This document shows positions 1-64,000 of a DNA stretch of 64,000 nt, piece after piece (within the stretch, counting starts at the first letter, position 1; every line of letters starts with the position of its first letter). The notes beneath the pieces are model-generated. The model worked only from the letters and a program-made list of their open reading frames with translations, made no database searches and was not told where the DNA came from. A program made the position numbers and the translations under genes. The stretch is from assembly GCA_037355855.1 (NCBI GenBank), contig CM074764.1, positions 3,472,001 to 3,536,000 on the forward strand, in the 5' to 3' direction. This DNA is from Pseudo-nitzschia pungens (Eukaryota > Bacillariophyta > Bacillariophyceae > Bacillariales > Bacillariaceae).

Positions 1-2386
1 TATCTCCGATCTTAATCCCACAGTCTGGATATTGCGGTTGCACCCCAACTCTCACTCCGTGATCCCCCATGTCGATGGACGTTAACAGGGACTCGCCTTC
101 AGTGCTGTCTCTGTCTTCAGCAATATAAGTTGCATAATGGACAAGCAATAGGACCGGATCCTCTCTTCCCGGGATTGTTGCTTTAGTTACTGCACTCACC
201 ACTGGGTGGCCATCCATCACGTCACTTGACATGAAAGGCTTTACAGCTGAGGTCAATCCTGTCTCTCCTCCAACTTTTATCCAAGCCTTTTCTGTCACCG
301 TAGGTCGGTTGCCACCTCCACTATCCATAATTGCAATATTTTCTCCCTTTGAAATTTTCATCGGGAAACGTCTTGTTGTCTTTAGGATGGTACGTTCTTG
401 TAGCCTTCGACTTCGACGTGGTCCAGCAGCTGGAGTATTGGTTGGAACCTCTGGTGGAGATGCTGGGGCTTGTTGTTGCTGCTCTTCTTGGTGCTGTAAC
501 GTCTGCATCTCTTCATGCTCTTTCCCCCGCTCAACCATATGGAAGCGGATGGCCTTTAAAGGAAGGGACCCGGGGGGAAACAGTTCAGAGTCATCAATAG
601 ACCCAAGGCTGTGGTCGTCGGTAGGATCTGCTTGCCCGGGGTCGTCGGTAGTATCTGCTTGCCCGGGGGGCGCGGGGGGACCACTAGGTGGAGGAGGCAG
701 TGGCATCTGGTCTGGATCCTGGCAAGTATCTAACATGATCCGTCGGACGCGGCGTTGGCGGCCCGAATCACGCGATCGAACGCGCCGGGGAACATCAGTG
801 TTCCCCATCCCATCGTCTTTAGGGTCACCAATCTGGACTCCAACAAGGGGCTTAGGGTATTCGTCTGGGCTCATCTTGTGTCTGACAGCAGTATTGTACT
901 CGAGGACGTATTTCTGATGGTCCGTCTTCAGGTTGCGCCAGAGGTCTGGGGGAATCCGGATAATCCCAATAAGGTTTGGATGTATGGTACCTGGAAGAGA
1001 GGCAGATTGTGATGATGCTTCCGACGCCATTGTTCCTTCCATTCGACGTCGCTTGCCAGAATAATACGTCAGTTCTTGACGGCGTTTTGCTTCCCCTTGT
1101 CTGAGTATCCTATTGCGGAGCGCCACTTTCTCCTCGTTTCGGAGCTCCATAACAAGGTCTTGGATCTTGAGCCTGGATTTGTTTTGTTCCATGTAGCGTT
1201 TGATATAATCCAGGGATTGGTCGTGTATATTCCGAATAAATAAACCTTTGCCTTCTGATTCGTGCATTCCGAATGTCGGGATACGGTTGAGTTCATAATA
1301 GATCAACTCGAACCGATTGATGTAGTCAGAGATATTCCCCCCCTTCGTAAAGTTTAACGTTCTGCAACTTGATACGGAGGGTATCTGCGTGGGTCTCCAA
1401 CTGTGATTCATCGTCGTACCAATCGAGGAGTTTCTGCCATGCCCCGTGTCCATCTGTTCGATGTTGATTGATCTTCGAGTATGCGCTCCCATTGCAGGTT
1501 GCTGATGCTAACGTAGAAAATAGGACGTTATTCCTGTTTGGGTCCTTGTCCGCTTCCGTCCTGCTCTCCATTACTTTCTAAACCCTGTGCCGTATAGAAT
1601 ACTTTCGGCCTCGGCCTTCCACTTGACCCAATGTAATTCGTTCCCGTCGAATGGTTTCACGTCTCCAACACGTAACGATTGGAATCCCTCTCTCTCTTCC
1701 TTCTTTTCCAGAGCTTCTTCCTTCTTTTCTAGGGCCTTCTTAAGTTCCTTTATCTCGTTGTCTCTTTCTTCTTTTTCTTTCTTCTCGAGTGCCTCTTTTT
1801 CTTCTTTTTCTTTCTTCTCGAGTGCCTTCTTTAATTCCTTTATCTCGTTGTCTCTTTCTTCTTTTTCTTTTTTCTCAAGGGCCCTCTTCAATTCAGCGAT
1901 CTGGTCGTCCCGCTCTTCTTTCTGTTCGAGCGCCTTCTTCAGCTCTTTAATTTGTTCTTCAAGGTGATTGTTGGTTTTAATCTGTTCTTCAAGGTGATTG
2001 TTGTTTTTAATCCGTTGTAGTGCAAACGTCGGGGTGAACATCCACTTGATCCCCTTCAGTAGAAGAGATCGGTCCCAGTAGGAATCGCTTTGGTCTGAGT
2101 CGGTGTTGTTGAATACCTTCAGCGTTGTATTCGTATTCGTATTGGGTGTTTCTTCGTTCGTATGGTCATTGGATATTTCTTCATTGGTATTGGCTGGGGG
2201 TGTTTCGACGACGGGTGTTTCTTCGTTCGGTGTTTCTTCTGACGTGACGGTCGTCATAATTGTTTTAGGTATGTGAGTGTAATAACGTAGTTTTCCAGTA
2301 AAAACTAAAATCGCGTGTTTCGAATCGTTGAGTATCGGACAACGCGAATGGTAGAGTATTGTCAAACTGCGACTGTTAATCAACAA
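1..2386 (-). pseudogene. Copia-type gag-protease, frameshifted, runs off the left edge
   Basis: Retrotransposon polyprotein read on the minus strand. The gag product probably starts at the Met at 2258 (MTTVTSEETPNEE), followed by an acidic Thr/Glu tract and a long Lys/Glu coiled coil with internally repeated EIKELKKALEKKE units, then a gag core (KPFDGNELHWVKWKAEAESI). Two frame breaks are visible: at 1571 (FRK-stop overlapping ATG as TAATG, a -1 shift restores FRKVMES) and at a run of seven C on the plus strand near 1336-1343 (six would keep the frame). After these the frame (GNISDYINRFELIYYELNR) stays open to position 1 wherever I checked and contains MDSGGGNRPT near 311-331, the expected aspartic-protease Asp-Ser-Gly. 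Integrase and RT would lie beyond the window. Family is secure as an LTR-retroelement; copia rather than gypsy is inferred from gag style. Confidence 0.7.
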
Positions 2387-2443
2387 GTTGTTTAACTGGA
2401 ATTATGAGCTTAGTGTTCTATCTAGCGAATCATGTGTTTTCTG

Positions 2444-2817
2444 TGTTAACACTCGATCGGTCTGTGTAGACTGTGTGTTAGCGATTGGATTGGTTGGTTA
2501 GCGAGGATCGCTTAACACTTGGCCAACGACCTCGTGCTCGCATAACTCGCTGAGCTCGTATGTATTCGTTCTTATGTATTTGTATGTGTTTGCACTGTTT
2601 ATTCAGTGACGTATAGTTTTGCATGGTCTTAAGCATGGTCACGGGCATATATATCCATATTACTCCATGCGCGTGGTTGGAGCATGTGCTCAGTACAACT
2701 CCACGTGTAAGATTCCATGCTCGTGGTCGGAGCAGATATAGTGCTCAATACGACTCCACGTGCTGTAGTTCGCGATCGCGCGGTTTTATGCGCAGTTTCT
2801 GTTTCTTATACTTAACA
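2444..2817 (-). repeat. Probable 5' LTR of the left-hand copia-type element
   Basis: A 374-bp segment upstream of the gag start, bounded by inverted ends TGTTAA and TTAACA, as LTRs usually are. It lies exactly where a second gag reading frame (to its right) is cut off, which fits insertion of this element into an older one. If so, the right-hand target duplication would begin ACCCT at 2818. The partner LTR is outside the window, so the borders are not confirmed by comparison. Confidence 0.5.
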
Positions 2818-3641
2818 ACCCTGTTACTGCGTTGTTAGGGTTCATCTTGCGCCAAAGGGCCATTCCATCAGGTGTGAGACTTTTCCAGAAGGATTCTGGG
2901 AGACGTGTGGTGGGATCAGGGGGGGCACGTGGTTGAGAGGCACGAAAAGCTGCATAGGTTTGGACATCGTCCATAAAGTCATCAGTTGACATCATGGGAT
3001 CGTTTGATCCAGTTCTCGTATTTGAGTTGTTCATCGGTTTTGGCAAAACGGGAAGAGGGGTTGGGCTGTGTGCGTTCGTGGAGTGGGGGCATCTGATGGG
3101 GTGAGGCAGGGGGTGAAAGTGATGGGGCGTGGTAAGTAGCTCGGAATTCAAGGAAATCATCGGAGTTATAGTTGGCGAAGTCCAGTGATTCTCGTAAGCC
3201 GACAGTGGTTTTAATGTGGTTCATGTATGCAGCAATGGGGCGAAGCCGTAGGATATGACCAGGGGAAATGGATACGAGACGGCCGTGCTGGTCTTCATAT
3301 TGGAGACAGGAGATGAGGTCATGGGATAAGAACCGAAATTCACCCCAGGTGGTGTAGCCAACATAGCGGAGTGCATCACAGATGATATCCCCATCCTCTG
3401 TGTGGATGTTGAGGAAGTTGCGAAGGATGTGTGCAACATGCGAATCAAACGAAGGGAAGAATGAATCACCGTCATCGGTGGATGCGTCATTCGCTTCGTT
3501 GGTGTTCGTGCTTGCATGTTCGTCGGACATCGTGTTCGTGTTGAATCGGGTGCGAGCTGCAGTTTGAATAGATTGGAAGGTACGATAGGTGTCTTCGTTG
3601 GTATTAGGAAATGGAGCTCGTTGTCGGGTTTGGTATGGCAT
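2818..3641 (-). pseudogene. Truncated gag of an older copia-type element
   Basis: Starts MPYQTRQRAPFPNTNEDTY at 3641. It reads about 219 residues to a TGA at 2982, then continues in another frame (DPMMSTDDFMDDVQTYAAF, then RLPESFWKSLTPDGMALWRKMNP), which is typical of the short gag of diatom copia elements (a W-x-x-L-x-P-x-x-x-x-x-W segment before a linker). A +1 shift at ATC-A-AAC near 3008 joins the parts. The frame ends where the neighbouring LTR begins, so the rest of the element was displaced or lost. No zinc knuckle, protease or pol remains next to it. Confidence 0.6.
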
Positions 3642-3649
3642 AGAATATC

Positions 3650-4500
3650 CGAAATTCGTATAGGATCCAGTATCCGGAGATAGGATAAGATCCAGGGATA
3701 GAATAAGATCCAGGAATAGGAAGATAATATGCCTGGAGGAATACAGTTGTTATTGCAGCTGTATTCGTGAACTCAGTGTAGGTTAAATATTGCTGAGCGC
3801 TTTGTCGTTCTAAAGCGCCGTCGCCGTTGTTGTTCGAAACGCCGTTGTCGTTCGAAAACACCGTTAAAACACCGTTGTTGTTCGAAAGCGCTGTTGTCGT
3901 TCGAAAACGTGGTTAAAACAGCAGTTGCTGAGCGTATTGCTGAGCGCTTTGCCGGTCGAAAGCGCCGTCGCCGTTGTTGTTCGAAACGCCGTTGTTGTCG
4001 TTCGAAAAACGCCGTTCTTGTCGTTCGAAAACAACGTTCGTGTGGTGTGGATAAATCCGAGGGGGTGTATCCGGCAAAGGAACTGGGATATATTTGCCTG
4101 GTGGATACAAGATATAGATACAGCTGTATTGGGAGAATACAGATCTATCAGTGGAAGGTTATATGTTGTATTTTGTACTTTGCGTCTCGTTGTCGTGACT
4201 GGAGAAATAGGTGCAGCAGCAGCAGAATTTCGAAAATTCTTTCTCCGTCAGTTCTTGGAATTTGGAGACGCCGTTTGTACCGTATTAACCGTAATAACAA
4301 GGAGAATAATAATACCTGGAACGGCCTTGCAACAGGGGGCTCGGTGTTCCAGTGTAGAATTAAAACAGAGAGCAGCGTCGATTTCGTCCTTCGTCGTCGT
4401 CGTCGTTGTTCCTTATTATCTTGTGTGGCTTGTAGATCTCCAGCTTTGCAAGCTTAAATAAGCTTGCGACTGTTAATCTGTTAAAATGTAGCTGAAACTG
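3650..4500. repeat. GTTCGAAA-rich degenerate tandem repeats
   Basis: Contains many copies of a motif close to CGCCGTTGTTGTTCGAAA between about 3800 and 4045. A larger unit beginning GCTGAGCGCTTTG is present twice, near 3793 and 3938, about 145 bp apart. A shorter AGGATAAGATCCAGGGATAG-type repeat lies at 3660-3720. It sits upstream of the older gag and may be its LTR or leader, but no second copy is in the window. Confidence 0.55.
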
Positions 4501-4971
4501 GTTTAAGCTGATAGATCCTAGGGCAAGCTTGGAGATATACAGCAAGGGCAAGGGCGCGCAAACCGGTTGAGGTGCCGGTCTGTTCTATCGATAGTCTCGG
4601 ATTCACCACTACGGCTGATCGAACGAGATCAACCAGGTCTATTCTAACTACCTGTGGGCTCAGTCAGTTAGACCTTAGGCTTGTAGTTCTACAGGGAGCT
4701 GCTCAGCAAGGAGCAGGATGTAAGTATCAAGGTATTCAAATCAGAGTTAAACTAAAGATGTGAGGACAACAACCTTGTCGGGAATTCGACGTTGCTGTCT
4801 TGTTAATTCTACTGAGTGGTTGCTGCTGCTGCTTGTTTTCTTGTACTGAGAACCCAGTAGAAAATTATTTATTTTCTTTTCGCGCAGTGTGTGAGCGTTC
4901 ATATGTAATGTATGTAGGGTTAAGGGTTTGTCAAACGAAAACCGATTTTGGTTACAATTTAACATTTCAGA

Positions 4972-5340
4972 TCTTCAGTTCCGTCTGTATCTTAGCATCC
5001 AATATATCTTACAATTTAGGTCTGCTAAGTCTTAGGGTATGTGGATCTGGTACAAATCCCACTGGAACGGCCTAGCATTCTGTCTACTAGCATCCTGTTT
5101 AGTGTCGCCTTTTCAGTTCTTCAGTTCTGTTCTTATCTTAGCACCCTGTATATCTTCTAATATGATAGGGCTGCTAGGAGTTGGGGTATTTAGTAGATCT
5201 GGTACAAATCCTACTTGAAGGGCCTAGCATTCTGTCTACTAGCATCCTGTTTAGTATCGCCTTTTTGGTTCTACAGTCCTGTTCTTATCTTAACTTCCAT
5301 GGCTTCCAATAGGATTTGTACCACATCTATATACCCCAGT
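4972..5340 (-). repeat. About two satellite units, inverted relative to the 12.1-13.2 kb array
   Basis: Two to three units of roughly 165 bp sharing GGTACAAATCC, GGCCTAGCATTCTGTCTAC and TAGCATCCTGTTTAGT, starting near 5050 and 5210, with a third partial end near 5320. The reverse complement of these phrases recurs in the 12.1-13.2 kb array. No coding capacity is seen. Confidence 0.7.
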
Positions 5341-5698
5341 TCTTAAAAGCCCTATAATAATATTATTATAAGATATTGACGTAATTAATTAACTACCCAC
5401 GTAACCGTAATTAATTAAATACGTCATAATATTAATAAGATATTGACGTAATTAATTTAAAATACCCACATAATGCACATAATTAATTAAATATGTCATA
5501 ATATTATAAGATATTGACATAATTAATTAATTACCTACATAACTCACGTAATTAATTTATTAATATACATACAATTCAATACAATAATATCTACGAGGCA
5601 TATAACTACAACATAGGTACGCATAACCATACACAACCAGTACAAATAACCATAAAAACATAAAAAAATTATGGACCACAACTCCACTCACCCTCAAG
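5341..5698. other. AT-rich gap with ATTAATTA-type repeats
   Basis: Very AT-rich DNA with repeated TATTGACGTAATTAATTA and ATAATATTATAAG phrases at 5365-5560 and no supported gene. Ends at the 8-bp target duplication of the adjacent foldback element. Confidence 0.5.
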
Positions 5699-6488
5699 CA
5701 GGGGTCATAATATAAAGGGGTATGCCACTGCGCGAGAAAAAAAATTACCCATGCTGGCACAAATAGCAAAACCTGTCCCCTCATTTTTTTTTTCCAATTT
5801 GTTTTTAACTAACAAACACTAGTTAAAATACCTTAACTTCAGATAGTAATAACTCTATCAAAAATCAATCCTAATCTCTATTTCAAATACCTGCATTATA
5901 GTTTAAACTGTTTTAAACAAGAATATCGAATAATAATGAGGTTTTGAATGAGCCTAAAGTCATCTATTACTGATACAAAGTTGAAGGCCATTTTTTACTT
6001 CAGACGTGCTACAAATTGTCAGTCATGCACCCGACTTCTCCAGTCATGCACCCAACTTCGCCAGTCATGCACCGAAATTTGCCAGTCATGCACCCAAAAA
6101 GGCCATAAAGTAATCATATGTTTCATACCTAAGACAGGTATCTTCCGCGAAAAAAGCCAAAAAAAGGCCTACAACCTTGTATCAGTAATAGATGACTTAA
6201 GACTCATTCAAAACCTCATTATTATTCGATATTCTTGTTTAAAACATTTTAAACTATAATGAAGGTATTTGAAATAGAGATTAGAATTGATTTTTGATTG
6301 AGTTGTTACTATCTGAAGTTAAGGTATTTTAACTAGTGTTTGTTAGTTAAAAACAAATTGAAAGAAAAAAATGAGGGGACAGGTTTTGTTAGTTGTGCCA
6401 CGCATAGGTAATTTTTTTTTCCAGATTCGAACGAAGTTTTTGTACTGGAGCGCGCATCGTGGCATACCCCTTTATATTATGACCCCTG
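5699..6488. mobile_element. hAT-like foldback element 1 (non-autonomous)
   Basis: Flanked by a perfect 8-bp duplication CCCTCAAG (5691-5698 and 6489-6496). The ends are perfect inverted repeats of 30 bp beginning CAGGGGTCATAATATAAAGG. CAGGG ends plus 8-bp duplications are hallmarks of hAT transposons. The two arms are inverted copies of each other for several hundred bases (AAGTCATCTATTACTGATACA on one side matches TGTATCAGTAATAGATGACTT on the other), so the whole element is a near palindrome. The loop holds four CAGTCATGCACC units. It has no transposase ORF and must have moved in trans. Confidence 0.85.
6019..6105 (+). repeat. CAGTCATGCACC tandem units in foldback loop
   Basis: Four units of about 21 bp, each starting CAGTCATGCACC and ending variably (CGACTTCTC, CAACTTCGC, GAAATTTGC, CAAAAAGG). 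The same units occur five times in the related element at 58.7-60.1 kb. Confidence 0.8.
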
Positions 6489-6664
6489 CCCTCAAGTGCC
6501 AATTAACTTTCCGTACCTTAAAATTACTCGAAGTTACAACGTAATTACCGTAATAAAATTACTGTACCGTACTCTAATTCACATACCGATACCGGTATCA
6601 TCACAACAGCAAACAGCAACAGCAACAGCAAAGAGAACAACCCAAATGGAAATGGAAATGGAAC

Positions 6665-7087
6665 ATGTACGGTGTAACCATTGCGGTGAAAGACTGCAAG
6701 AAGGAAACGATTGAGGCGAAAACAAAAACGAAAACGAAAACAAAAGCAAAAGCAAAAGCAAAAACGAAAACGAAACCAAAATCAAAAGCAAAATCGACCA
6801 GAACACAGTCAACAACAACAACAACAACAACAACAACAGTCAACTTCGTGCCGTTGGTTGTGTTTGAGCCAAACGAAAAAATCCATATAAGCGAAATCCA
6901 AAGCCAAAGCCAAAGCCAAAGCCAAATCCAAATCAAAAGCCAAAGCCAAAGCGAAAGCGAAAGCGAAATCCAACCAAAACCAAAACCAAAACCAAAACGA
7001 AAGCATCAAACACATCCCCGTGTAAGTTTTGGTGTGAGTTTGTGGAGCCATCATCTTCATCGTCATCGTCATCGTCATCTTCATCTC

Positions 7088-7127
<40 letters not shown>

Positions 7128-8076
7128 ACAAGCATCGATCATCGCGACCACAACAAAAACAAAAACAAAAACAACAAAAGCGAACAATTCTCAATTCTCC
7201 GTCTTGTAGTTCTTGTTCTCGTTCTCGTTCTTGTTCTTGCTCTCATTGGTTGTGGTGGCGGAGGATCCTTTCGCTGCTGCTTATCATTTCGCGGTGGTGG
7301 CGGCTAGAACCATCCGGGCTCCTCCCGAACCAAATTTGCAGAATCGGTGTTGCCACCGGTCCCAATAATAATACTCTTGCTGTTACCACAGAGACTACCG
7401 ATTCTGATTCTGATTCTGATACGCATGCGAATGCGAATGCGACTGTCGATCCCCGCAACAGTGATTTTCTGATTGGCGATCTCGCGGGCAACACGACAAC
7501 AATTGCAACAAAAACAAAAACAAAAACGGGGTGGTCTTCGCTGTCACGGTTGTGGTTCCGAGAGATCATCGGGGAATCGCAATCGGAATCGGAATTGGAA
7601 TCGGAATCGGAATCGCGGTTTCACGGACCCCCGCAGAGTCCCGTGACGACGACAACAATGGCAACGATGAGGACAACGATGAGGACATCGATGATGAGGA
7701 CGAGGCCCGTTGTTGCTGTTGTTGTTCCGGGAGGGATCTTTGACAATTCGTTTTTGGGTCGATCTTTGTCCCGGATGTGGTCATCGTCCGCGGTCTCGAC
7801 CGAATTCACGACGAAACAAAAACAAAATCAAAATCAAAAACAGAAACAGAAACAGAAACGGACCGCGCTGGTGGTCCACGCCTGGTCGAATTCAGCACCG
7901 TACCGTTCGCGTTGGCAACAGCAACGTCAGCAACAGCAACAGCAACAACGGCACTACCACGTCCCCGGTCTTGGCTTGACATCGTGCGAGCCCAGCAACA
8001 ATGACACTGACAACGACAACGACAACGAGCACTACAAACCAAACCAAACAATCAACGACAACGACAACAACAACAA

Positions 8077-8118
<42 letters not shown>

Positions 8119-9004
8119 AAACGACCACCACCAACGCGGAGAAAAACTCTCCTCCCTGGCGTCCTCGATCCAGGCTCGTGTCCGGAAACTTCTTTGCCAA
8201 CACGGGTATTGTTGTTTATGGGAGAACAACGATGGAAACGGAATTGCGAGCATGGTCTCGAAAAACGCAGCTGCAACAACATCTACAAGAACAACAACAC
8301 GAACAGCAACATCTTCAACAACAACAACAGCAACAACAGCAACACCGGGAACGATTGTTCTGCGGCTCCCGATCGTCGTGTCCGTCAGCGGGGGATGCGA
8401 CTCGGTGGCACTCTTTCACGCGCTGCACGAATGGAATCGGTGGTTGCAAACGAAGCAGCAACCGAAGCACGAGTCGGAACGAGACGAAGAACGAGATCGA
8501 GATCGAGAACGAGAGCGGCCGCCCGGCCCGCCCGCCCGCGGCGCGTTCCGCGAGATCCACCCGCGGTCGGAACCACCGCAACCGCAACCGCGATTGCGAT
8601 TGCGATTGCAACCGGAGGTGACGGTGGTGCACTTTCACCACCGCCAGAGGCCGGGGGCCGCCGATGCCGATTGCCGGCTCGTCCGGGACCTGGTCCAAAC
8701 CGCGAATGCAAATGCCGATGCCAATGCCAATGCCAATGGGAAAGCGCACGGCAACACCAATCCGGACGCGACGAAAAATGCGAATGCGAATGCGTTCCTT
8801 CTGCACGTGGAGGACTGGAGGGACCGTGCCACCCCGACCGGCAACGAAACCAACGGCGATTTGGCCGCCTTTTCGCAGGAAAAAGCCCGCAACTGGAGGC
8901 GTGACACCCTGCGCAGGATCGCTCGGGACGCGCTGGTAAACCAGAGGTTGGCTGCCGATAGGAATCGCAGCATTGTCACTAACAACGACCATGACAATAA
9001 CAAT

Positions 9005-9041
<37 letters not shown>

Positions 9042-11017
9042 CATCGGCACAGGTGGTGGTGTCGGTGCCCTTTGGAATGATCCTAACGGCACACCACGAC
9101 GACGATGCCTGCGAGACGATCCTGCTCAAGCTCCTCCGGGGGGTCCACTTGCTCAACCTCCACGACAGGGCTTCCATTCGGAGCATTTCCCGTCTTTCGT
9201 CCCGCGAAGATGACCGCGACGACCACGACTGCGACCAGGACCACGACCAGGACCAGGACCGCGACGATGAGAATGCAAACGAGATATACAACTGCGACAA
9301 AGCTGGGAATCCTCTTGATCCCATTAACAACAAAGAATTAGGGAGAGGAGGAGGAGGAGGAGGAGATATCTACCTTGTCCGACCATTTGTCACCGACCAC
9401 GGAAACAACGAGTGTCCTTCAGAAAGTCGAGGCGAACGAGACACCGACACCAACGCCGACACGGCACTCCGGGGGCACACCAAGGACGACCTGATACGGT
9501 ACCTCCGAGAGAACAACCACACCTGGAGGGAGGACACCTCCAACAAGGACCCCAAGTACCTGCGGAACCGGGTCCGCAACGAGCTCGTCCCGCTCCTCAA
9601 TGACCTGCAGCGGCAGCAGAGTCGTACCAGGTGTGACGACGATGGAAATGGAAAGGGCGATGGAGATGGAGATGGAGGTGGCAACTCTTCCTTTTCCTCG
9701 CTTCTTTCCAAGCGACTGGAAGCGGCACTGGAACAGAGCCGGGACATTTCCGAGGACGTCCGTCCGCGCGTCGAGGCCTATCGGAAGGAGCACACGATGG
9801 CAATGGCAGCGAGCACCACCACCAACAACAACACCAACAACGAGGAGAGCACGGTCCTGTTTCGGATTGGAGACGACTTTGGCACGACATTGCGCGCGAG
9901 CAGCAGCCGCCTGGTTCGGTCCCAGGCCCTGTACGAATGGATCGTCCGCAGCATTCGCGGTCGGAGTCGCGGTAGCAAACACAAAACCGAGAACAAAGAC
10001 GAGGACGAGGACGAGGACAAGAACAAAGGTGACCGCTCGCGGGCATTCTCGTTGTCCCACCAGCAATTGAACCGGATCGTAGAGCAGCTCGAGGCGCACC
10101 CGGACCGCAAGGAGTGGACCCTGGAGCTGGGATCGGGGTGGAGCGTCCGGCGCATGGGAGATGTCCTTGCTTTGGTGGGAGGAAACGAACGCAAGAGCAA
10201 TCGCACGAAAAATGGCAAAGGCGCGGACAACGTTGGTGACGATCGGAACGACACAAACAAAGAGTGGCTGCCCTGGGATTGGACCGTATTGACTCCAACC
10301 ACGGACCATGGGGACTGCAAAGATCCCCCCAACACAACTACAACTACAACTACAACTTCGAATCCGACTCCCATTCCAGAGACGGCTACGGCTATAGCTA
10401 CGGCAAATGTTGCGTCCGTCCGAAAACCGGATGAGATCCTGATCCGGCTTCCCCCGGAACTGGTTTCGATCGACAGGGGCGGCGGCAACACGGAAGCCAC
10501 CACGGATCGCCGGTCGGAAGCGGCAGCGCGCGGCAGCGGAGACGACTGCGACTGCGACAGCGGCCGTGTCGAAGAAAGCCTCGCTCTTGGATCGATGTCG
10601 GTCCGAGAAGCCGAGAACTGCAACGCCGCCACCCCCGGCAGCGCGCTCCGGTTCTGTCCGCCCTGGAGGAGTTCCCCCCTGAAACTCCGGGCATTTTTGC
10701 GCGGGCAAAAGATTCCGTTGCACGAACGGGATGCGGTGTTGGTCCTGGTTGCGGAGTGGAAGGCGTCCGAATCGGAGTCGAATTCTGGTTCTGGTTCTGG
10801 TTCTGGTTCCGATTGGGTGGACGTCCCCTCGGCACGTCGCCAACGACGAGCACTCGTGGCGGTCAAGGTGCGGGACGACTGGATCGTGGACCAAGCCTGG
10901 AGTGTACGAGTACCGCCGGAGTCTGCTGCCTCAGCACCAGCACCAGCACCGGTCAACTCCGATTTGATTCCGGGCACGGAAATCGTGTTGCGGTTGTCTC
11001 CCCCCTCTGCGTTCTGA
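6665..11017 (+). CDS. tilS: tRNA(Ile)-lysidine synthase with massive low-complexity insertions
   Basis: TilS converts the wobble C of tRNA-Ile(CAU) to lysidine with ATP and lysine; in algae it serves an organelle, most likely the plastid. The N-type ATP-pyrophosphatase loop SGGCDS is at residues about 575-580, followed by VVHFHHRQRPGA, EKARNWRRDTLRRIA, LTAHHDDDACETILLKLLRG (about 810) and the family signature NHTWREDTSNKDPKYLRNRVRNELVPLL (about 950-980). A C-terminal LKLRAFLRGQKIPLHERDAV matches the TilS C-terminal domain. The protein is 1,450 residues against roughly 320-450 in bacteria. The excess is dipeptide tracts encoded by hexanucleotide repeats: Lys-Thr/Lys-Ala, Gln-Ser, His-Arg, Glu-Ser, Asn-Asp, Asn-Ala, Ser-Gly. 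The first 570 residues have no domain I recognise and no clear transit peptide, so the true start is uncertain; 6665 is simply the first Met of the open frame. Confidence 0.82.
6715..8130 (+). repeat. Hexanucleotide and trinucleotide repeat tracts inside tilS
   Basis: Successive in-frame arrays: AAAACG/AAAGCA (6719-6790), ACA (6808-6838), CAAAGC (6898-6955), ATCGTC (7045-7130), GAATCG (7568-7612), AAACAG (7813-7860), CAACAG (7915-7950) and GACAAC (8005-8120). More follow at 8700-8790 (AATGCC), 8995-9045 (GACAAC) and 10780-10815 (TTCTGG). Because every unit is a multiple of three, length change does not break the frame, and most other frames stay open too, which explains the long antisense ORFs here. 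Confidence 0.85.
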
Positions 11018-11373
11018 CGCTTCGATCACGAAAGAACCTCGCTTGCTGGTCGGTAGGCGAAACGTCGGGAGCTGCACTGCCAGAGTCAACGATCGACGTT
11101 GCTCCCACCTCTTCTTCTACTTCTTCTTCTTCAGTTTGGTTTGATGAAAACCCGGGAACGAATTATCCCAAAACGAGTACGCGTCCAGGAGTACTGACTT
11201 TCGAAGACCATAAATAAGAGAAGTTTTGTCATCGTCATCGCCGTCACTGCCACTATCGCTGTCACTGTCAACTGCAACTGATGTTGTTATCGGCATCGCC
11301 GTTGCTGTCATTGTTGCATATCGACTCCTGCGTCGCAGCTGAAATAAACCAATACGAATTGCAGTAGCAGTAT
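11018..11373. other. Gap downstream of tilS
   Basis: No supported gene. Contains a CTTCTTCTACTTCTTC tract near 11108-11135 and a GTCATCGCCGTCACTGCC-like degenerate trinucleotide stretch at 11228-11315. Confidence 0.4.
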
Positions 11374-11957
11374 TTGTCGCTCTGCAGGGGCAAGGCAGTT
11401 GTTTTGTCATATGTGCTTTGTCGGGTATGTAAGATTACTAGTAAGAATTTTTGACATGTGAACCAGGCACTACAAGTACTAAGAAGATAGTAAGCTTACT
11501 ATTGCTCAGCCTAATATTGCTCATCAGCCTAGTACTATTGCTCAGCCTATTGCTCAGCTTGATGTTGCTAAGAATATTGCTCAGCATGTTCTTGCACAGC
11601 ATATTGCTCAGCATGTTGCTAAGCCTATTGCTCCGCATGTCCTTGCTCAGCATGTCCTTGCTCAACATGTCCCTGCTCAGCATGTCCCTGCTCAGCATGT
11701 CGCTCCTTGCTCAGCATGTCCCTGCTCAGCATGTCCTTGCTCAGCATGTTGCTCAGCCAATTGCTGAGATTGCTGCATGCCCATTTTCTGAATCACACCT
11801 CCTGTCTGAAAATGCAAAAAATGCACTTGAAGACACATGTCTGAAAATGTAACAAGACTTGTCGCTTTGCAGGGGCGAGGGAGTTGTTTTGCCTCATTTG
11901 CTTGGTTTGTGGGATATGTAGGACGATCAGTAGGAATTTCTACATGTGAACCAAGCA
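11374..11957. repeat. 15-bp TTGCTCAGCATGTCC array between 97-bp direct repeats
   Basis: A tandem array of TTGCTCAGCATGTCC-like units fills about 11500-11765. It is flanked by two similar direct repeats of about 97 bp, 11374-11470 and 11859-11957, both containing TTGTCGCT, TGCAGGGGC, AGTTGTTTTG and ACATGTGAACCA. The open frame over the array (Leu/Ser-rich) is a consequence of the unit length and not a supported gene. Confidence 0.7.
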
Positions 11958-12099
11958 CAAAATAGATAAAACTTGATATCAACGTACCAGTAGGAGCAGT
12001 ATTGGCAGTAGTATGGTGCTAATAAGGTATGATCTGCTCAGTGGTGCTGGTATGATGTAGTACTAGTAGTAGTATGCTCCTCGTCTGGTACAATTTCTA

Positions 12100-13200
12100 G
12101 TAGAGTTACAACAAGAAGATGCTCCTAGTACTAGTAGGCCCTCCAGTAGGATTTGTACCAGATCTACTACATACTACTAGTACTGCAGCTCTGAGCAGCT
12201 CTATCATCATACTAGCTAGTACTACAAGCAAGATATAAAGTGTGGTGGTAACAGGAGATAGATGGACCTTCAGAATACTAGAACAAGGGGGGATATTAAA
12301 CAGAATGCTGGTAGACACCAGGATGCTGGGCCCTACCAGTGGGATTTGTACCAGATGTACATATCCCAGATCTGAGCAGCAGCTCTATATTATAAGTTAT
12401 ACTACTACAGTGTGCTAAGATATAGACAGAGGAACTGTAGAATAGAAGGGGGATACTAAACAGGATGATAGACAGGATGCTGGGCCTTCCACTAGGATTT
12501 GTACCAAATCTACATACCCAAACTCTTAGCAGCCACCATAGTAGCCACTATAGTACTATCACTATAGGTGGTGGTATACAGGGTACTTAGATCATATGCT
12601 ACTAGATGGAGGAACTGTAGAATAGAATTAAACAGAATGCTAGACAGGGTGGTGAGCCCTTCCAGTACTAGGATTGGTACCAGATCTGCATACCTCAGAT
12701 CTGAGCAACACAATACTAGTAGTACTAATATGAGGTATAGAGTGTGCTGCTAAGATGTGGTCGGAACTGTAGAATAGAAGGGGGGATACTAAACAGGATG
12801 CTAGACAGGATGCTGAACCTTTCCAGTAGGATTTCTTGTACCAGATCTACTTGTACCAGATCTAGCTACATCATACCCCAGATCTGATCAGTTCTATATC
12901 ATAAGATATACAGGGTGCTAAGAAGATAGAGATGGAGGAAGTTGTAGAATAGAAGGGGGGATATTAAACAGGAGGATGCTAGACAGTAGCATGCTTGGCC
13001 TACCAATAGGATTAGTACCAGATCTACATACCCAAACTCTACCAGCCCTTTATTATGATCTATGCAGGGTGCTAAGATATAGACAAAACTGTAGAATTGA
13101 AAGGGAAATACGACTACTAAACAAGAAGGAAATGCTACTAGACAGCAGGATGCTTGGACCTACCAGTTGGATTACATATACTACTCAGGTACTGCAAGAT
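12100..13200 (+). repeat. Degenerate satellite array, units of about 150-205 bp
   Basis: Seven degenerate units centred near 12130, 12340, 12490, 12670, 12825, 13000 and 13155. Each has GGATGCT, a CCTNCCAGTAGGATTTGTAC core, CAGATCTACATACCC, then CAGATCTGAGCAG. TACTAAACAGGATGCTAGAC precedes several cores. Inverted units of the same family lie at 4972-5340. No ORF is supported. Confidence 0.75.
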
Positions 13201-13219
13201 ACACCCCTAGTAGAGTGAC

Positions 13220-13828
13220 AGCATGATGAGGTTTGGTCCATAGGGAGTGCATGATATGGTGGTTCTCAATGTAAAGGCATGAAGAAAGGATTGCTGGGAG
13301 CTGAGCTGCTGTGTGGAGCTACTCTGTATTCCTCACCATGCTGACATCAGGATCTTGCTAATAACAGTAATCTAGCATACAGTACTGTAGACTACTACTA
13401 GTGTGGTGTCAACCTTATCATCAACTACGGATAGATCTACAATCATATACAAGAATTGGTATTATTGTCATCCAGAGTAATCCTTACAATCAAGTACCAC
13501 CCAGGCATTGAATGATACTGCTGGTGGTTCTGCATTCAAAAATATTTTTTCCAATGTACCAAAATGTCATAAATGTTTAGGGCAAATCGAAGGTCCTCAC
13601 CAATGTTTTGAAATCGTGTGGAAATGATATTCCATTTCTTTGTTTCGATAGGTCATTTTGTATATTTCCGAGTCATAATGGGCAGTCAGCATACTGGAGG
13701 AATAATGCATTAAATAGATGTGACACCCAAAGTCTTGGTTCTTTTGGACTCAGACTTTTTTCATAGTCCCAAGCACACATAGGGTGAGGACTATTGGCAC
13801 TGGAATGGTGGAAATATTCCATTATTTC
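13220..13828. other. Gap with a direct repeat
   Basis: No gene seen. A segment containing ATTCCATTTCTTTGTTTCGATAG near 13618-13668 recurs in diverged form (ATTCCATTATTTCTTAATTTCC) near 13810-13858, the second copy overlapping the end of the neighbouring ORF. Confidence 0.4.
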
Positions 13829-14416
13829 TTAATTTCCATAGGTCACTTTGTGTATTTTCATGGCAGGCCGTCCAACATTCTGATAGTTGCCAGCCCCAGT
13901 ATATGGTATACAGTTGGCTTGGCAGTCTACTAACACTTGAGTACAAACTTGGGTGACAGTTTTTTTGAAGGAACTTGACTCGTTGTTGAAGACTCTGCAG
14001 ATGGTACTGACAGGATGCACTGATTTCCAGGTGTCTCGGGGAGGGGCGCTCAGAACATACTCAAAGTGAACTGCAATGGCAATTCTGATATTCTTGCGTG
14101 TGGTTGCAGCTTGGTAGCAGGGTTGGATATCCTCAGCATTGATTGGTTCATACTCTTCATCATCACTTGATTCTTCGGCATAATTGACAGGAGCTGCTGC
14201 AACCCTTGCTCCTGGTTTAGTATCTTCCACTTCTGCTGGTGGTGGTGGTGGGGGTGAGGTAGCTTGCTCTGCTTCCAACCTAGCCTGCTCCTCTTCACAT
14301 TCTCTTTTCTGCTCGCGCACAAGAATAGTGCTCAACCTCTGCCTGTCTCTACGGGGCCTTGGAGTCGCACCGGCCGATCGACGCTTTCTTCTCTTTTTTG
14401 GTTGCGTTGGTTCCAT
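13829..14416 (-). CDS. Unrecognised basic/acidic protein, 195 residues
   Basis: Begins MEPTQPKKRRKRRSAG, a strong basic nuclear-localisation-like cluster, then a Glu/Gln-rich helix (REQKRECEEEQARLEAEQ), six prolines, an acidic SSDDEEYEPINAEDI segment, and a more ordered C-terminal half (RIAIAVHFEYVLSAPP to NVGRPAMKIHKVTYGN). I do not recognise a family. A GRP-x-K motif after a helical region can occur in DNA-binding domains of transposases, and the repeat-rich setting would suit a transposase N-terminus, but no DDE core follows in any frame. The ORF could also be chance. Confidence 0.35.
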   Translation of the reverse strand: MEPTQPKKRRKRRSAGATPRPRRDRQRLSTILVREQKRECEEEQARLEAEQATSPPPPPPAEVEDTKPGARVAAAPVNYAEESSDDEEYEPINAEDIQPCYQAATTRKNIRIAIAVHFEYVLSAPPRDTWKSVHPVSTICRVFNNESSSFKKTVTQVCTQVLVDCQANCIPYTGAGNYQNVGRPAMKIHKVTYGN

Positions 14417-14599
14417 GGTGTACCTAGTAGGGTAGACTCACTCGGCGCGACGTTCGATTTCGCGTTGTAAGCTCCACGCGTTGTAAAAACTGTTGCTTCG
14501 GTCTTTGTATTGCCTTCGAAGACTCACTCGGCGGGACGTTCGGTGGGAGTTGTGTTCCGGTTGCTTCTTTAGCTTTGTGTTGCACCGGTATCACCTTGC

Positions 14600-14850
14600 C
14601 TTGCTCGCACGTCGATTGCTTGAGTATCGAAAAACGCTATTGCTCCGGTTGGTTACGTATCGAATGGCAACCGAATCGACTATTACCTTCCTCGCACCTC
14701 GATTGCTTGAGTATCGAAAAACGCTGGATGGAGTATCGCGTTATATTGCTCCGTTTCCCCGTGTCCGTTTGCTTGAGTATCGAATAACAACCGAATCGAG
14801 TAGCGTATCACCTTGCTCGCACCGCGATTGCTTGAGTATCGTTCTTATCC
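14600..14850 (+). repeat. GATTGCTTGAGTATCG repeats
   Basis: Four spaced copies of GATTGCTTGAGTATCG or GTTTGCTTGAGTATCG (about 14619, 14701, 14768, 14826), separated by related CTCGCACC and GAATGGCAACCGAATCGA phrases. Non-coding repeat upstream of the 195-residue minus-strand ORF. Confidence 0.6.
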
Positions 14851-15641
14851 TTTTGATTCCTTCGTCGGCAGGAAAAGTGTGAAGAAACGAACGCCTTCTC
14901 AAACAATCGGAAAACGGTGGGATTGAGAACAAAGACTTCGTGGCATTCGTGGTGTGTTTTCTTGTGGGATTCAACAATGACTTCCATCGAATTCATGTGT
15001 TTTCTGTTTCTTTCGATCGAGTTCTTTGAGACAGAAGCTACACGTGGAAAATTCAACGTAACCGATCACCGTTCAAAACTTACACGTGGAACATTTTTTA
15101 ACGGTTTAACCGTCCAAGAGTGACTGGGCGTGCGTGCTTTGAAGGCGCGGAGTTTCGATTTATTTGAAAATAAGAGTCGCGGAGAACCAAATTGCTATTT
15201 GTAAAGGTTTCATAAATATACAGTACAGTAACCAAATACCTCAAGTATCATTATTTTATCAAGAAGTGCACGATCAACATAAGGCATGCAGCAGATAAAA
15301 TTTCAGAATCGGGGTTTAAGAATGGGTCTAAAAACATGACCTTTGGAGGTAGGGTATTGAAGTTGCGAGCAAGGGTAGAAAAACAATTAAGAGACGTAAA
15401 TAACCAGTGACGCGCGCTAAGTAACCGATGACGTGTTTTAAGAAAATTATGGTAAATAGATGTTGGAGAGAATGAGCGAGAAGCATCAAGAAACTGACAG
15501 AAAATAAATTGTGGATGCATTCTAGTGACTCTAGAGATAACCCTCATTCTTTATAATTTTATCAAGTAAATAGTGTGATGACACTTTTAGACTTCTCGTA
15601 CGTTCGAACTCGATCGGAAGGGTTTGATCGTATGTAGAAAC
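14851..15641. other. Gap before foldback element 2
   Basis: No supported gene or RNA. The only small repeat I see is TACACGTGGAA near 15040 and 15080. It ends with the 8-bp duplication GTAGAAAC of the next element. Confidence 0.4.
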
Positions 15642-15843
15642 CAGGGGTCATAATTAGAAGGGGTGTGCCACGATCGCTAAAAATCGGCAATTCATATTCC
15701 ATGTGTGGTCCAATTTAGAAAAATTTCCCTCAACCTCAATTTTTTTTTCCACTTTCACTCCATAATACTAACAAAAACTATTACACTTCAATCTATAACA
15801 ACTCCATCAAAAATTGTAACAAAATAATATGTGAATATTGTAT

Positions 15844-16039
15844 TGCCGTGCACCGGAATACAGTCACGAGCCCACTCGGGACTGGATTAAGGATAGGGAT
15901 AAAAGAAAAGATTAGCGATCCGATAGAATCGCCGATTCAGGAGGGTTGCTGGATCTGTAGCAAATAGACTAATCAATAGAGCTCACAATTTGCATATCAC
16001 TACTATCGTAAACACTACTAGTAGACCCGGGGTATGGCA
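15844..16039 (+). repeat. 5' LTR, 196 bp
   Basis: Begins TGCCGTGCACCGG and ends GGGGTATGGCA, with the canonical TG and CA ends; matches the 3' copy base for base in my reading. Confidence 0.9.
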
Positions 16040-16284
16040 TGATTTTAAAATCAAGCTGAGCGCTGATGACCATGAGCAGAAAGGACCGATCGGACCAAGG
16101 GACCAACGGATCCGAAAGACTGCCAAAAATGGAGGCGCAGAGAAGCAAAAACAGGGAGAAGGATATCCAGTGTCTGCAGCACAAGGAAGACCGACCCCAG
16201 CAACTGTTGGCGCCCAAAGAAGGGAGCAACAGCAGCAACAGAGACACCTAAGTACCTAAACAGGACCATGGTCGACAACAGGAA

Positions 16285-16762
16285 ATAATCGAAAAACACG
16301 AAAACATGTGCCGAAAAAGTGACACATAAATCAGTGAGTGGACTAATTGGACCAACACTGAGTGGATGGACAGACTGCAGACGGATGCCAACCAAAACCG
16401 AAATATACGGATATCCGGAAAGGTATATAACCAAATACCTAAACACCACTAAGTCCCACGGGAGACAGGAAGTGGGACCGGCCCGGTGATTGCTTAATAT
16501 AGAAACAACTCCGGAGAACCACAAAAAAATAATCGAAAATAATGAGTGTCGAAAAAGAGACACATAATCCAGTGAATGGACTAATTGGACCAACACTGAG
16601 TGGACGGACAGACCAAAAAGGGTATGCCGACCAAAACCAGAACATATAAATATCCGGACAGGTATAAAATAAATACCTAAACACCACTAAATCCCACGGG
16701 AGACAGGAAGTGGGACCGGCCCGGTGATTGCTTAATAGGGAAGCAACGCCGGAGAACCACGG
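16285..16762 (+). repeat. Tandem duplication (about 240 bp) in gypsy leader
   Basis: Two copies of a unit running from AATAATCGAAAA through GACTAATTGGACCAACACTG and GGAGACAGGAAGTGGGACCG to CCGGAGAACCAC, the second starting near 16528. They lie in the untranslated leader before gag. Confidence 0.75.
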
Positions 16763-17007
16763 GAATCGAATCCCACGAAATAAAAACAGAAACAACTCCG
16801 GAGAACCACAGGATTCCCGGGAACCAAAGAGAGAAACAACTCCCACCACCAAGATGGATGAGAGCAAAATCAGTTACAACACGAGTTATCGCGTGGAAAC
16901 TAAATTTAAAAGCAAAAACTGGAGCAACCACTTTTGCTCATTTCCACACTGAAATTAACAGATAACAGAATAAAGTAACTAAATTAATTAAATAAAACTG
17001 ATTAACC

Positions 17008-18405
17008 ATGGCGTCCAAAGGAACCAAACAGAAACCCTTCAACCTTACACGCAAGGATTGGCCAGAAGATGCCACCACTGTAAAAATGAGCATCGACTCC
17101 GAAAAGGGAGGGGTTGCGTTCAGCGACTACCTAAAAGTACTCACCGGCACTGAAAGACCGGAACTCTTTATCATCTGGAAAAGAGACTTTGACCAGAAAA
17201 TTGCTGGCAATGACAAACTCCAAGGAGACCAGAAACTGGACGTCCTCCAGAGGGTCCTCTCCAACGAGGCACTCTCTATTGTTCAAATGGCCCTAGGCCG
17301 GTCCTACTACGCCGAGCCAGGTCACAAAACACACAACAATAAACTGGTCCAAAAGAGGATCCAGAAAGTGGCACTAAACGACCTAACTACAGAAGCTCCC
17401 GCTGGCACGACCAAGGAGCCAGTCGAAGGGGACACCACCCAAACTACCGACAAAAACAAACCGACTGCTACGGCAAAATCGGATGAGGAAACAGAGCCCG
17501 AGGACCTCGGCGCTCCAATCCCCAAAAAGAAGGTACCCGATGCCCTCACAAAGTACTACCAATCAGAGGAGTACAAGAAGGATGTCATCGAGGAATGCAT
17601 GTATGCCCTCAAGCTGAAAGTCTTCGGCGATGACATGAACGGGAAACGCTCCTACATCCTCCTCCGCCGCTTTATGCGGGGGATACGAGTCGACATGAAA
17701 CATGGCATCAGAGCCTGGGCCAATCGAATGGCCGAACTCCAAAGCTATCTACCAGAATGTCTCTGGGAAAGTGGCGCCATCACAGGAATGGCACCCTCCA
17801 GCTTCACTCACGACGAGATGAAGGAAATTCTGGACACCAGCATGACCCACACCCAGAGGGACAAACTGGAACACATTGGATGGGACGTCTTTGCCCACTC
17901 CTTCAACACCACCATCGATAAACTCGAAAACTTGGAAACCACCATCCGAAACGAAGAAGAACTTCGCAAACGGATCACCGAACTGGAAAAACAAAATGGT
18001 GGAACCAAGAAGAACTCCAAGGCCACTTCTGGGGGAGGAAACAGCAAGTCTCCCAACAAAAAGAAGCGCCCAATGGAGAAGCAACTATGCAAAACTTGTG
18101 GCAAGACCCACGCCGGCAAATGCTGGAAACTAACCGGAGGACCACCCAAAAAGGGAAAATTTGACCGGGAAACCATCAATCTGCTCAAGGAGCATTTTGT
18201 GGCAAAAGAAGACTCGGACACCGAGCAACACTCCAAACCCCACTGGGGAAGGAACCTCTCCAACCACGAGTACTCCTATGTACTGGCCACGGCCCAAGCA
18301 GATCATGAAGTCTCTGACGACGAGATTGATATCTCGGACAGAGAACTCAAGGAGTACAGGAGAAAATACAAGAAAACCTTCAAAAAGAAGGGATCCCACA
18401 AATGA
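17008..18405 (+). CDS. Gypsy gag polyprotein
   Basis: 465 residues, starting MASKGTKQKPFNLTRKDW in good context (ACCATGG). It has a helical capsid-like region (residues 30-300), a Thr/Lys/Glu-rich linker inside it, a Ser/Gly/Lys-rich basic stretch near 335-350, and a short zinc-knuckle-like motif CKTCGKTHAGKCW (spacing C-x2-C-x3-H-x3-C, shorter than the usual CCHC). It ends at a TGA that is followed directly, in the same frame, by the protease ORF, so a gag-pro fusion would need only stop readthrough. Confidence 0.85.
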   Translation: MASKGTKQKPFNLTRKDWPEDATTVKMSIDSEKGGVAFSDYLKVLTGTERPELFIIWKRDFDQKIAGNDKLQGDQKLDVLQRVLSNEALSIVQMALGRSYYAEPGHKTHNNKLVQKRIQKVALNDLTTEAPAGTTKEPVEGDTTQTTDKNKPTATAKSDEETEPEDLGAPIPKKKVPDALTKYYQSEEYKKDVIEECMYALKLKVFGDDMNGKRSYILLRRFMRGIRVDMKHGIRAWANRMAELQSYLPECLWESGAITGMAPSSFTHDEMKEILDTSMTHTQRDKLEHIGWDVFAHSFNTTIDKLENLETTIRNEEELRKRITELEKQNGGTKKNSKATSGGGNSKSPNKKKRPMEKQLCKTCGKTHAGKCWKLTGGPPKKGKFDRETINLLKEHFVAKEDSDTEQHSKPHWGRNLSNHEYSYVLATAQADHEVSDDEIDISDRELKEYRRKYKKTFKKKGSHK

Positions 18406-19005
18406 ATGGCCGACGCCATCCACACCGGACCACGCATCATCAATCGATTTGCGGACGTCTGTGTGGAGGTGCTGGACCACAAGGGAAGGGGGAGGATGCT
18501 CCGGGGCCTACTGGACTCAGGATGCTCCAAGTCCATAATCCTAAAACACTTTGTCGACCGAAGTCAACTTATGAACCGGGACCACCGATCTGTTACCTAT
18601 AACACCTATGGGGGCAAATTTCGAACAAAGTCCGCGGCTTCAGTGGGACTAAGGCTGATAGAATTCTCCAACTCAAAGACCATCAAATGGACCTTCCAAG
18701 TGGATGAGTACCATCACCACGAGGAGGTACCCTACGACGTGATCATAGGATCCGACTTGATGGCGCAACTGGGACTGGATATTAAATACAGTTCCCAAAC
18801 GCTTACTTGGCAGGGTGACTCCATTCCCATGAAGAGAATGGGGGAGCTCTCCGACCCGGACAAATGTGAGGCAGTGTTCTTTGCCAACACCCAAAGTCCG
18901 ATCCTCCAACAGGAGGAAGAAAGGCAAGCCAAAATCCTGGATGCCGATTACTCCAAGGTAGACATAGATTCTATGGTCAATGACCTGGAGATCACAGACA
19001 CGTGA
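18406..19005 (+). CDS. Gypsy protease fragment
   Basis: 199 residues, MADAIHTGPRIINRFADVC then GLLDSGCSKSII, with the aspartic-protease D-S-G triad, and a second conserved block DVIIGSDLMAQLGLDI (the I-I-G-x-D-x-L segment of retropepsins). It is in the same frame as gag with only one TGA between. Downstream RT would normally follow but is deleted; the frame ends at TGA soon after EITDT. Confidence 0.85.
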   Translation: MADAIHTGPRIINRFADVCVEVLDHKGRGRMLRGLLDSGCSKSIILKHFVDRSQLMNRDHRSVTYNTYGGKFRTKSAASVGLRLIEFSNSKTIKWTFQVDEYHHHEEVPYDVIIGSDLMAQLGLDIKYSSQTLTWQGDSIPMKRMGELSDPDKCEAVFFANTQSPILQQEEERQAKILDADYSKVDIDSMVNDLEITDT

Positions 19006-19015
19006 GGACCTGAAC

Positions 19016-19380
19016 AGGACCACGGTCGTCAACAAGAAACAACCAAAATATTGGAAAAAGACCGTTCCAGGAACGGCGACAAAAATGGGATAAAACGGAG
19101 CAACGTCAATCCCAGTTGCAGTTAGCACCATCGGATGGAGCAGCAGCAACAACAGAGAGACCTAAGGACCTCGATAGGTCCATGGTTGACACAGTAACGA
19201 ACATCAGAAAGCCGTTCGAAGAACAACACAACCAAATAACCGTCCGATCCAGCGTGATGGCGGCAACAATAAGGAAGACCATTCCAGGAACAACGGCAAG
19301 AAACCGGGATAAAACGGAGCAACGTCAATCCCAGTCGCAGCTAGCACCATTAGATGGAGCAGCAGCAACAACTGACCACT
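19016..19380 (+). repeat. Repeat block replacing the RT core
   Basis: Two copies, about 217 bp apart, of a segment running GACCRTTCCAGGAAC to GATGGAGCAGCAGCAACAAC (near 19058-19160 and 19275-19375). Related CAGCAGCAACAGAG and AGGACCATGGTCGACAACA phrases are in the leader at 16215-16280. The duplication lies exactly where the RT fingers and palm should be. Confidence 0.65.
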
Positions 19381-19381
19381 C

Positions 19382-20862
19382 ATGCAAAAAGAAGTAGAAT
19401 ACCTAGGGCTTCTGTTAACAACAGAGGGCATTCAGCCCCAGCCAAAGAAGCTGGCGGCGATGAAACGCCTGGAACCCCCCAAGAACACCAAACAATTGAA
19501 GATGTTTCTTGGGATGGTAAATTTCTACAGGGATATGTGGAAGCGCCGCTCCCACATCCTGGCCCCCCTCAACAAGCTCGCGGGCAAGAAGGGGAAACTG
19601 AATTGGTACTGGGGCCCAGCAGAGCAGAAAGCTTTCATGGAGGCGAAGAGGATGCTCGCAGATGAAGCAAAACTCGCATTCCCGGATTTTACGAAACCAT
19701 TTCATCTCTACTCAGATGCCAGTGACCGGCAACTGGGAGCCACGGTATGCCAAGATGGCAAACCCCTTGGTTTCTACACGAGGAAACTGAATTCAGCGCA
19801 GCTCAACTACACTGTCGGGGAAAAAGAACTCCTGGGTATAGTGGAAGGCTTAAAAGCGTTCGAAGGAATCCTACGAGGACAAGATGTAACCATTCACACG
19901 GACCACCTGAACCTATTGTATCAGCAGATGCCCACCCAAAGAATGGTCCGATGGAGACTCCTCATGGAGGAGTTCCACCCGGTAGTCAAGCATGTGCTGG
20001 CAAAGAAAATGATGCAGCAGATGCGCTGTCCCGACGGGACATCACAGATGACCCAGCAGATACGGTGGAATGGCTACCACCAAATAAGCCCCTCACCTAC
20101 GCGGATGAGGAAGCGCACCTCCGGCAACTCCTATTCCCACTTGGAGAAGCACCGGAAGAATTCCAGGGCAATAGTGCATTCCCACTTGCTCCGGACATGA
20201 TTCAGTTCTACCAGCAGAAGGACACGAAAATCATGAATGCTTTGGAAAAAGACAAAGGCCTGACCACCAAACATGTGGAAGGTTTCAGTCTCATCCAGCA
20301 CAAAGAAGGCAAGATTCTGATTCCCGACAAGCTCAAACAACGAGTGATGGATTGGTACTATCACACAATGTTGGTGCACCTGGGGGAAAAGAGAATGGAA
20401 CAGAGCATACGCTCAGTCTTCAACCTGGAAAACAGGGACCTCCACGAGAAGGACCCTTTTGAGGAATTCACCACCAAGGCAGCATATGCTATCAGAAGCG
20501 CCATCCATACCACCCTGGGGTACTCCCCAGCGCAACTGGTGTTTGGTCGAGACATGTTCATGCCGGTGAACTTCCCAATGGATTGGGAAGCAATCCAAGC
20601 AAGGAAGCAGAAAAGCATCCACAAGAGCAACATCAGGGAGAACCAGAAGAGGATCCCCCATGTCTATAAAGAAGGAGACTATGTCACCCTGGAAAGGAAG
20701 GGCATTATTCCAAAACTATCCTTCCCACGGCAAGGACCTTACAAGGTGCTCAAGGCCCATGATAATGGAACTGTGACTATCGAAACTGCTCCCTCCGTAA
20801 CCGACCGGGTTAACATCAGGAGAGTGCACCCCTATTATTGCAGGGATAGCACTAAGTTGTAG
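19382..20862 (+). pseudogene. Remnant gypsy RT thumb, RNase H and integrase
   Basis: The first frame gives the RT thumb and connection (EVEYLGLLLTTEGIQP, LKMFLGMVNFYRDMWKRRSHILAPL) and RNase H (YSDASDRQLGATV, EKELLGIVEGLKAF, HTDHLNLLY). Near 20003, GTGCTGGC stands where GTGGCTGGC would be expected: loss of one G moves the reading to the frame AGKENDAADALSRRD. That frame has the integrase zinc-binding start (WYYHTMLVHLGEKRMEQSIR), then jumps straight to the post-catalytic region (YSPAQLVFGRDMFMPVNF) and the chromodomain-like tail, so the D-D-E core is absent. Confidence 0.85.
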
Positions 20863-20886
20863 AAGTAACAGTACCATGGGGGAGCA

Positions 20887-21082
20887 TGCCGTGCACCGGA
20901 ATACAGTCACGAGCCCACTCGGGACTGGATTAAGGATAGGGATAAAAGAAAAGATTAGCGATCCGATAGAATCGCCGATTCAGGAGGGTTGCTGGATCTG
21001 TAGCAAATAGACTAATCAATAGAGCTCACAATTTGCATATCACTACTATCGTAAACACTACTAGTAGACCCGGGGTATGGCA
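20887..21082 (+). repeat. 3' LTR, 196 bp
   Basis: Same sequence as the 5' LTR in my reading. Followed by the TGTAT target duplication. Confidence 0.9.
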
Positions 21083-21666
21083 TGTATCTAGCCCAATTTT
21101 TTACAAGGATTCTGAATATGTTACTCATTTTCAGTCTAGATGGATGGAAGTTAAAGTAACATATTTGGATGGATGGTCCAAATTTTGGTTCCAAGTGGAA
21201 GCTTTTAATTGAATAAAAATAAAACGGATGACGGACGGACGATCCGATTTTGAATTTTATATTCCAGGTGGAAGGCACAGATCACTGGTAGTTTGAATTA
21301 GCAATATCAGACAGCAGAGGGACGTAAACTGAAAAAGGTACTTACTACTTGACTCTCAACTATATACCTGAACTGCATATCAAATTTAAAAGTTGGAGAG
21401 TGATTGGAAGTGTACTTGATAAGTTGGTTAATCAGGTACACTTTTACTAGTGATATGCAGTAAATTATGAGAAAAAAAAATTGACTGAGGGAAATTTTTC
21501 TAAATTGGACCACACATGGAATATGGAGTGCCCTTTTTTTTAAACGAGTATTTGTACGTCGAAAACGGATGACGGACAGACGTCGTGGCACACCCCTTCT
21601 AATTATGACCCCTGGTAGAAACAGCAGACCCATTGTTAGGTTTTTTGTATCCGCGTAGTAACCAAA

Positions 21667-22019
21667 TGTCATATCTCTGGAAACCAGAGGTCGACCGAAT
21701 ATAAAAATAAAGTAATTGATAATCTTGTAAAATAAGAAATTATGATAAGAGTTATGATTTTGGAAACTAAGATAAAAATGAATGTTCTCTCGTACAACGT
21801 CGTGTTGTTTTATCTTTGATTAAAACAAACAGACATAGAGAAGCTCGTAATGGTCTTGAAGAACATAAAGAACAGTTCTTCAAAGAACCTAAAAGGTCAT
21901 AGAGAACCTGAGTCGGGGACATCAGTCATAGAGAACCTTGAAGTTGATAGAAACAGTGTTTGTTTCTTAATTCATAAATAGATTGTTTCTTGTGTGTCGT
22001 AGTCTTGAGACATACGACA
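21667..22019 (-). repeat. 3' LTR, 353 bp
   Basis: On the plus strand begins TGTCATATCTCTGG and ends GACATACGACA. It differs from the other LTR by one 3-bp indel (TGT) in the ATTGTTTCTTG region. Confidence 0.9.
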
Positions 22020-22085
22020 TTATCTTTCTTCTCGAGATAGATCTGGTTGAGGTTAGAAAAGATCTTGTTGAACTTGGAAAGAATC

Positions 22086-25000
22086 TCATGGGGAATGATA
22101 AGGCTTGATACGTCTGAGATTGATTCGTTCAATGATATGCTCATTGCGAAGGAAAGATACAGTACCATTGGTGTGGACTTGAGTGATGGTAAATGGGCCA
22201 ATTGCTCTGGAACCAAGCGCATCAGTCTTGTAGTTGAAGATCATGATCTGATCACCAATGTTGTAGTCATGGTGTTTACGACGCTTGTTTTCTCTGAGCG
22301 CATTCTGATCAATAACAGATTGGCGTTTGGATCTGAGGAGTTTGATATCAGTGATGATAGGAATTGGAAGGAACATATCACGATGGAAGGCAATAGCTCC
22401 AGGTGAAACACCAAATGTTTTATGCACAGTGCATCTGACAGCAAATTGAGCAGAGGCAAAAACATTGTCAATGAGGTCAACAGCTTGTTGCAAATCCTGA
22501 GGAGGATTAGCATGAAGTTCAGTGCGCATGGCAGATTTCATAGTATCATGCACACGTTCCAAAACAGCATTCGCTTGAGGATTTTTGACTGTGGTTGGAA
22601 CAGGCTTGATGTCAAGGTTAATAAGGTGAGATTGAAAATCAACATTGAGGTATTCAGAACCTTGATCAAAAATGCATCTGCTGGGTTTTGGATAGCGAGA
22701 AAGCCATGCATCATTTAATGCATAGATGGACATTTTACCTGAGGGGTTCATCTGTGGAGCACGTTTGATTTCAAGAAGGTTAGTGCACATATCCATAATG
22801 GTGAAACCATTAAATTCAACATTACCAATATTTGGGATATTGACATTCCAAGGGCCAATGGTGTCAATTGCAATAGTTTCCCAAGGGATGGAGAGTTCTT
22901 CACGAGTTGCAAGATGCCCATAAGAAATGTGGGTATTTTTGTGGCGTTGACAAGCATCACAAGTCTTGCAATATTGAGCAACAGCATCCTTGAGGCCTGG
23001 AGAATAGATGAGCATGGAGATGGTTCTAGTCAAACGTTCAGCGCCTGCATGACCAAGGACATGATGATACCAGTTGATGGTGTCTTGGACAAGCGCTTTT
23101 GGAAGGACAATTTTGGTTTGGTTGTTTTTAGAGTAAACCTTGAGGTCAGTACCAGCGAAATCTTTGGTAGAATAATGGTTGGTGTTCTGGATGGAGGAAT
23201 CTGCTGCTTGAGCCTTGGCGAGAGCATCAAAACGCAGAGGATATGCAGGAAGATCTGCAGGGTAATTGATAAAAAGATCAGCAATGGAAAGATCAGAAGT
23301 GTCAACCTTGGAGATTGGCTGAATGTTTGGATCTTTGGAATCTTTGGAATCTTGGGAAGGAGAAACAGAAGGCAAACCCTGCTCCTCCTCCAAGGGAAGG
23401 CGCGAGAGAGCATCAGCTAGGATGTTGTCTTTGCCTTGGATGAACTTGAAAACAGGACTGAAGTCTTCAAGGAGCATGCGCCAGGTCATAATTCTGTTGG
23501 ATTGGAGATTTTGACGAGTGAGGTTTTCATGGTCAGTGTAAACAATAATAATTGCACCCCAAAGAATAGTCCGGTATTCTTTGAAGACTTCCACAATGCA
23601 AAGCATTTCTTTGTCAATGGTTGGATATTTGAGTTGAGTGGAAGTGAGTTTCCTGGAGAAGCATGCAACAATTTTACCATTTTGAATAATCACAGCACCA
23701 AGTTGATAATCGGAGGCATCAGTGTAGACATGATAAGGGAGATTAGGATCAGGATATGTGAGGAGAATTTCCTCAGCAATCATGGTTTTGGCAGCTTTGA
23801 AGGCAGCAAGCAATTCAGGAGTTGGCTTGACCGGTCCACGGGCCTTGCCAGAGAGGGCAGTGAGAGGAGCCAAAATCTCAGCGCGCTTGCGCCAATGAGC
23901 CCGATAGAAGTTGATCATGCCAATGAAGGAACGCAGATCAGTGGTGCTTTGTGGAAAAGCAAGTTTCAAAATGGGAGCAATCTTGTTGGGATTTGGGAGG
24001 ATGCCAGTGGTGGTGATGATATGTCCAAGCCAAGGAGCGCGTTGTTGGAACCAGTGGCATTTGGCAGGTTTAACAGAGAAGTTGTTGGCTTGCAGGATGG
24101 ACAAAACAGTGGAGACAGTTTTGCAGTGAGATTGAAAGTCAGGCGAGAAGATACCAATGTCATCAATATAGACTTCAACACTGTTGAGGTTGATAAAAAG
24201 GGATTCCATACAGCCTTGCGCCCAGCTTGGAGAGTTGAGGAAACCCATTGGAAGTCTGAGCAATCTGAATTTGCCAAAAGGAGTGACAAGCACACAGAGC
24301 CAAGTGGAAGGCTCATCCAATTTGAAGGTATGGAATTGCATGCTGACATCAATAAGAGTGACATATTTGAACCCACGGCGTCGATGGAAAATATCTTGGA
24401 TCTTGGGCAATGGATAGTGGAGCTTTTTAGTGACTTTGTTAAGCTCACGAAAATCAGAAATGATTCTGCAGGATCCATCTGGCTTTGGGACAACAAACGT
24501 TGGCATACCCCATTCAGTTGCATAACATCTTTCAAGAATTCCAAGTTTCACTTGGCGAAGGAGTTCAGTTTTAACAGCATCTTGTTGGTGGATCGGAATA
24601 CTGTAGGGTTGTTTGATATGATATGGTTTTGCACCCGGTTGGAGTTCAATGTGGAATTCTTTGTGGGGGAAAATTCCAAGTTCTCTGTGAGAGAGACCTT
24701 CAAACAGAGGATGGTGTTTGGAGAGAATCTGAAGCAACTGGGATTGTTGGTCAGTGGAAAGATGGGTTTGGTTGGAAACCAGTTCTTGCAAATCAGTTTT
24801 CTCATATTTGGTTGCACTATCAACGTAGGATTGAGAGGTTTGCGCGATGTAGGCTTCAGCAATGGAGTAGGGTTCGTTGCTGATAATCTTCTGAACCAAG
24901 GGTTGATTGGTGAAATAGGATCTTGGATGGAAGGGCATATCCTTATCAAACCAAGAAACAAGGGAGGCTTCAAAATCCATTTTGATGGCAAGCTTCTTCA

Positions 25001-26747
25001 TAGTGGCACGTCCGATGATCAAATCGTAGTACATGTTGTCAACCACAAAACAAGTCAAATGTTTGACGCGCCTGGAATAAGAGAGTTCTGGAAACATAAT
25101 GTCAGTAAGATAAACATATTCAGCGCATTTAAACTTGCCATTGGGAGTATCCAATCCAATTGGAGATTCAAGAACATGGATGGGAATGTTTGAGGGGATC
25201 TGCTTTTTGGAGATTAATTCAAACGTGGAGCCACTATCAAAGAGGGTCTTGAAATAGAACTTCCCGGAGATATCATTGATGGATTTGCATGTAGTCAATG
25301 TAGTGGGAGCCAAATCAGTGCAAGGTTTGGAAATCAGTGGTTCAAATGGTTCAGGATTTGGATCTGGTGGAGCTGGAGATAGAACAATGGAAGGATCATG
25401 TGGATCAGCAGGGACTGTGAACACTTCAGCAAGAGGTGTATCATCAGCAGTGGATGGTTGAATTGGGAAGCGTTGGAGATCCTGATGATAATAGGTGTCA
25501 TCAATTTCAGCGTTGACATGAAAGAGGTCAACCCAAACGTCTTCAGGTGGAGAAATAAAGGTGCAAACATGACCATCACCGGAAGAAGGTGGATTGCTGG
25601 GAGTTGTCACTGAAGAAGTGCGGGAGCTGTTTGCAGAGCTTGTTGCTGCATTTGCATCAGCTGAAGACCGATTGTTGTTGTTGGAAGGACCACGACGCTT
25701 GCCATTAGGATTGTCAATATTTTTGAAACATTGGCCCCAATTATGGTTGCTACCAGGATGAATAGGACATGGGTCTGTATCTTTAATTCTGTTGTTAGAA
25801 TTAGAGTTGGAACTGACGGCAGAATTCTGTGAAGAATTGTTGTTGTTTGAACGTCGAGCATTGTTGTTGTTATTGTTGTTGTTGCCAGAACGACGGTTGT
25901 TGTTGTTCCGATTTTTACCAGTTTGTCTGTTGGAGGACTTGTTGGAATTGTTGTTGCTGTTGTTGGTGTTCCTACGATTGGCCTTGGTGCAATAACGTTC
26001 CATTCTTGTGATAATATCAGCAAGAGTGTCATCATAGGGTGAATGATGATCTTCATAGGTGTCTTTCCAATCAGAAGGCATGGAATCATAGATCAGGCTT
26101 TTAAAATCATCCTCAGGAATGATGGCATCTGCAGCAGTGGTTGGAGCACCAGGTAACAAGGGAAGCACCACGTTGTTATGGTAAGTGACCAAGGAAACAA
26201 AGCTGGAAACAGTCATGGAAGTAGTCTTTTTGATCTGAGAAAGGAATCGTTTGTGGTTTCGATAGACGTCGTCGTTGTTAGAGAACTTGAACCGAATGAA
26301 GGCACGAACGTCGTCGTCAAAATGAGGCACCGTTTCAGTATGTCCAATGATGTTGGTTCTCCACCAAGTCTTATCAGAATAGTTTCGTAGAATGTCTGGG
26401 AACTTGGCGTATAGTTTTGGACCTGTTGTCCAACCCATGGCATGACGCGCTTCGGTGAATTCATAAATAGAATGAAGCAATTGTAAGAGAGTGGACGTTG
26501 TAGTGATAAAGGATACCTTTATCTTAGTTGTTTCAGTCTCAGTTTCAGTGGTTATAACACGTTTGTACTCAGCCTTTTCAAGTTCTTCTGGTTCGAAGTC
26601 GAACTTAAATGGAAGAGGTGTAACAGAAGACATGGTTGTTGCTGGGTATGTGTAGGTATATATGTGTTGGTATATATATATATATATAAATGAGAAGGTA
26701 TTGGTGGATACCTTAGACAACTTGTAGTTAAGGGAAGTAGTTGTCAA
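22086..26747 (-). CDS. Gypsy gag-pol polyprotein, intact
   Basis: 1,553 residues in one frame. The likely biological start is the Met of MSSVTPLPFKFDFEPEEL (26632) rather than the first Met. Order: capsid-like gag with Asn-rich tail and a zinc-finger-like CPIHPGSNHNWGQC; retropepsin (FKTLFDSGSTFELI); RT with LTYHVYT-preceding core including VEVYIDDIGIF as the YxDD box; RNase H (YTDASDYQLGAVI, DKEMLCIVEVFKEY, YTDHENL); integrase with HHCC finger (WYHHVLGHAG, CKTCDACQRHK) and D-D-E residues in AIDTIGPW, IFDQGSEYL and NPQANAVLERVH; then a C-terminal domain ending NLRRIKPYHSP. Gag and pol share one frame, so no frameshift is required. All hallmark residues are present. Confidence 0.93.
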   Translation of the reverse strand: MTTTSLNYKLSKVSTNTFSFIYIYIYQHIYTYTYPATTMSSVTPLPFKFDFEPEELEKAEYKRVITTETETETTKIKVSFITTTSTLLQLLHSIYEFTEARHAMGWTTGPKLYAKFPDILRNYSDKTWWRTNIIGHTETVPHFDDDVRAFIRFKFSNNDDVYRNHKRFLSQIKKTTSMTVSSFVSLVTYHNNVVLPLLPGAPTTAADAIIPEDDFKSLIYDSMPSDWKDTYEDHHSPYDDTLADIITRMERYCTKANRRNTNNSNNNSNKSSNRQTGKNRNNNNRRSGNNNNNNNNARRSNNNNSSQNSAVSSNSNSNNRIKDTDPCPIHPGSNHNWGQCFKNIDNPNGKRRGPSNNNNRSSADANAATSSANSSRTSSVTTPSNPPSSGDGHVCTFISPPEDVWVDLFHVNAEIDDTYYHQDLQRFPIQPSTADDTPLAEVFTVPADPHDPSIVLSPAPPDPNPEPFEPLISKPCTDLAPTTLTTCKSINDISGKFYFKTLFDSGSTFELISKKQIPSNIPIHVLESPIGLDTPNGKFKCAEYVYLTDIMFPELSYSRRVKHLTCFVVDNMYYDLIIGRATMKKLAIKMDFEASLVSWFDKDMPFHPRSYFTNQPLVQKIISNEPYSIAEAYIAQTSQSYVDSATKYEKTDLQELVSNQTHLSTDQQSQLLQILSKHHPLFEGLSHRELGIFPHKEFHIELQPGAKPYHIKQPYSIPIHQQDAVKTELLRQVKLGILERCYATEWGMPTFVVPKPDGSCRIISDFRELNKVTKKLHYPLPKIQDIFHRRRGFKYVTLIDVSMQFHTFKLDEPSTWLCVLVTPFGKFRLLRLPMGFLNSPSWAQGCMESLFINLNSVEVYIDDIGIFSPDFQSHCKTVSTVLSILQANNFSVKPAKCHWFQQRAPWLGHIITTTGILPNPNKIAPILKLAFPQSTTDLRSFIGMINFYRAHWRKRAEILAPLTALSGKARGPVKPTPELLAAFKAAKTMIAEEILLTYPDPNLPYHVYTDASDYQLGAVIIQNGKIVACFSRKLTSTQLKYPTIDKEMLCIVEVFKEYRTILWGAIIIVYTDHENLTRQNLQSNRIMTWRMLLEDFSPVFKFIQGKDNILADALSRLPLEEEQGLPSVSPSQDSKDSKDPNIQPISKVDTSDLSIADLFINYPADLPAYPLRFDALAKAQAADSSIQNTNHYSTKDFAGTDLKVYSKNNQTKIVLPKALVQDTINWYHHVLGHAGAERLTRTISMLIYSPGLKDAVAQYCKTCDACQRHKNTHISYGHLATREELSIPWETIAIDTIGPWNVNIPNIGNVEFNGFTIMDMCTNLLEIKRAPQMNPSGKMSIYALNDAWLSRYPKPSRCIFDQGSEYLNVDFQSHLINLDIKPVPTTVKNPQANAVLERVHDTMKSAMRTELHANPPQDLQQAVDLIDNVFASAQFAVRCTVHKTFGVSPGAIAFHRDMFLPIPIITDIKLLRSKRQSVIDQNALRENKRRKHHDYNIGDQIMIFNYKTDALGSRAIGPFTITQVHTNGTVSFLRNEHIIERINLRRIKPYHSP

Positions 26748-26799
26748 GTGTTGTCGGAGAACCTTAAGCTTGTTTGCTTAAGTATAAAAAATAAACTTA

Positions 26800-26880
26800 A
26801 AAATAAATGACCGAAGGTATGAATGACCGAAGGTATGAATGATCGAAGGTATGAATGATCGAAGGTTGGTATGATGTTGG
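26800..26880 (-). repeat. 17-bp tandem repeat in gypsy leader
   Basis: Four successive GACCGAAGGTATGAAT/GATCGAAGGTATGAAT units in the untranslated leader between the 5' LTR and gag, followed by GGTATGGTA-rich sequence to about 26960. Confidence 0.7.
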
Positions 26881-27053
26881 TAACCTTAACCTTGGAAGGT
26901 ATGGTATGGTACGTGTTGAGGTACCGTAAGGTTAAATGGTATGAGTAGGTTAAGTGGTATGGTAGGTTAATTATCCGGATGAAGATAGGTTAAGAATTAT
27001 AATCAATTCAAAGAATTGACAATGGTGGTCGTCGTAATCGACTGTAATTACAA

Positions 27054-27409
27054 TGTCATATCTCTGGAAACCAGAGGTCGACCGAATATAAAAATAAAGT
27101 AATTGATAATCTTGTAAAATAAGAAATTATGATAAGAGTTATGATTTTGGAAACTAAGATAAAAATGAATGTTCTCTCGTACAACGTCGTGTTGTTTTAT
27201 CTTTGATTAAAACAAACAGACATAGAGAAGCTCGTAATGGTCTTGAAGAACATAAAGAACAGTTCTTCAAAGAACCTAAAAGGTCATAGAGAACCTGAGT
27301 CGGGGACATCAGTCATAGAGAACCTTGAAGTTGATAGAAACAGTGTTTGTTTCTTAATTCATAAATAGATTGTTGTTTCTTGTGTGTCGTAGTCTTGAGA
27401 CATACGACA
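27054..27409 (-). repeat. 5' LTR, 356 bp
   Basis: Matches the 3' LTR except for an extra TGT. Its outer edge is only 36 bp beyond the stop codon of the neighbouring minus-strand fused gene, so transcripts of that gene would run into this LTR. Confidence 0.9.
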
Positions 27410-27445
27410 CCAAACGCGCGTGGTTACATGCAAATATTGAGCTGC

Positions 27446-30400
27446 TCATTGGTTACTTACGGTACTTCTTGCGAATGATGGAATTTTGTGTTGGGAAGGA
27501 TTGAAAGCCACAGTCATTGCTCCTTCAGTTTTACCTCCATTGAATGAATAATGACAGGTGGCTTCGTACGATCTTTTATTAGGATTTTCAGTGATATGCG
27601 AATAACGGATTAGCACCGAAACAGGTTTTTTCGTCGTGATTAACCCCGATAGCTTTGTGCTCATTTCAGTTGCGAAAACACTGAAGTCTTTTGTTTGGAC
27701 GTCCAACATGTCCATCAACGAGACAATAGCAGCATCTCCGGCCATTTTTACCAACAGACCCCCATTACAAAACGAGGCGGAACTCTCTGATGCATCAAGA
27801 ACATACTCGAAGGTTGATGGGCTCAATCGAATAGCGCTTTTGTAGGTGAAACAATCACCTCCTGGATCTGTGAGAACTTCGCTTGAACGACCTTCGGTCT
27901 GAATTTCTGTTTGGGTTTGGGGAGACAAGTCCTCTCGCATCAGACCCCAGCGATAGTCCCGAGCAAGAACTTCGTTTTGTGTCTCGATATCTGCCGGGGG
28001 GCAGGCTTCAACACATGTCCCATCGTTTCTGACAACGACTGTCCCGCCCGAACGACGTCCATTGAATGTGGATGCTATTGACCCTCGATATGCACCTACA
28101 TGCTGCACAAAAATTGGTTCACCTTCGTCGATAGAAGAAATATCCGTACCATGCGATAAGATATCTCCAGCAAAGCAGAGCGGTCCAGCAATTTTGTCTT
28201 CGCCCGAACTCGGCAACCGTTCTCCATTCGGGCCGAGAATGGAATGAGTATAGCCCAAAAGTGCATTGCATAGGAGTTGGTCAGATCCAATATCTGCTAT
28301 TGCAATTTTAGTGCCCCTCATTGTCTCCTTATACAAGACCGTCCCCAACAGACCAACGGCATTGCCGACAAGAGCTTGGCCTGGTTCATACCAATACGTG
28401 AAGCCCTCTTCGCAATCAACTTCTTGCAAACTCGTATGCAACTCAGAGATGGACGGAAATTTCTCTTTCTCGTTGTAGGGAATTCCTAGCCCTCCTCCAA
28501 GATTGAGTATAGAAGGCTCGTGACGAGTGTGTCTCTTGATTTCAGAAGCCATTTCCTTGAGATGAGCCTTCGCTTGGACAAAAGGTTTGGTATGGTCCAT
28601 TTGCGTTCCAACATGAACGTGCAGGCCTGAAATGCGAATGTTCTTGATTCTTTTTAATGCGTCGACGACTTCTTCCGATGGAATCCCAAACTTGCTACTC
28701 AGGGCAGCGTGCGAGGTCAGATGCGTATTATCGTCTTCCTTTTTATACCTCATCTCAATTGATGGACTGATCCTCACGAGGACACGACCGCTGTTTCGGT
28801 CCTCAAAATTGAAACTAACCAACTCCTTGTCCAACTTGTTGAGAATTGATTTGGAATTAACGACAATATTTGTTCCTTGTCCAAGAAGTTTCACTGCAAG
28901 AGATACGTCTAGTGCAGGGCTGTGGTAAATCAATCTATCCGCGGGAAATCCCGATCGACGGGCTAGTAACAACTCTGATTCTGATGCACACTCGGCACAT
29001 GCACCTTCACGAGCCAAGACCTCAAGAATAGATGGAGAGGGATTTGCCTTGACTGGATACCAGATACGGTCTTGGCCACCTGCAAGTTGACTCCATTGTT
29101 CCAGATTTTTTTCGAGCTGTTCCTCGGAAACAATCCACACATTTGAGCCATAATTTTCCAATATCTTTTTCATATCAACTTCACTCGACCAACTCTCCAT
29201 ATTTGCGAGGTTTAGCGTTGAAGATGAATCTGTTTCCGCAATTGGAAAATTGCGATTTGGCAACATCTGAGGCGATGTCGACGAAGCTCTTTCGTAGCGA
29301 GGGATCTGGTTTGAAGATAGGTCACGATAGAAGTGTCCAAATTGTCGTGGGAGTATAGACTTGAGAATATCCCTGGATCCTGACGTAATCTTCGTTAATT
29401 CTTCAAATGAGACAAGGTCGCGATTGGCGAGTTGGGATTGAATAGTCAACTTGTGAGCACGCTCTTGATGAATAGTAGCGTGCATAAGAGTAGCTGAAGA
29501 ACCGGATCCATAGCCAAAAAGCATGATTTCGCGAAGGTCATCAACACTTTCCGATGACAATAAACTCATCAAATTGAGAAACAGCGATGCGGTGAAAGTA
29601 GCCCCAACATGTTCAGATGCGTTTCGACTCGCATCAAAATATCTTTTCCAGCTCTTCCGTGTATTTTTATCTGTCTTTCTCAGTAAGTTGCACTCAACCA
29701 TTTTCATAAACTGTGCGCAAGTTCCACCATGAAATACAACCGCATCCGACTTAAAAGTGTCTATTTCGTATGTTGCATTCATAGCTTCGATCGTATGTCG
29801 GAGTGAGTCGAAATAATGCTTCACACTCAATTTGGGATCAAAAAACGGACCAAGACTTGTTTTCCATCTAGGATTTGAGAAATCCTCTGTGTGTAGGAAT
29901 CGGGATGTGCGTTCTCTGTGGATTTCAATCCAAGGTTTTGGGCCCACAAGCATTGCAACAGCACCGGCACCTCGCCAAGAAACACTTTCCGAAAACACAG
30001 CAGTATCGGTCGCAACCACTATTGCATATCGACCTGTCTCTCTGCACCAGGCAATTGTGTTAAGTAATGCTGCAGTTCCGCCGTAACATGCATGAGTGTT
30101 ATCAACACCTTCTACATCAGTGTGATTAGCCGGAAAGAGACCCATAAGCTGCGATTTGATTGAAAGAGCTTGATCAATGTTACTCTCTGTACCGACCTCA
30201 ATACGACCGATAGAATATGGATCGGAAACATGATTTTCCAGAAGTCGAGATACTGCGTTAAGAGCAAGAGAGGTACTATCCTCCTGGCTATCCCAAACAC
30301 TATTCGATGCTTGTCCATCCGCCTTGGCGTCGATACCATTCGCCTCAAGAGCACTAGCACTGATTGCATGAGCAGGAAAATACGCTTCCATCGCAACAAT

Positions 30401-32305
30401 GCCGACTGCTGGGTCGGGTTGGTCATCATCGGAGCTGCTGGTCTGAACATAAGACTTCTCGTTGCTGCTTTCGGGAAATTTGCTATCGTGTTCAGAAGGA
30501 ACCTGAGGAAGCAAAGCACACCAATCGATCGGAATCCAGCATGAAAGTGAATGGCAATTAAGATCACAAATATCATTTTGACCCAACGTTACACAAATAT
30601 TAGATTTCTGCAAACGTACCTTATTGACACTGTTTGGAGTTTCTTGTTCTGGGGCTTGCTGCCAAGAATGGTTCAAAACCGCTAAGTCACGCGATTGAAA
30701 TAGATCGCTGTTGGTGGCTTTCTTCGCGATTTTCCATGCTTCCCTGTTGCAAGTTTCGGCGTCGTACTTCGTCTTGACTAAATCCAAAGTATCGCGGACA
30801 CCTGCTTCTGGATTTTTCGAGATAAATGATGCAAGACTTTTGGCATGAATCAAAGCCTCCTCACGATCAGCACATACGTGATTGACTATGCCTTGATCAA
30901 GCAAGTCAGTACTGTCCCAATGCGAATTTGTCAAATAAGCGTTCATTATTTCAGTTGGAGAAAAATATTTGTTTAGAAGGTCGCTCAGTTGGCCTGCTGG
31001 TGACATTCCTCGACTCAAATTTCCATACAAAACGTCTACATCGTCCGTTGCAATTCTGTAGTCGCACCATAGAGAAATAGGAAGGCCTCCACCCGTAACT
31101 TTCCCGTTCATTACGGCAATCACAGGGATTCCCAGTGATGTCAGTTCGACAAATCCCATGTATTGTCTCTTCATGATAGCTGCAACTTCATGAACTGGCT
31201 TCGTTGTCAACTCACGCATTCGGAAAGGATTCGCACCAAGATGAAAATTATCCAGCCCCGAGCAAAGAATAATTGCTTTAGAATCACGTTTGAGTCGCGG
31301 AATTAGCTCGAGAATAGATCTCGTCATTTCATCGGAAAAAGTGTTCCGGGATCGAAGATCTTTCATGGTGAGAATCGCTACACCATCATCGGTGATCTCG
31401 TATTCAAGTACCTTTCTATCCGATATCATTGGCGTCTCTGTTAGCCATTGACCGAGGACAGTCCCCATAGCTTCAGCATGCGTTGAGTCTTTGGGGAGCA
31501 CCTCCGACTTGACTGTGAGGACTGCATCCTTGTTTCGTTTCCATCTTCTGGTCAAAGTCTTCAGGTAAGCTTCAAGGTCTCCTCTCTCCATTACTTGGTC
31601 TACGAGAGCTTGTCTTTGTGCTTCTTCGGCCGAAATGGTTTCGCCGGTGAGGGAAAGTTATCGAACCGCTGCTTTCCCCATCCTCTCGACCAAACACCTT
31701 GAGACAATGCTTGGAATCATTCCCACTCGGACCTCGGGCAGTCCAAATGATGATTCATTTGTAGCAATGACAATATCTGCCATGGCTGGGAAAATCATTC
31801 CTCCTCCTCGAACTTCACCGTCGATCACCGCAACAAGAATTGCATTTGCGTTCTCCAGGACGATAGCAAGCTCAACGAATGCCTCGATTGAGCGGGAGAG
31901 ATACTCCGAGTTCCCAGACACAAGATCCAGCCCATGATTGAAGATTTTGCTATCTTCTTGGCGAATGATGACAACATCGGCCGACTCCACAGCATCCTTG
32001 ATATTACTGAAGTCATCGATGAATTTTGGAAGAGAGATGACGATCTCCTTCAGAGATTCTACCGATGATTTCGACATGAGACGCCGTCGAAGTTGCTTCT
32101 TCGATGCTCCAATCTTGTCAGTTTCGTCGCCACTCGAACCATGAAGTACAAGCGAGGTCGAATGTGACGTGACATGGCGTGACGAAGCGAGATTTGGTTT
32201 GACCTGATGGTAAGGAACGCGAACAAACGCGCCAACGGGGTTCAATCCACGAAGCTGCACTGTAAACGCTAGGACCAAAAAAAGAGTCCTCTGGAATAGC
32301 ATCAT
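27446..32305 (-). CDS. ECH-ECH-HMGS-PLP decarboxylase fusion, one in-frame TAA
   Basis: One frame from ATG 32305 to TGA 27446 (1,620 codons), broken only by TAA at 31658-31660. N-terminus: hydrophobic signal, then NPVGAFVRVP, a diatom-type G-A-F plastid motif. First ECH domain: VIDGEVRGGGMIFPAMADIVIA, FGLPEVRVGMIP, then GKAAVR-stop-LSLTGETISAEEA. Numbering next from Met 31591: second ECH domain 55-310 (MNGKVTGGGLPISLWCDYRIA, RGMSPAG); HMG-CoA-synthase domain 393-715 with Glu469 (EVGTES), Cys502 (THACYGGTA) and His621 (VVFHGG), matching the family Glu-Cys-His triad; group IV PLP decarboxylase 800-1200 with Lys848 (YPVKAN), HVHVGTQ, LNLGGGLGIPY, EPGQALVG and CFAGDIL; a hotdog-like tail (CNGGLLVKMAGDAAIVS). 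ECH/ECH/HMGS resembles PksH/PksI/PksG polyketide beta-branching enzymes; the decarboxylase resembles LysA or BtrK. Substrate unknown. Plastid location is inferred. Confidence 0.8.
30503..30619 (-). other. Likely in-frame 117-nt intron in the fused gene
   Basis: On the minus strand it starts GTACGT and ends TTTGCTTCCTCAG, is AT-richer than its surroundings, and is 39 codons with no stop. It lies in the linker between the second ECH domain and the HMGS domain, where the translated text (ICVTLGQNDICDLNCHS) looks unlike either domain. Splicing it out keeps the frame. Confidence 0.55.
31658..31660 (-). other. In-frame TAA inside the first ECH domain
   Basis: The 22 codons between this TAA and Met 31591 are in frame with both flanks and read LSLTGETISAEEAQRQALVDQV, the conserved crotonase L-T-G-x-x-I-S-A-x-E-A segment. 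The stop sits eight residues before the conserved I-S. One base change from a Tyr codon (TAT or TAC) would create it. Confidence 0.85.
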
Positions 32306-33446
32306 GGAGAAGAATGAAAAGCAGACGTTGACAGTATCGTAACTTTCAAAGATAGAGATTATCGCAACCTCAAGGCACTATTGTTGAACTTGTCTTGTCA
32401 GGTATGATAAAATATAACAAGATGTTTAAGTGAAATTATGAGCTTTGTGTTCGAAAAAACTACTGCAATTACAATGATCCTCGACGACGTGGTGGCAACA
32501 GCTCCTTTAAATTAAGCACCCTATTGTCCCCTCTCTATCCACCAATACTACTACTACTAGTACTACTACCACTGCTAGTAGTACTAGTACTAGTACTACC
32601 ACTACTATTACTAGTAATAGTAGTATTACTACTCATAGTAGCAGTAGTCCTTAGCCTTGGCATGTGTTTTGGTGTTTTTTTTCTGTGAAATACTTCGTAA
32701 TCTTACTTGACGCAATCCTCTACATTCTCTTGTTGTAACTCTGGAACCCAGTGGAACGACGGAGATAAAAATAAAGCTTACGATAATCTTGGAAATGAGA
32801 ATTACTCCGAAGTATTAAAAGAGATTACTTCCGAGATTCACCGAGTTTGTTGTATTTTGTTGTACCGGTAACCTTACGTGAATTCTACAGAGAAGAGTTT
32901 GAATCCAATCGCAATCTTGAATTTCAGACGTGGAGGGAGAATGAAACAAAGGGAAAAGTCATCAAAAACTCCGTAGAATCAAATTTGAAATGATACCACA
33001 ATCTCTGGTTATTTTCTGTGAAGTTCTGTTAATTTCCGGTCACCTTGATTAAAAAAAATCAATTATTAGGGGATCCGTACCGTACTAGTGACGCAATCAT
33101 CTTCCTTCTCTTCGTTGTGGTTGCGGATTGCGGGATATTTCAATTCTTCTCTTCGATACAATAATATATACGAAAGGACATTCCCGTACAAAGATCGGGA
33201 GCTATGAGCTTCTGTCGTGAAAACGTTTTGGTAAGTAATTACTACGTACATGTTTCTGACACTAAGTTACTTATGCTTCGATCAATCTTCTCTCAATTTT
33301 TACTTCTACCTTTGTCAATTTCTCTCCACCCACTTGGTACCGTACACTATGATATTTTCTTGTAATTGTAGTACTTCTAAAGGTCAAGCTTTTTGTTGGG
33401 GTTTGTTGGGGTTGAATCAAACTAGTCATTACTAGTAAATACACGA
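32306..33446. other. Intergenic DNA upstream of the fused gene
   Basis: No gene seen. Contains a CTACTACTAGTACTAC-type microsatellite at 32550-32645 and AATTATGAGCTTTGTGTTCG near 32436, which resembles AATTATGAGCTTAGTGTTC at 2400. Promoter elements were not identifiable. Confidence 0.45.
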
Positions 33447-33675
33447 GTGGTCAAAATCGGCGCATATGCTACTAACTAATACTTACTTCAGTGGTTATTT
33501 ACAACAACAAGACCAACTCTGAAGTCTATAGAACCATATACCTATGGAAAGAGGAGAGTGAGAGCTATCTAATGAGCCATTACTTGTTGCTATTGGTGGA
33601 GGTATACTTTGGAAGTTAGGATTGATGAGCATTGCACCCAAAAAAAATCGGCGCATATGCGCCGATTTTGACCAC
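33447..33675. mobile_element. Small MITE-like inverted-repeat element, 229 bp
   Basis: Perfect 22-bp terminal inverted repeats starting GTGGTCAAAATCGG. At the right end the repeat is doubled into a perfect 26-bp palindrome (33644-33669) centred on GCGCATATGCGC. No clear target duplication is visible, so the class is unknown. Confidence 0.55.
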
Positions 33676-33768
33676 CGCCGCAGCTAGACGATAGGGGGGC
33701 ATTAAACCGTACTTATGCATACATACTATGATGTGGTAGTGGTTGCACGGGCGCATAGCGCGCGCAAC

Positions 33769-33785
33769 CAGGGGTCTGACCCCTG
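33769..33785. mobile_element. 17-bp remnant of a hAT-like element
   Basis: CAGGGGTCTGACCCCTG is exactly the outer 8 bp of both ends of the hAT-like foldback family joined by one T. It is flanked by a perfect 8-bp direct repeat CGCGCAAC (33761-33768 and 33786-33793), the duplication length of the three full copies in this window. Confidence 0.7.
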
Positions 33786-33793
33786 CGCGCAAC

Positions 33794-34988
33794 TAAGGTT
33801 GCATTTTTGGTATACGGTAAACCTTAAGGTTAACCTTACTCACTCTCGGGGAACTTTGAAAAGCGAACCATCAATGCGGAGTTTTTATTGTACACGTACA
33901 TATTATGGTTACCGTACGGTACACGTATAATACACGAACAATAAAGAATAGAGTATTCTTTCCGGGCTTTAATTTTTAGATGTGATCCCTAACGGAAATC
34001 GGGCTCACACGAACTAAATACGTTATTCAAATTCAATTGAATTTATACGCATTCGAAGAGTATATTTCCAGTCATTCTAGCGGTTTTACTCGTGTATTTA
34101 TTGTTTGATTGCGAGAAATGACGGTTTTCGTTGGTCGCGAATAAAATTGAATTTTGGACAGGTAACGACAACCACTCCACCGTAATCGTGGGGATTTCAA
34201 AAAGTGCACCGTCCGGTCTTCGCAGTGCAGCCTGTTTGTGCGAAATAAAAGCAATGGTCTAAACAAAAACTTGATACTAACGGAACAATTCTCGTACATG
34301 CGAGTACATAGCACACACGCGTGGTAGATCTACGGTACAGTTCGGTACGACATTGTTTGCATCTCACATCATCTCCGCCCGTTTTCGGCAACCGTTGTTG
34401 TCCCCGATCGATCGATACCGGTACCGATACAGATATCGATGACATCGATATCGTAACGCTCGTAGGTCCGTCGAGATTGTGATTGACTTTTTCCATCACC
34501 CGCACATTCATTCTGAGAAGCAAGCAGCCCCACCCACCCGGTAACCGCCGCACGTATAAATCCAAACCAACGAAAGAACATTCTACCGTGGCGGAGTATC
34601 TCGAATGCAATCATCTTGCATGACCGTATACCATACACATATTGCAACACAGCAACTCCCACCCACTCTCTGTTCGAATCCCGTAGCGTCGAGTTGAAAG
34701 AGGCCTTGGTGTTGTCTTGTCTGTCTCTCTCCCACTATTCTCGAGCAGACAGCGCGAAGCGGCGATAGAAGCATCGCATCGAATCGCATCGCATCGCATT
34801 GCATTGCGTCGAATCGATCGATCGATCGATACATACATAGATAGATAGATAGAAGGCTGCTCCTCTTTTTTATTGAGTCCGAGTCCAGCCCGTCTTTCGG
34901 TCTTGTTCCGCGCAAAGAAACAGAGACACACACACGCAGAAATACTTTTTGACCGGACCGATAGCAGCACCGGCATAACAGCAGCAAC
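33794..34988. other. Intergenic DNA upstream of the myosin gene
   Basis: No gene supported. Holds GGTAAACCTTAAGGTTAACC near 33825, GTACGGTACACG palindromic phrases near 33915, and microsatellites ATCGCATCGCATCGC, CGATCGATCGATCGAT and AGATAGATAGATAGAA between 34770 and 34855. This should contain the myosin promoter and 5' UTR, whose limits I cannot place. Confidence 0.45.
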
Positions 34989-37900
34989 ATGGAAGTCAAT
35001 CAACAGGTCTGGCTTCGCCGAGACTCCAGCCACTGGGGATGGGTTCCGGCCGTGATTGTGCGAAAAGAAGAACTTGGAGACGACATCGATCTAACCCTGG
35101 TGAACGACAGAAACTCCGTGGAAGCCAACAGCGGAGAACCCGATTATTTTGCGGACGAAGAAGACTTTGTGCAAGTCATTCGGGTGGACAAGGAACAATT
35201 GAAATCCGCCGATCACAATGACATCAAACTCAGAAATCTGTCCTCCACGTTTCTAGACGATCTCGGCAGCAGCAACAACAGCAACAACACCAACATTACC
35301 AACAAGAATTCGAGAATGATGGTGCGCGGAAGCGAAAGTCCAAGCCACGATGGGAGAAGCATTCCCGTTGGTGGGGTGGACGATCTGATCGGCCTGACCC
35401 ATCTCCACGAACCAGCCATTCTTCATGCCCTGAGGCTGAGATACGACAGCGACATCATCTACACCTCCACCGGACCCATTCTGATTGCAGTGAATCCCTT
35501 CAAACCCATGCCAACTCTGTATCGAAGCGAAATCATGGAGGAGTACCGATTGCAGGGAGAGAATGCCAAGAAGGCCAAGTCCGACACCACGAATGCCTCC
35601 CTCAAATCCTTCGACACACCTCGCAAGGGAGTTCGTCGCGCCGCCACCGAACAGGATACAAGAAGACTCTCTCCCCACGTGTACCAAACGGCCGATGATG
35701 CCTATCGGCAAATGTTGCACGGACTGGACAATGCCGAAATGATGGCAATGAAGAATAGAAGTGGAAATGGACATGGAAATGGACATGGACATGGAAATGG
35801 ACATGGACATGGAAATCCAAAAGCAGGACCCAAACGTGGAGAATCGCGCATCGAAGATTCTTCCCCGACGGATCAGTCGATTTTGGTCAGCGGAGAATCC
35901 GGAGCCGGAAAAACCGTCACCACCAAGATTGTTTTGGACTACTTTGCGATGCTTTCGAAGAAACGATCGGGTACGGATGGTGGTCGCAGAACCAGTGGTA
36001 GCAAGAGCTCACAGGACGTCTCCATCGAACAACAAGTGTTGCAATCGAATCCGATCCTCGAGGCATTTGGTAATGCACGAACGATCCGAAACGATAACTC
36101 CTCTCGATTCGGAAAATACATTGACATCTCCTTTACTTCCAAGGGAAAACTGATGGGTGCTTCTATCGAAACCTATCTGTTGGAAAAAGTCCGCCTCATC
36201 CATCCCGGGCCCGGAGAACGCAACTACCACGTTTTCTACCAATTCCTCAAGGCAGCCAATGCCTTGGATAGACAGGACTTCTTTTTGAACTCGAAAACAT
36301 GTCGAGACTTTAGGTTGCTTTCTGATTCCGGCACCTTTGATCGCCGGGACGGTGTCGATGATTGCGAGACTCACCACGAGATGTTAGAGGCAATGGTGAG
36401 TTGGTCTTTTTTGCTGTATTTTGTTGCATTGTGTTGCATTGTGTTGCATTTTGGTGTGTATTGTGTTCCACTGTGTTCCATCCATTGCGTCAGGGTCGTA
36501 GATTGAGATTCTCACGCGACTTTTTTTTTCTCTGGTCGACACGTGCTTTAGCAAACGATTGGATTCACGGAAGAAACAATCTACTCCCTCATGCGATTGG
36601 TCTCGGCCATTTTGTTTGCGGGCAACATGAGCTTCACGCCTAGCGACGACGGGGAATCGTGCAAACTCGACAAGACCAAGGCAGCCTTGGCCTGTGCCGC
36701 TCTTTTGGGTATCACGTATGACGGACTTGCCACTGCGCTGACAAAACGATCCATCAAGGCTGCCGGCGAGACGGTTATGAAATTGCTAACGATTGAAGAA
36801 TCCGGAAAGGCGTGTGAGGCGTTGATCAAGGCCGTGTACGGAGCGACTTTCGATTTTATCGTAGAGAAAGTGAACGCTAGCATCCAAGCAAAATCGGATG
36901 CGAGACGCAGTCTTGGCGGTTCCGATGAGCGAAAGCAAGCGGCATCCATCGGGGTATTGGATATTTTTGGATTCGAGACCTTCGAATACAACTCCTTCGA
37001 ACAGCTCTGTATCAACTACACCAACGAGGCCCTTCAACAACAATTCAATCGATACGTCTTCAAGTTGGAGCAGCAGGAGTACGAAAAGGAAGGTATCATG
37101 TGGAAATTTATTGAGTTCCCCGACAATCAGGACGTGTTGGATCTGATTGATCTGAAACACACCGGAATCATGGCTTTGCTAGACGAACAGTGCATGTTGC
37201 CAAAGAGCACCGACAACAAGTTCACACGTTATTTGTACGCTAGATGCGATCGTCATCCGCGATTCAGTGCGACTTCGGCCCAGCGCGTCGACTACGTCTT
37301 TTCGATCGAACACTACGCCGGATTGGTTGAATACAGCACCGAGGGATGGCTGGAAAAAAACAAGGATCAGCTACCCGCAGCGGCATCTGATTTGATCAAG
37401 AGTTCGGACTTCGAATTGCTCCTCGATATCAACCGCTTCATCAGGGCGGAAGACCGTGCCGGACGCGGCACCGTTGCGACCAAATCCGTCAGTTTCCAAT
37501 TCGCGAAGCAGCTTCGAACTCTTCGTTCGCGTATCGAAACCACCCGTCCTCATTACATTCGTTGTCTGAAACCAAACGATGAATTGTGTCCCGATTACTT
37601 TGAACCCAAGAATATCGTAGAGCAGCTGCGATGTGGTGGTGTGTTGGAGGCAGTGAGAGTGAGCCGCGCAGGTTATCCCACTCGATACCCACATGATGTG
37701 TTCTCGGCTCGGTATTACATCTTGGGCAACCGCAACGGCAATTCTCCCGCATCACCCGTGTTTTCACCCGGTACTAACTCATTGCAGGGAAGAAACGAGG
37801 ACCTCAGGAAACTAATTGCCAAGATTTCCTTGGATTTGTGGCAGATCGATCACGATATTCATCTCGCACAGCAAGAGCTCGAACGAAAGCGCCTAGAATC

Positions 37901-40900
37901 CCATCATTACTACGACGAGGTTGTCACCAAGCCACACCCTACCGCCATGGGAAACTTGTTGACTGGACAAAAGAAAACTTCCAACTTGCCCGCCAGTCAC
38001 AAGGATAAGAATTTGGTCGTTGAATCATCGGCAATGGCACCGGAATTTCACCGCAAGCAATTGCGCAAGACGCTAACGAATGCCCACAAAGCACCACCCG
38101 GAGGCAAAAAGGTCGCCATGAAGAACCACCGTGTCATACGGCCTGAAACGCGAGAAGATTTCTTGGCACTCGACTTTCCGTCCAGATGTGCTGTTGCCGG
38201 ACTGCAGCTTGGGCGAACCAAGGTCTTTTTGCGAAGGGAAGCCTTTGATCGTATCGAAGGTCTGCGGTCCGAGAAATTTTTCAATGCCGCTGCTGCCATC
38301 CAAAAGATTGTTCGAGCACGCCAGTGCCGATTGTGGTACGAATATATGCGCTACGCTGCCATCGTTATTCAATGTCATGCACGAATGCAGATTGCGAAGA
38401 GAAAGGTTTGGGACACCCGATTGCGAAAGGCTGCCACCACCATTCAGTGTGCATGGAGGGTGTTTGTCTCGCGAATGTATGTTTTCGAAATGCAACTGGC
38501 ACGTCGCACGGCTGCCGTGATCATTCAACGTCAGTGGAGGCACTACAAGAACGAACCTGTTGGACCAAGCGACGAATACGTCATCTATTGCATGACTCGA
38601 ATCCAGGCCATGTATCGTGGCAAGGTGGCCCGCATTCGATTCGCCTTTGAGCAACAGAAACGAGAGCGCGAGCAACAAATGCGTTTCGAAGAAGAGGAGC
38701 GACAGAGGCGGAGAGAGGAAGAAGAGCTATCCCGTCACCGACAGCGCGAAATCGAGGAGGAAGAACGAAGCAGACTACAGACACAAAGAGTGCTTTCACC
38801 TGTCAAGGAGGTCAATGAGCGGCAACTGGCTAACGGTACAAAGGGACGGGATATAGTCAACTACGAGAATGCTCAGCTCGGAGATTTGTTCCACGAAATT
38901 ACTGAAAATAACTGGGCAGTCGTCGAGAATATCTTGGACAAGCACCCAGACCTCGCCGAAGCACAAGATCCGAAGACCGGAGAACTCGCTTTGCACAAGA
39001 TTGCTCGCCAATCCAGTGCGTGGACCTTGCTGATTGACATGGTGCTTGTATTATATCCAAAGGCTTTGATTCACAGGGACAATATGGGGGCTCTTCCCAT
39101 TCACCATGCAGCTGCTCACGACAACCTCTCTGCGTTGGAAATTATCTACAGTGCCTACAAGGAAGGAATCAACGACACAGACAAGATGGGACGCCTGCCC
39201 ATTCACGTTGCTGCCAATTACGATGCCGTAGATGCCATCAAATTTCTGTTGTCGACGTCGCCCGAGGGCGCGTACACAATGGTCTACCGTCCCCCCCACA
39301 ACTCAGGTGGTGGACTGCCCCTTCACATCGCTTGCCGCAACCACGGTTCGATTGGGGTGATTACCGCGTTGTTGGCCGAGAACTTTGCGTCGGCTAAGCG
39401 CACCGATGAAAATGGCGACTTGCCACTTCACTTGCTGCTACGATGTGGTGAGGTCGTGGACCCCGTAGTCGTCAAGACATTGCTCACGTGCTTTTCTGGA
39501 GCCGTTTCGCGAACGGACATGAACGGTGACCTACCTCTTGCAATCGCTATCAAGCACCAGTGCACGGCGTCTGTGACAAATTCGATCTTGGTGCACTTTC
39601 CCGACGCCGCCGCCGTTCTGGATAGCGAAGGTCACAGCCCATTGCACCTGGCATTTAGCCATAATGCCGACGATAGAACACTCATGGGTCTATTGAATCA
39701 CGCACCCGTCCTCGCAACCCAAGTCGATAAGAAGACAGGTCTTCTTCCGATCCAGGTCGCTACGCAAAATGAGCATTCTCATTTCATTGTTCACAACTTG
39801 CTGAAACGCGACTTGCCTATAGACATGAAAGAAAAGGTAAGGGCCCAGCTCGTTCCTCACCATTACTCGTGGAACCACTTGGTGGCGAGCACGGAAGATT
39901 TGTATTACCAAGTTGTAACGAAGGTTCTTCAAGCTTGCACACAGCCTCAAGTGCTAGCTTTGGCACATATCGAAGGTCCGGATGGAAAGATCGCACTCGC
40001 AGCCGCCACTCCGGTGTGCAAGCACGAGATGCGAGTGATGCTTCGCCTATTCAATACTCTCGAGGTGGTCAACCAACGTCCGGCTTATACCAACCCTGTA
40101 AGCGATACGCAAATCTTCTACGCACTTCGATACGATCCACCTCCGCAAGCCAATAATGGTGCATTTACCGTGCTACACGAAGAAAAGAATGACGCGCATT
40201 CTGGTGACGATTACGTGGAAGATTTTGACGATCATACCATCATGTCGATGACATCGAAGATGAGCACTCGATCCGCCCTGACTACAAGGACGCAGCATAG
40301 CATAGACGAGAAGTTACGCCTGATCCGCAGAGAGAAAGGTCAACAAGTCATTGCCAAGCTCACATCGAAATCGGAAATTGTAGAACGAGAATTGAAGGTT
40401 CGAAAAGACTACCATTTGTCAAGACACTATGTTCCCGCTGTGATAAGTGTGCATCATACGGTCCAACACGCAGCCTATTCGGAAGCAATGGCTGAGCCAG
40501 GATACTGCATCACGATGGAAGGAGCTGATACAACTGCAGAGAATCTCATGCTTGACATGCGAAAGAACGGAAAGCAATTCCCACAGAAGGCCGTGAAACG
40601 CATCGGTATCTCGCTACTCCATCTTCACGAGCATGGACTCGTTCATGGTGATTTTGGCACCCACAACATTGGCAAATTTGGTAGTCGGTGGAAGATGTTG
40701 GGAGTTGGAGGAAGCATCCCTCTTGGCAGACCCACCGATCCATCCCGTGGTTTTTATCATCCGCCGGAAGCTATTCGGCTGGAACAAAGAAGAGGCAACA
40801 ATCCAATGGGGAAGAAGAGCTATAACGCGAGTGTTGTTTCCGTCCCTTCTCATCCGACCTATGATATTTGGGCATACGGAGTTGTCTTTTACGAAGGGAT

Positions 40901-41468
40901 TGCTGGGTTGCCACTTGGTCCCTACGCTTGTCGAGGAAAGCGTCCGATGAGCACAAGTGAAGTCTCGAAGATTGGTCTGTGGGATGAAAATAGTCTGCGC
41001 AAAGCATTGAGGCATATTCCCGACGACGACAATGGTATGGCGCGGGATTTGATTCGGTTTATGCTTCATCCAGATCCAAGCAAGAGAGCGAGCTCAATGA
41101 GGCAGGTACTTGAACATGCGTACTTCACTAACGCTCAGCCAGCGCCCTCTGCATCCGGAACCCAACAGCAAATGCCACAACAGTACCAAGCACAGGGCCA
41201 AGGCCAGCAATTCGCGAGTTTTGACGCCTTTCCCTCCGGGGAAAATGCTGCTCCCATGTCGTCCCACAATCCACAGCAGCCGATGGAGCCCCCCGGAGTC
41301 CAGAAAACGGCTTCCGGGGATTATAGCATCGAGAACCGGGAAAACGGTGTTCGTGGACGCAGAATGAGTAATGAATCATTGAAGAGCAGCAAGAGCTTTG
41401 GTGGCTTTCGCAAGCTCAAGAACACCATTCGTAACGGTATGAGTGCAAGTGGCAGGGAACAATTTTAG
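34989..41468 (+). CDS. Myosin with IQ motifs, ankyrin repeats and kinase-like tail
   Basis: Two exons (34989-36395 and 36552-41468), about 2,107 residues. It starts at ATG in context GCAACATGG. N-terminal SH3-like segment, then a motor head: P-loop GESGAGKT (about 301), switch I NDNSSRFGKY (about 366), switch II DIFGFETFEYNSFEQLCINY (about 605) and RPHYIRCLKPND (about 802), so ATP and actin binding look intact. A Gly/His/Asn/Met tract (GNGHGHGNGHGHG) is inserted before the P-loop. Five IQ motifs follow (about 1048-1172), for example AAIQKIVRARQCRLW, then an Arg/Glu coiled coil (1170-1200), ankyrin repeats (about 1238-1550; GALPIHHAAAHDNLSALEII) and a protein-kinase-like domain (about 1758-1998). 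The last has LVHGDFGTHNIG in place of HRDxxxxN and GVGG where DFG is expected, so it is probably a pseudokinase. Likely a cargo-binding or signalling motor; no tail of classical type. Confidence 0.9.
36396..36551 (+). other. Intron of the myosin gene, 156 nt
   Basis: Donor ATG|GTGAGT, acceptor TGCTTTAG|CAA, phase 0. Inside, TTGTGTTGCATTGTG-type repeats and a TCGTAGATTGAG stop interrupt the reading frame. Splicing joins HHEMLEAM to QTIGFTEETIYSLMRL, the expected myosin head sequence. Confidence 0.88.
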
Positions 41469-42525
41469 TGATAGTATGAAAAGTAATTGCCGATAATTGT
41501 TCGAACAGTGATGAGAATTTAGTTGGGGTATCCGGAATTCGTGTGTGGATTCCCGATATAATTGAACAAGACCTCGAGGACGGACATTGACACTATAGAT
41601 AAATGAATTTATTTCCGAATAATGAATGTATGTACAAACGGTGACTATGACGTAGTTTTCAAAGAGATTCTTTTACGTAGTGAACCCTTCCAGACATCTC
41701 TGGATGTGATGAACAATACTTGGTATTCGGAAGAATTCGGTCAGAAGAAAGTCTTTGGAAACTTAATGGACTTCCGCTCACCATCCTCATCTGCGATTGA
41801 AACCCTCGTGTTCCGTTCGACAGCGGCTGCAGGTGCAGGTGCATAATCAACCGAACTCACGCGCAAAAAGGCAATCCAACACAAAAATGTCGCGAGCATC
41901 GATCGTTCGGCATCCGCAACGATATTTCACAAGACCGAACTGAACTGAACTGAACTGAACTGAACTTGTACAACACCTCACTACACTGTAATGCTTTATT
42001 ATATCAATCAATAAAAATTCCACTACAACTACAGAAAGGAACGAACGGGTCCCCACGCTTCCGGGATCCTCCAACCATCCGATCGATCCTCGCATCCCAA
42101 AGCCAGAGTGGAGGCGAGCATTTTTGTGGGCAGTGTACGTATTTGATGCATTCGCTCTGGTTTGTTCCCTGGTTGCACGAACGACTAGTTGTTTCGTCGA
42201 CGGTATCGCACAGCATCTGACCCTTCCAGTGAGTGAAAAATCTTCCGATACCAGCCGGAAACCTCCGTCGAATGCTGCCAAACCGCTTTTGTTTCGATTT
42301 GATTCGATTCGATCCGATCCGTTTCCTCTCTTCTCCTCTCCTCTCCTCTCCTCTCCTCTCCTCTCCTCTCCTTTCATTTCATTTCATTTCATTTCATTTC
42401 ATTTCATTTCATTTCATTCTATCTCATAATATTTATCCATGCAGATATATCCATCTCCGTCCTTTGGGCACTTGCAATGGCTCGGAAACGTGCATCAACA
42501 TACTGCTTGTTCGGTCGCTCCAAGC
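41469..42525. other. Intergenic DNA with pentamer repeats
   Basis: No gene supported. Contains GAACTGAACTGAACTGAACT at 41937-41966 and a long TCCTC followed by ATTTC pentamer microsatellite at 42325-42420. Open frames over it, in both strands, come from the repeats. Confidence 0.5.
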
Positions 42526-43038
42526 TCACGCCTCGGATTCTTCCACATTCAGGGGTTCGCCTTCTTCGTTTTCGCTCTCTTCGTTGCCGTCGCGCACATC
42601 CAGCATATCCAGGATGTTGAAGACAAAATTGTAGGCCGACGTGATCACGTTGATGACTGTTTTTGTGTCCATCAAGCCCCGGTCGTTCGTGACCAGGGTC
42701 GCCAAGACGAACTGCGGGATGTCCTCCAACAAAATCTCCAGCGCCAAAACCCTGTTGAGGCTGCGCGTGACACGGTTTTTTTTACTACCGCAGCACCCCG
42801 TGAAGAGCAGCGACACGATCGTCAGGCTCGCCATGGCAACCGAGACACAGAAAAAGATCAGCACAGGCAGGTCGTATTTGTCCCTGATGTCGGGGTCCGT
42901 TTCGAGAACGGTCACCGATCTGTAAAAGTTCCAGTCTCCGAAAACGTCGGCGCCGGACGACACGGCGATCTTGATCAGGGGAACCCAGGTTTTGCGCAAT
43001 GATGTCGATTTGGTGGAGGTGGTGGACGTGGCGGACAT
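42526..43038 (-). CDS. Small predicted membrane protein, 170 residues
   Basis: Starts MSATSTTSTKSTSLRKTW. Conserved-looking SGADVFGDWNFYRSV precedes one clear membrane helix (LPVLIFFCVSVAMASLTIVSLLF, about 56-78) and a second amphipathic or membrane stretch (VLALEILLEDIPQFVLATLV, about 98-117). A Cys-Cys-Gly-Ser-Lys-Lys loop separates them, and the C-terminal tail is very acidic (EESENEEGEPLNVEESEA). The D-x-x-x-D-W and E-D-I-P-Q pattern recalls multi-pass families such as XK-related or other diatom membrane proteins, but I cannot assign it. No introns are needed. Confidence 0.55.
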   Translation of the reverse strand: MSATSTTSTKSTSLRKTWVPLIKIAVSSGADVFGDWNFYRSVTVLETDPDIRDKYDLPVLIFFCVSVAMASLTIVSLLFTGCCGSKKNRVTRSLNRVLALEILLEDIPQFVLATLVTNDRGLMDTKTVINVITSAYNFVFNILDMLDVRDGNEESENEEGEPLNVEESEA

Positions 43039-43923
43039 GATGGATGAATGTCTTGGATTGGGCTGTGTTGGGTTGTGTTGTAGAGGAATTTTGTTTGGAT
43101 CGGAGTAGGTACACGTACCGTGTGTTTGTTGTGTTACTACAGTTTCAAGTTAAAACCTTACTCGTTTTTCATTTTTTTTCATTATTTTTGTTCTTTGGTG
43201 TCTCGATCGGAGTGATACGGTAAACCTTAGTTTCTTGGATCCAGAGAAAAAGCTCATGAATACCGTATACGGTAGTACGGTACGAAGTATGAAAGATCTA
43301 ACGGTTCATGTTCAAAACTTTGCGTCTTCTCGGAAAACGTGAGAGAAACACGAATCAAACGGAAACTCGTGTCAGAGGATACAACTCACTCGTACGGCAA
43401 GTAATATTACTTACGCGTACACGTACGTACCGTACGTGCGTATTGGAAGTACAGAGGAGAAGATAGGTAATCTTACCGTAGGACCCGCTGCAAGAAGCTC
43501 GAATACCGATCAAGCAATAAGGTTTTCCGTACGGTATGAGTAAGGTTAGTGATAAGCTGACTAATTCGTATTTTCAGAATTTTGAATATTCTTTTCGAAC
43601 TGAAAACGTAAGACTTACCGGTAGAAGTAACGGTACACTTACTCGAACTCTACCAGTACTTGTACAGGTAGATAGCAGGGGTCATAACAAGAACACAGCG
43701 CGTAACCTTACCGGTACGAGTAAGATAATATCTTACTTCGTACTTCGTATGTACTTTTTTAAGGTCCCCTGCCCTCTGCGGCATGGAGACGTTACAACCA
43801 ATATCGCACTGTGTCTACCAGTAATTAGTGTCTACGTTACTATGTAAGTTACCGCACTAGACGTGCGCTGTGCCAACAAACGGCAGGAAAACGCTCACAA
43901 ATTTTTTCCGAAACTGCGGTATT
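43039..43923. other. Intergenic DNA rich in ACGGTA and AAGGTT palindromes
   Basis: No gene seen. GATACGGTAAACCTTAG (43213), ACGTACGTACCGTACGTGC (43420), GGTAATCTTACCG (43466), CGTAACCTTACCGG (43702). CAGGGGTCATAAC at 43679 matches the outer end of the hAT-like elements, but no partner end is found. Confidence 0.5.
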
Positions 43924-44140
43924 TCTTGTAAATTTCACGTAAACAAGCCTACAATTCTTTGTAACATAAAATCCGATGTACTAATTGTATTAAATTAAAA
44001 AGTGAATGGTTGGTATGCATGCCAAATTGATGACAATTTCCATCAATCATAATTTTGGCCATCAATTGTATTTTTGTCATTCTTGTTTGTTCTTTGGATA
44101 TTCTCGATCATTTTGACCCTATCCCTAATATTTTCCAACA
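43924..44140 (-). repeat. 3' LTR of the copia element, 217 bp
   Basis: On the plus strand starts TCTTGTAAATTTCACG and ends TATTTTCCAACA. Same sequence as the 5' LTR in my reading. Confidence 0.88.
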
Positions 44141-44153
44141 CACTCCTGTGGAT

Positions 44154-46244
44154 TCAACCTTGATCATCAGTTCTTGCATTTAATCCAAATCGATCGATTG
44201 TTTTCTCATATTCTTGTTTATATTTCTCCAGGTCCTCCTCTCGTATGCCCAGAACCAAATTACGAAACTTACGAAACAGTCCTCCCTGTAGTGGTTTGGT
44301 AAAGTAATCTGCAATCATTTCTTTGGTTGGGCAGTGTCGTACCGCAATTTCCTTCCGCTTGATCTTGTCAGTGATAAAGAAGTAGCGTATGTTAATGTGC
44401 TTGGATCCCTTTCCACATGACATTCGTCCATTGTTTTGGAGTAATATGGCGGCCTCGTTGTCTTGATATAGGATATCCTCACTACTATTGCCACCTTGGG
44501 CGACTCGAAAATATCTGAACCAAACATGTTTCGGCAGTTTCTCACCAACAGCTACGATCTCGGTTTCGGTTGAACTTACTGTATTTAATTTGGTCTTTGT
44601 GGATGAGGCATATAATGTTCCACCGCCCCCGGTTACCATTACACCTACATGTCCACGCATGTCTGCGTGTACAGCATGTGCTCCATCGATATAGAGGGAG
44701 ATCTCCTTCCCGTTGTATCGAAGGATAAGTGGCATATACTTTGTTTCCTGCAGGTACCTCATTAGGTGTCCTAGTTTCTTGTAATCATGCTCGTCCGGGT
44801 CCCGAACACGTGTTGATAGGAATGCGACTGATGTTTGTAAATCGGGTCGCCCCCTCTTGCCAAGGTACAGTGCTCTCGCTGTCATTGTATGGAAATAGTC
44901 CTTCGTCGCTGCATCAAGCAATTTTGTGCCTTCTGATGTGTGAAATAAATGATCTGGAGCAGCCGTGGCGCGGCCGCCAATCATGTCGGCCCTCAAGTCA
45001 ATAATCATCTTCTGGATATAGTCATACATTGTTATCTTCACCTCCTTAGGAGTGGTGAAATCAATTGTCATTCCCAGATACTCATGGATCTTTCCTCTAG
45101 TCACTGTCATCGGATCGGTCTTCCCATAAATTCCGCGCAGCCTTTCGATGATATTGTTGACCTCGTCTGGATCCACATGACTGATCTTCATGTCGTCTAC
45201 ATGGAACGCCACAGTCATCTGCGTTCCATTGATCTGCTTATTCCAAACGCAATGGTCATATGGATTCATTGTGAACCCCCAATCTGTCAGATGTCCTATT
45301 AGTTTCTTGTAGGAGAGAAGTGCAGCATTCAATGTTCCATAGATGGCCTTGCTGCACTTCACGAATATTACTGGCCGTCCGCGAATGGTTTGCATGTGTT
45401 TTGCCCACCTGTCTGCGTCCAATTGGACCAAAGCTGTCGCCAATTCTCCATCTACCCGTAGTATCAATCGTCCTTCCATTGGCGTTTGTAGAAAATGGCC
45501 GGGCAAATCCAGTGTTGCCACTTCGCGTCCCTCATGGGCGTCCATCATCAGTAAATAAAATAATCCTTCAGTTGACACAGTTGGAGACTTCGTATCCTCC
45601 TTCTGCATCCATATTCGTTGCTTGCGTCCATCCGCACAGGCTCGTCCCTTTATCGATCCGTCTCTCTTCTCTGTTAAGAAAAGAAGGATTGGTAACGCCA
45701 GTTCCTTGTCCTTGTTTGTCAGTGTGGAGTATGGTATCTCCTCAAACACTTCTCTTGATAACATCTGTTTCATTTCCTTTGTAGTCGCAGCCTGTCCCTT
45801 GGCTCCGAATTTCTTCAGTCCGGCTTTGAGTCCATATTGTGTCATCAGATAATGGCTGACCTTATCGTAGCAGCGCTCTGATGCTTGACTGAGGAAGTTT
45901 AGTGCTCGATTGTAATTATATTGTTCAATCCCTGTCCGAACTATCTCGCATCCATTGAGTTCCTTACAGGGATTTTCCATCAGCACATGAATGAACGCGT
46001 CCTCAAAGCCACGGTAGACTGGTCTATTCGTATTCCGTTCGGATCGACGTATTTCGATGCTATCATCATCTGACACTTCAGTTTCCTCTTGATCCTCGGT
46101 CCCCTGAGTGTCTTCATCTTCATCTTCAGATCGTGTAAATTCAATCTGTTCATCCTGATTGTTGATGATGGCTTGTTCGTCGATCTCACTCGCGTTCGAG
46201 TGCACTCCTGTACTCGCAATGCTATTTTCCTCGTCGCTTGCCAC
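44154..46244 (-). CDS. Copia pol, C-terminal part: reverse transcriptase and RNase H
   Basis: 696 codons beginning at the insertion point (the apparent start MASDEEN is partly supplied by the gypsy duplication). An acidic linker leads into the copia-type RT (LPILLFLTEKRDGSIKGRACADGRKQ, VATLDLPGHFLQTPMEGR, AIYGTLNAALLSYKKL) with catalytic box FHVDDMKISHVD, the HVDD variant of diatom CoDi elements. RNase H follows (LYIDGAHAVHADMRGHVG, SSTETEIVAVGEKL, YQDNEAAILL) and then KHINIRYFFITDKI and MIADYFTKPLQG, the usual copia end. No stops or frameshifts, so this half is still intact. Confidence 0.9.
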   Translation of the reverse strand: MASDEENSIASTGVHSNASEIDEQAIINNQDEQIEFTRSEDEDEDTQGTEDQEETEVSDDDSIEIRRSERNTNRPVYRGFEDAFIHVLMENPCKELNGCEIVRTGIEQYNYNRALNFLSQASERCYDKVSHYLMTQYGLKAGLKKFGAKGQAATTKEMKQMLSREVFEEIPYSTLTNKDKELALPILLFLTEKRDGSIKGRACADGRKQRIWMQKEDTKSPTVSTEGLFYLLMMDAHEGREVATLDLPGHFLQTPMEGRLILRVDGELATALVQLDADRWAKHMQTIRGRPVIFVKCSKAIYGTLNAALLSYKKLIGHLTDWGFTMNPYDHCVWNKQINGTQMTVAFHVDDMKISHVDPDEVNNIIERLRGIYGKTDPMTVTRGKIHEYLGMTIDFTTPKEVKITMYDYIQKMIIDLRADMIGGRATAAPDHLFHTSEGTKLLDAATKDYFHTMTARALYLGKRGRPDLQTSVAFLSTRVRDPDEHDYKKLGHLMRYLQETKYMPLILRYNGKEISLYIDGAHAVHADMRGHVGVMVTGGGGTLYASSTKTKLNTVSSTETEIVAVGEKLPKHVWFRYFRVAQGGNSSEDILYQDNEAAILLQNNGRMSCGKGSKHINIRYFFITDKIKRKEIAVRHCPTKEMIADYFTKPLQGGLFRKFRNLVLGIREEDLEKYKQEYEKTIDRFGLNARTDDQG

Positions 46245-46503
46245 TGTTACGGTCTAGAGTAGAACTTCGGAGTAGTATGGAAATTGTGACTAATATTTTT
46301 AACTCTTAAGAGAGTGATTCGATTTTCGTGTGAACGTTTGAATATATACAAGCGCGCCGTGCTTATATTTGAATAACGGCGCACATGCATTGCTGGAGCG
46401 TCCGGCGTACAGTTTGAATATTTGTATTCAAACACCGGTCAGCTCGTATGTGGGATTCGGTTAATTATTTAATCGTGACTGCTAGCTACACTAGCCCGTC
46501 ACA
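46245..46503 (-). repeat. 3' LTR, 259 bp
   Basis: On the plus strand begins TGTTACGGTCTAGAG and ends CTAGCCCGTCACA. The minus-strand reading contains TTGTATATATTC, a possible TATA box. Confidence 0.9.
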
Positions 46504-46534
46504 TAGTGCCTCATGATTAGACGAAGCCTGCTTA

Positions 46535-47827
46535 CTAAGTTGACCAGTGAATAGCCGTTGATTCCGACTCCGGTTCCTTATAGGGGGTCAGCTTCCGGAT
46601 GTTCACTGTTTCCACTATTGAGGGGGCTTTCTGCAATTTAACTGTGCCATTCTCGTTGACTTGCTGGATCAAGAAGGGTCCAGTTTGTCTTGGCTGTAGC
46701 TTGTCCGGGTCCGGTTCTTGCATCCATACCTTATCGTTGGGTTGAAAGGTATGTTCCTTGCGCTTGGCATTGTCTCTGAGTAGAGCCTTATTAATCCCCT
46801 GCTGTCTTAGCTGTTGTAGTGCCATTAGATTGGAGGTTAAGGGCAAATCTATCAGCATGTCCCGATTGAATACTAGTGATCCAGGGGATGCCTGTAAGGC
46901 AGCATTAACAGCGCATCTGGAAGCATGCATGCAGGTGGACAGAGCATTGTCCATGAGCTGACTGGCTCTGGTATTTGCTTGTGGAGGGTTGACATGCACG
47001 AGGACTCGTAGGATATCCGCTACTGTATGATGGACGCGCTCGCATATGGCATTTGACTGGGGGTTCTTTACTGTTGTAGGAACTGAGTGAATTCCATACT
47101 GTTTGAGAGTAGTTTGGAATTCGGCTCCTAAGAACTCACCACCATTGTCATGGATACACTTGATAGGTCTTGGGTATCTTGATAGCCAGCAGTTTTTGAA
47201 TTGGTCTGATATATGCTGGGAGGACTTGTCTCTGATCCGGATAATTTCTAGGAGGTTAGTTACCGGATCAATGCAGGTTAGGGCTTTGAAGTTGTAGTTC
47301 TTGCCCTGCGCTGTTATTTTCCATGGGCCTATCAAATCCACATGCACCTCGTTGAATGGTGCTAGGGGGGCTTCTTTCGGTGGTAGCTTGCCATACTTAG
47401 ATTGCTGGTTCTTGTATTTGATGCAGTGGTCTGGGCATATGTAGGACTTGCATAGGCTGGTTAAGTTGTCAGCGTAGAAGCGGGCTGATATAGTTTGATG
47501 TAATCTGGTGGATCCACAATGACCCAACAGGAGGTGATACCATTTGATGGTATCATTGGTGAGGGATGCTGGGATGTAGATTCTCCAGCATTCGGGATTG
47601 GATTGGTTTGCGTAGCAGAGTATACTATTGCCTTCTAGTTCTTGGTAGAAGAAGGCTTTGGATTGAATCTTGAACTTGATGGTTGGATCCCTTTGTTGAT
47701 GGAGATAGATGTATTTCCAGCAGTCAACAGCAGCTTTAAATAATTTTGCTCCAACGCACCTCCTTTGGTGTAGTCTTTGGAGTTTCCGGGATTGCAATAG
47801 AGATTTTTTGCTGTACCGGTGGACCAA
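46535..47827 (-). CDS. Gypsy integrase of the RT-less element
   Basis: 430 codons; the clear integrase begins near residue 85. HHCC finger WYHLLLGHCGSTRLHQTI with CPDHC, core residues in VHVDLIGPW (D), CIHDNGGEFLGAEF (D) and NPQSNAICERVHH (E), then a GPFLIQQVNENGTVKL and NIRKLTPYKEP tail. The D-D-E set is complete. Upstream residues match the RNase H-integrase linker of the complete gypsy element nearby, so the deletion removed everything from protease to RNase H. Confidence 0.88.
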   Translation of the reverse strand: MVHRYSKKSLLQSRKLQRLHQRRCVGAKLFKAAVDCWKYIYLHQQRDPTIKFKIQSKAFFYQELEGNSILCYANQSNPECWRIYIPASLTNDTIKWYHLLLGHCGSTRLHQTISARFYADNLTSLCKSYICPDHCIKYKNQQSKYGKLPPKEAPLAPFNEVHVDLIGPWKITAQGKNYNFKALTCIDPVTNLLEIIRIRDKSSQHISDQFKNCWLSRYPRPIKCIHDNGGEFLGAEFQTTLKQYGIHSVPTTVKNPQSNAICERVHHTVADILRVLVHVNPPQANTRASQLMDNALSTCMHASRCAVNAALQASPGSLVFNRDMLIDLPLTSNLMALQQLRQQGINKALLRDNAKRKEHTFQPNDKVWMQEPDPDKLQPRQTGPFLIQQVNENGTVKLQKAPSIVETVNIRKLTPYKEPESESTAIHWST

Positions 47828-48126
47828 TTTCTTGTCAGGGACAAGGTTGGTCCTTTTGTTGCTGCTGCTGTCCTATTTCGATCGATCGCGTTGATCGATG
47901 CTGATGCGTCTGTTGTACCCTTGGATCGATTTGGATCCGCGTTCGATATATCCTGTAAGATGTTTTGAACGATTGTTTTTGCTGCGTTCGCAGGCTTTGT
48001 TGAGCTTTCAACAGGAATACTCCATCCTGTAGGTTCCTTCCCCTCTTTATCTGGGAGATCTCCTCCATGCGTCATCCCAGACAGCAGGGCTGTGCTGGCA
48101 TCCAGTTCCTGGGGAGCTGGAGGCAA
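47635..48126 (-). CDS. Linker ORF between gag and integrase
   Basis: 163 codons (MPPAPQELDASTALLSGM) rich in Ser, Thr and Asn, overlapping the integrase ORF in another frame. It has no recognised domain. It may be the residual pol leader at the deletion joint; translation is unproven. Confidence 0.3.
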   Translation of the reverse strand: MPPAPQELDASTALLSGMTHGGDLPDKEGKEPTGWSIPVESSTKPANAAKTIVQNILQDISNADPNRSKGTTDASASINAIDRNRTAAATKGPTLSLTRNWSTGTAKNLYCNPGNSKDYTKGGALEQNYLKLLLTAGNTSISINKGIQPSSSRFNPKPSSTKN

Positions 48127-48183
48127 GGTGATTGCTGGTTTTGTTGAAGCCCGGGGCTTCTTCGAAGGCTTGGAGCCTTGGAG

Positions 48184-49320
48184 TCAGGGGAGCCATACGA
48201 GTTCCCCATCGATACTTCTTTCGGTCCGGCCTCCATGAGCGGTGTGGTATGATTCCATGGCTGCTCTCATATGGGCTTGGAAGGCTTCATTGCTTCCGGA
48301 GACAAGGTGAGCTTGGGTGTGAAAGGTCTCAGCTTGTTTGGAGTGAGGAGGCTTGTTGTAGTTCTTGGAGTACTTGTTCTTCGAGCACTCCGACCAATCA
48401 TGGTTGTGACCGGGGATCCTACAAGGGTTGGATTTCTTCTTGTTGTTGTTGCCCTTGTGGTTATGCGAGTTGCGTTTGCGCGAGTTGCTGTTGTTATTGC
48501 TGTTGGAATTGTTCGAGCGCTTCTGCTGTTTGTTGTTATTTTTGTTGCTCTTTTTGTTGGCTTGGCGCTCGTGGCAGCTCATGTGATCGACGATGTGCTG
48601 TACTGTGGTGCCTTCTTGAATTCCACTGTGGATGATTCCATAGCTCTCTATCCATGAGGATGGGAAGGAGTGGAGGAGAATGGTGAGTTTCTCCACTCTT
48701 GAGAGGGGAGCGCTGCTCCCATCTAATTTCTGAGTATATTTCATGAGAATAAGGATCCGATCTGCGTGTTCTTTGCAGGTGACTGATGACGTCTTCCTGC
48801 ATTCGGGGCTTCTGAGATAAGCATGCATGATGTCTCTGGCGTCTCTGGCATTGCAGTAGAGCTTGGTGAAGTCAAGGAAGGCCTGTTCGTATCCTCCCAT
48901 CTCTTCTTGTTCGTATTGGTATTCTTCTGGATCCAGTGGGTCCTTTATCATGTCATTCCACTTGCTCTGCGCGTCTGTAGTGAGGCATCGGCTGAAGTGG
49001 GTTAGATATATCTCAGTGGGAAGTCTTAGGAGCTTGGCGGCGTTTCGAAAGGACTCCTCCACAAAGAGCAGTTCTTCGAGACCTCCTGTCTCCGTAAACA
49101 GAGGGACCTTCATGCTGTCGGTTCGATCATCGTCGACGTTGTACAGGGTGAAGAGCTTGGGCTTGGTTCGATCGAAGGAGCTCTTATAGGTGATGGGGGG
49201 ATCTCTGTAGATACCTGCCATGTTGCTTGTTGGAGATACAAGGTGCTTGTTTTGTTGAGGATAAGAGGGGTTTGGTTTGAATTCAGTACTGAGTTCTACT
49301 GTTTCTACTGTAAAGCACAA
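48184..49320 (-). CDS. Gypsy gag of the RT-less element
   Basis: 378 codons; the likely start is the internal Met of MAGIYRDPPITYKSSF (49218). Capsid-like helical region, then an Asn/Lys/Ser-rich basic stretch (NKKSNKNNNKQQKRSNN) and a zinc-finger-like CRIPGHNHDWSEC that parallels CPIHPGSNHNWGQC in the complete gypsy element. Intact, so the element could supply its own particles while borrowing RT. Confidence 0.85.
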   Translation of the reverse strand: MCFTVETVELSTEFKPNPSYPQQNKHLVSPTSNMAGIYRDPPITYKSSFDRTKPKLFTLYNVDDDRTDSMKVPLFTETGGLEELLFVEESFRNAAKLLRLPTEIYLTHFSRCLTTDAQSKWNDMIKDPLDPEEYQYEQEEMGGYEQAFLDFTKLYCNARDARDIMHAYLRSPECRKTSSVTCKEHADRILILMKYTQKLDGSSAPLSRVEKLTILLHSFPSSWIESYGIIHSGIQEGTTVQHIVDHMSCHERQANKKSNKNNNKQQKRSNNSNSNNNSNSRKRNSHNHKGNNNKKKSNPCRIPGHNHDWSECSKNKYSKNYNKPPHSKQAETFHTQAHLVSGSNEAFQAHMRAAMESYHTAHGGRTERSIDGELVWLP

Positions 49321-49333
49321 ACAGTAATTACTG

Positions 49334-49592
49334 TGTTACGGTCTAGAGTAGAACTTCGGAGTAGTATGGAAATTGTGACTAATATTTTTAACTCTTAAGA
49401 GAGTGATTCGATTTTCGTGTGAACGTTTGAATATATACAAGCGCGCCGTGCTTATATTTGAATAACGGCGCACATGCATTGCTGGAGCGTCCGGCGTACA
49501 GTTTGAATATTTGTATTCAAACACCGGTCAGCTCGTATGTGGGATTCGGTTAATTATTTAATCGTGACTGCTAGCTACACTAGCCCGTCACA
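49334..49592 (-). repeat. 5' LTR, 259 bp
   Basis: Same as the other LTR in my reading; followed by the GCCAC duplication. Confidence 0.9.
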
Positions 49593-52028
49593 GCCACTCC
49601 TGTGTTCTCGACATCTTTGGCGATGCTTGCCGTACTTGTCAGCGATTCCTCATCGCTCAGGTCATGGTCCTCATGGTCATTTTCGGCGACCTCGTTATCG
49701 CTTTCTTCGATAGTATCCAACTCATCGCCAAAAATCAATCTGTTGGGGCTCTGTTTCCCCATTGTTTCTACCTGTATGATCACTTCATCAGGCATTGGTA
49801 AGACTATGAAGTCTGATTTATCTCGTTCCACTCTCCTTCCTGATATAAGGCTCATGAAGGTCATCCCGCCTTGCATGTTATTCATTGGTCCCATTGCAAT
49901 CGCGCCGAATGTGCGTTCTTTCATTGTATTATCTGTTCCCCTCCGGATCTGTGCATATGCTCCGAATGGTACCTTACAATGGAGTTTGTAATCAAGTTTC
50001 TTTCCTGTGATGATGGTCATAGGAGAGAGGATTTTGGAGACCCCCTGCTCCCATGGAATTCCATTCAGATAGAATAGCACTCCTGTAATTAATCCAATTA
50101 CCATTCGACCGGGGATTCTCGTGAACGGAGTATTGCTCAATGCGCTCCGGGCCCTCTCTTTGATGACTCGTATATATCGCTCCACCTCAGGTACATGCTC
50201 ATCGTGGGCAGCAATGTTCATTAGTATTTCCAGTTCGGCCACTTCATTGTCGAGACATTCAAACTGCTTGTCAGCCAAGATCAGTCCAATCTTGAAGCCT
50301 CTCTTCTTATAGAACTTGTCGAGATTAACCAGAACGTTGTACATCGATTCCTCGGTCATATTTGGTAGTGGAGTCGCTGTCCCATAGTGGATGTGCTTGG
50401 AGATTGTTACGAGGAATGGTATTCCATTAACATGCATAATATCCAGCGAGAGGATGATATCATGGTAATGATCCATGATTTGTCTTGGGACCGGGGTCAG
50501 GCGCACTTCAACTTCCTTTCGTTTCTGTCGAGCTGTCTTCCCTTGGAGACCTGACACGCTTGGGCCAAGGATTGCTTTAGTGATGTTAATATCTCTTGGG
50601 GTAAAAGGATTGTTGAGTAGGGATCCATATTTGGCAACTCTCATCATGTCTTTATCACCCCAATTGGTGACATCTTGTAGTGATCGCACCTGGTGTGCTC
50701 GGTCATTATCCCTTTTCGAATATTTCGCTTTGTTCCCTCTTATCGTAGTTACGGCGATCTGTTCTACATCCATTTCGGCGAATGATGTGGCAGCGCGGAT
50801 GGCGTCAGTGCTGTCCCAATAGTAAAGTCCCTTGTCTGAGGGAACGAATTTTCGCGTCTCCCCATTCTTGTTGGTTACATTAAAGGCATCTTCGATTGCA
50901 TTGTTGTATTCCACACAATATCCGGGCATGTTGGTCACAATGTGGAATGATAGGATGTTGGCTATGCCGTCGGGGTAATAATAAACTTCCCCAAATCCTG
51001 GTAGGTCTCCGACCATCGAGATAACTGCTTTTCCGGCATTCGTGTATAGGTGCAATGTCTTATTGGCTTTCCGGATGTTTTGGAGAAATCTTCGGTTGTA
51101 GAATACATTCACACTGGAGCAGTTATCGATGAGTATCCATTTTGGATTGAGTCGGTGTTTGCACTGATTGAATGCGTGTCGGTTCTTTCCGCGTAAGTCC
51201 TCAACTAGGACCTTATGATCCGGCTCCTCACTCATGTAAAAACCTATTCCGTAGTCGTCTCCCTCTAGTTCCAATTCCCAATCATTCGATTCGGAAGGTT
51301 CTTCTGGCTCGTTGGTAACTATTCCTTGTATGTGTTGTTCACCATCGTCGACATCCTCCCCTTCTTCTTGTAGCCTTCTTCTTTCGGCTCTCGTTGGTCC
51401 TCCATTTTCCTTTGTTTTGTGTGGACAGTCATATGCCATACATTCATTCTTTCTTCCACAGTTATAACAATAATATTCTTCTTTTTGTTTTCGTTTGGAG
51501 GATGGGTCTTCAGTGGTATCACTATCGACCAGGAATTGGTGTCCGGTGAATCTGTTTTTATTGTAGTTATTTCCTGTTCGAATTTGGTACAATCTTGGAT
51601 TAAACTTGTAGTCCTCAAGTTGGGTATGTGCTGCAGTGATTGTCTTTGGGTATTCGTCTCTGCCTTTTGCGATTGCGTTATGGCACTCTTGTTTGTATAC
51701 AGCATACTTGTTTTCATTTGAATTCATAAAAAATATAATAGCAAGCGCCCTGTCTCTGGCATGTTCGATTGCCTCAATCGGGATGTCTCCCCCCGTTTCA
51801 ACGTCGCTCGCTTCTTCCACTTTGGGTGTTTGGTCTTTGTCGTCTTTCGTTTTACTCTCTGTCTTAACCTTTGTTATGCTTGGTTTGGGTGTCTTGGGTA
51901 TCATCATGTTAAGTTCTTCCATTGCGTCTTCGATATCTTCATTCTCGTAGAACACTGCGCCATTCTTTTCAGCGACGTTGACTAGCGCTTCAAACTTTTC
52001 AAGGTATTCTCCCAGGACCTTCCGGAAC
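49593..52028 (-). CDS. Copia gag end, protease and integrase
   Basis: About 810 codons from FRKVLGEYLEKFEAL to KDVENTGVA. Contains a zinc knuckle CYNCGRKNECMAYDCP, the CoDi protease box KWILIDNCSSVNVFYNRRFL (Asp-Asn-Cys where most retropepsins have D-S/T-G), a GAG-pre-integrase zinc region, and integrase D-D-E residues in LSLDIMHVNGIPFLV, LILADKQFECL and HVPEVERYIRVIKER. An acidic region ends it. Reading continues into the RT half across the gypsy insertion. Relative to the upstream gag ORF this frame is +1. Confidence 0.88.
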
Positions 52029-52124
52029 AAAGATAGTTTTCGATGCGCAGACCGTGCGATTTTTTATTGCAGTTAGTCATTTTGAGGGTATCCCCTTAAA
52101 TTTATTATCGCCCCCAAAGAAACT

Positions 52125-52375
52125 CGCATTTTTTGGGATCGAAAAAAGTGCGGATTTTTATGGTAAAAAAAAACTCGCATTTTTGCTCTAGAAAAAAAAC
52201 ACGTATATACAGCAATAAATGCGAGTTTTCAGCAGAAAAATGCGAGTTTTCAGCAGAAAAATGCGAGTTTTCATTAAAAAATGCGAGTTTTCATTAAAAA
52301 ATGCGAGTTTTCTTTAAAAAATGCGAGTTTTCTTAAAAAAATGCGAGTTTTCTTTGGAAAAATGAGTGTTTTCAA
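52125..52375 (+). repeat. AATGCGAGTTTTC tandem repeats
   Basis: About nine AAAAATGCGAGTTTTC units of 20-24 bp with variable spacers (AGCAGA, ATTAAA, TTTAAA). Inverted copies (AACTCGCATTTTT) lie just upstream at 52120-52190 and again at 53285-53430, giving the element a foldback character. Confidence 0.75.
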
Positions 52376-52544
52376 CAAAAATTTCAACCAAAAACTCGTC
52401 GTTTTCGACTCCGTCGTTTTGCCTCTATTAATAACAAATTGACTCCCATTGCGCGCCTCTCTCAGCAAATCGACTCCCGCGTCGTTGCGCCTCTCTTAGC
52501 AAATCGTTGCGCCTCTATTAATTAACAAATCGACTCCGTCGTTG

Positions 52545-53190
52545 CGTCGACAACACGGGGGGGGACAGCAAGCAGCAGCAAGCAGCAACGCGTCAATAAT
52601 ACAGGGGGGACAGCAAACAGCAAGCAGCAAGCAACGCGTCGATAATACAGGGGGGACAGCAAGCAGCAACAAGCAGCAACGCGTCGATAATACAGGGGGG
52701 ACAGCAAGCAGCAACACGTCAATAATACAGGGGGGACAGCAAGCAGCAACGTGTCTATAATACAGGGGACAGCAACGCGTTGATATACGGCGAACAACAA
52801 CGCGTTGATAATACAGGGGACAGCAACGCGTTGATATACGGCGAACAACAACGCGTCGATAATACAGGGGGGACAGCAAACAGCAACGCGTCGATAATAC
52901 AGGGGGGACAGCAAGCAGCAAGCAACGCGTCGATAATACAGGGGACAGCAACACGTTGATATACGGCAAACAACAATGCGTCGATAATACAGGGGGGACA
53001 GCAAGCAGCAGCAAGCAGCAACGCGTCGATAATACAGGCGGGACAGCAAGCAGCAAGCAGCAGCAACGCGTCGATAATACACGGGGGGGGGGACAGCAAG
53101 CAGCAAGCAGCAGCAACGCGTCGATAATACAGGGAGGGACAGCAAGCAGCAGCAACGCGTCGATAATATAGGGGGGGGGGCAGCAAGCAT
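52545..53190 (+). repeat. CGCGTCGATAATACAGGGG array, about 17 units
   Basis: About seventeen units of 25-50 bp with core CGCGTCGATAATACAGGGG, GACAGCAA and a variable number of GCAGCAA. A variant CGCGTTGATATACGGCGAAC appears three times. The antisense Cys/Leu/Pro-rich ORFs over it result from the repeat and are not genes. Confidence 0.85.
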
Positions 53191-53503
53191 AATTTTAATT
53201 AAGGACCTCTCTTAGCAAATCGACTCCCGCATCGTTGCGCCTCTCTTAGCAAATGGACTCCCCGTCGAAAAAAATTTTTGCAAAGAAAACTCGCACTTTT
53301 TTTGTCCGTTGAACCAAACTCGCATTTAATGCGAGTTGAAAAAGAACGTGTTTTTTAGTCCCGTGAAAACTTGCACTTTTTGGTCTCGAAAAAAGTGAAA
53401 GAAAAAAGTGCGAGTTTATCCCCCCAAATTGTGTTCCAAAAGGGGGATGTGAGTTGACAAGTTTGACTCAAAAAATTGCGCGATTCGCGCGAAAATATTT
53501 ACA

Positions 53504-54191
53504 GTTCCGGAAGGTCCAGATTCATATCATCGGTCTGCCGTAGGTTATATACTTTTTTCTTGGATAGAAATCTTTGCACCCTTCTATTGCGTGATGAGTC
53601 TCCTTGCTCACATACTGTTTCAATAATCGATAGTAGGTCAATTACTGATTTGTTGAGCCGTGCGTTCTCGTACTCCGGGACGGCCTTCATCTTGTTCTGC
53701 ATGATAGGATCACACTGTCCCCAAAGGACTGCATATAGTTTGGATAGGTTCTTCTTTGTCTTGATTACCAGGTCTTTGTATGATTTCCGATCTGTCTTGT
53801 AATCATCTCTTGCAAATTCTCTCTGGATATCATCCATCGTCGCGAGTTCAAGTGTAGTTGGTGGTGTTGGTTCATCCATTGTGATAATGGTAAGTTTTCT
53901 TTGTTCCAGGCTTGTTTCCTCATCCCCACCATATGTCCTTGAAGCATAGTTGATGAATTCTTGTCTTGCTTTAATCCATTTCTTATCATGGAGTTGATGG
54001 TAGATAAAAACATGATCCTTTAGTGCGGCAGTCTTGCCTTTGAATCCTGTGGTTGTAGTTCCCACTGTCTTACTCTTCTTCTTCAGAGTCTTCTTTCTTG
54101 TTTTGCTCGATTCGTCATCATCGTCGGTCTCTTGTGCGACCTTTGTGTCGTCCTCTTTCTCGTCTGTTGCCATGGTCTCTTTGTCAACCAT
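53504..54191 (-). CDS. Copia gag, N-terminal part
   Basis: Begins MVDKETMATDEKEDDTK, with Lys-rich KTRKKTLKKKSKTVG, then the CoDi gag core (GKTAALKDHVFIYHQLHDKKWIKARQEFINYA, YAVLWGQCDPIMQNKMKAVPEYE, VIDLLSIIETVCEQ) and ends DDMNLDLPE at the transposon insertion. Without the insertion the frame would continue a few codons (GPGRIP, then TGA) while the rest lies in the +1 frame, so translation of the remainder would need a +1 shift or an indel has occurred. Confidence 0.8.
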
Positions 54192-54229
54192 CCAACAGTA
54201 TTGGTTATTTCCCCCTTTTTAATTTAATA

Positions 54230-54446
54230 TCTTGTAAATTTCACGTAAACAAGCCTACAATTCTTTGTAACATAAAATCCGATGTACTAATTGTATTAAA
54301 TTAAAAAGTGAATGGTTGGTATGCATGCCAAATTGATGACAATTTCCATCAATCATAATTTTGGCCATCAATTGTATTTTTGTCATTCTTGTTTGTTCTT
54401 TGGATATTCTCGATCATTTTGACCCTATCCCTAATATTTTCCAACA
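54230..54446 (-). repeat. 5' LTR of the copia element, 217 bp
   Basis: Same as the left LTR; outer end is followed by the GTATT duplication. Confidence 0.88.
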
Positions 54447-54451
54447 GTATT

Positions 54452-55573
54452 TGCAGCAAACCCGAAACAAAATCGAACTACGTAGTACATGCAAGGTAGT
54501 TTTTGTACAGTAGTATTACGAAGTAACCTTACTTGTACAAGGTACACGTAATCAAAAAGTGAACACAAAGATCATTCGCGGCTTGCCCCATCTCAAACAA
54601 TCGACTGCAAAGGATGTAAGGTTTACCGTAGAAGCGCAGCATCCTTGGCAACGCAAGTACCGGTACGTACAATAGGTGGGTGTTTCAGATTACGGTACAA
54701 AGTATATAAACCTTACTCTCTTGCTATTATTTTTTTTCAAAACAATTAATGGGTTGTTTACTGTACGGTACATTACGACAAACAGCAATTGATTATTCAT
54801 TCCTTGCTTTGGTTTGTGAGTTGTTTCCGAGCATGCGGTCGCGTATGTACAACGGTAAACGTGCGGAACAGATGCGCGCACCGCGTAATGTACCGTAACG
54901 GAACATGTACAAAAAGCTTGTAGTATCTCCCGGACGCGACCATGGGAACACGTGATGCGCTGCTCTGCGATGGTTGCCTTGCAAAGCACACATGCTACGT
55001 ACCGGTACTTATGCACGGTACATCCGGTAGACCCGAGTTACGGTGCCTTCCCGGAAGAGCACGAATAATAACGAAAGGCGTAGGGGTTTGCGATGATTGC
55101 CGACGGAGTGTGATTCGTTCGTTCGTTCGTTCGTTCGTTCCTTCGTGTTTTCCTTCACTCTGGAATGTGGAACAGTGATGCTCGTGTTCATGCGCATGCG
55201 CCTCCCGTATCCTGCCACCAAAGTTTCCTTCCTTGCTGCTCTAGTTTCCATGTTGGGAGGATTGTTGTCTGGGTCACAACACATTGCTTCTGCTTCTGCC
55301 ATTCCGCGGGATGATCGGTCGTGGCGTGTCGTGCTCCTTGTTCTTCCAAGATGCGCGGTACTGTACTGTACCTTGCCTGCTGTTGTCGTACTAAGTATCG
55401 AATCGAATCGAATCGAATCGAATCGAATCGAATCGAATCGAACCGAATAGATTCGGAGCACTGTGCTCTGGGACACGCTGCCCCGCCTTCCACCCCGGAA
55501 GCGTACCGCGCCGCGCCAAACTCTAGTGGACAACAACCCCCCCACACCCCCCCCCCCCACACACACACACTGG
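54452..55573. other. Intergenic DNA with CGAAT microsatellite
   Basis: No supported gene. GTTCGTTCGTTCGTTCGTTC near 55116-55140, about ten CGAAT units at 55394-55445, and a CCCCACACCCC/CACACACA run at 55540-55572. TAAGGTTTACCGTAG occurs at 54619 and several CGGTACGT palindromes at 54655-54900. Confidence 0.5.
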
Positions 55574-57679
55574 TCATCGCTTTCGTTGCTGTCGGCGACT
55601 CATATCATAGCCGCAATGCTCGTCCCAGATGTCCATGGCTGCCAGCTTGTGTACCTGGGAAGTATCCCGCGTCAATTTTCTTGGCAGGCGTCCACCATTC
55701 GGCAGGCGTCGACCGTTCCGGTACGGTTCCAGAACCTCAAGACTCTCGGGCAACAGGGTTGGCATGGTGATCCAGATCCTTTCCGCTGGCGGGCACCGGT
55801 CGACACCGAGTGTACCGCGAAAGACCAGGCTCCCGTCCCATGTTTTGGCGGTGTGTCCGGTGACCGGTGAGGTTCCCGTCCGGGCTGGCATGAACCGCGC
55901 CCGTGAAGCATCTGTGTCTGTGTCTGCGTTTGTGTCTGCGTTTGTGTCTGTGTTTGTGTCTGCGTTTGTGTCTGTGGTTGTGTCTGTGTTTGTGCTCGGA
56001 GCGTCCCAGCGCATTTCCAGCCCTCCCCCGGGCAGCAGGAGCTCGTTGAGGACCTCCTGGTCGTCGCACGCGATCCCGCACCTTTCGACAAGGGTCCGGA
56101 CCAGTCGTATTGTGGAAGGGGTTGCCCTCAACCAGTTGAGGCCACCGTTGACGACGAATCCCAGCTCCGACGAGGATTGTCCCTCGTAGGCGTGCTGGAC
56201 GTCGTGGGTCCAGAGATCGGTGGCGATGGGATCCACGTCCGTGTTTGTGTTTGTGTTTGTCTCGTCGCTGTTGCTGTGGAATCCGCTCCGGATGTCGACA
56301 TAGCGGTGGACGATTGTGTCCACGTCCAGGAGGAGGACGGAGATTCCCTTTTCCAGCTGCTCCAGGAGGTAGTGCCACCGCCAGGCAAAGATCATTTCGC
56401 GTGCCTTGCGCGTGCGCTGTGCCCGGCGTGGTAGGTTTAGGATTGATTCGGGCACCGGGGGAAGAAAGTGGTCCTCCACGCGGTAGACGTACGAGTCATT
56501 CCGCGACGGCGACGGCGAGTCCGCGTCCGACTGCGTGTTGGTGGCAGCACTTTTGGCATCCGTGTTTGTCTCCGTGGTATTCGCGTTCAGAGATCGCAGG
56601 TACTCCGAGACCTGTTTGTCATAGGTCACCAAGACATGTTGGGTGTATCCCAGGTCGGAGAGGCGTTTGTACCAATGCAGGGCCACGTCCCTAAAATTGT
56701 GATCGGTGAATCCCACAATCTTGTACCGGGGCACGAGAGGGAGAGGTTCCTCCTCCTCCGCAACTTTCACCCCCCGTTGGGGATCGCCATCGCCATCGCG
56801 ATCGTCATCGCCGGCACGGCCACCGTCGGGGCGGCCGGTGGAAGCATCGCCACCGGCCGCTTCCGCCACCGCTTTCTCCGTCAGGATCGGTGGGTGCCAG
56901 TCGTCGTGGGATATGCTCCCGGCCTTGGCTGTGGTGCGGGTGCGGCGGACCACATTGGAGGATTGAGTTTCCAGGCGCGAGGTCGAGGTGATGGGCGCAT
57001 TCGCGATAGAGTTTGTTGCATCAGCGTTTGCGTTTGCAGTCACCCGCACATTCTTCGCGTTCTCCACCAGCAACGGATGGGTGCCGCTCTGGGCGGCGGC
57101 GGCGGCTCCAACGATTCGCTTGCGGATCACGGACTCCTCCGGTCGGTGGTGGTTGCTTGTCGATTTCGTCCCGATCTGTTTCTGTTTCTGTTTCTTCTCC
57201 CCCTCCTGCGGCAGCGAGTTTGCTTTCGCTTTCGGTTTCGCTTTCGCCTTCGAGTCCGCGTGATTCGCATCGGAATCCGAGTCGTCCGGCAGCGAGTCTG
57301 CCAACGGCTTTGCGTCCGGCTCCGTGATGGGGTCCGCCGCCGCAACGGTTTGGGAGCGCCGTGTCTCGTCGCCGATGCGGATGCGGCTCGGAAGGCTGTT
57401 TCCACCGAGGGAGGCCTCGTTTTCGGCCTCGTTTCTCGGGTGGTGGTTCGCGGGCGAAGAGATCGCCGCGGGGCGGGGTTCCGGGGACTGGGACTGGGAC
57501 ACCGAATCGGATTCCGTTGCCTCGTAGAGCACCCCGTGGAGGTGGTGGAACCTCCGGTACTGACCCAGGAGGAGAACCAGAGTCACGAGGGCCAGGGACA
57601 GCCGCAGCGTCAAAAGGAGGCCCCGGGAACAAAGCACGGTGATGGCTTTGCTTTCTTTGGGTAGCTTGAAGCGCAGCAT
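55574..57679 (-). CDS. Type II membrane glycosyltransferase (nucleotide-sugar transferase family)
   Basis: 701 residues. A short cytosolic start (MLRFKLPKESKAI) is followed by one signal-anchor helix (LLLTLRLSLALVTLVLLLGQY, about 21-41), a long low-complexity stem (Lys/Ala, Asn/Ala, Asp-rich) to about 320, then a catalytic domain: YKIVGFTDHNFRDVALHWYKRL, MIFAWRWHYLLEQLEKGISVLLLDVDTIV with the metal-binding DxD at 452-454, ELGFVVNGGLNWLRAT, CDDQEVLNELLLPGG and a C-terminal HKLAAMDIWDEHCGYD. This fits the Nucleotid_trans/GT77-like fold of Golgi enzymes that use a nucleotide sugar; donor and acceptor are unknown. A Thr-Asp-Thr-Asn-Ala repeat interrupts the domain after EMRWDAP, encoded by a GTGTCTGCGTTT-type array on the plus strand. 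Confidence 0.8.
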   Translation of the reverse strand: MLRFKLPKESKAITVLCSRGLLLTLRLSLALVTLVLLLGQYRRFHHLHGVLYEATESDSVSQSQSPEPRPAAISSPANHHPRNEAENEASLGGNSLPSRIRIGDETRRSQTVAAADPITEPDAKPLADSLPDDSDSDANHADSKAKAKPKAKANSLPQEGEKKQKQKQIGTKSTSNHHRPEESVIRKRIVGAAAAAQSGTHPLLVENAKNVRVTANANADATNSIANAPITSTSRLETQSSNVVRRTRTTAKAGSISHDDWHPPILTEKAVAEAAGGDASTGRPDGGRAGDDDRDGDGDPQRGVKVAEEEEPLPLVPRYKIVGFTDHNFRDVALHWYKRLSDLGYTQHVLVTYDKQVSEYLRSLNANTTETNTDAKSAATNTQSDADSPSPSRNDSYVYRVEDHFLPPVPESILNLPRRAQRTRKAREMIFAWRWHYLLEQLEKGISVLLLDVDTIVHRYVDIRSGFHSNSDETNTNTNTDVDPIATDLWTHDVQHAYEGQSSSELGFVVNGGLNWLRATPSTIRLVRTLVERCGIACDDQEVLNELLLPGGGLEMRWDAPSTNTDTTTDTNADTNTDTNADTNADTDTDASRARFMPARTGTSPVTGHTAKTWDGSLVFRGTLGVDRCPPAERIWITMPTLLPESLEVLEPYRNGRRLPNGGRLPRKLTRDTSQVHKLAAMDIWDEHCGYDMSRRQQRKR
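55912..55998 (-). repeat. Hexanucleotide array inside the glycosyltransferase
   Basis: About fourteen GTGTCT/GCGTTT/GTGTTT hexamers, encoding the Thr-Asp/Thr-Asn/Ala-Asp run. It preserves the frame, as in tilS. Confidence 0.8.
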
Positions 57680-58740
57680 GGTGATGGCTTGATGCTTTCT
57701 TTGGGTTGCTGCTGGAACGGGTATCTAACGGTGACGTTGGACCAGTCGATGGCAGGATCGATCGATTGATTGAAAAGGATGATTGATTGATTGATTGATC
57801 GATCGGTTGGTTGGTTGGTTGGTTGGTTCGATCCAGATAATCAATGAAAGGAAATTTCAAAAGGAGGACAGCTTGTTGTTGCTAGTGTTGTTGTTGTTGT
57901 TGTTGTTGTTGTTGTGCAGCACGGGAGTCGATGGCTACTGCTACGCTGCTACGCTGCTATACTGTATTGGCGTTCTCGGAGATTCTTGCGTACGAAGCAA
58001 GAACGCATTCGTGCCGCTGCTGCTGCTGCTACTTCGTACAGTACGTACTACCAAGCAAGAACAGTGCTCGTACTTCGCAATTCGTAGTAGTAGTAGTAGT
58101 AGTAGTAGTAGTAATGGATTGTTGATGCCTCAATGGCGCGAGTTCGTTGAATCCTGGAGGCAATCCAATCCGATCCAATCCGATCCAATCCGATCCAGTT
58201 CGATCCCGACGGGAAGTCAACCTCAAAAGGGGAACGTCGATTTCGATTTCGATTTCGATTTCGATCCAATCTCCAACTCAACTAAACTCAACTCAACTCA
58301 ACTCCTCCCGTCCCGTCGTACGTAGAATAAGACGATTCTCAAGTTGACAGTGAGACGAGAGTGGTGATCGTTCAAGGGAAGGAGTCTGATACGAGTCTGA
58401 GATCTAGGGCGTATCGGGTACGGTAAGGTAAGATTATCTGTAACTAACTCGCACATCGTACAGTAAGATTTTCTTAGCTTCGTATCACGTTGTTTAAGGA
58501 AGTCACACAATTCCAACCGAACGCAACGGCTCTGAGTTTTGGGAAAGTCATCATCACTTAATTACAGTAATTAGTAATTACTTCGTGCTTCGTAGTAAAA
58601 AACCTTAGTCATTGTTCTGAGTTTCTCATCTATCAAAACAATTCGATGTGCTGCTGGGCGTACGGTACGGTATGGTTCGTACATCATAATATTATTATCA
58701 TTATTTAATTAAATTTTTCCAGCCTAGCCCCCCCACACAC
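57680..58740. other. Intergenic DNA with many microsatellites
   Basis: No supported gene. GATTGATTGATTGATTGATC and GGTTGGTTGGTTGG (57775-57828), TTGTTG (57885-57915), GTA repeats (58083-58113), CCAATCCGATCCAATCCGAT (58165-58200), TTTCGA (58240-58265), AACTCAACTCAACTC (58280-58302). The open frames across them are repeat artefacts. Confidence 0.5.
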
Positions 58741-58864
58741 CAGGGGTCATAATAGGGGGGGTGCGCCTCGATGCGCGCTCTAGTACAAAAACTTCGTTCA
58801 AATCTGAAAAAAAATTAAGATTACCTACCGGTATGCGTGGCACAACTATTTTTACTAACAAATA

Positions 58865-59506
58865 CTTCCTCCGTTCCGAAATAACTGTGCGATGACCGAA
58901 GTGTTTGCGTTCCGAAATAAGTGTTGCTTTGTGTAGAAAATACGTAGAAGGTGTACCACGAACATCGAAATTATTTTTCTTTTAATTTTTTTTTCGTGCA
59001 CCGCACGGTTTTCTATAGAACACACGGATTGCGCGCAAAAAACACACTAAAACACACACAAAATTAAATTAAAACACACACGAACGAAAATAACTAGTGT
59101 TATCGCGCAAAATACGAGAATTAATTAATTTTAATTTTAATTAACCGAGACACGAAAAATAGGCTATCTTTGGACGATAAACGGAAGACAAGAACTCTCT
59201 TCTTGTTTCTATGACCTATACCTGGACAAAAATTCAGTGTCTTAGCTTTCGAAAGAACCTTCCCCGAGGTTCAAATGCCAGGTGGAACCCTTTCAACCGG
59301 TAAAATCACATTTGAAGGGCAAAACGGGCCCTTTTCAAGTCCTAATGAAAGGTAGACCAATAGCGCGAGCCTATCAGTGTCTAAACAGGCATAAGGACTT
59401 AGTTGAGGAGTGTTTAACCCAAAAAGAACGATTTGAATCGGTTGAAAATTGATCGATAGACAAGCTTGTATGTGCGAAGCGCACACTTATTTCGGAACGG
59501 AGGAAG
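58865..59506. mobile_element. Stowaway/Tc1-mariner-like MITE, 642 bp
   Basis: Terminal inverted repeats CTTCCTCCGTTCCGAAATAA and its complement, with flanking TA duplications (58863-58864 and 59507-59508). Collapsing the TA restores AACAAATACTAGTTAAAAT, matching AACAAACACTAGTTAAAAT in foldback element 1, which serves as the empty site. Only a 71-codon minus-strand ORF is inside, and it is not a recognisable transposase. Confidence 0.85.
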
Positions 59507-59721
59507 TACTAGTTAAAATGCCTTAACTTCAGATACAAATATCTCAATCAAAAATCATTCCTAATCTTTATTTCAAATACCTTCATCATGGTTTAAACTG
59601 TTTCAAAGAAGAATATTCAATAAAAATGAGGTTTTGAATGAGTCTAAAGTCATTATTACTGATACAAGGTAGTAGGCCCTCTTTCTTTTCTTTAGACGTG
59701 CTTGTTACCACGTAAAAATTG

Positions 59722-59830
59722 TCAGTCATGCACCCAACTTTGCCAGTCATGCACCCAAAATTCACCAGTCATGCACCGAAATTTGCCAGTCATGCACCAA
59801 AATTTGCCAGTCATGCACCCAAAAAGGCCT
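59722..59830 (+). repeat. CAGTCATGCACC units, five copies
   Basis: Five units of about 21 bp in the loop of foldback element 3, one more than in element 1, with tails CAACTTTGC, CAAAATTCAC, GAAATTTGC, AAAATTTGC and CAAAAAGG. Confidence 0.8.
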
Positions 59831-60127
59831 ACTACTTTGTATCAGTAATAGATGACGACTTTAGACTCATTCAAAACCTAATTTTTATTGAATATTCTTC
59901 TTTGAAACAGTTTAAACCCTAATGCAGGTATTTGAAATAAAGATTAGGAATGATTTTTGATTGAGATATTTGTATCTGAATTTAAGGCATTTTAACTAGT
60001 GTTTGTTAGTAGTAGTAAAAAACAAAAATAATAATTTGCTGGATAGGTTTTGTTAGTTGTGCCACGCATAGGTATTTTTTTTCCTCACGCAGTGGCACAC
60101 CCCCCTATTATGACCCCTGCCACACAC

Positions 60128-62402
60128 AAAGCGCAACAGGAACATGATTGATTTTTTTGACAGATTTCCTCAAAATTCCCTAGCTCCCCCCAACCCACTG
60201 CCAACTTTTCTTAGTACAAGTGTCAAAGTGGCGGTAGGTTGTTGGTAGTAATTTATCCCTAATATGGGGGAGGCTATGAAAATTAGATCAACCATGTGAC
60301 GAACAGTGGGGGGACTGGGAATTTTTCAAATTCCTCAAAAAACAAAAATCAACCATGTTCCTGCTTGTAGTGAATAACCTCACTCTTGTTGTAAGGTTAC
60401 CAGGCACCCAACATTTCGCAGGTTAGTAGTAGTAGTATGAGCATCCAAACAAGTACCAAGCTCATCACCACAATACTAGGAACCAGGTACTACTAGATAC
60501 AGTACTACGAAACAAACACTCACCAGCAGCAGATAAATTTGTTAGTACTGCAGCACCATCTTCAATCCCCAAGTTTCGTGGGGCCCTTTTTGTGGGGCTA
60601 CTACCAGTAATAGTACTACTAGTCAAGTAGGTCACAATGGCACTACTATTCCTCCGGTGGATGGGACAACCTTGTTCATACGAGAACTAGGAGTAACCTT
60701 AACCTTACTCCTACTTCTTACAGTTACTACAGTTGTGCGGTAGTACTGTAGCAATAGTTTGTACTACGGAGTAGGAATGTCATTGCTTCTTCGTGTTGTA
60801 CGGTACGGTACTGTAACCTTAGTTCTTTATTACGGTATGCCGGAATACTGGAGACCATGGTGTCCTGGTGGCACTCAGTTAGATCTCACCGGTACAAAAA
60901 AGAAGTGAGAAAATAAATAATAAGAGATTATTAATTTATGGTAACCTTACCGGTACGGTTTACGATATCAGAAAATAATAAATAAAATACGTAGTACACA
61001 CGATTGATTGTACGTGTGCCTTTTGATTTTTTGTTTATCTAACTTCTGTCTTCTTCAACCAAGAGTTAATCTAGTCTTTTTCGTTTTTAAAAAATTATAT
61101 TCTCATTCTTTGTTCTCCTTCTAGTAATGTAAGTGTTCGTACTCGTTTACGAGTGAGTCATGTACCCTACGGTAAGGTTTATTCATGAATAGTCTTTGAA
61201 TACGGTATCCATTATCCATACCATCTACTTCGTACTTCGTATGCTGGTAGCGCTTGAAATTATAGAACAAGATCATTCGTATTCTACGTAAGTCTTACGG
61301 TAAGGTTACTTCCTACTACTGGTATTATTTTGATTGTTTTCGAAAGACTGTTTTCTTGTGTGAGGTACGGTATCGGAACGATTATGTAAAAGATGTCAAT
61401 TTCCATCCTCCTGGATGTTTCTGGCTATTGTCTCGAACATCTTATAAAAAGTGGCTTATGCGATTTTTCCTATCGAATGAAGAAGGTATATACAAATAAT
61501 ATGCCCACAATGATTGACAGTCATAAATAATTACACAAGTAGTGGAGCTGATTAGAGAAAATGTATTGGGCCTTTGAGTTTATGTTTGAATCAACGATAA
61601 TACAAAAAATCTTATTAGTGTTTCTGGGGGCTTTGATTCAGATAATTTCGTTCTTCTCGAAAAGCACGTAATACTTAGAAAGTGGTGACAAATTCGTCAC
61701 ACAGTAAACCTTACGATTAAAATGAAAAGAATATTGATATAAGCTTCCATTATTCTGACACAATCTTGGTGCGTCCTTCCCGCCTCTCTGATCGGTCATA
61801 CTGATCCGTGTGAATTCAGACTTTAAGCCTACTCCTTTACGAATACACAATATAAGTAAATAGCTCCATGACCTTGTCTGGTCTCTTCTCGGCCTCGGTG
61901 CAAAACAGAAGATTACATAGGCATCGGTGATTAGGTCCCTTTAATTAAACAACTTTTGCTTTTGTCGTAAACACTATAAGTACGAATTTTGGAGGTACCA
62001 ATACTTGTACGGTAAAAAGCTTACCGCCACTATGGATCAGTTTTGATACAAATTTCCAGACCCATGAACCATTCAAGTTACTTACCGTACTAAGGCCTTA
62101 CCTCCGCCACCTTCATCGTCCTTTTCGCTATCCATGCCACAATAGCGGGTGCAGTACTTGTACCTACCGGTTAGACTATCGATTACCAAGTACTCGCACG
62201 TGCTTGTACGATTTACCAGTGTTTTACGCTCCAGAACCTTGGCTTTACGCAGCAACGGTACACATTCTTAGCAAAAACCTCTCGCCAAAAAGTTGGCTCC
62301 ATGGGTATATAGCTTTCATCGAAACAACACCCCACGATCTCACTCTGTCAGAAGCGGAAAGCGTCATCATCCGCATAGCTTTGTATTTTTGGAAGTTCCA
62401 AG
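60128..62402. other. Long intergenic region
   Basis: No gene or structured RNA supported. Rich in TAGTAGTAGTA and ACTACTAGT phrases (60425-60640) and in GTACGGTACGGTACTG, TACGGTAAGGTTTATT and CTTACGGTAAGGTTAC palindromic phrases (60800, 61165, 61292). The last 200 bp should hold the promoter of the downstream gene. Confidence 0.45.
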
Positions 62403-63923
62403 ATGGCGATAACACACAGCCTTCTATCTTGTTTGGCTCTCGCAGCCGCAGTCGCTTGTCTGATAGCGAAACCGGTATCTGCTGCTACCGAGTGGAACGG
62501 GATCAAACGCATCTCCCAGCACGATAATCTGACGGCCAACGATTACGCTGCCAAGGTCAACTTTGGCTCTAGCTCCAACGTAGTCAACGTCGAATTGAGC
62601 TTTGAGATCTCCGGTGTGAATGGAACCGTTAGCAATCGCGACAATGTGCAGGCCTATCACCAGCTTTTTCCCTACGGAGAATGCAGCACCGCAAGCGCCA
62701 CCAAAACCTACCACGATGCGCTAAAATCCCATCTGCCAAGTGATGGCAACCTCACCGCCACGTATAATTCCGTCATAGAAGTGAACAAGACAGCCAACCC
62801 CGAGCTGTGGGTATCGTTGGGTGGAGATACATTCGCGGAGTTCTGCCTTCGAATCTCGGTCGTTCCCAGCACAACGAACAACACAGTCTACGCTTCGTAC
62901 GAGGCCGACGTGCGCGTGAGAATTCCGGATACCTACGATTCGGGACTCTTCCTCGACAACAACATTGTGCAGATGTCGAACGTGTCGACCAGAGAAAGTG
63001 TCAGCGTCGACATCGACTTCACCGTCCAGGCTTGCGTCTGCTCCGATCTCGCGAATGGGTACTACTCTTGCTTGTCCAATCCACCCGAGTTGAAGATGGG
63101 AGAGCCCCTTCGACTCTGCGTGGAACCTGCCTCGGTGCGCAACGATAACGGCACCGTATCCTACCATGTGGACTATACGACTAGTCTTATCGAAATCAAG
63201 CATGTGGACGAGTGGAAGATTACGCAGACGAGCGGAGTTGTTGGTGTTGATGGTGATGGAGTGAACATTGTTGGAGGAGGATCCTTTCGCACAGCCGTCG
63301 TGGCGAACGAAAGCGACCCAATAACCTCTGTACAGTATGTGCACACGGAACCCGAAACGTCCGGAGCTGTTCGTCGCTTCAAGGTGGTCAGCGAAAGCTC
63401 CAACTCCACCAAGGTGGTCGTCATGTCAACGGTCATGAACAAACAATTCTTTATTTATCCTCAACTCGACTTGACCACGGCGGGATCCATCGTTCTCGAA
63501 GCTAAGAGCGCAAGGAGGCGTCGCCTCTTGCCCGAAGGTATTGGTAAGGAAACCCTCGAGGCAACGATGCTGTCCCAGGTTTCTGTTCCCGAGGTTCCTC
63601 ATGCTGCCTTTGGCATGGTGTTCAAACTGGACGAGAACGACAAGGTCGACATGAACCCCCCTCCTCCACCACCACCTGGAAAAGATACGCCCAAGGCTGT
63701 TTTGGCTGGCATGGCCTCGGGAATCTTTGTGTCGCTCATCTGCATCCACGCTACTTTGTACCTGCTCGGATTCCGCATTTCATTCCAGGGTGGAAGGGCT
63801 ATCCCGCGATATTCTTCCCAGCGTGGGATGATGCAACACGAGGACAGCCGCCGCATCGTGAACGCTGGCTCCGAAGAAGATCTCGACAACGACAATAGCT
63901 TCCGTTCCGTTCGTGTCGTCTAG
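62403..63923 (+). CDS. Secreted single-pass membrane protein with R-x-L site (silicanin-like candidate)
   Basis: 506 residues. Signal peptide MAITHSLLSCLALAAAVACLIAKPVSA with likely cleavage before ATEW, a 340-residue lumenal region with many N-glycosylation sequons (NLT, NGT, NKT, NNT, NVS, NES, NST) and clustered Cys (ACVCSDLANGYYSCLSNPPELKMGEPLRLCVEP). Then SARRRRLLPEG near 369-378, a seven-proline stretch, one membrane helix (AVLAGMASGIFVSLICIHATLYLLGF, about 431-456) and a short cytosolic tail. Signal peptide, R-x-L processing site, a single C-terminal helix and a short tail is the plan of diatom silicanins, which act in the silica deposition vesicle. It lacks an obvious Asn/Gln-rich domain, so membership is a proposal. 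An upstream ATG at 62204 is in another frame. Confidence 0.7.
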   Translation: MAITHSLLSCLALAAAVACLIAKPVSAATEWNGIKRISQHDNLTANDYAAKVNFGSSSNVVNVELSFEISGVNGTVSNRDNVQAYHQLFPYGECSTASATKTYHDALKSHLPSDGNLTATYNSVIEVNKTANPELWVSLGGDTFAEFCLRISVVPSTTNNTVYASYEADVRVRIPDTYDSGLFLDNNIVQMSNVSTRESVSVDIDFTVQACVCSDLANGYYSCLSNPPELKMGEPLRLCVEPASVRNDNGTVSYHVDYTTSLIEIKHVDEWKITQTSGVVGVDGDGVNIVGGGSFRTAVVANESDPITSVQYVHTEPETSGAVRRFKVVSESSNSTKVVVMSTVMNKQFFIYPQLDLTTAGSIVLEAKSARRRRLLPEGIGKETLEATMLSQVSVPEVPHAAFGMVFKLDENDKVDMNPPPPPPPGKDTPKAVLAGMASGIFVSLICIHATLYLLGFRISFQGGRAIPRYSSQRGMMQHEDSRRIVNAGSEEDLDNDNSFRSVRVV

Positions 63924-64000
63924 AAGCCCGACATAACCCCAACCTACCCAACCCCCTACCCGACTACCAAGTAGACTCAGATTCAATCACGGACTAACAC

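Follow-up and report, generated by a model that had tools for sequence, protein, structure and literature searches.

The window (the whole 64,000-nucleotide stretch analyzed here) holds on its minus strand a real, coding gene for a five-domain protein, in which two crotonase (ECH) domains, an HMGS domain, a PLP decarboxylase domain and a hotdog domain follow an N-terminal presequence (Table 1). Our tentative reading is that it encodes an independently assembled eukaryotic beta-branching cassette that acts on carrier-bound acyl groups and is coupled to an amino-acid decarboxylase, probably in the plastid. A single TAA is the sole stop inside the 1,619-codon frame, whereas the other five frames hold 49, 61, 74, 85 and 90 stops, which places coding far above chance. 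The frame gives Pfam matches to ECH_1 (twice), HMG_CoA_synt_N, HMG_CoA_synt_C, Orn_Arg_deC_N and Orn_DAP_Arg_deC. These matches bear out the domain order and minus-strand coordinates of an earlier, sequence-only reading, but that reading overlooked the TAA, which breaks the frame within crotonase 1.

Table 1. Features of the five-domain gene (positions in the window; residues and codons numbered along the read-through frame)
Feature	Position	Strand	Remarks
Whole gene	27449..32305	-	One frame, 1,619 codons, single internal TAA; final stop 27446-27448
N-terminal presequence	32141..32305	-	Hydrophobic stretch, VGA-FVR motif, then basic S/T-rich segment
Crotonase domain 1, ECH1/PksH-like	31451..32023	-	Residues 95-285; Pfam PF00378; tree
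In-frame TAA	31658..31660	-	Codon 216 of 1,619, within crotonase 1
Crotonase domain 2	30641..31432	-	Residues 292-555; forms its own clade; CurF ECH2 ranks second among PDB matches
HMGS domain	29276..30421	-	Residues 629-1010; Glu707, Cys740, His859
LysA-fold PLP decarboxylase	27986..29197	-	Residues 1037-1440; Lys1086 and Cys1377 conserved; differs from LysA at several motif residues
C-terminal hotdog domain	27476..27913	-	About residues 1465-1610; AlphaFold2, Foldseek, VIA-align

The Glu/Cys/His set recognized earlier in the HMGS domain was recovered at the residues listed in Table 1 and is kept in all seven fusion HMGS. In the HMGS tree, the six PksG form a clade (100/100) and the fusion HMGS join the eukaryotic HMGS (100/100), where they make up a clade of their own (100/99), next to three mevalonate-type HMGS and outside the mevalonate HMGS clade. 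The domain thus stands apart from ordinary mevalonate HMGS, as the sequence-only reading would have it, but sits beside eukaryotic HMGS and not with PksG. P0002, a relative without most of the crotonase part, entered this tree only, and a Natrinema HMGS recorded as a PksG family protein was placed among prokaryotic HMGS by its neighbours. A separate mevalonate-type HMGS is present in the genome at C12 (HMGS-KS; E 1e-119 to plant HMGS). The Asn of the GN-Y motif, which we take to be a functionally relevant HMGS position, is kept in the aligned rows of three mevalonate-type HMGS, one MvaS and five PksG, and is changed to Gly or Ala in 7/7 fusion HMGS; the acceptor or the activity of the fusion HMGS may therefore differ.

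In the crotonase tree, crotonase 1 is sister to six PksH with support of 97/90, on a long stem (1.61), and this grouping suggests a crotonase of PksH type; long branches were flagged in all three trees (HMGS, crotonase and decarboxylase-hotdog). Generic hydratases lead the PDB list of crotonase 1, with PksH in 19th place, and are the best plasmid BLAST matches of crotonase 1 and of crotonase 2. The latter forms its own clade apart from PksI, and a constrained join with PksI gives an AU p of 0.47, a value that neither rejects the join nor establishes it. The labels PksG, PksH and PksI follow annotation and neighbours in the plasmid records; three records without annotation (L107, L122 and L123) were labelled in this analysis. 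The 11 generic crotonases in the tree were drawn from the BLAST lists, and the crotonases of the same genome (L134-L139) were left out.

The crotonase-HMGS core is common to six other predicted proteins, of which P0003, P0004, P0005, P0006 and P0007 have the order ECH-ECH-HMGS and P0002 has only the end of the core; P0002 and P0003 come from the first relative search and are absent from the listing of the second. The fusion sought elsewhere was therefore found as ECH-ECH-HMGS in these five proteins, but none with all five domains turned up in the searches made, the decarboxylase-hotdog search covering proteins up to about 1,070 residues. In P0005, a carrier domain lies directly before ECH1 (PF00550, 27 bits; cut-off 20.8). 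Ahead of this carrier domain are a weak Pfam match to a KR end (E 0.055) and an NCBIfam PKS match (E 0.01), and the region gave no PDB match at E 0.01; because these matches are weak, the KR is suggestive only. An acyltransferase domain accompanies the cassette in P0003 and P0006. P0008-P0010, also from the second relative search, were dropped for their FadJ/FadB-type Pfam sets. With P0001, one scan of prokaryotic genome contigs, of a kind that picks up close relatives alone, gave no fusion. A virus as the source of P0003, P0006 and P0007, the AT-rich members, is possible at best: four scans of viral contigs gave one match, to 90 residues of a crotonase (L146, 29% identity). Searches of open-access papers turned up no account of the five-domain arrangement or of genes for HMGS-type beta-branching in eukaryotes.

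That the window lacks KS and ACP, as stated earlier, agrees with the PF00109 and PF00550 searches of the genome, which gave no match on contig C7; no donor ACP or decarboxylating KS was thus found near the gene. Six-frame, exon-wise searches of the whole genome gave seven KS matches at five places, six carrier matches and one acyltransferase match, no match to PS-DH and, at the sensitivity used, no multimodular PKS. It is possible, if doubtful, that the ECH-ECH-HMGS part acts on CoA esters and needs no PKS, joining acetyl-CoA and acetoacetyl-CoA to HMG-CoA, which would be converted through 3-methylglutaconyl-CoA to the branched C5 product 3-methylcrotonyl-CoA, much as myxobacteria do in their alternative route to isovaleryl-CoA. 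The genome without a detected multimodular PKS and the sister position of the HMGS to eukaryotic mevalonate-type HMGS would suit such a route, as would the grouping of crotonase 1 and PksH with two hydratases, one of them encoded beside acetyl/propionyl/methylcrotonyl-CoA carboxylase genes; however, the altered GN-Y Asn of all the fusion HMGS and the carrier domains, directly before the P0005 cassette and on the eukaryotic transcript P0011, speak against it.

The stretch behind the TAA (TGE motif) is kept in 5/5 relatives having crotonase 1, and the few GT-AG pairs nearby, judged by eye, would lose the frame; therefore, an intron over the TAA is unlikely. Three origins are considered for the TAA of the assembled allele: recent mutation, a null allele in the heterozygous state, and a base error. 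Recent inactivation of the gene, with translation ending in crotonase 1 and the protein lost in this lineage, is unlikely in our judgment. It would fit a stop that falls in a conserved stretch, and also the HMGS of the window, which has the most changes of all rows at columns that do not vary among the other six (9/83; others 2-8 of 75-81) and a longer branch (0.87) than its sisters (0.39 and 0.29). On the other hand, the 1,619 codons contain no further stop, the catalytic residues are kept, and the crotonase rows are changed no more than in relatives (4/35 and 6/62; relatives 0-4 and 2-9); heterozygosity for a null allele, or a base error, is just as possible. Family searches of the same genome listed no second locus of the five-domain kind.

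The decarboxylase-hotdog half belongs to a different family, found mainly in bacteria (Planctomycetota, Bacteroidota, Cyanobacteria and others), for which no name was found; among the 120 matches listed, 117 span 82% or more of the two domains combined, and the nearest have 41-50% identity. Fifty-nine of the 120 were aligned. In the transcript P0011, an apparent presequence, decarboxylase and hotdog are followed by a carrier domain at the C-terminus. A quick tree makes P0011 the sister of this half of the window's protein (SH-aLRT 99); the outgroup of the tree, the C11 decarboxylase from the genome analyzed here, has a very long branch. No conserved operon or common pathway emerged from 577 neighbouring frames at 49 of 79 bacterial loci (L024-L072); 19 neighbours were scanned with Pfam. 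Neighbour seeds (KS, PKS, ACP, HMGS, PksI, adenylation and NRPS) matched at L061, L064 and L068, the 3/49 loci with an adenylation, carrier or NRPS-type protein nearby, and weakly at L042 (E 2.8e-6). The KS, small-ACP, HMGS and PksI seeds had no match in the 49 neighbourhoods, and 45 or 46 of the 49 genes lie in unrelated neighbourhoods. The two halves thus have different kin, found apart (P0003-P0007; P0011), and the linker contains a Met, as would be expected if crotonases-HMGS and decarboxylase-hotdog were two or more genes, transcribed apart and sharing a frame by chance; a stop-free run of 1,403 codons through both halves makes this improbable.

The PLP lysine of the decarboxylase was confirmed in YPVKAN, as claimed before. 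The stretches EPGR, RPALY-type, CESGD and YN.R of LysA structures, in which EPGR, RP, CESGD and YN.R are presumably the substrate-recognition residues, read EPGQ, CNALL, CFAGD and FNGR in the fusion. Elsewhere in the genome, PF02784 matches at three places (C2, C8 and C11). The C11 decarboxylase has CFAGD and EFGQ in place of CESGD and EPGR, so CFAGD occurs outside the fusion as well; as a candidate for the genome's LysA it was dropped because its motifs do not fit, and it matched no PDB chain at E 1e-40. Although LysA structures are the best fold matches, TIGR01048 lysA is the best NCBIfam match and CESGD and EPGR are missing from the C11 relative too, the fusion domain is most improbable as an ordinary diaminopimelate decarboxylase of the lysine pathway, given its score of 206.6 bits against a cut-off of 297.9, its changed motif stretches and the additional PF02784 matches in the genome. 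It is best read as an amino-acid decarboxylase other than a typical LysA.

The earlier guess of a hotdog domain at the C-terminus proved right: the AlphaFold2 model (pLDDT 85.4) predicts a long central helix with an antiparallel sheet wrapped round it, and both Foldseek and VIA-align return hotdog matches, SAV606 ranking first in VIA-align and other thioesterases first in Foldseek. At the other end, the A-F import motif is present as VGA-FVR. The best 11-residue hydropathy of the presequence is 2.4, and the 54 residues from its F onward contain 10 K+R, 3 D+E and 13 S+T. We take the motif and this layout to be of the plastid bipartite type, and the protein is probably plastid-targeted.

Read as a beta-branching cassette, the nuclear gene of this diatom-like genome would encode a five-domain enzyme acting on carrier-bound (ACP) thioesters; since the genome searches gave no multimodular PKS, a stand-alone ACP is the most likely carrier. 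The HMGS domain would attach an acetyl unit at the beta-keto group of an acyl thioester; the adduct would then be dehydrated by crotonase 1 and decarboxylated by crotonase 2 to a beta-methyl, alpha,beta-unsaturated acyl group, as in bacterial HCS cassettes. An amino acid, probably one other than diaminopimelate and probably in carried or conjugated form, may be decarboxylated by the LysA-fold domain, and the hotdog domain may release, dehydrate or add to the product thioester. The cassette may have originated when a eukaryotic-type HMGS and a PksH-like crotonase were joined in eukaryotes, the decarboxylase-hotdog half coming from a bacterial source. The plastid factory for beta-branching or aminoacyl-carrier decarboxylation first proposed from the sequence is partly supported: crotonase 1 is PksH-like and P0005 and P0011 have carrier domains, but the HMGS is not of the PksG clade. 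A more speculative extension, to which we give little weight, is that marine eukaryotes evolved a cassette of their own apart from bacterial PksG, made of a duplicated eukaryotic HMGS and two crotonases and accompanied by a carrier domain (P0005), an acyltransferase domain (P0003 and P0006) or, here, a bacterial decarboxylase-hotdog unit. In the form seen here, one protein would make both a branched enoyl thioester and a decarboxylated amino acid and couple them by a SAV606-like addition in the hotdog domain, yielding a branched beta-amino acyl compound within the plastid.

The single-protein ECH-ECH-HMGS family, one member of which has a carrier domain, provides concrete genes to look for. 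If the cassette reading is true, beta-branching arose also from eukaryotic-type HMGS, not through PksG alone, and in the plastid it is tied to an uncharacterised, mainly bacterial decarboxylase-hotdog family.

With the bacterial HCS cassettes (PksG-PksH-PksI and CurD-CurE-CurF), the fusion has three enzyme types in common, its HMGS triad is kept and its crotonase 1 is sister to PksH; in P0005, a relative, a carrier domain lies next to the cassette. In contrast to them, it is a single eukaryotic polypeptide in the order ECH-ECH-HMGS, in a genome without a PKS found, with an HMGS nearest to eukaryotic HMGS and a second crotonase that the tree places in its own clade, a join with PksI being neither rejected nor established. 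Eukaryotic mevalonate HMGS is the nearest HMGS group and shares Glu/Cys/His, whereas the fusion HMGS is in a separate clade, has the GN-Y Asn changed and is fused to crotonases. To the SAV606/CmiS1-type dual-function thioesterases, the hotdog domain has 11% identity without a sequence-level match, a likeness of fold alone. The bacterial decarboxylase-hotdog genes stand alone, whereas the window's copy sits behind ECH-ECH-HMGS, with a presequence. The decarboxylase domain is, like LysA and BtrK, a fold-III PLP decarboxylase with the PLP lysine and Cys kept, but differs from LysA in falling below the TIGR01048 cut-off, in its changed motif residues and in its fused C-terminal hotdog domain. For a carrier-bound amino acid as substrate, as in BtrK, the carrier domain fused in P0011 is an indirect hint. 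BtrK, which PDB 7ru7 lists as L-glutamyl-[BtrI acyl-carrier protein] decarboxylase, shares fold-III and the PLP lysine with the fusion.

The five domains proposed in the sequence-only reading, with a presequence ahead of them, were all found in a single minus-strand frame, in the order presequence, crotonase 1 and crotonase 2 (the two ECH domains), HMGS, LysA-fold PLP decarboxylase and hotdog. Downstream of the one internal stop, the Pfam E-values are 4.8e-37 for HMGS N, 2.5e-34 for the decarboxylase and 6.8e-22 for crotonase 2. The window is located on contig C7 of a genome of 66.9 Mb in 28 contigs; the flanking genes and other features are listed in the Table.

Table. Features of the fusion gene, its surroundings and related loci of the source genome (window positions, unless a locus is named)
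Feature	Position	Strand	Description
Fusion gene	32305 to 27446	minus	single frame, 1,619 codons plus stop
In-frame TAA	31658-31660	minus	codon 216, within crotonase 1
Retrotransposon polyprotein (by eye)	22086-26747	minus	1,553-residue frame directly downstream of fusion gene; reverse transcriptase and integrase-like stretches
Second retrotransposon (by eye)	17002-20859	plus	frames resembling fragments
Myosin-like gene (by eye)	34965-41465	plus	GESGAGKT; adjoins 5' side of fusion gene
L017 (contig C12, 392000-401900)	5042-8881		mevalonate-type HMGS fused in frame to FabF-like ketosynthase
L023 (contig C11)	3017-4765		same-fold decarboxylase, CFAGD for LysA CESGD, EFGQ for LysA EPGR
L118 (contig C6)	1333-4860	minus	adenylation-carrier-reductase protein in single frame (by eye)

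The TAA is the sole internal stop of the fusion frame, and each of the five other frames of the same stretch contains 49 to 90 stops. An intron at this position, for which a few candidate splice sites were checked by eye, is unlikely, because all five relatives with crotonase 1 share the TGE motif directly behind the stop. At columns invariant in the other members, the window sequence is changed in 4 of 35 positions of crotonase 1, 6 of 62 of crotonase 2 and 9 of 83 of HMGS, the last being the top of the HMGS set; the other rows show 0-4, 2-9 and 2-8 changes, respectively, with similar totals. Judged by these changes, the fusion sequence is without broad decay. As the origin of the TAA, the data fit equally well with a null mutation that arose recently, a heterozygous allele or a base error.

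A comparison of the 1,381 residues encoded after the stop with 5.8 billion proteins yielded three matches (7,995 scored), and a four-sequence profile gave seven (7,996 scored), of which three were removed as FadJ/FadB-type. Six relatives were kept in total (P0002-P0007), none of which has all five domains together. ECH-ECH-HMGS is present in P0003-P0007, and P0002 begins inside crotonase 2; P0002 and P0004, from contigs shorter than 3 kb, may be truncated. Behind its HMGS, P0002 has several hydrophobic stretches with no Pfam match (residues about 590-844), which may be a membrane domain. A PF01553 acyltransferase domain precedes the cassette in P0003 and P0006, both AT-rich in letter make-up, and this is a further architecture of the same cassette. 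In P0005, the cassette is preceded by a carrier domain (PF00550, 27 bits, cut-off 20.8) and, upstream of that, by a stretch weakly matching the end of a KR domain (E 0.055).

The HMGS tree (IQ-TREE) comprised 19 rows: seven fusion, three eukaryotic mevalonate-type, six PksG and three other prokaryotic sequences, the last two sets from plasmid records. The seven fusion HMGS form a single clade (100/99), sister to the eukaryotic mevalonate-type HMGS (100/100), and the six PksG form a separate clade (100/100); the other prokaryotic HMGS also lie apart, in a tree for which the program warned of long branches meeting at the Natrinema row. The proposed link to PksG, the HMGS of bacterial beta-branching, therefore fails as descent. 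The alternative of clustering with mevalonate HMGS holds in the weak sense of a sister clade, not as a position inside that clade. Matches to plant HMGS have E-values of 1e-119 for the C12 mevalonate-type HMGS and 4e-43 for the window HMGS. The catalytic Glu, Cys and His are present in all seven fusion HMGS, and in all seven the Asn of the GN-Y motif is replaced by Gly or Ala; this Asn is retained in the aligned rows of three mevalonate-type, one MvaS and five PksG sequences.

In the crotonase tree (32 rows, including six crotonase 1, six crotonase 2, six PksH and three PksI), crotonase 1 (100/100) is sister to PksH (97/90), and this group is joined by two hydratases (100/96); the gene of one of these is flanked by genes for carboxyl transferase and for acetyl/propionyl/methylcrotonyl-CoA carboxylase. 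Crotonase 2 (100/100) occupies its own long branch; forcing it together with the three PksI lowers the likelihood by 0.55 log units (AU p 0.47), a result that neither rejects nor demonstrates such a grouping. Among PDB entries, crotonase 2 matches 3pea best (1.3e-12) and CurF ECH2, the counterpart of PksI, second (E 2.9e-11), and PksH ranks 19th for crotonase 1; in plasmid searches, generic hydratases rank first for both. Such similarity lists are less telling than the tree.

Two-domain decarboxylase-hotdog genes (L024-L072) are spread over many bacterial phyla, with no common gene neighborhood among the 49 loci; an adenylation, carrier or NRPS-type neighbor occurs in three, with one further weak case.

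Six-frame, exon-wise domain searches of the source genome gave seven ketosynthase matches at five places (one being the HMGS-ketosynthase gene), six carrier matches, one acyltransferase match and no PKS-type dehydratase. A ketosynthase-HMGS protein is listed for Phytophthora sojae, Thalassiosira pseudonana and Phaeodactylum tricornutum in a 2009 publication (PMC2705460), and the presence of such a fusion in the source genome is in keeping with a diatom. Four carrier-containing places appear by eye to encode adenylation-type proteins, and the remaining two matches, whose frames are 129 and 145 residues long, may be small ACPs. No multimodular PKS was found in these searches; therefore, if the cassette works carrier-bound, a stand-alone ACP most likely serves as the carrier.

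No description of the fusion architecture was found in the open-access literature searched. A 2019 review of marine polyethers offers no molecular evidence for eukaryotic beta-branching (PMC6835853), and a 2025 review mentions beta-alkylation without using the term HMG (PMC12194139). The interest of the fusion lies in a predicted family that could perform beta-branching in eukaryotes. As tested, its HMGS belongs to neither the PksG nor the mevalonate clade, and its decarboxylase is not a member of the LysA equivalog. The fusion is predicted to act on thioesters in the manner of an HCS beta-branching cassette joined to a decarboxylase of amino acids that ends in a hotdog domain.
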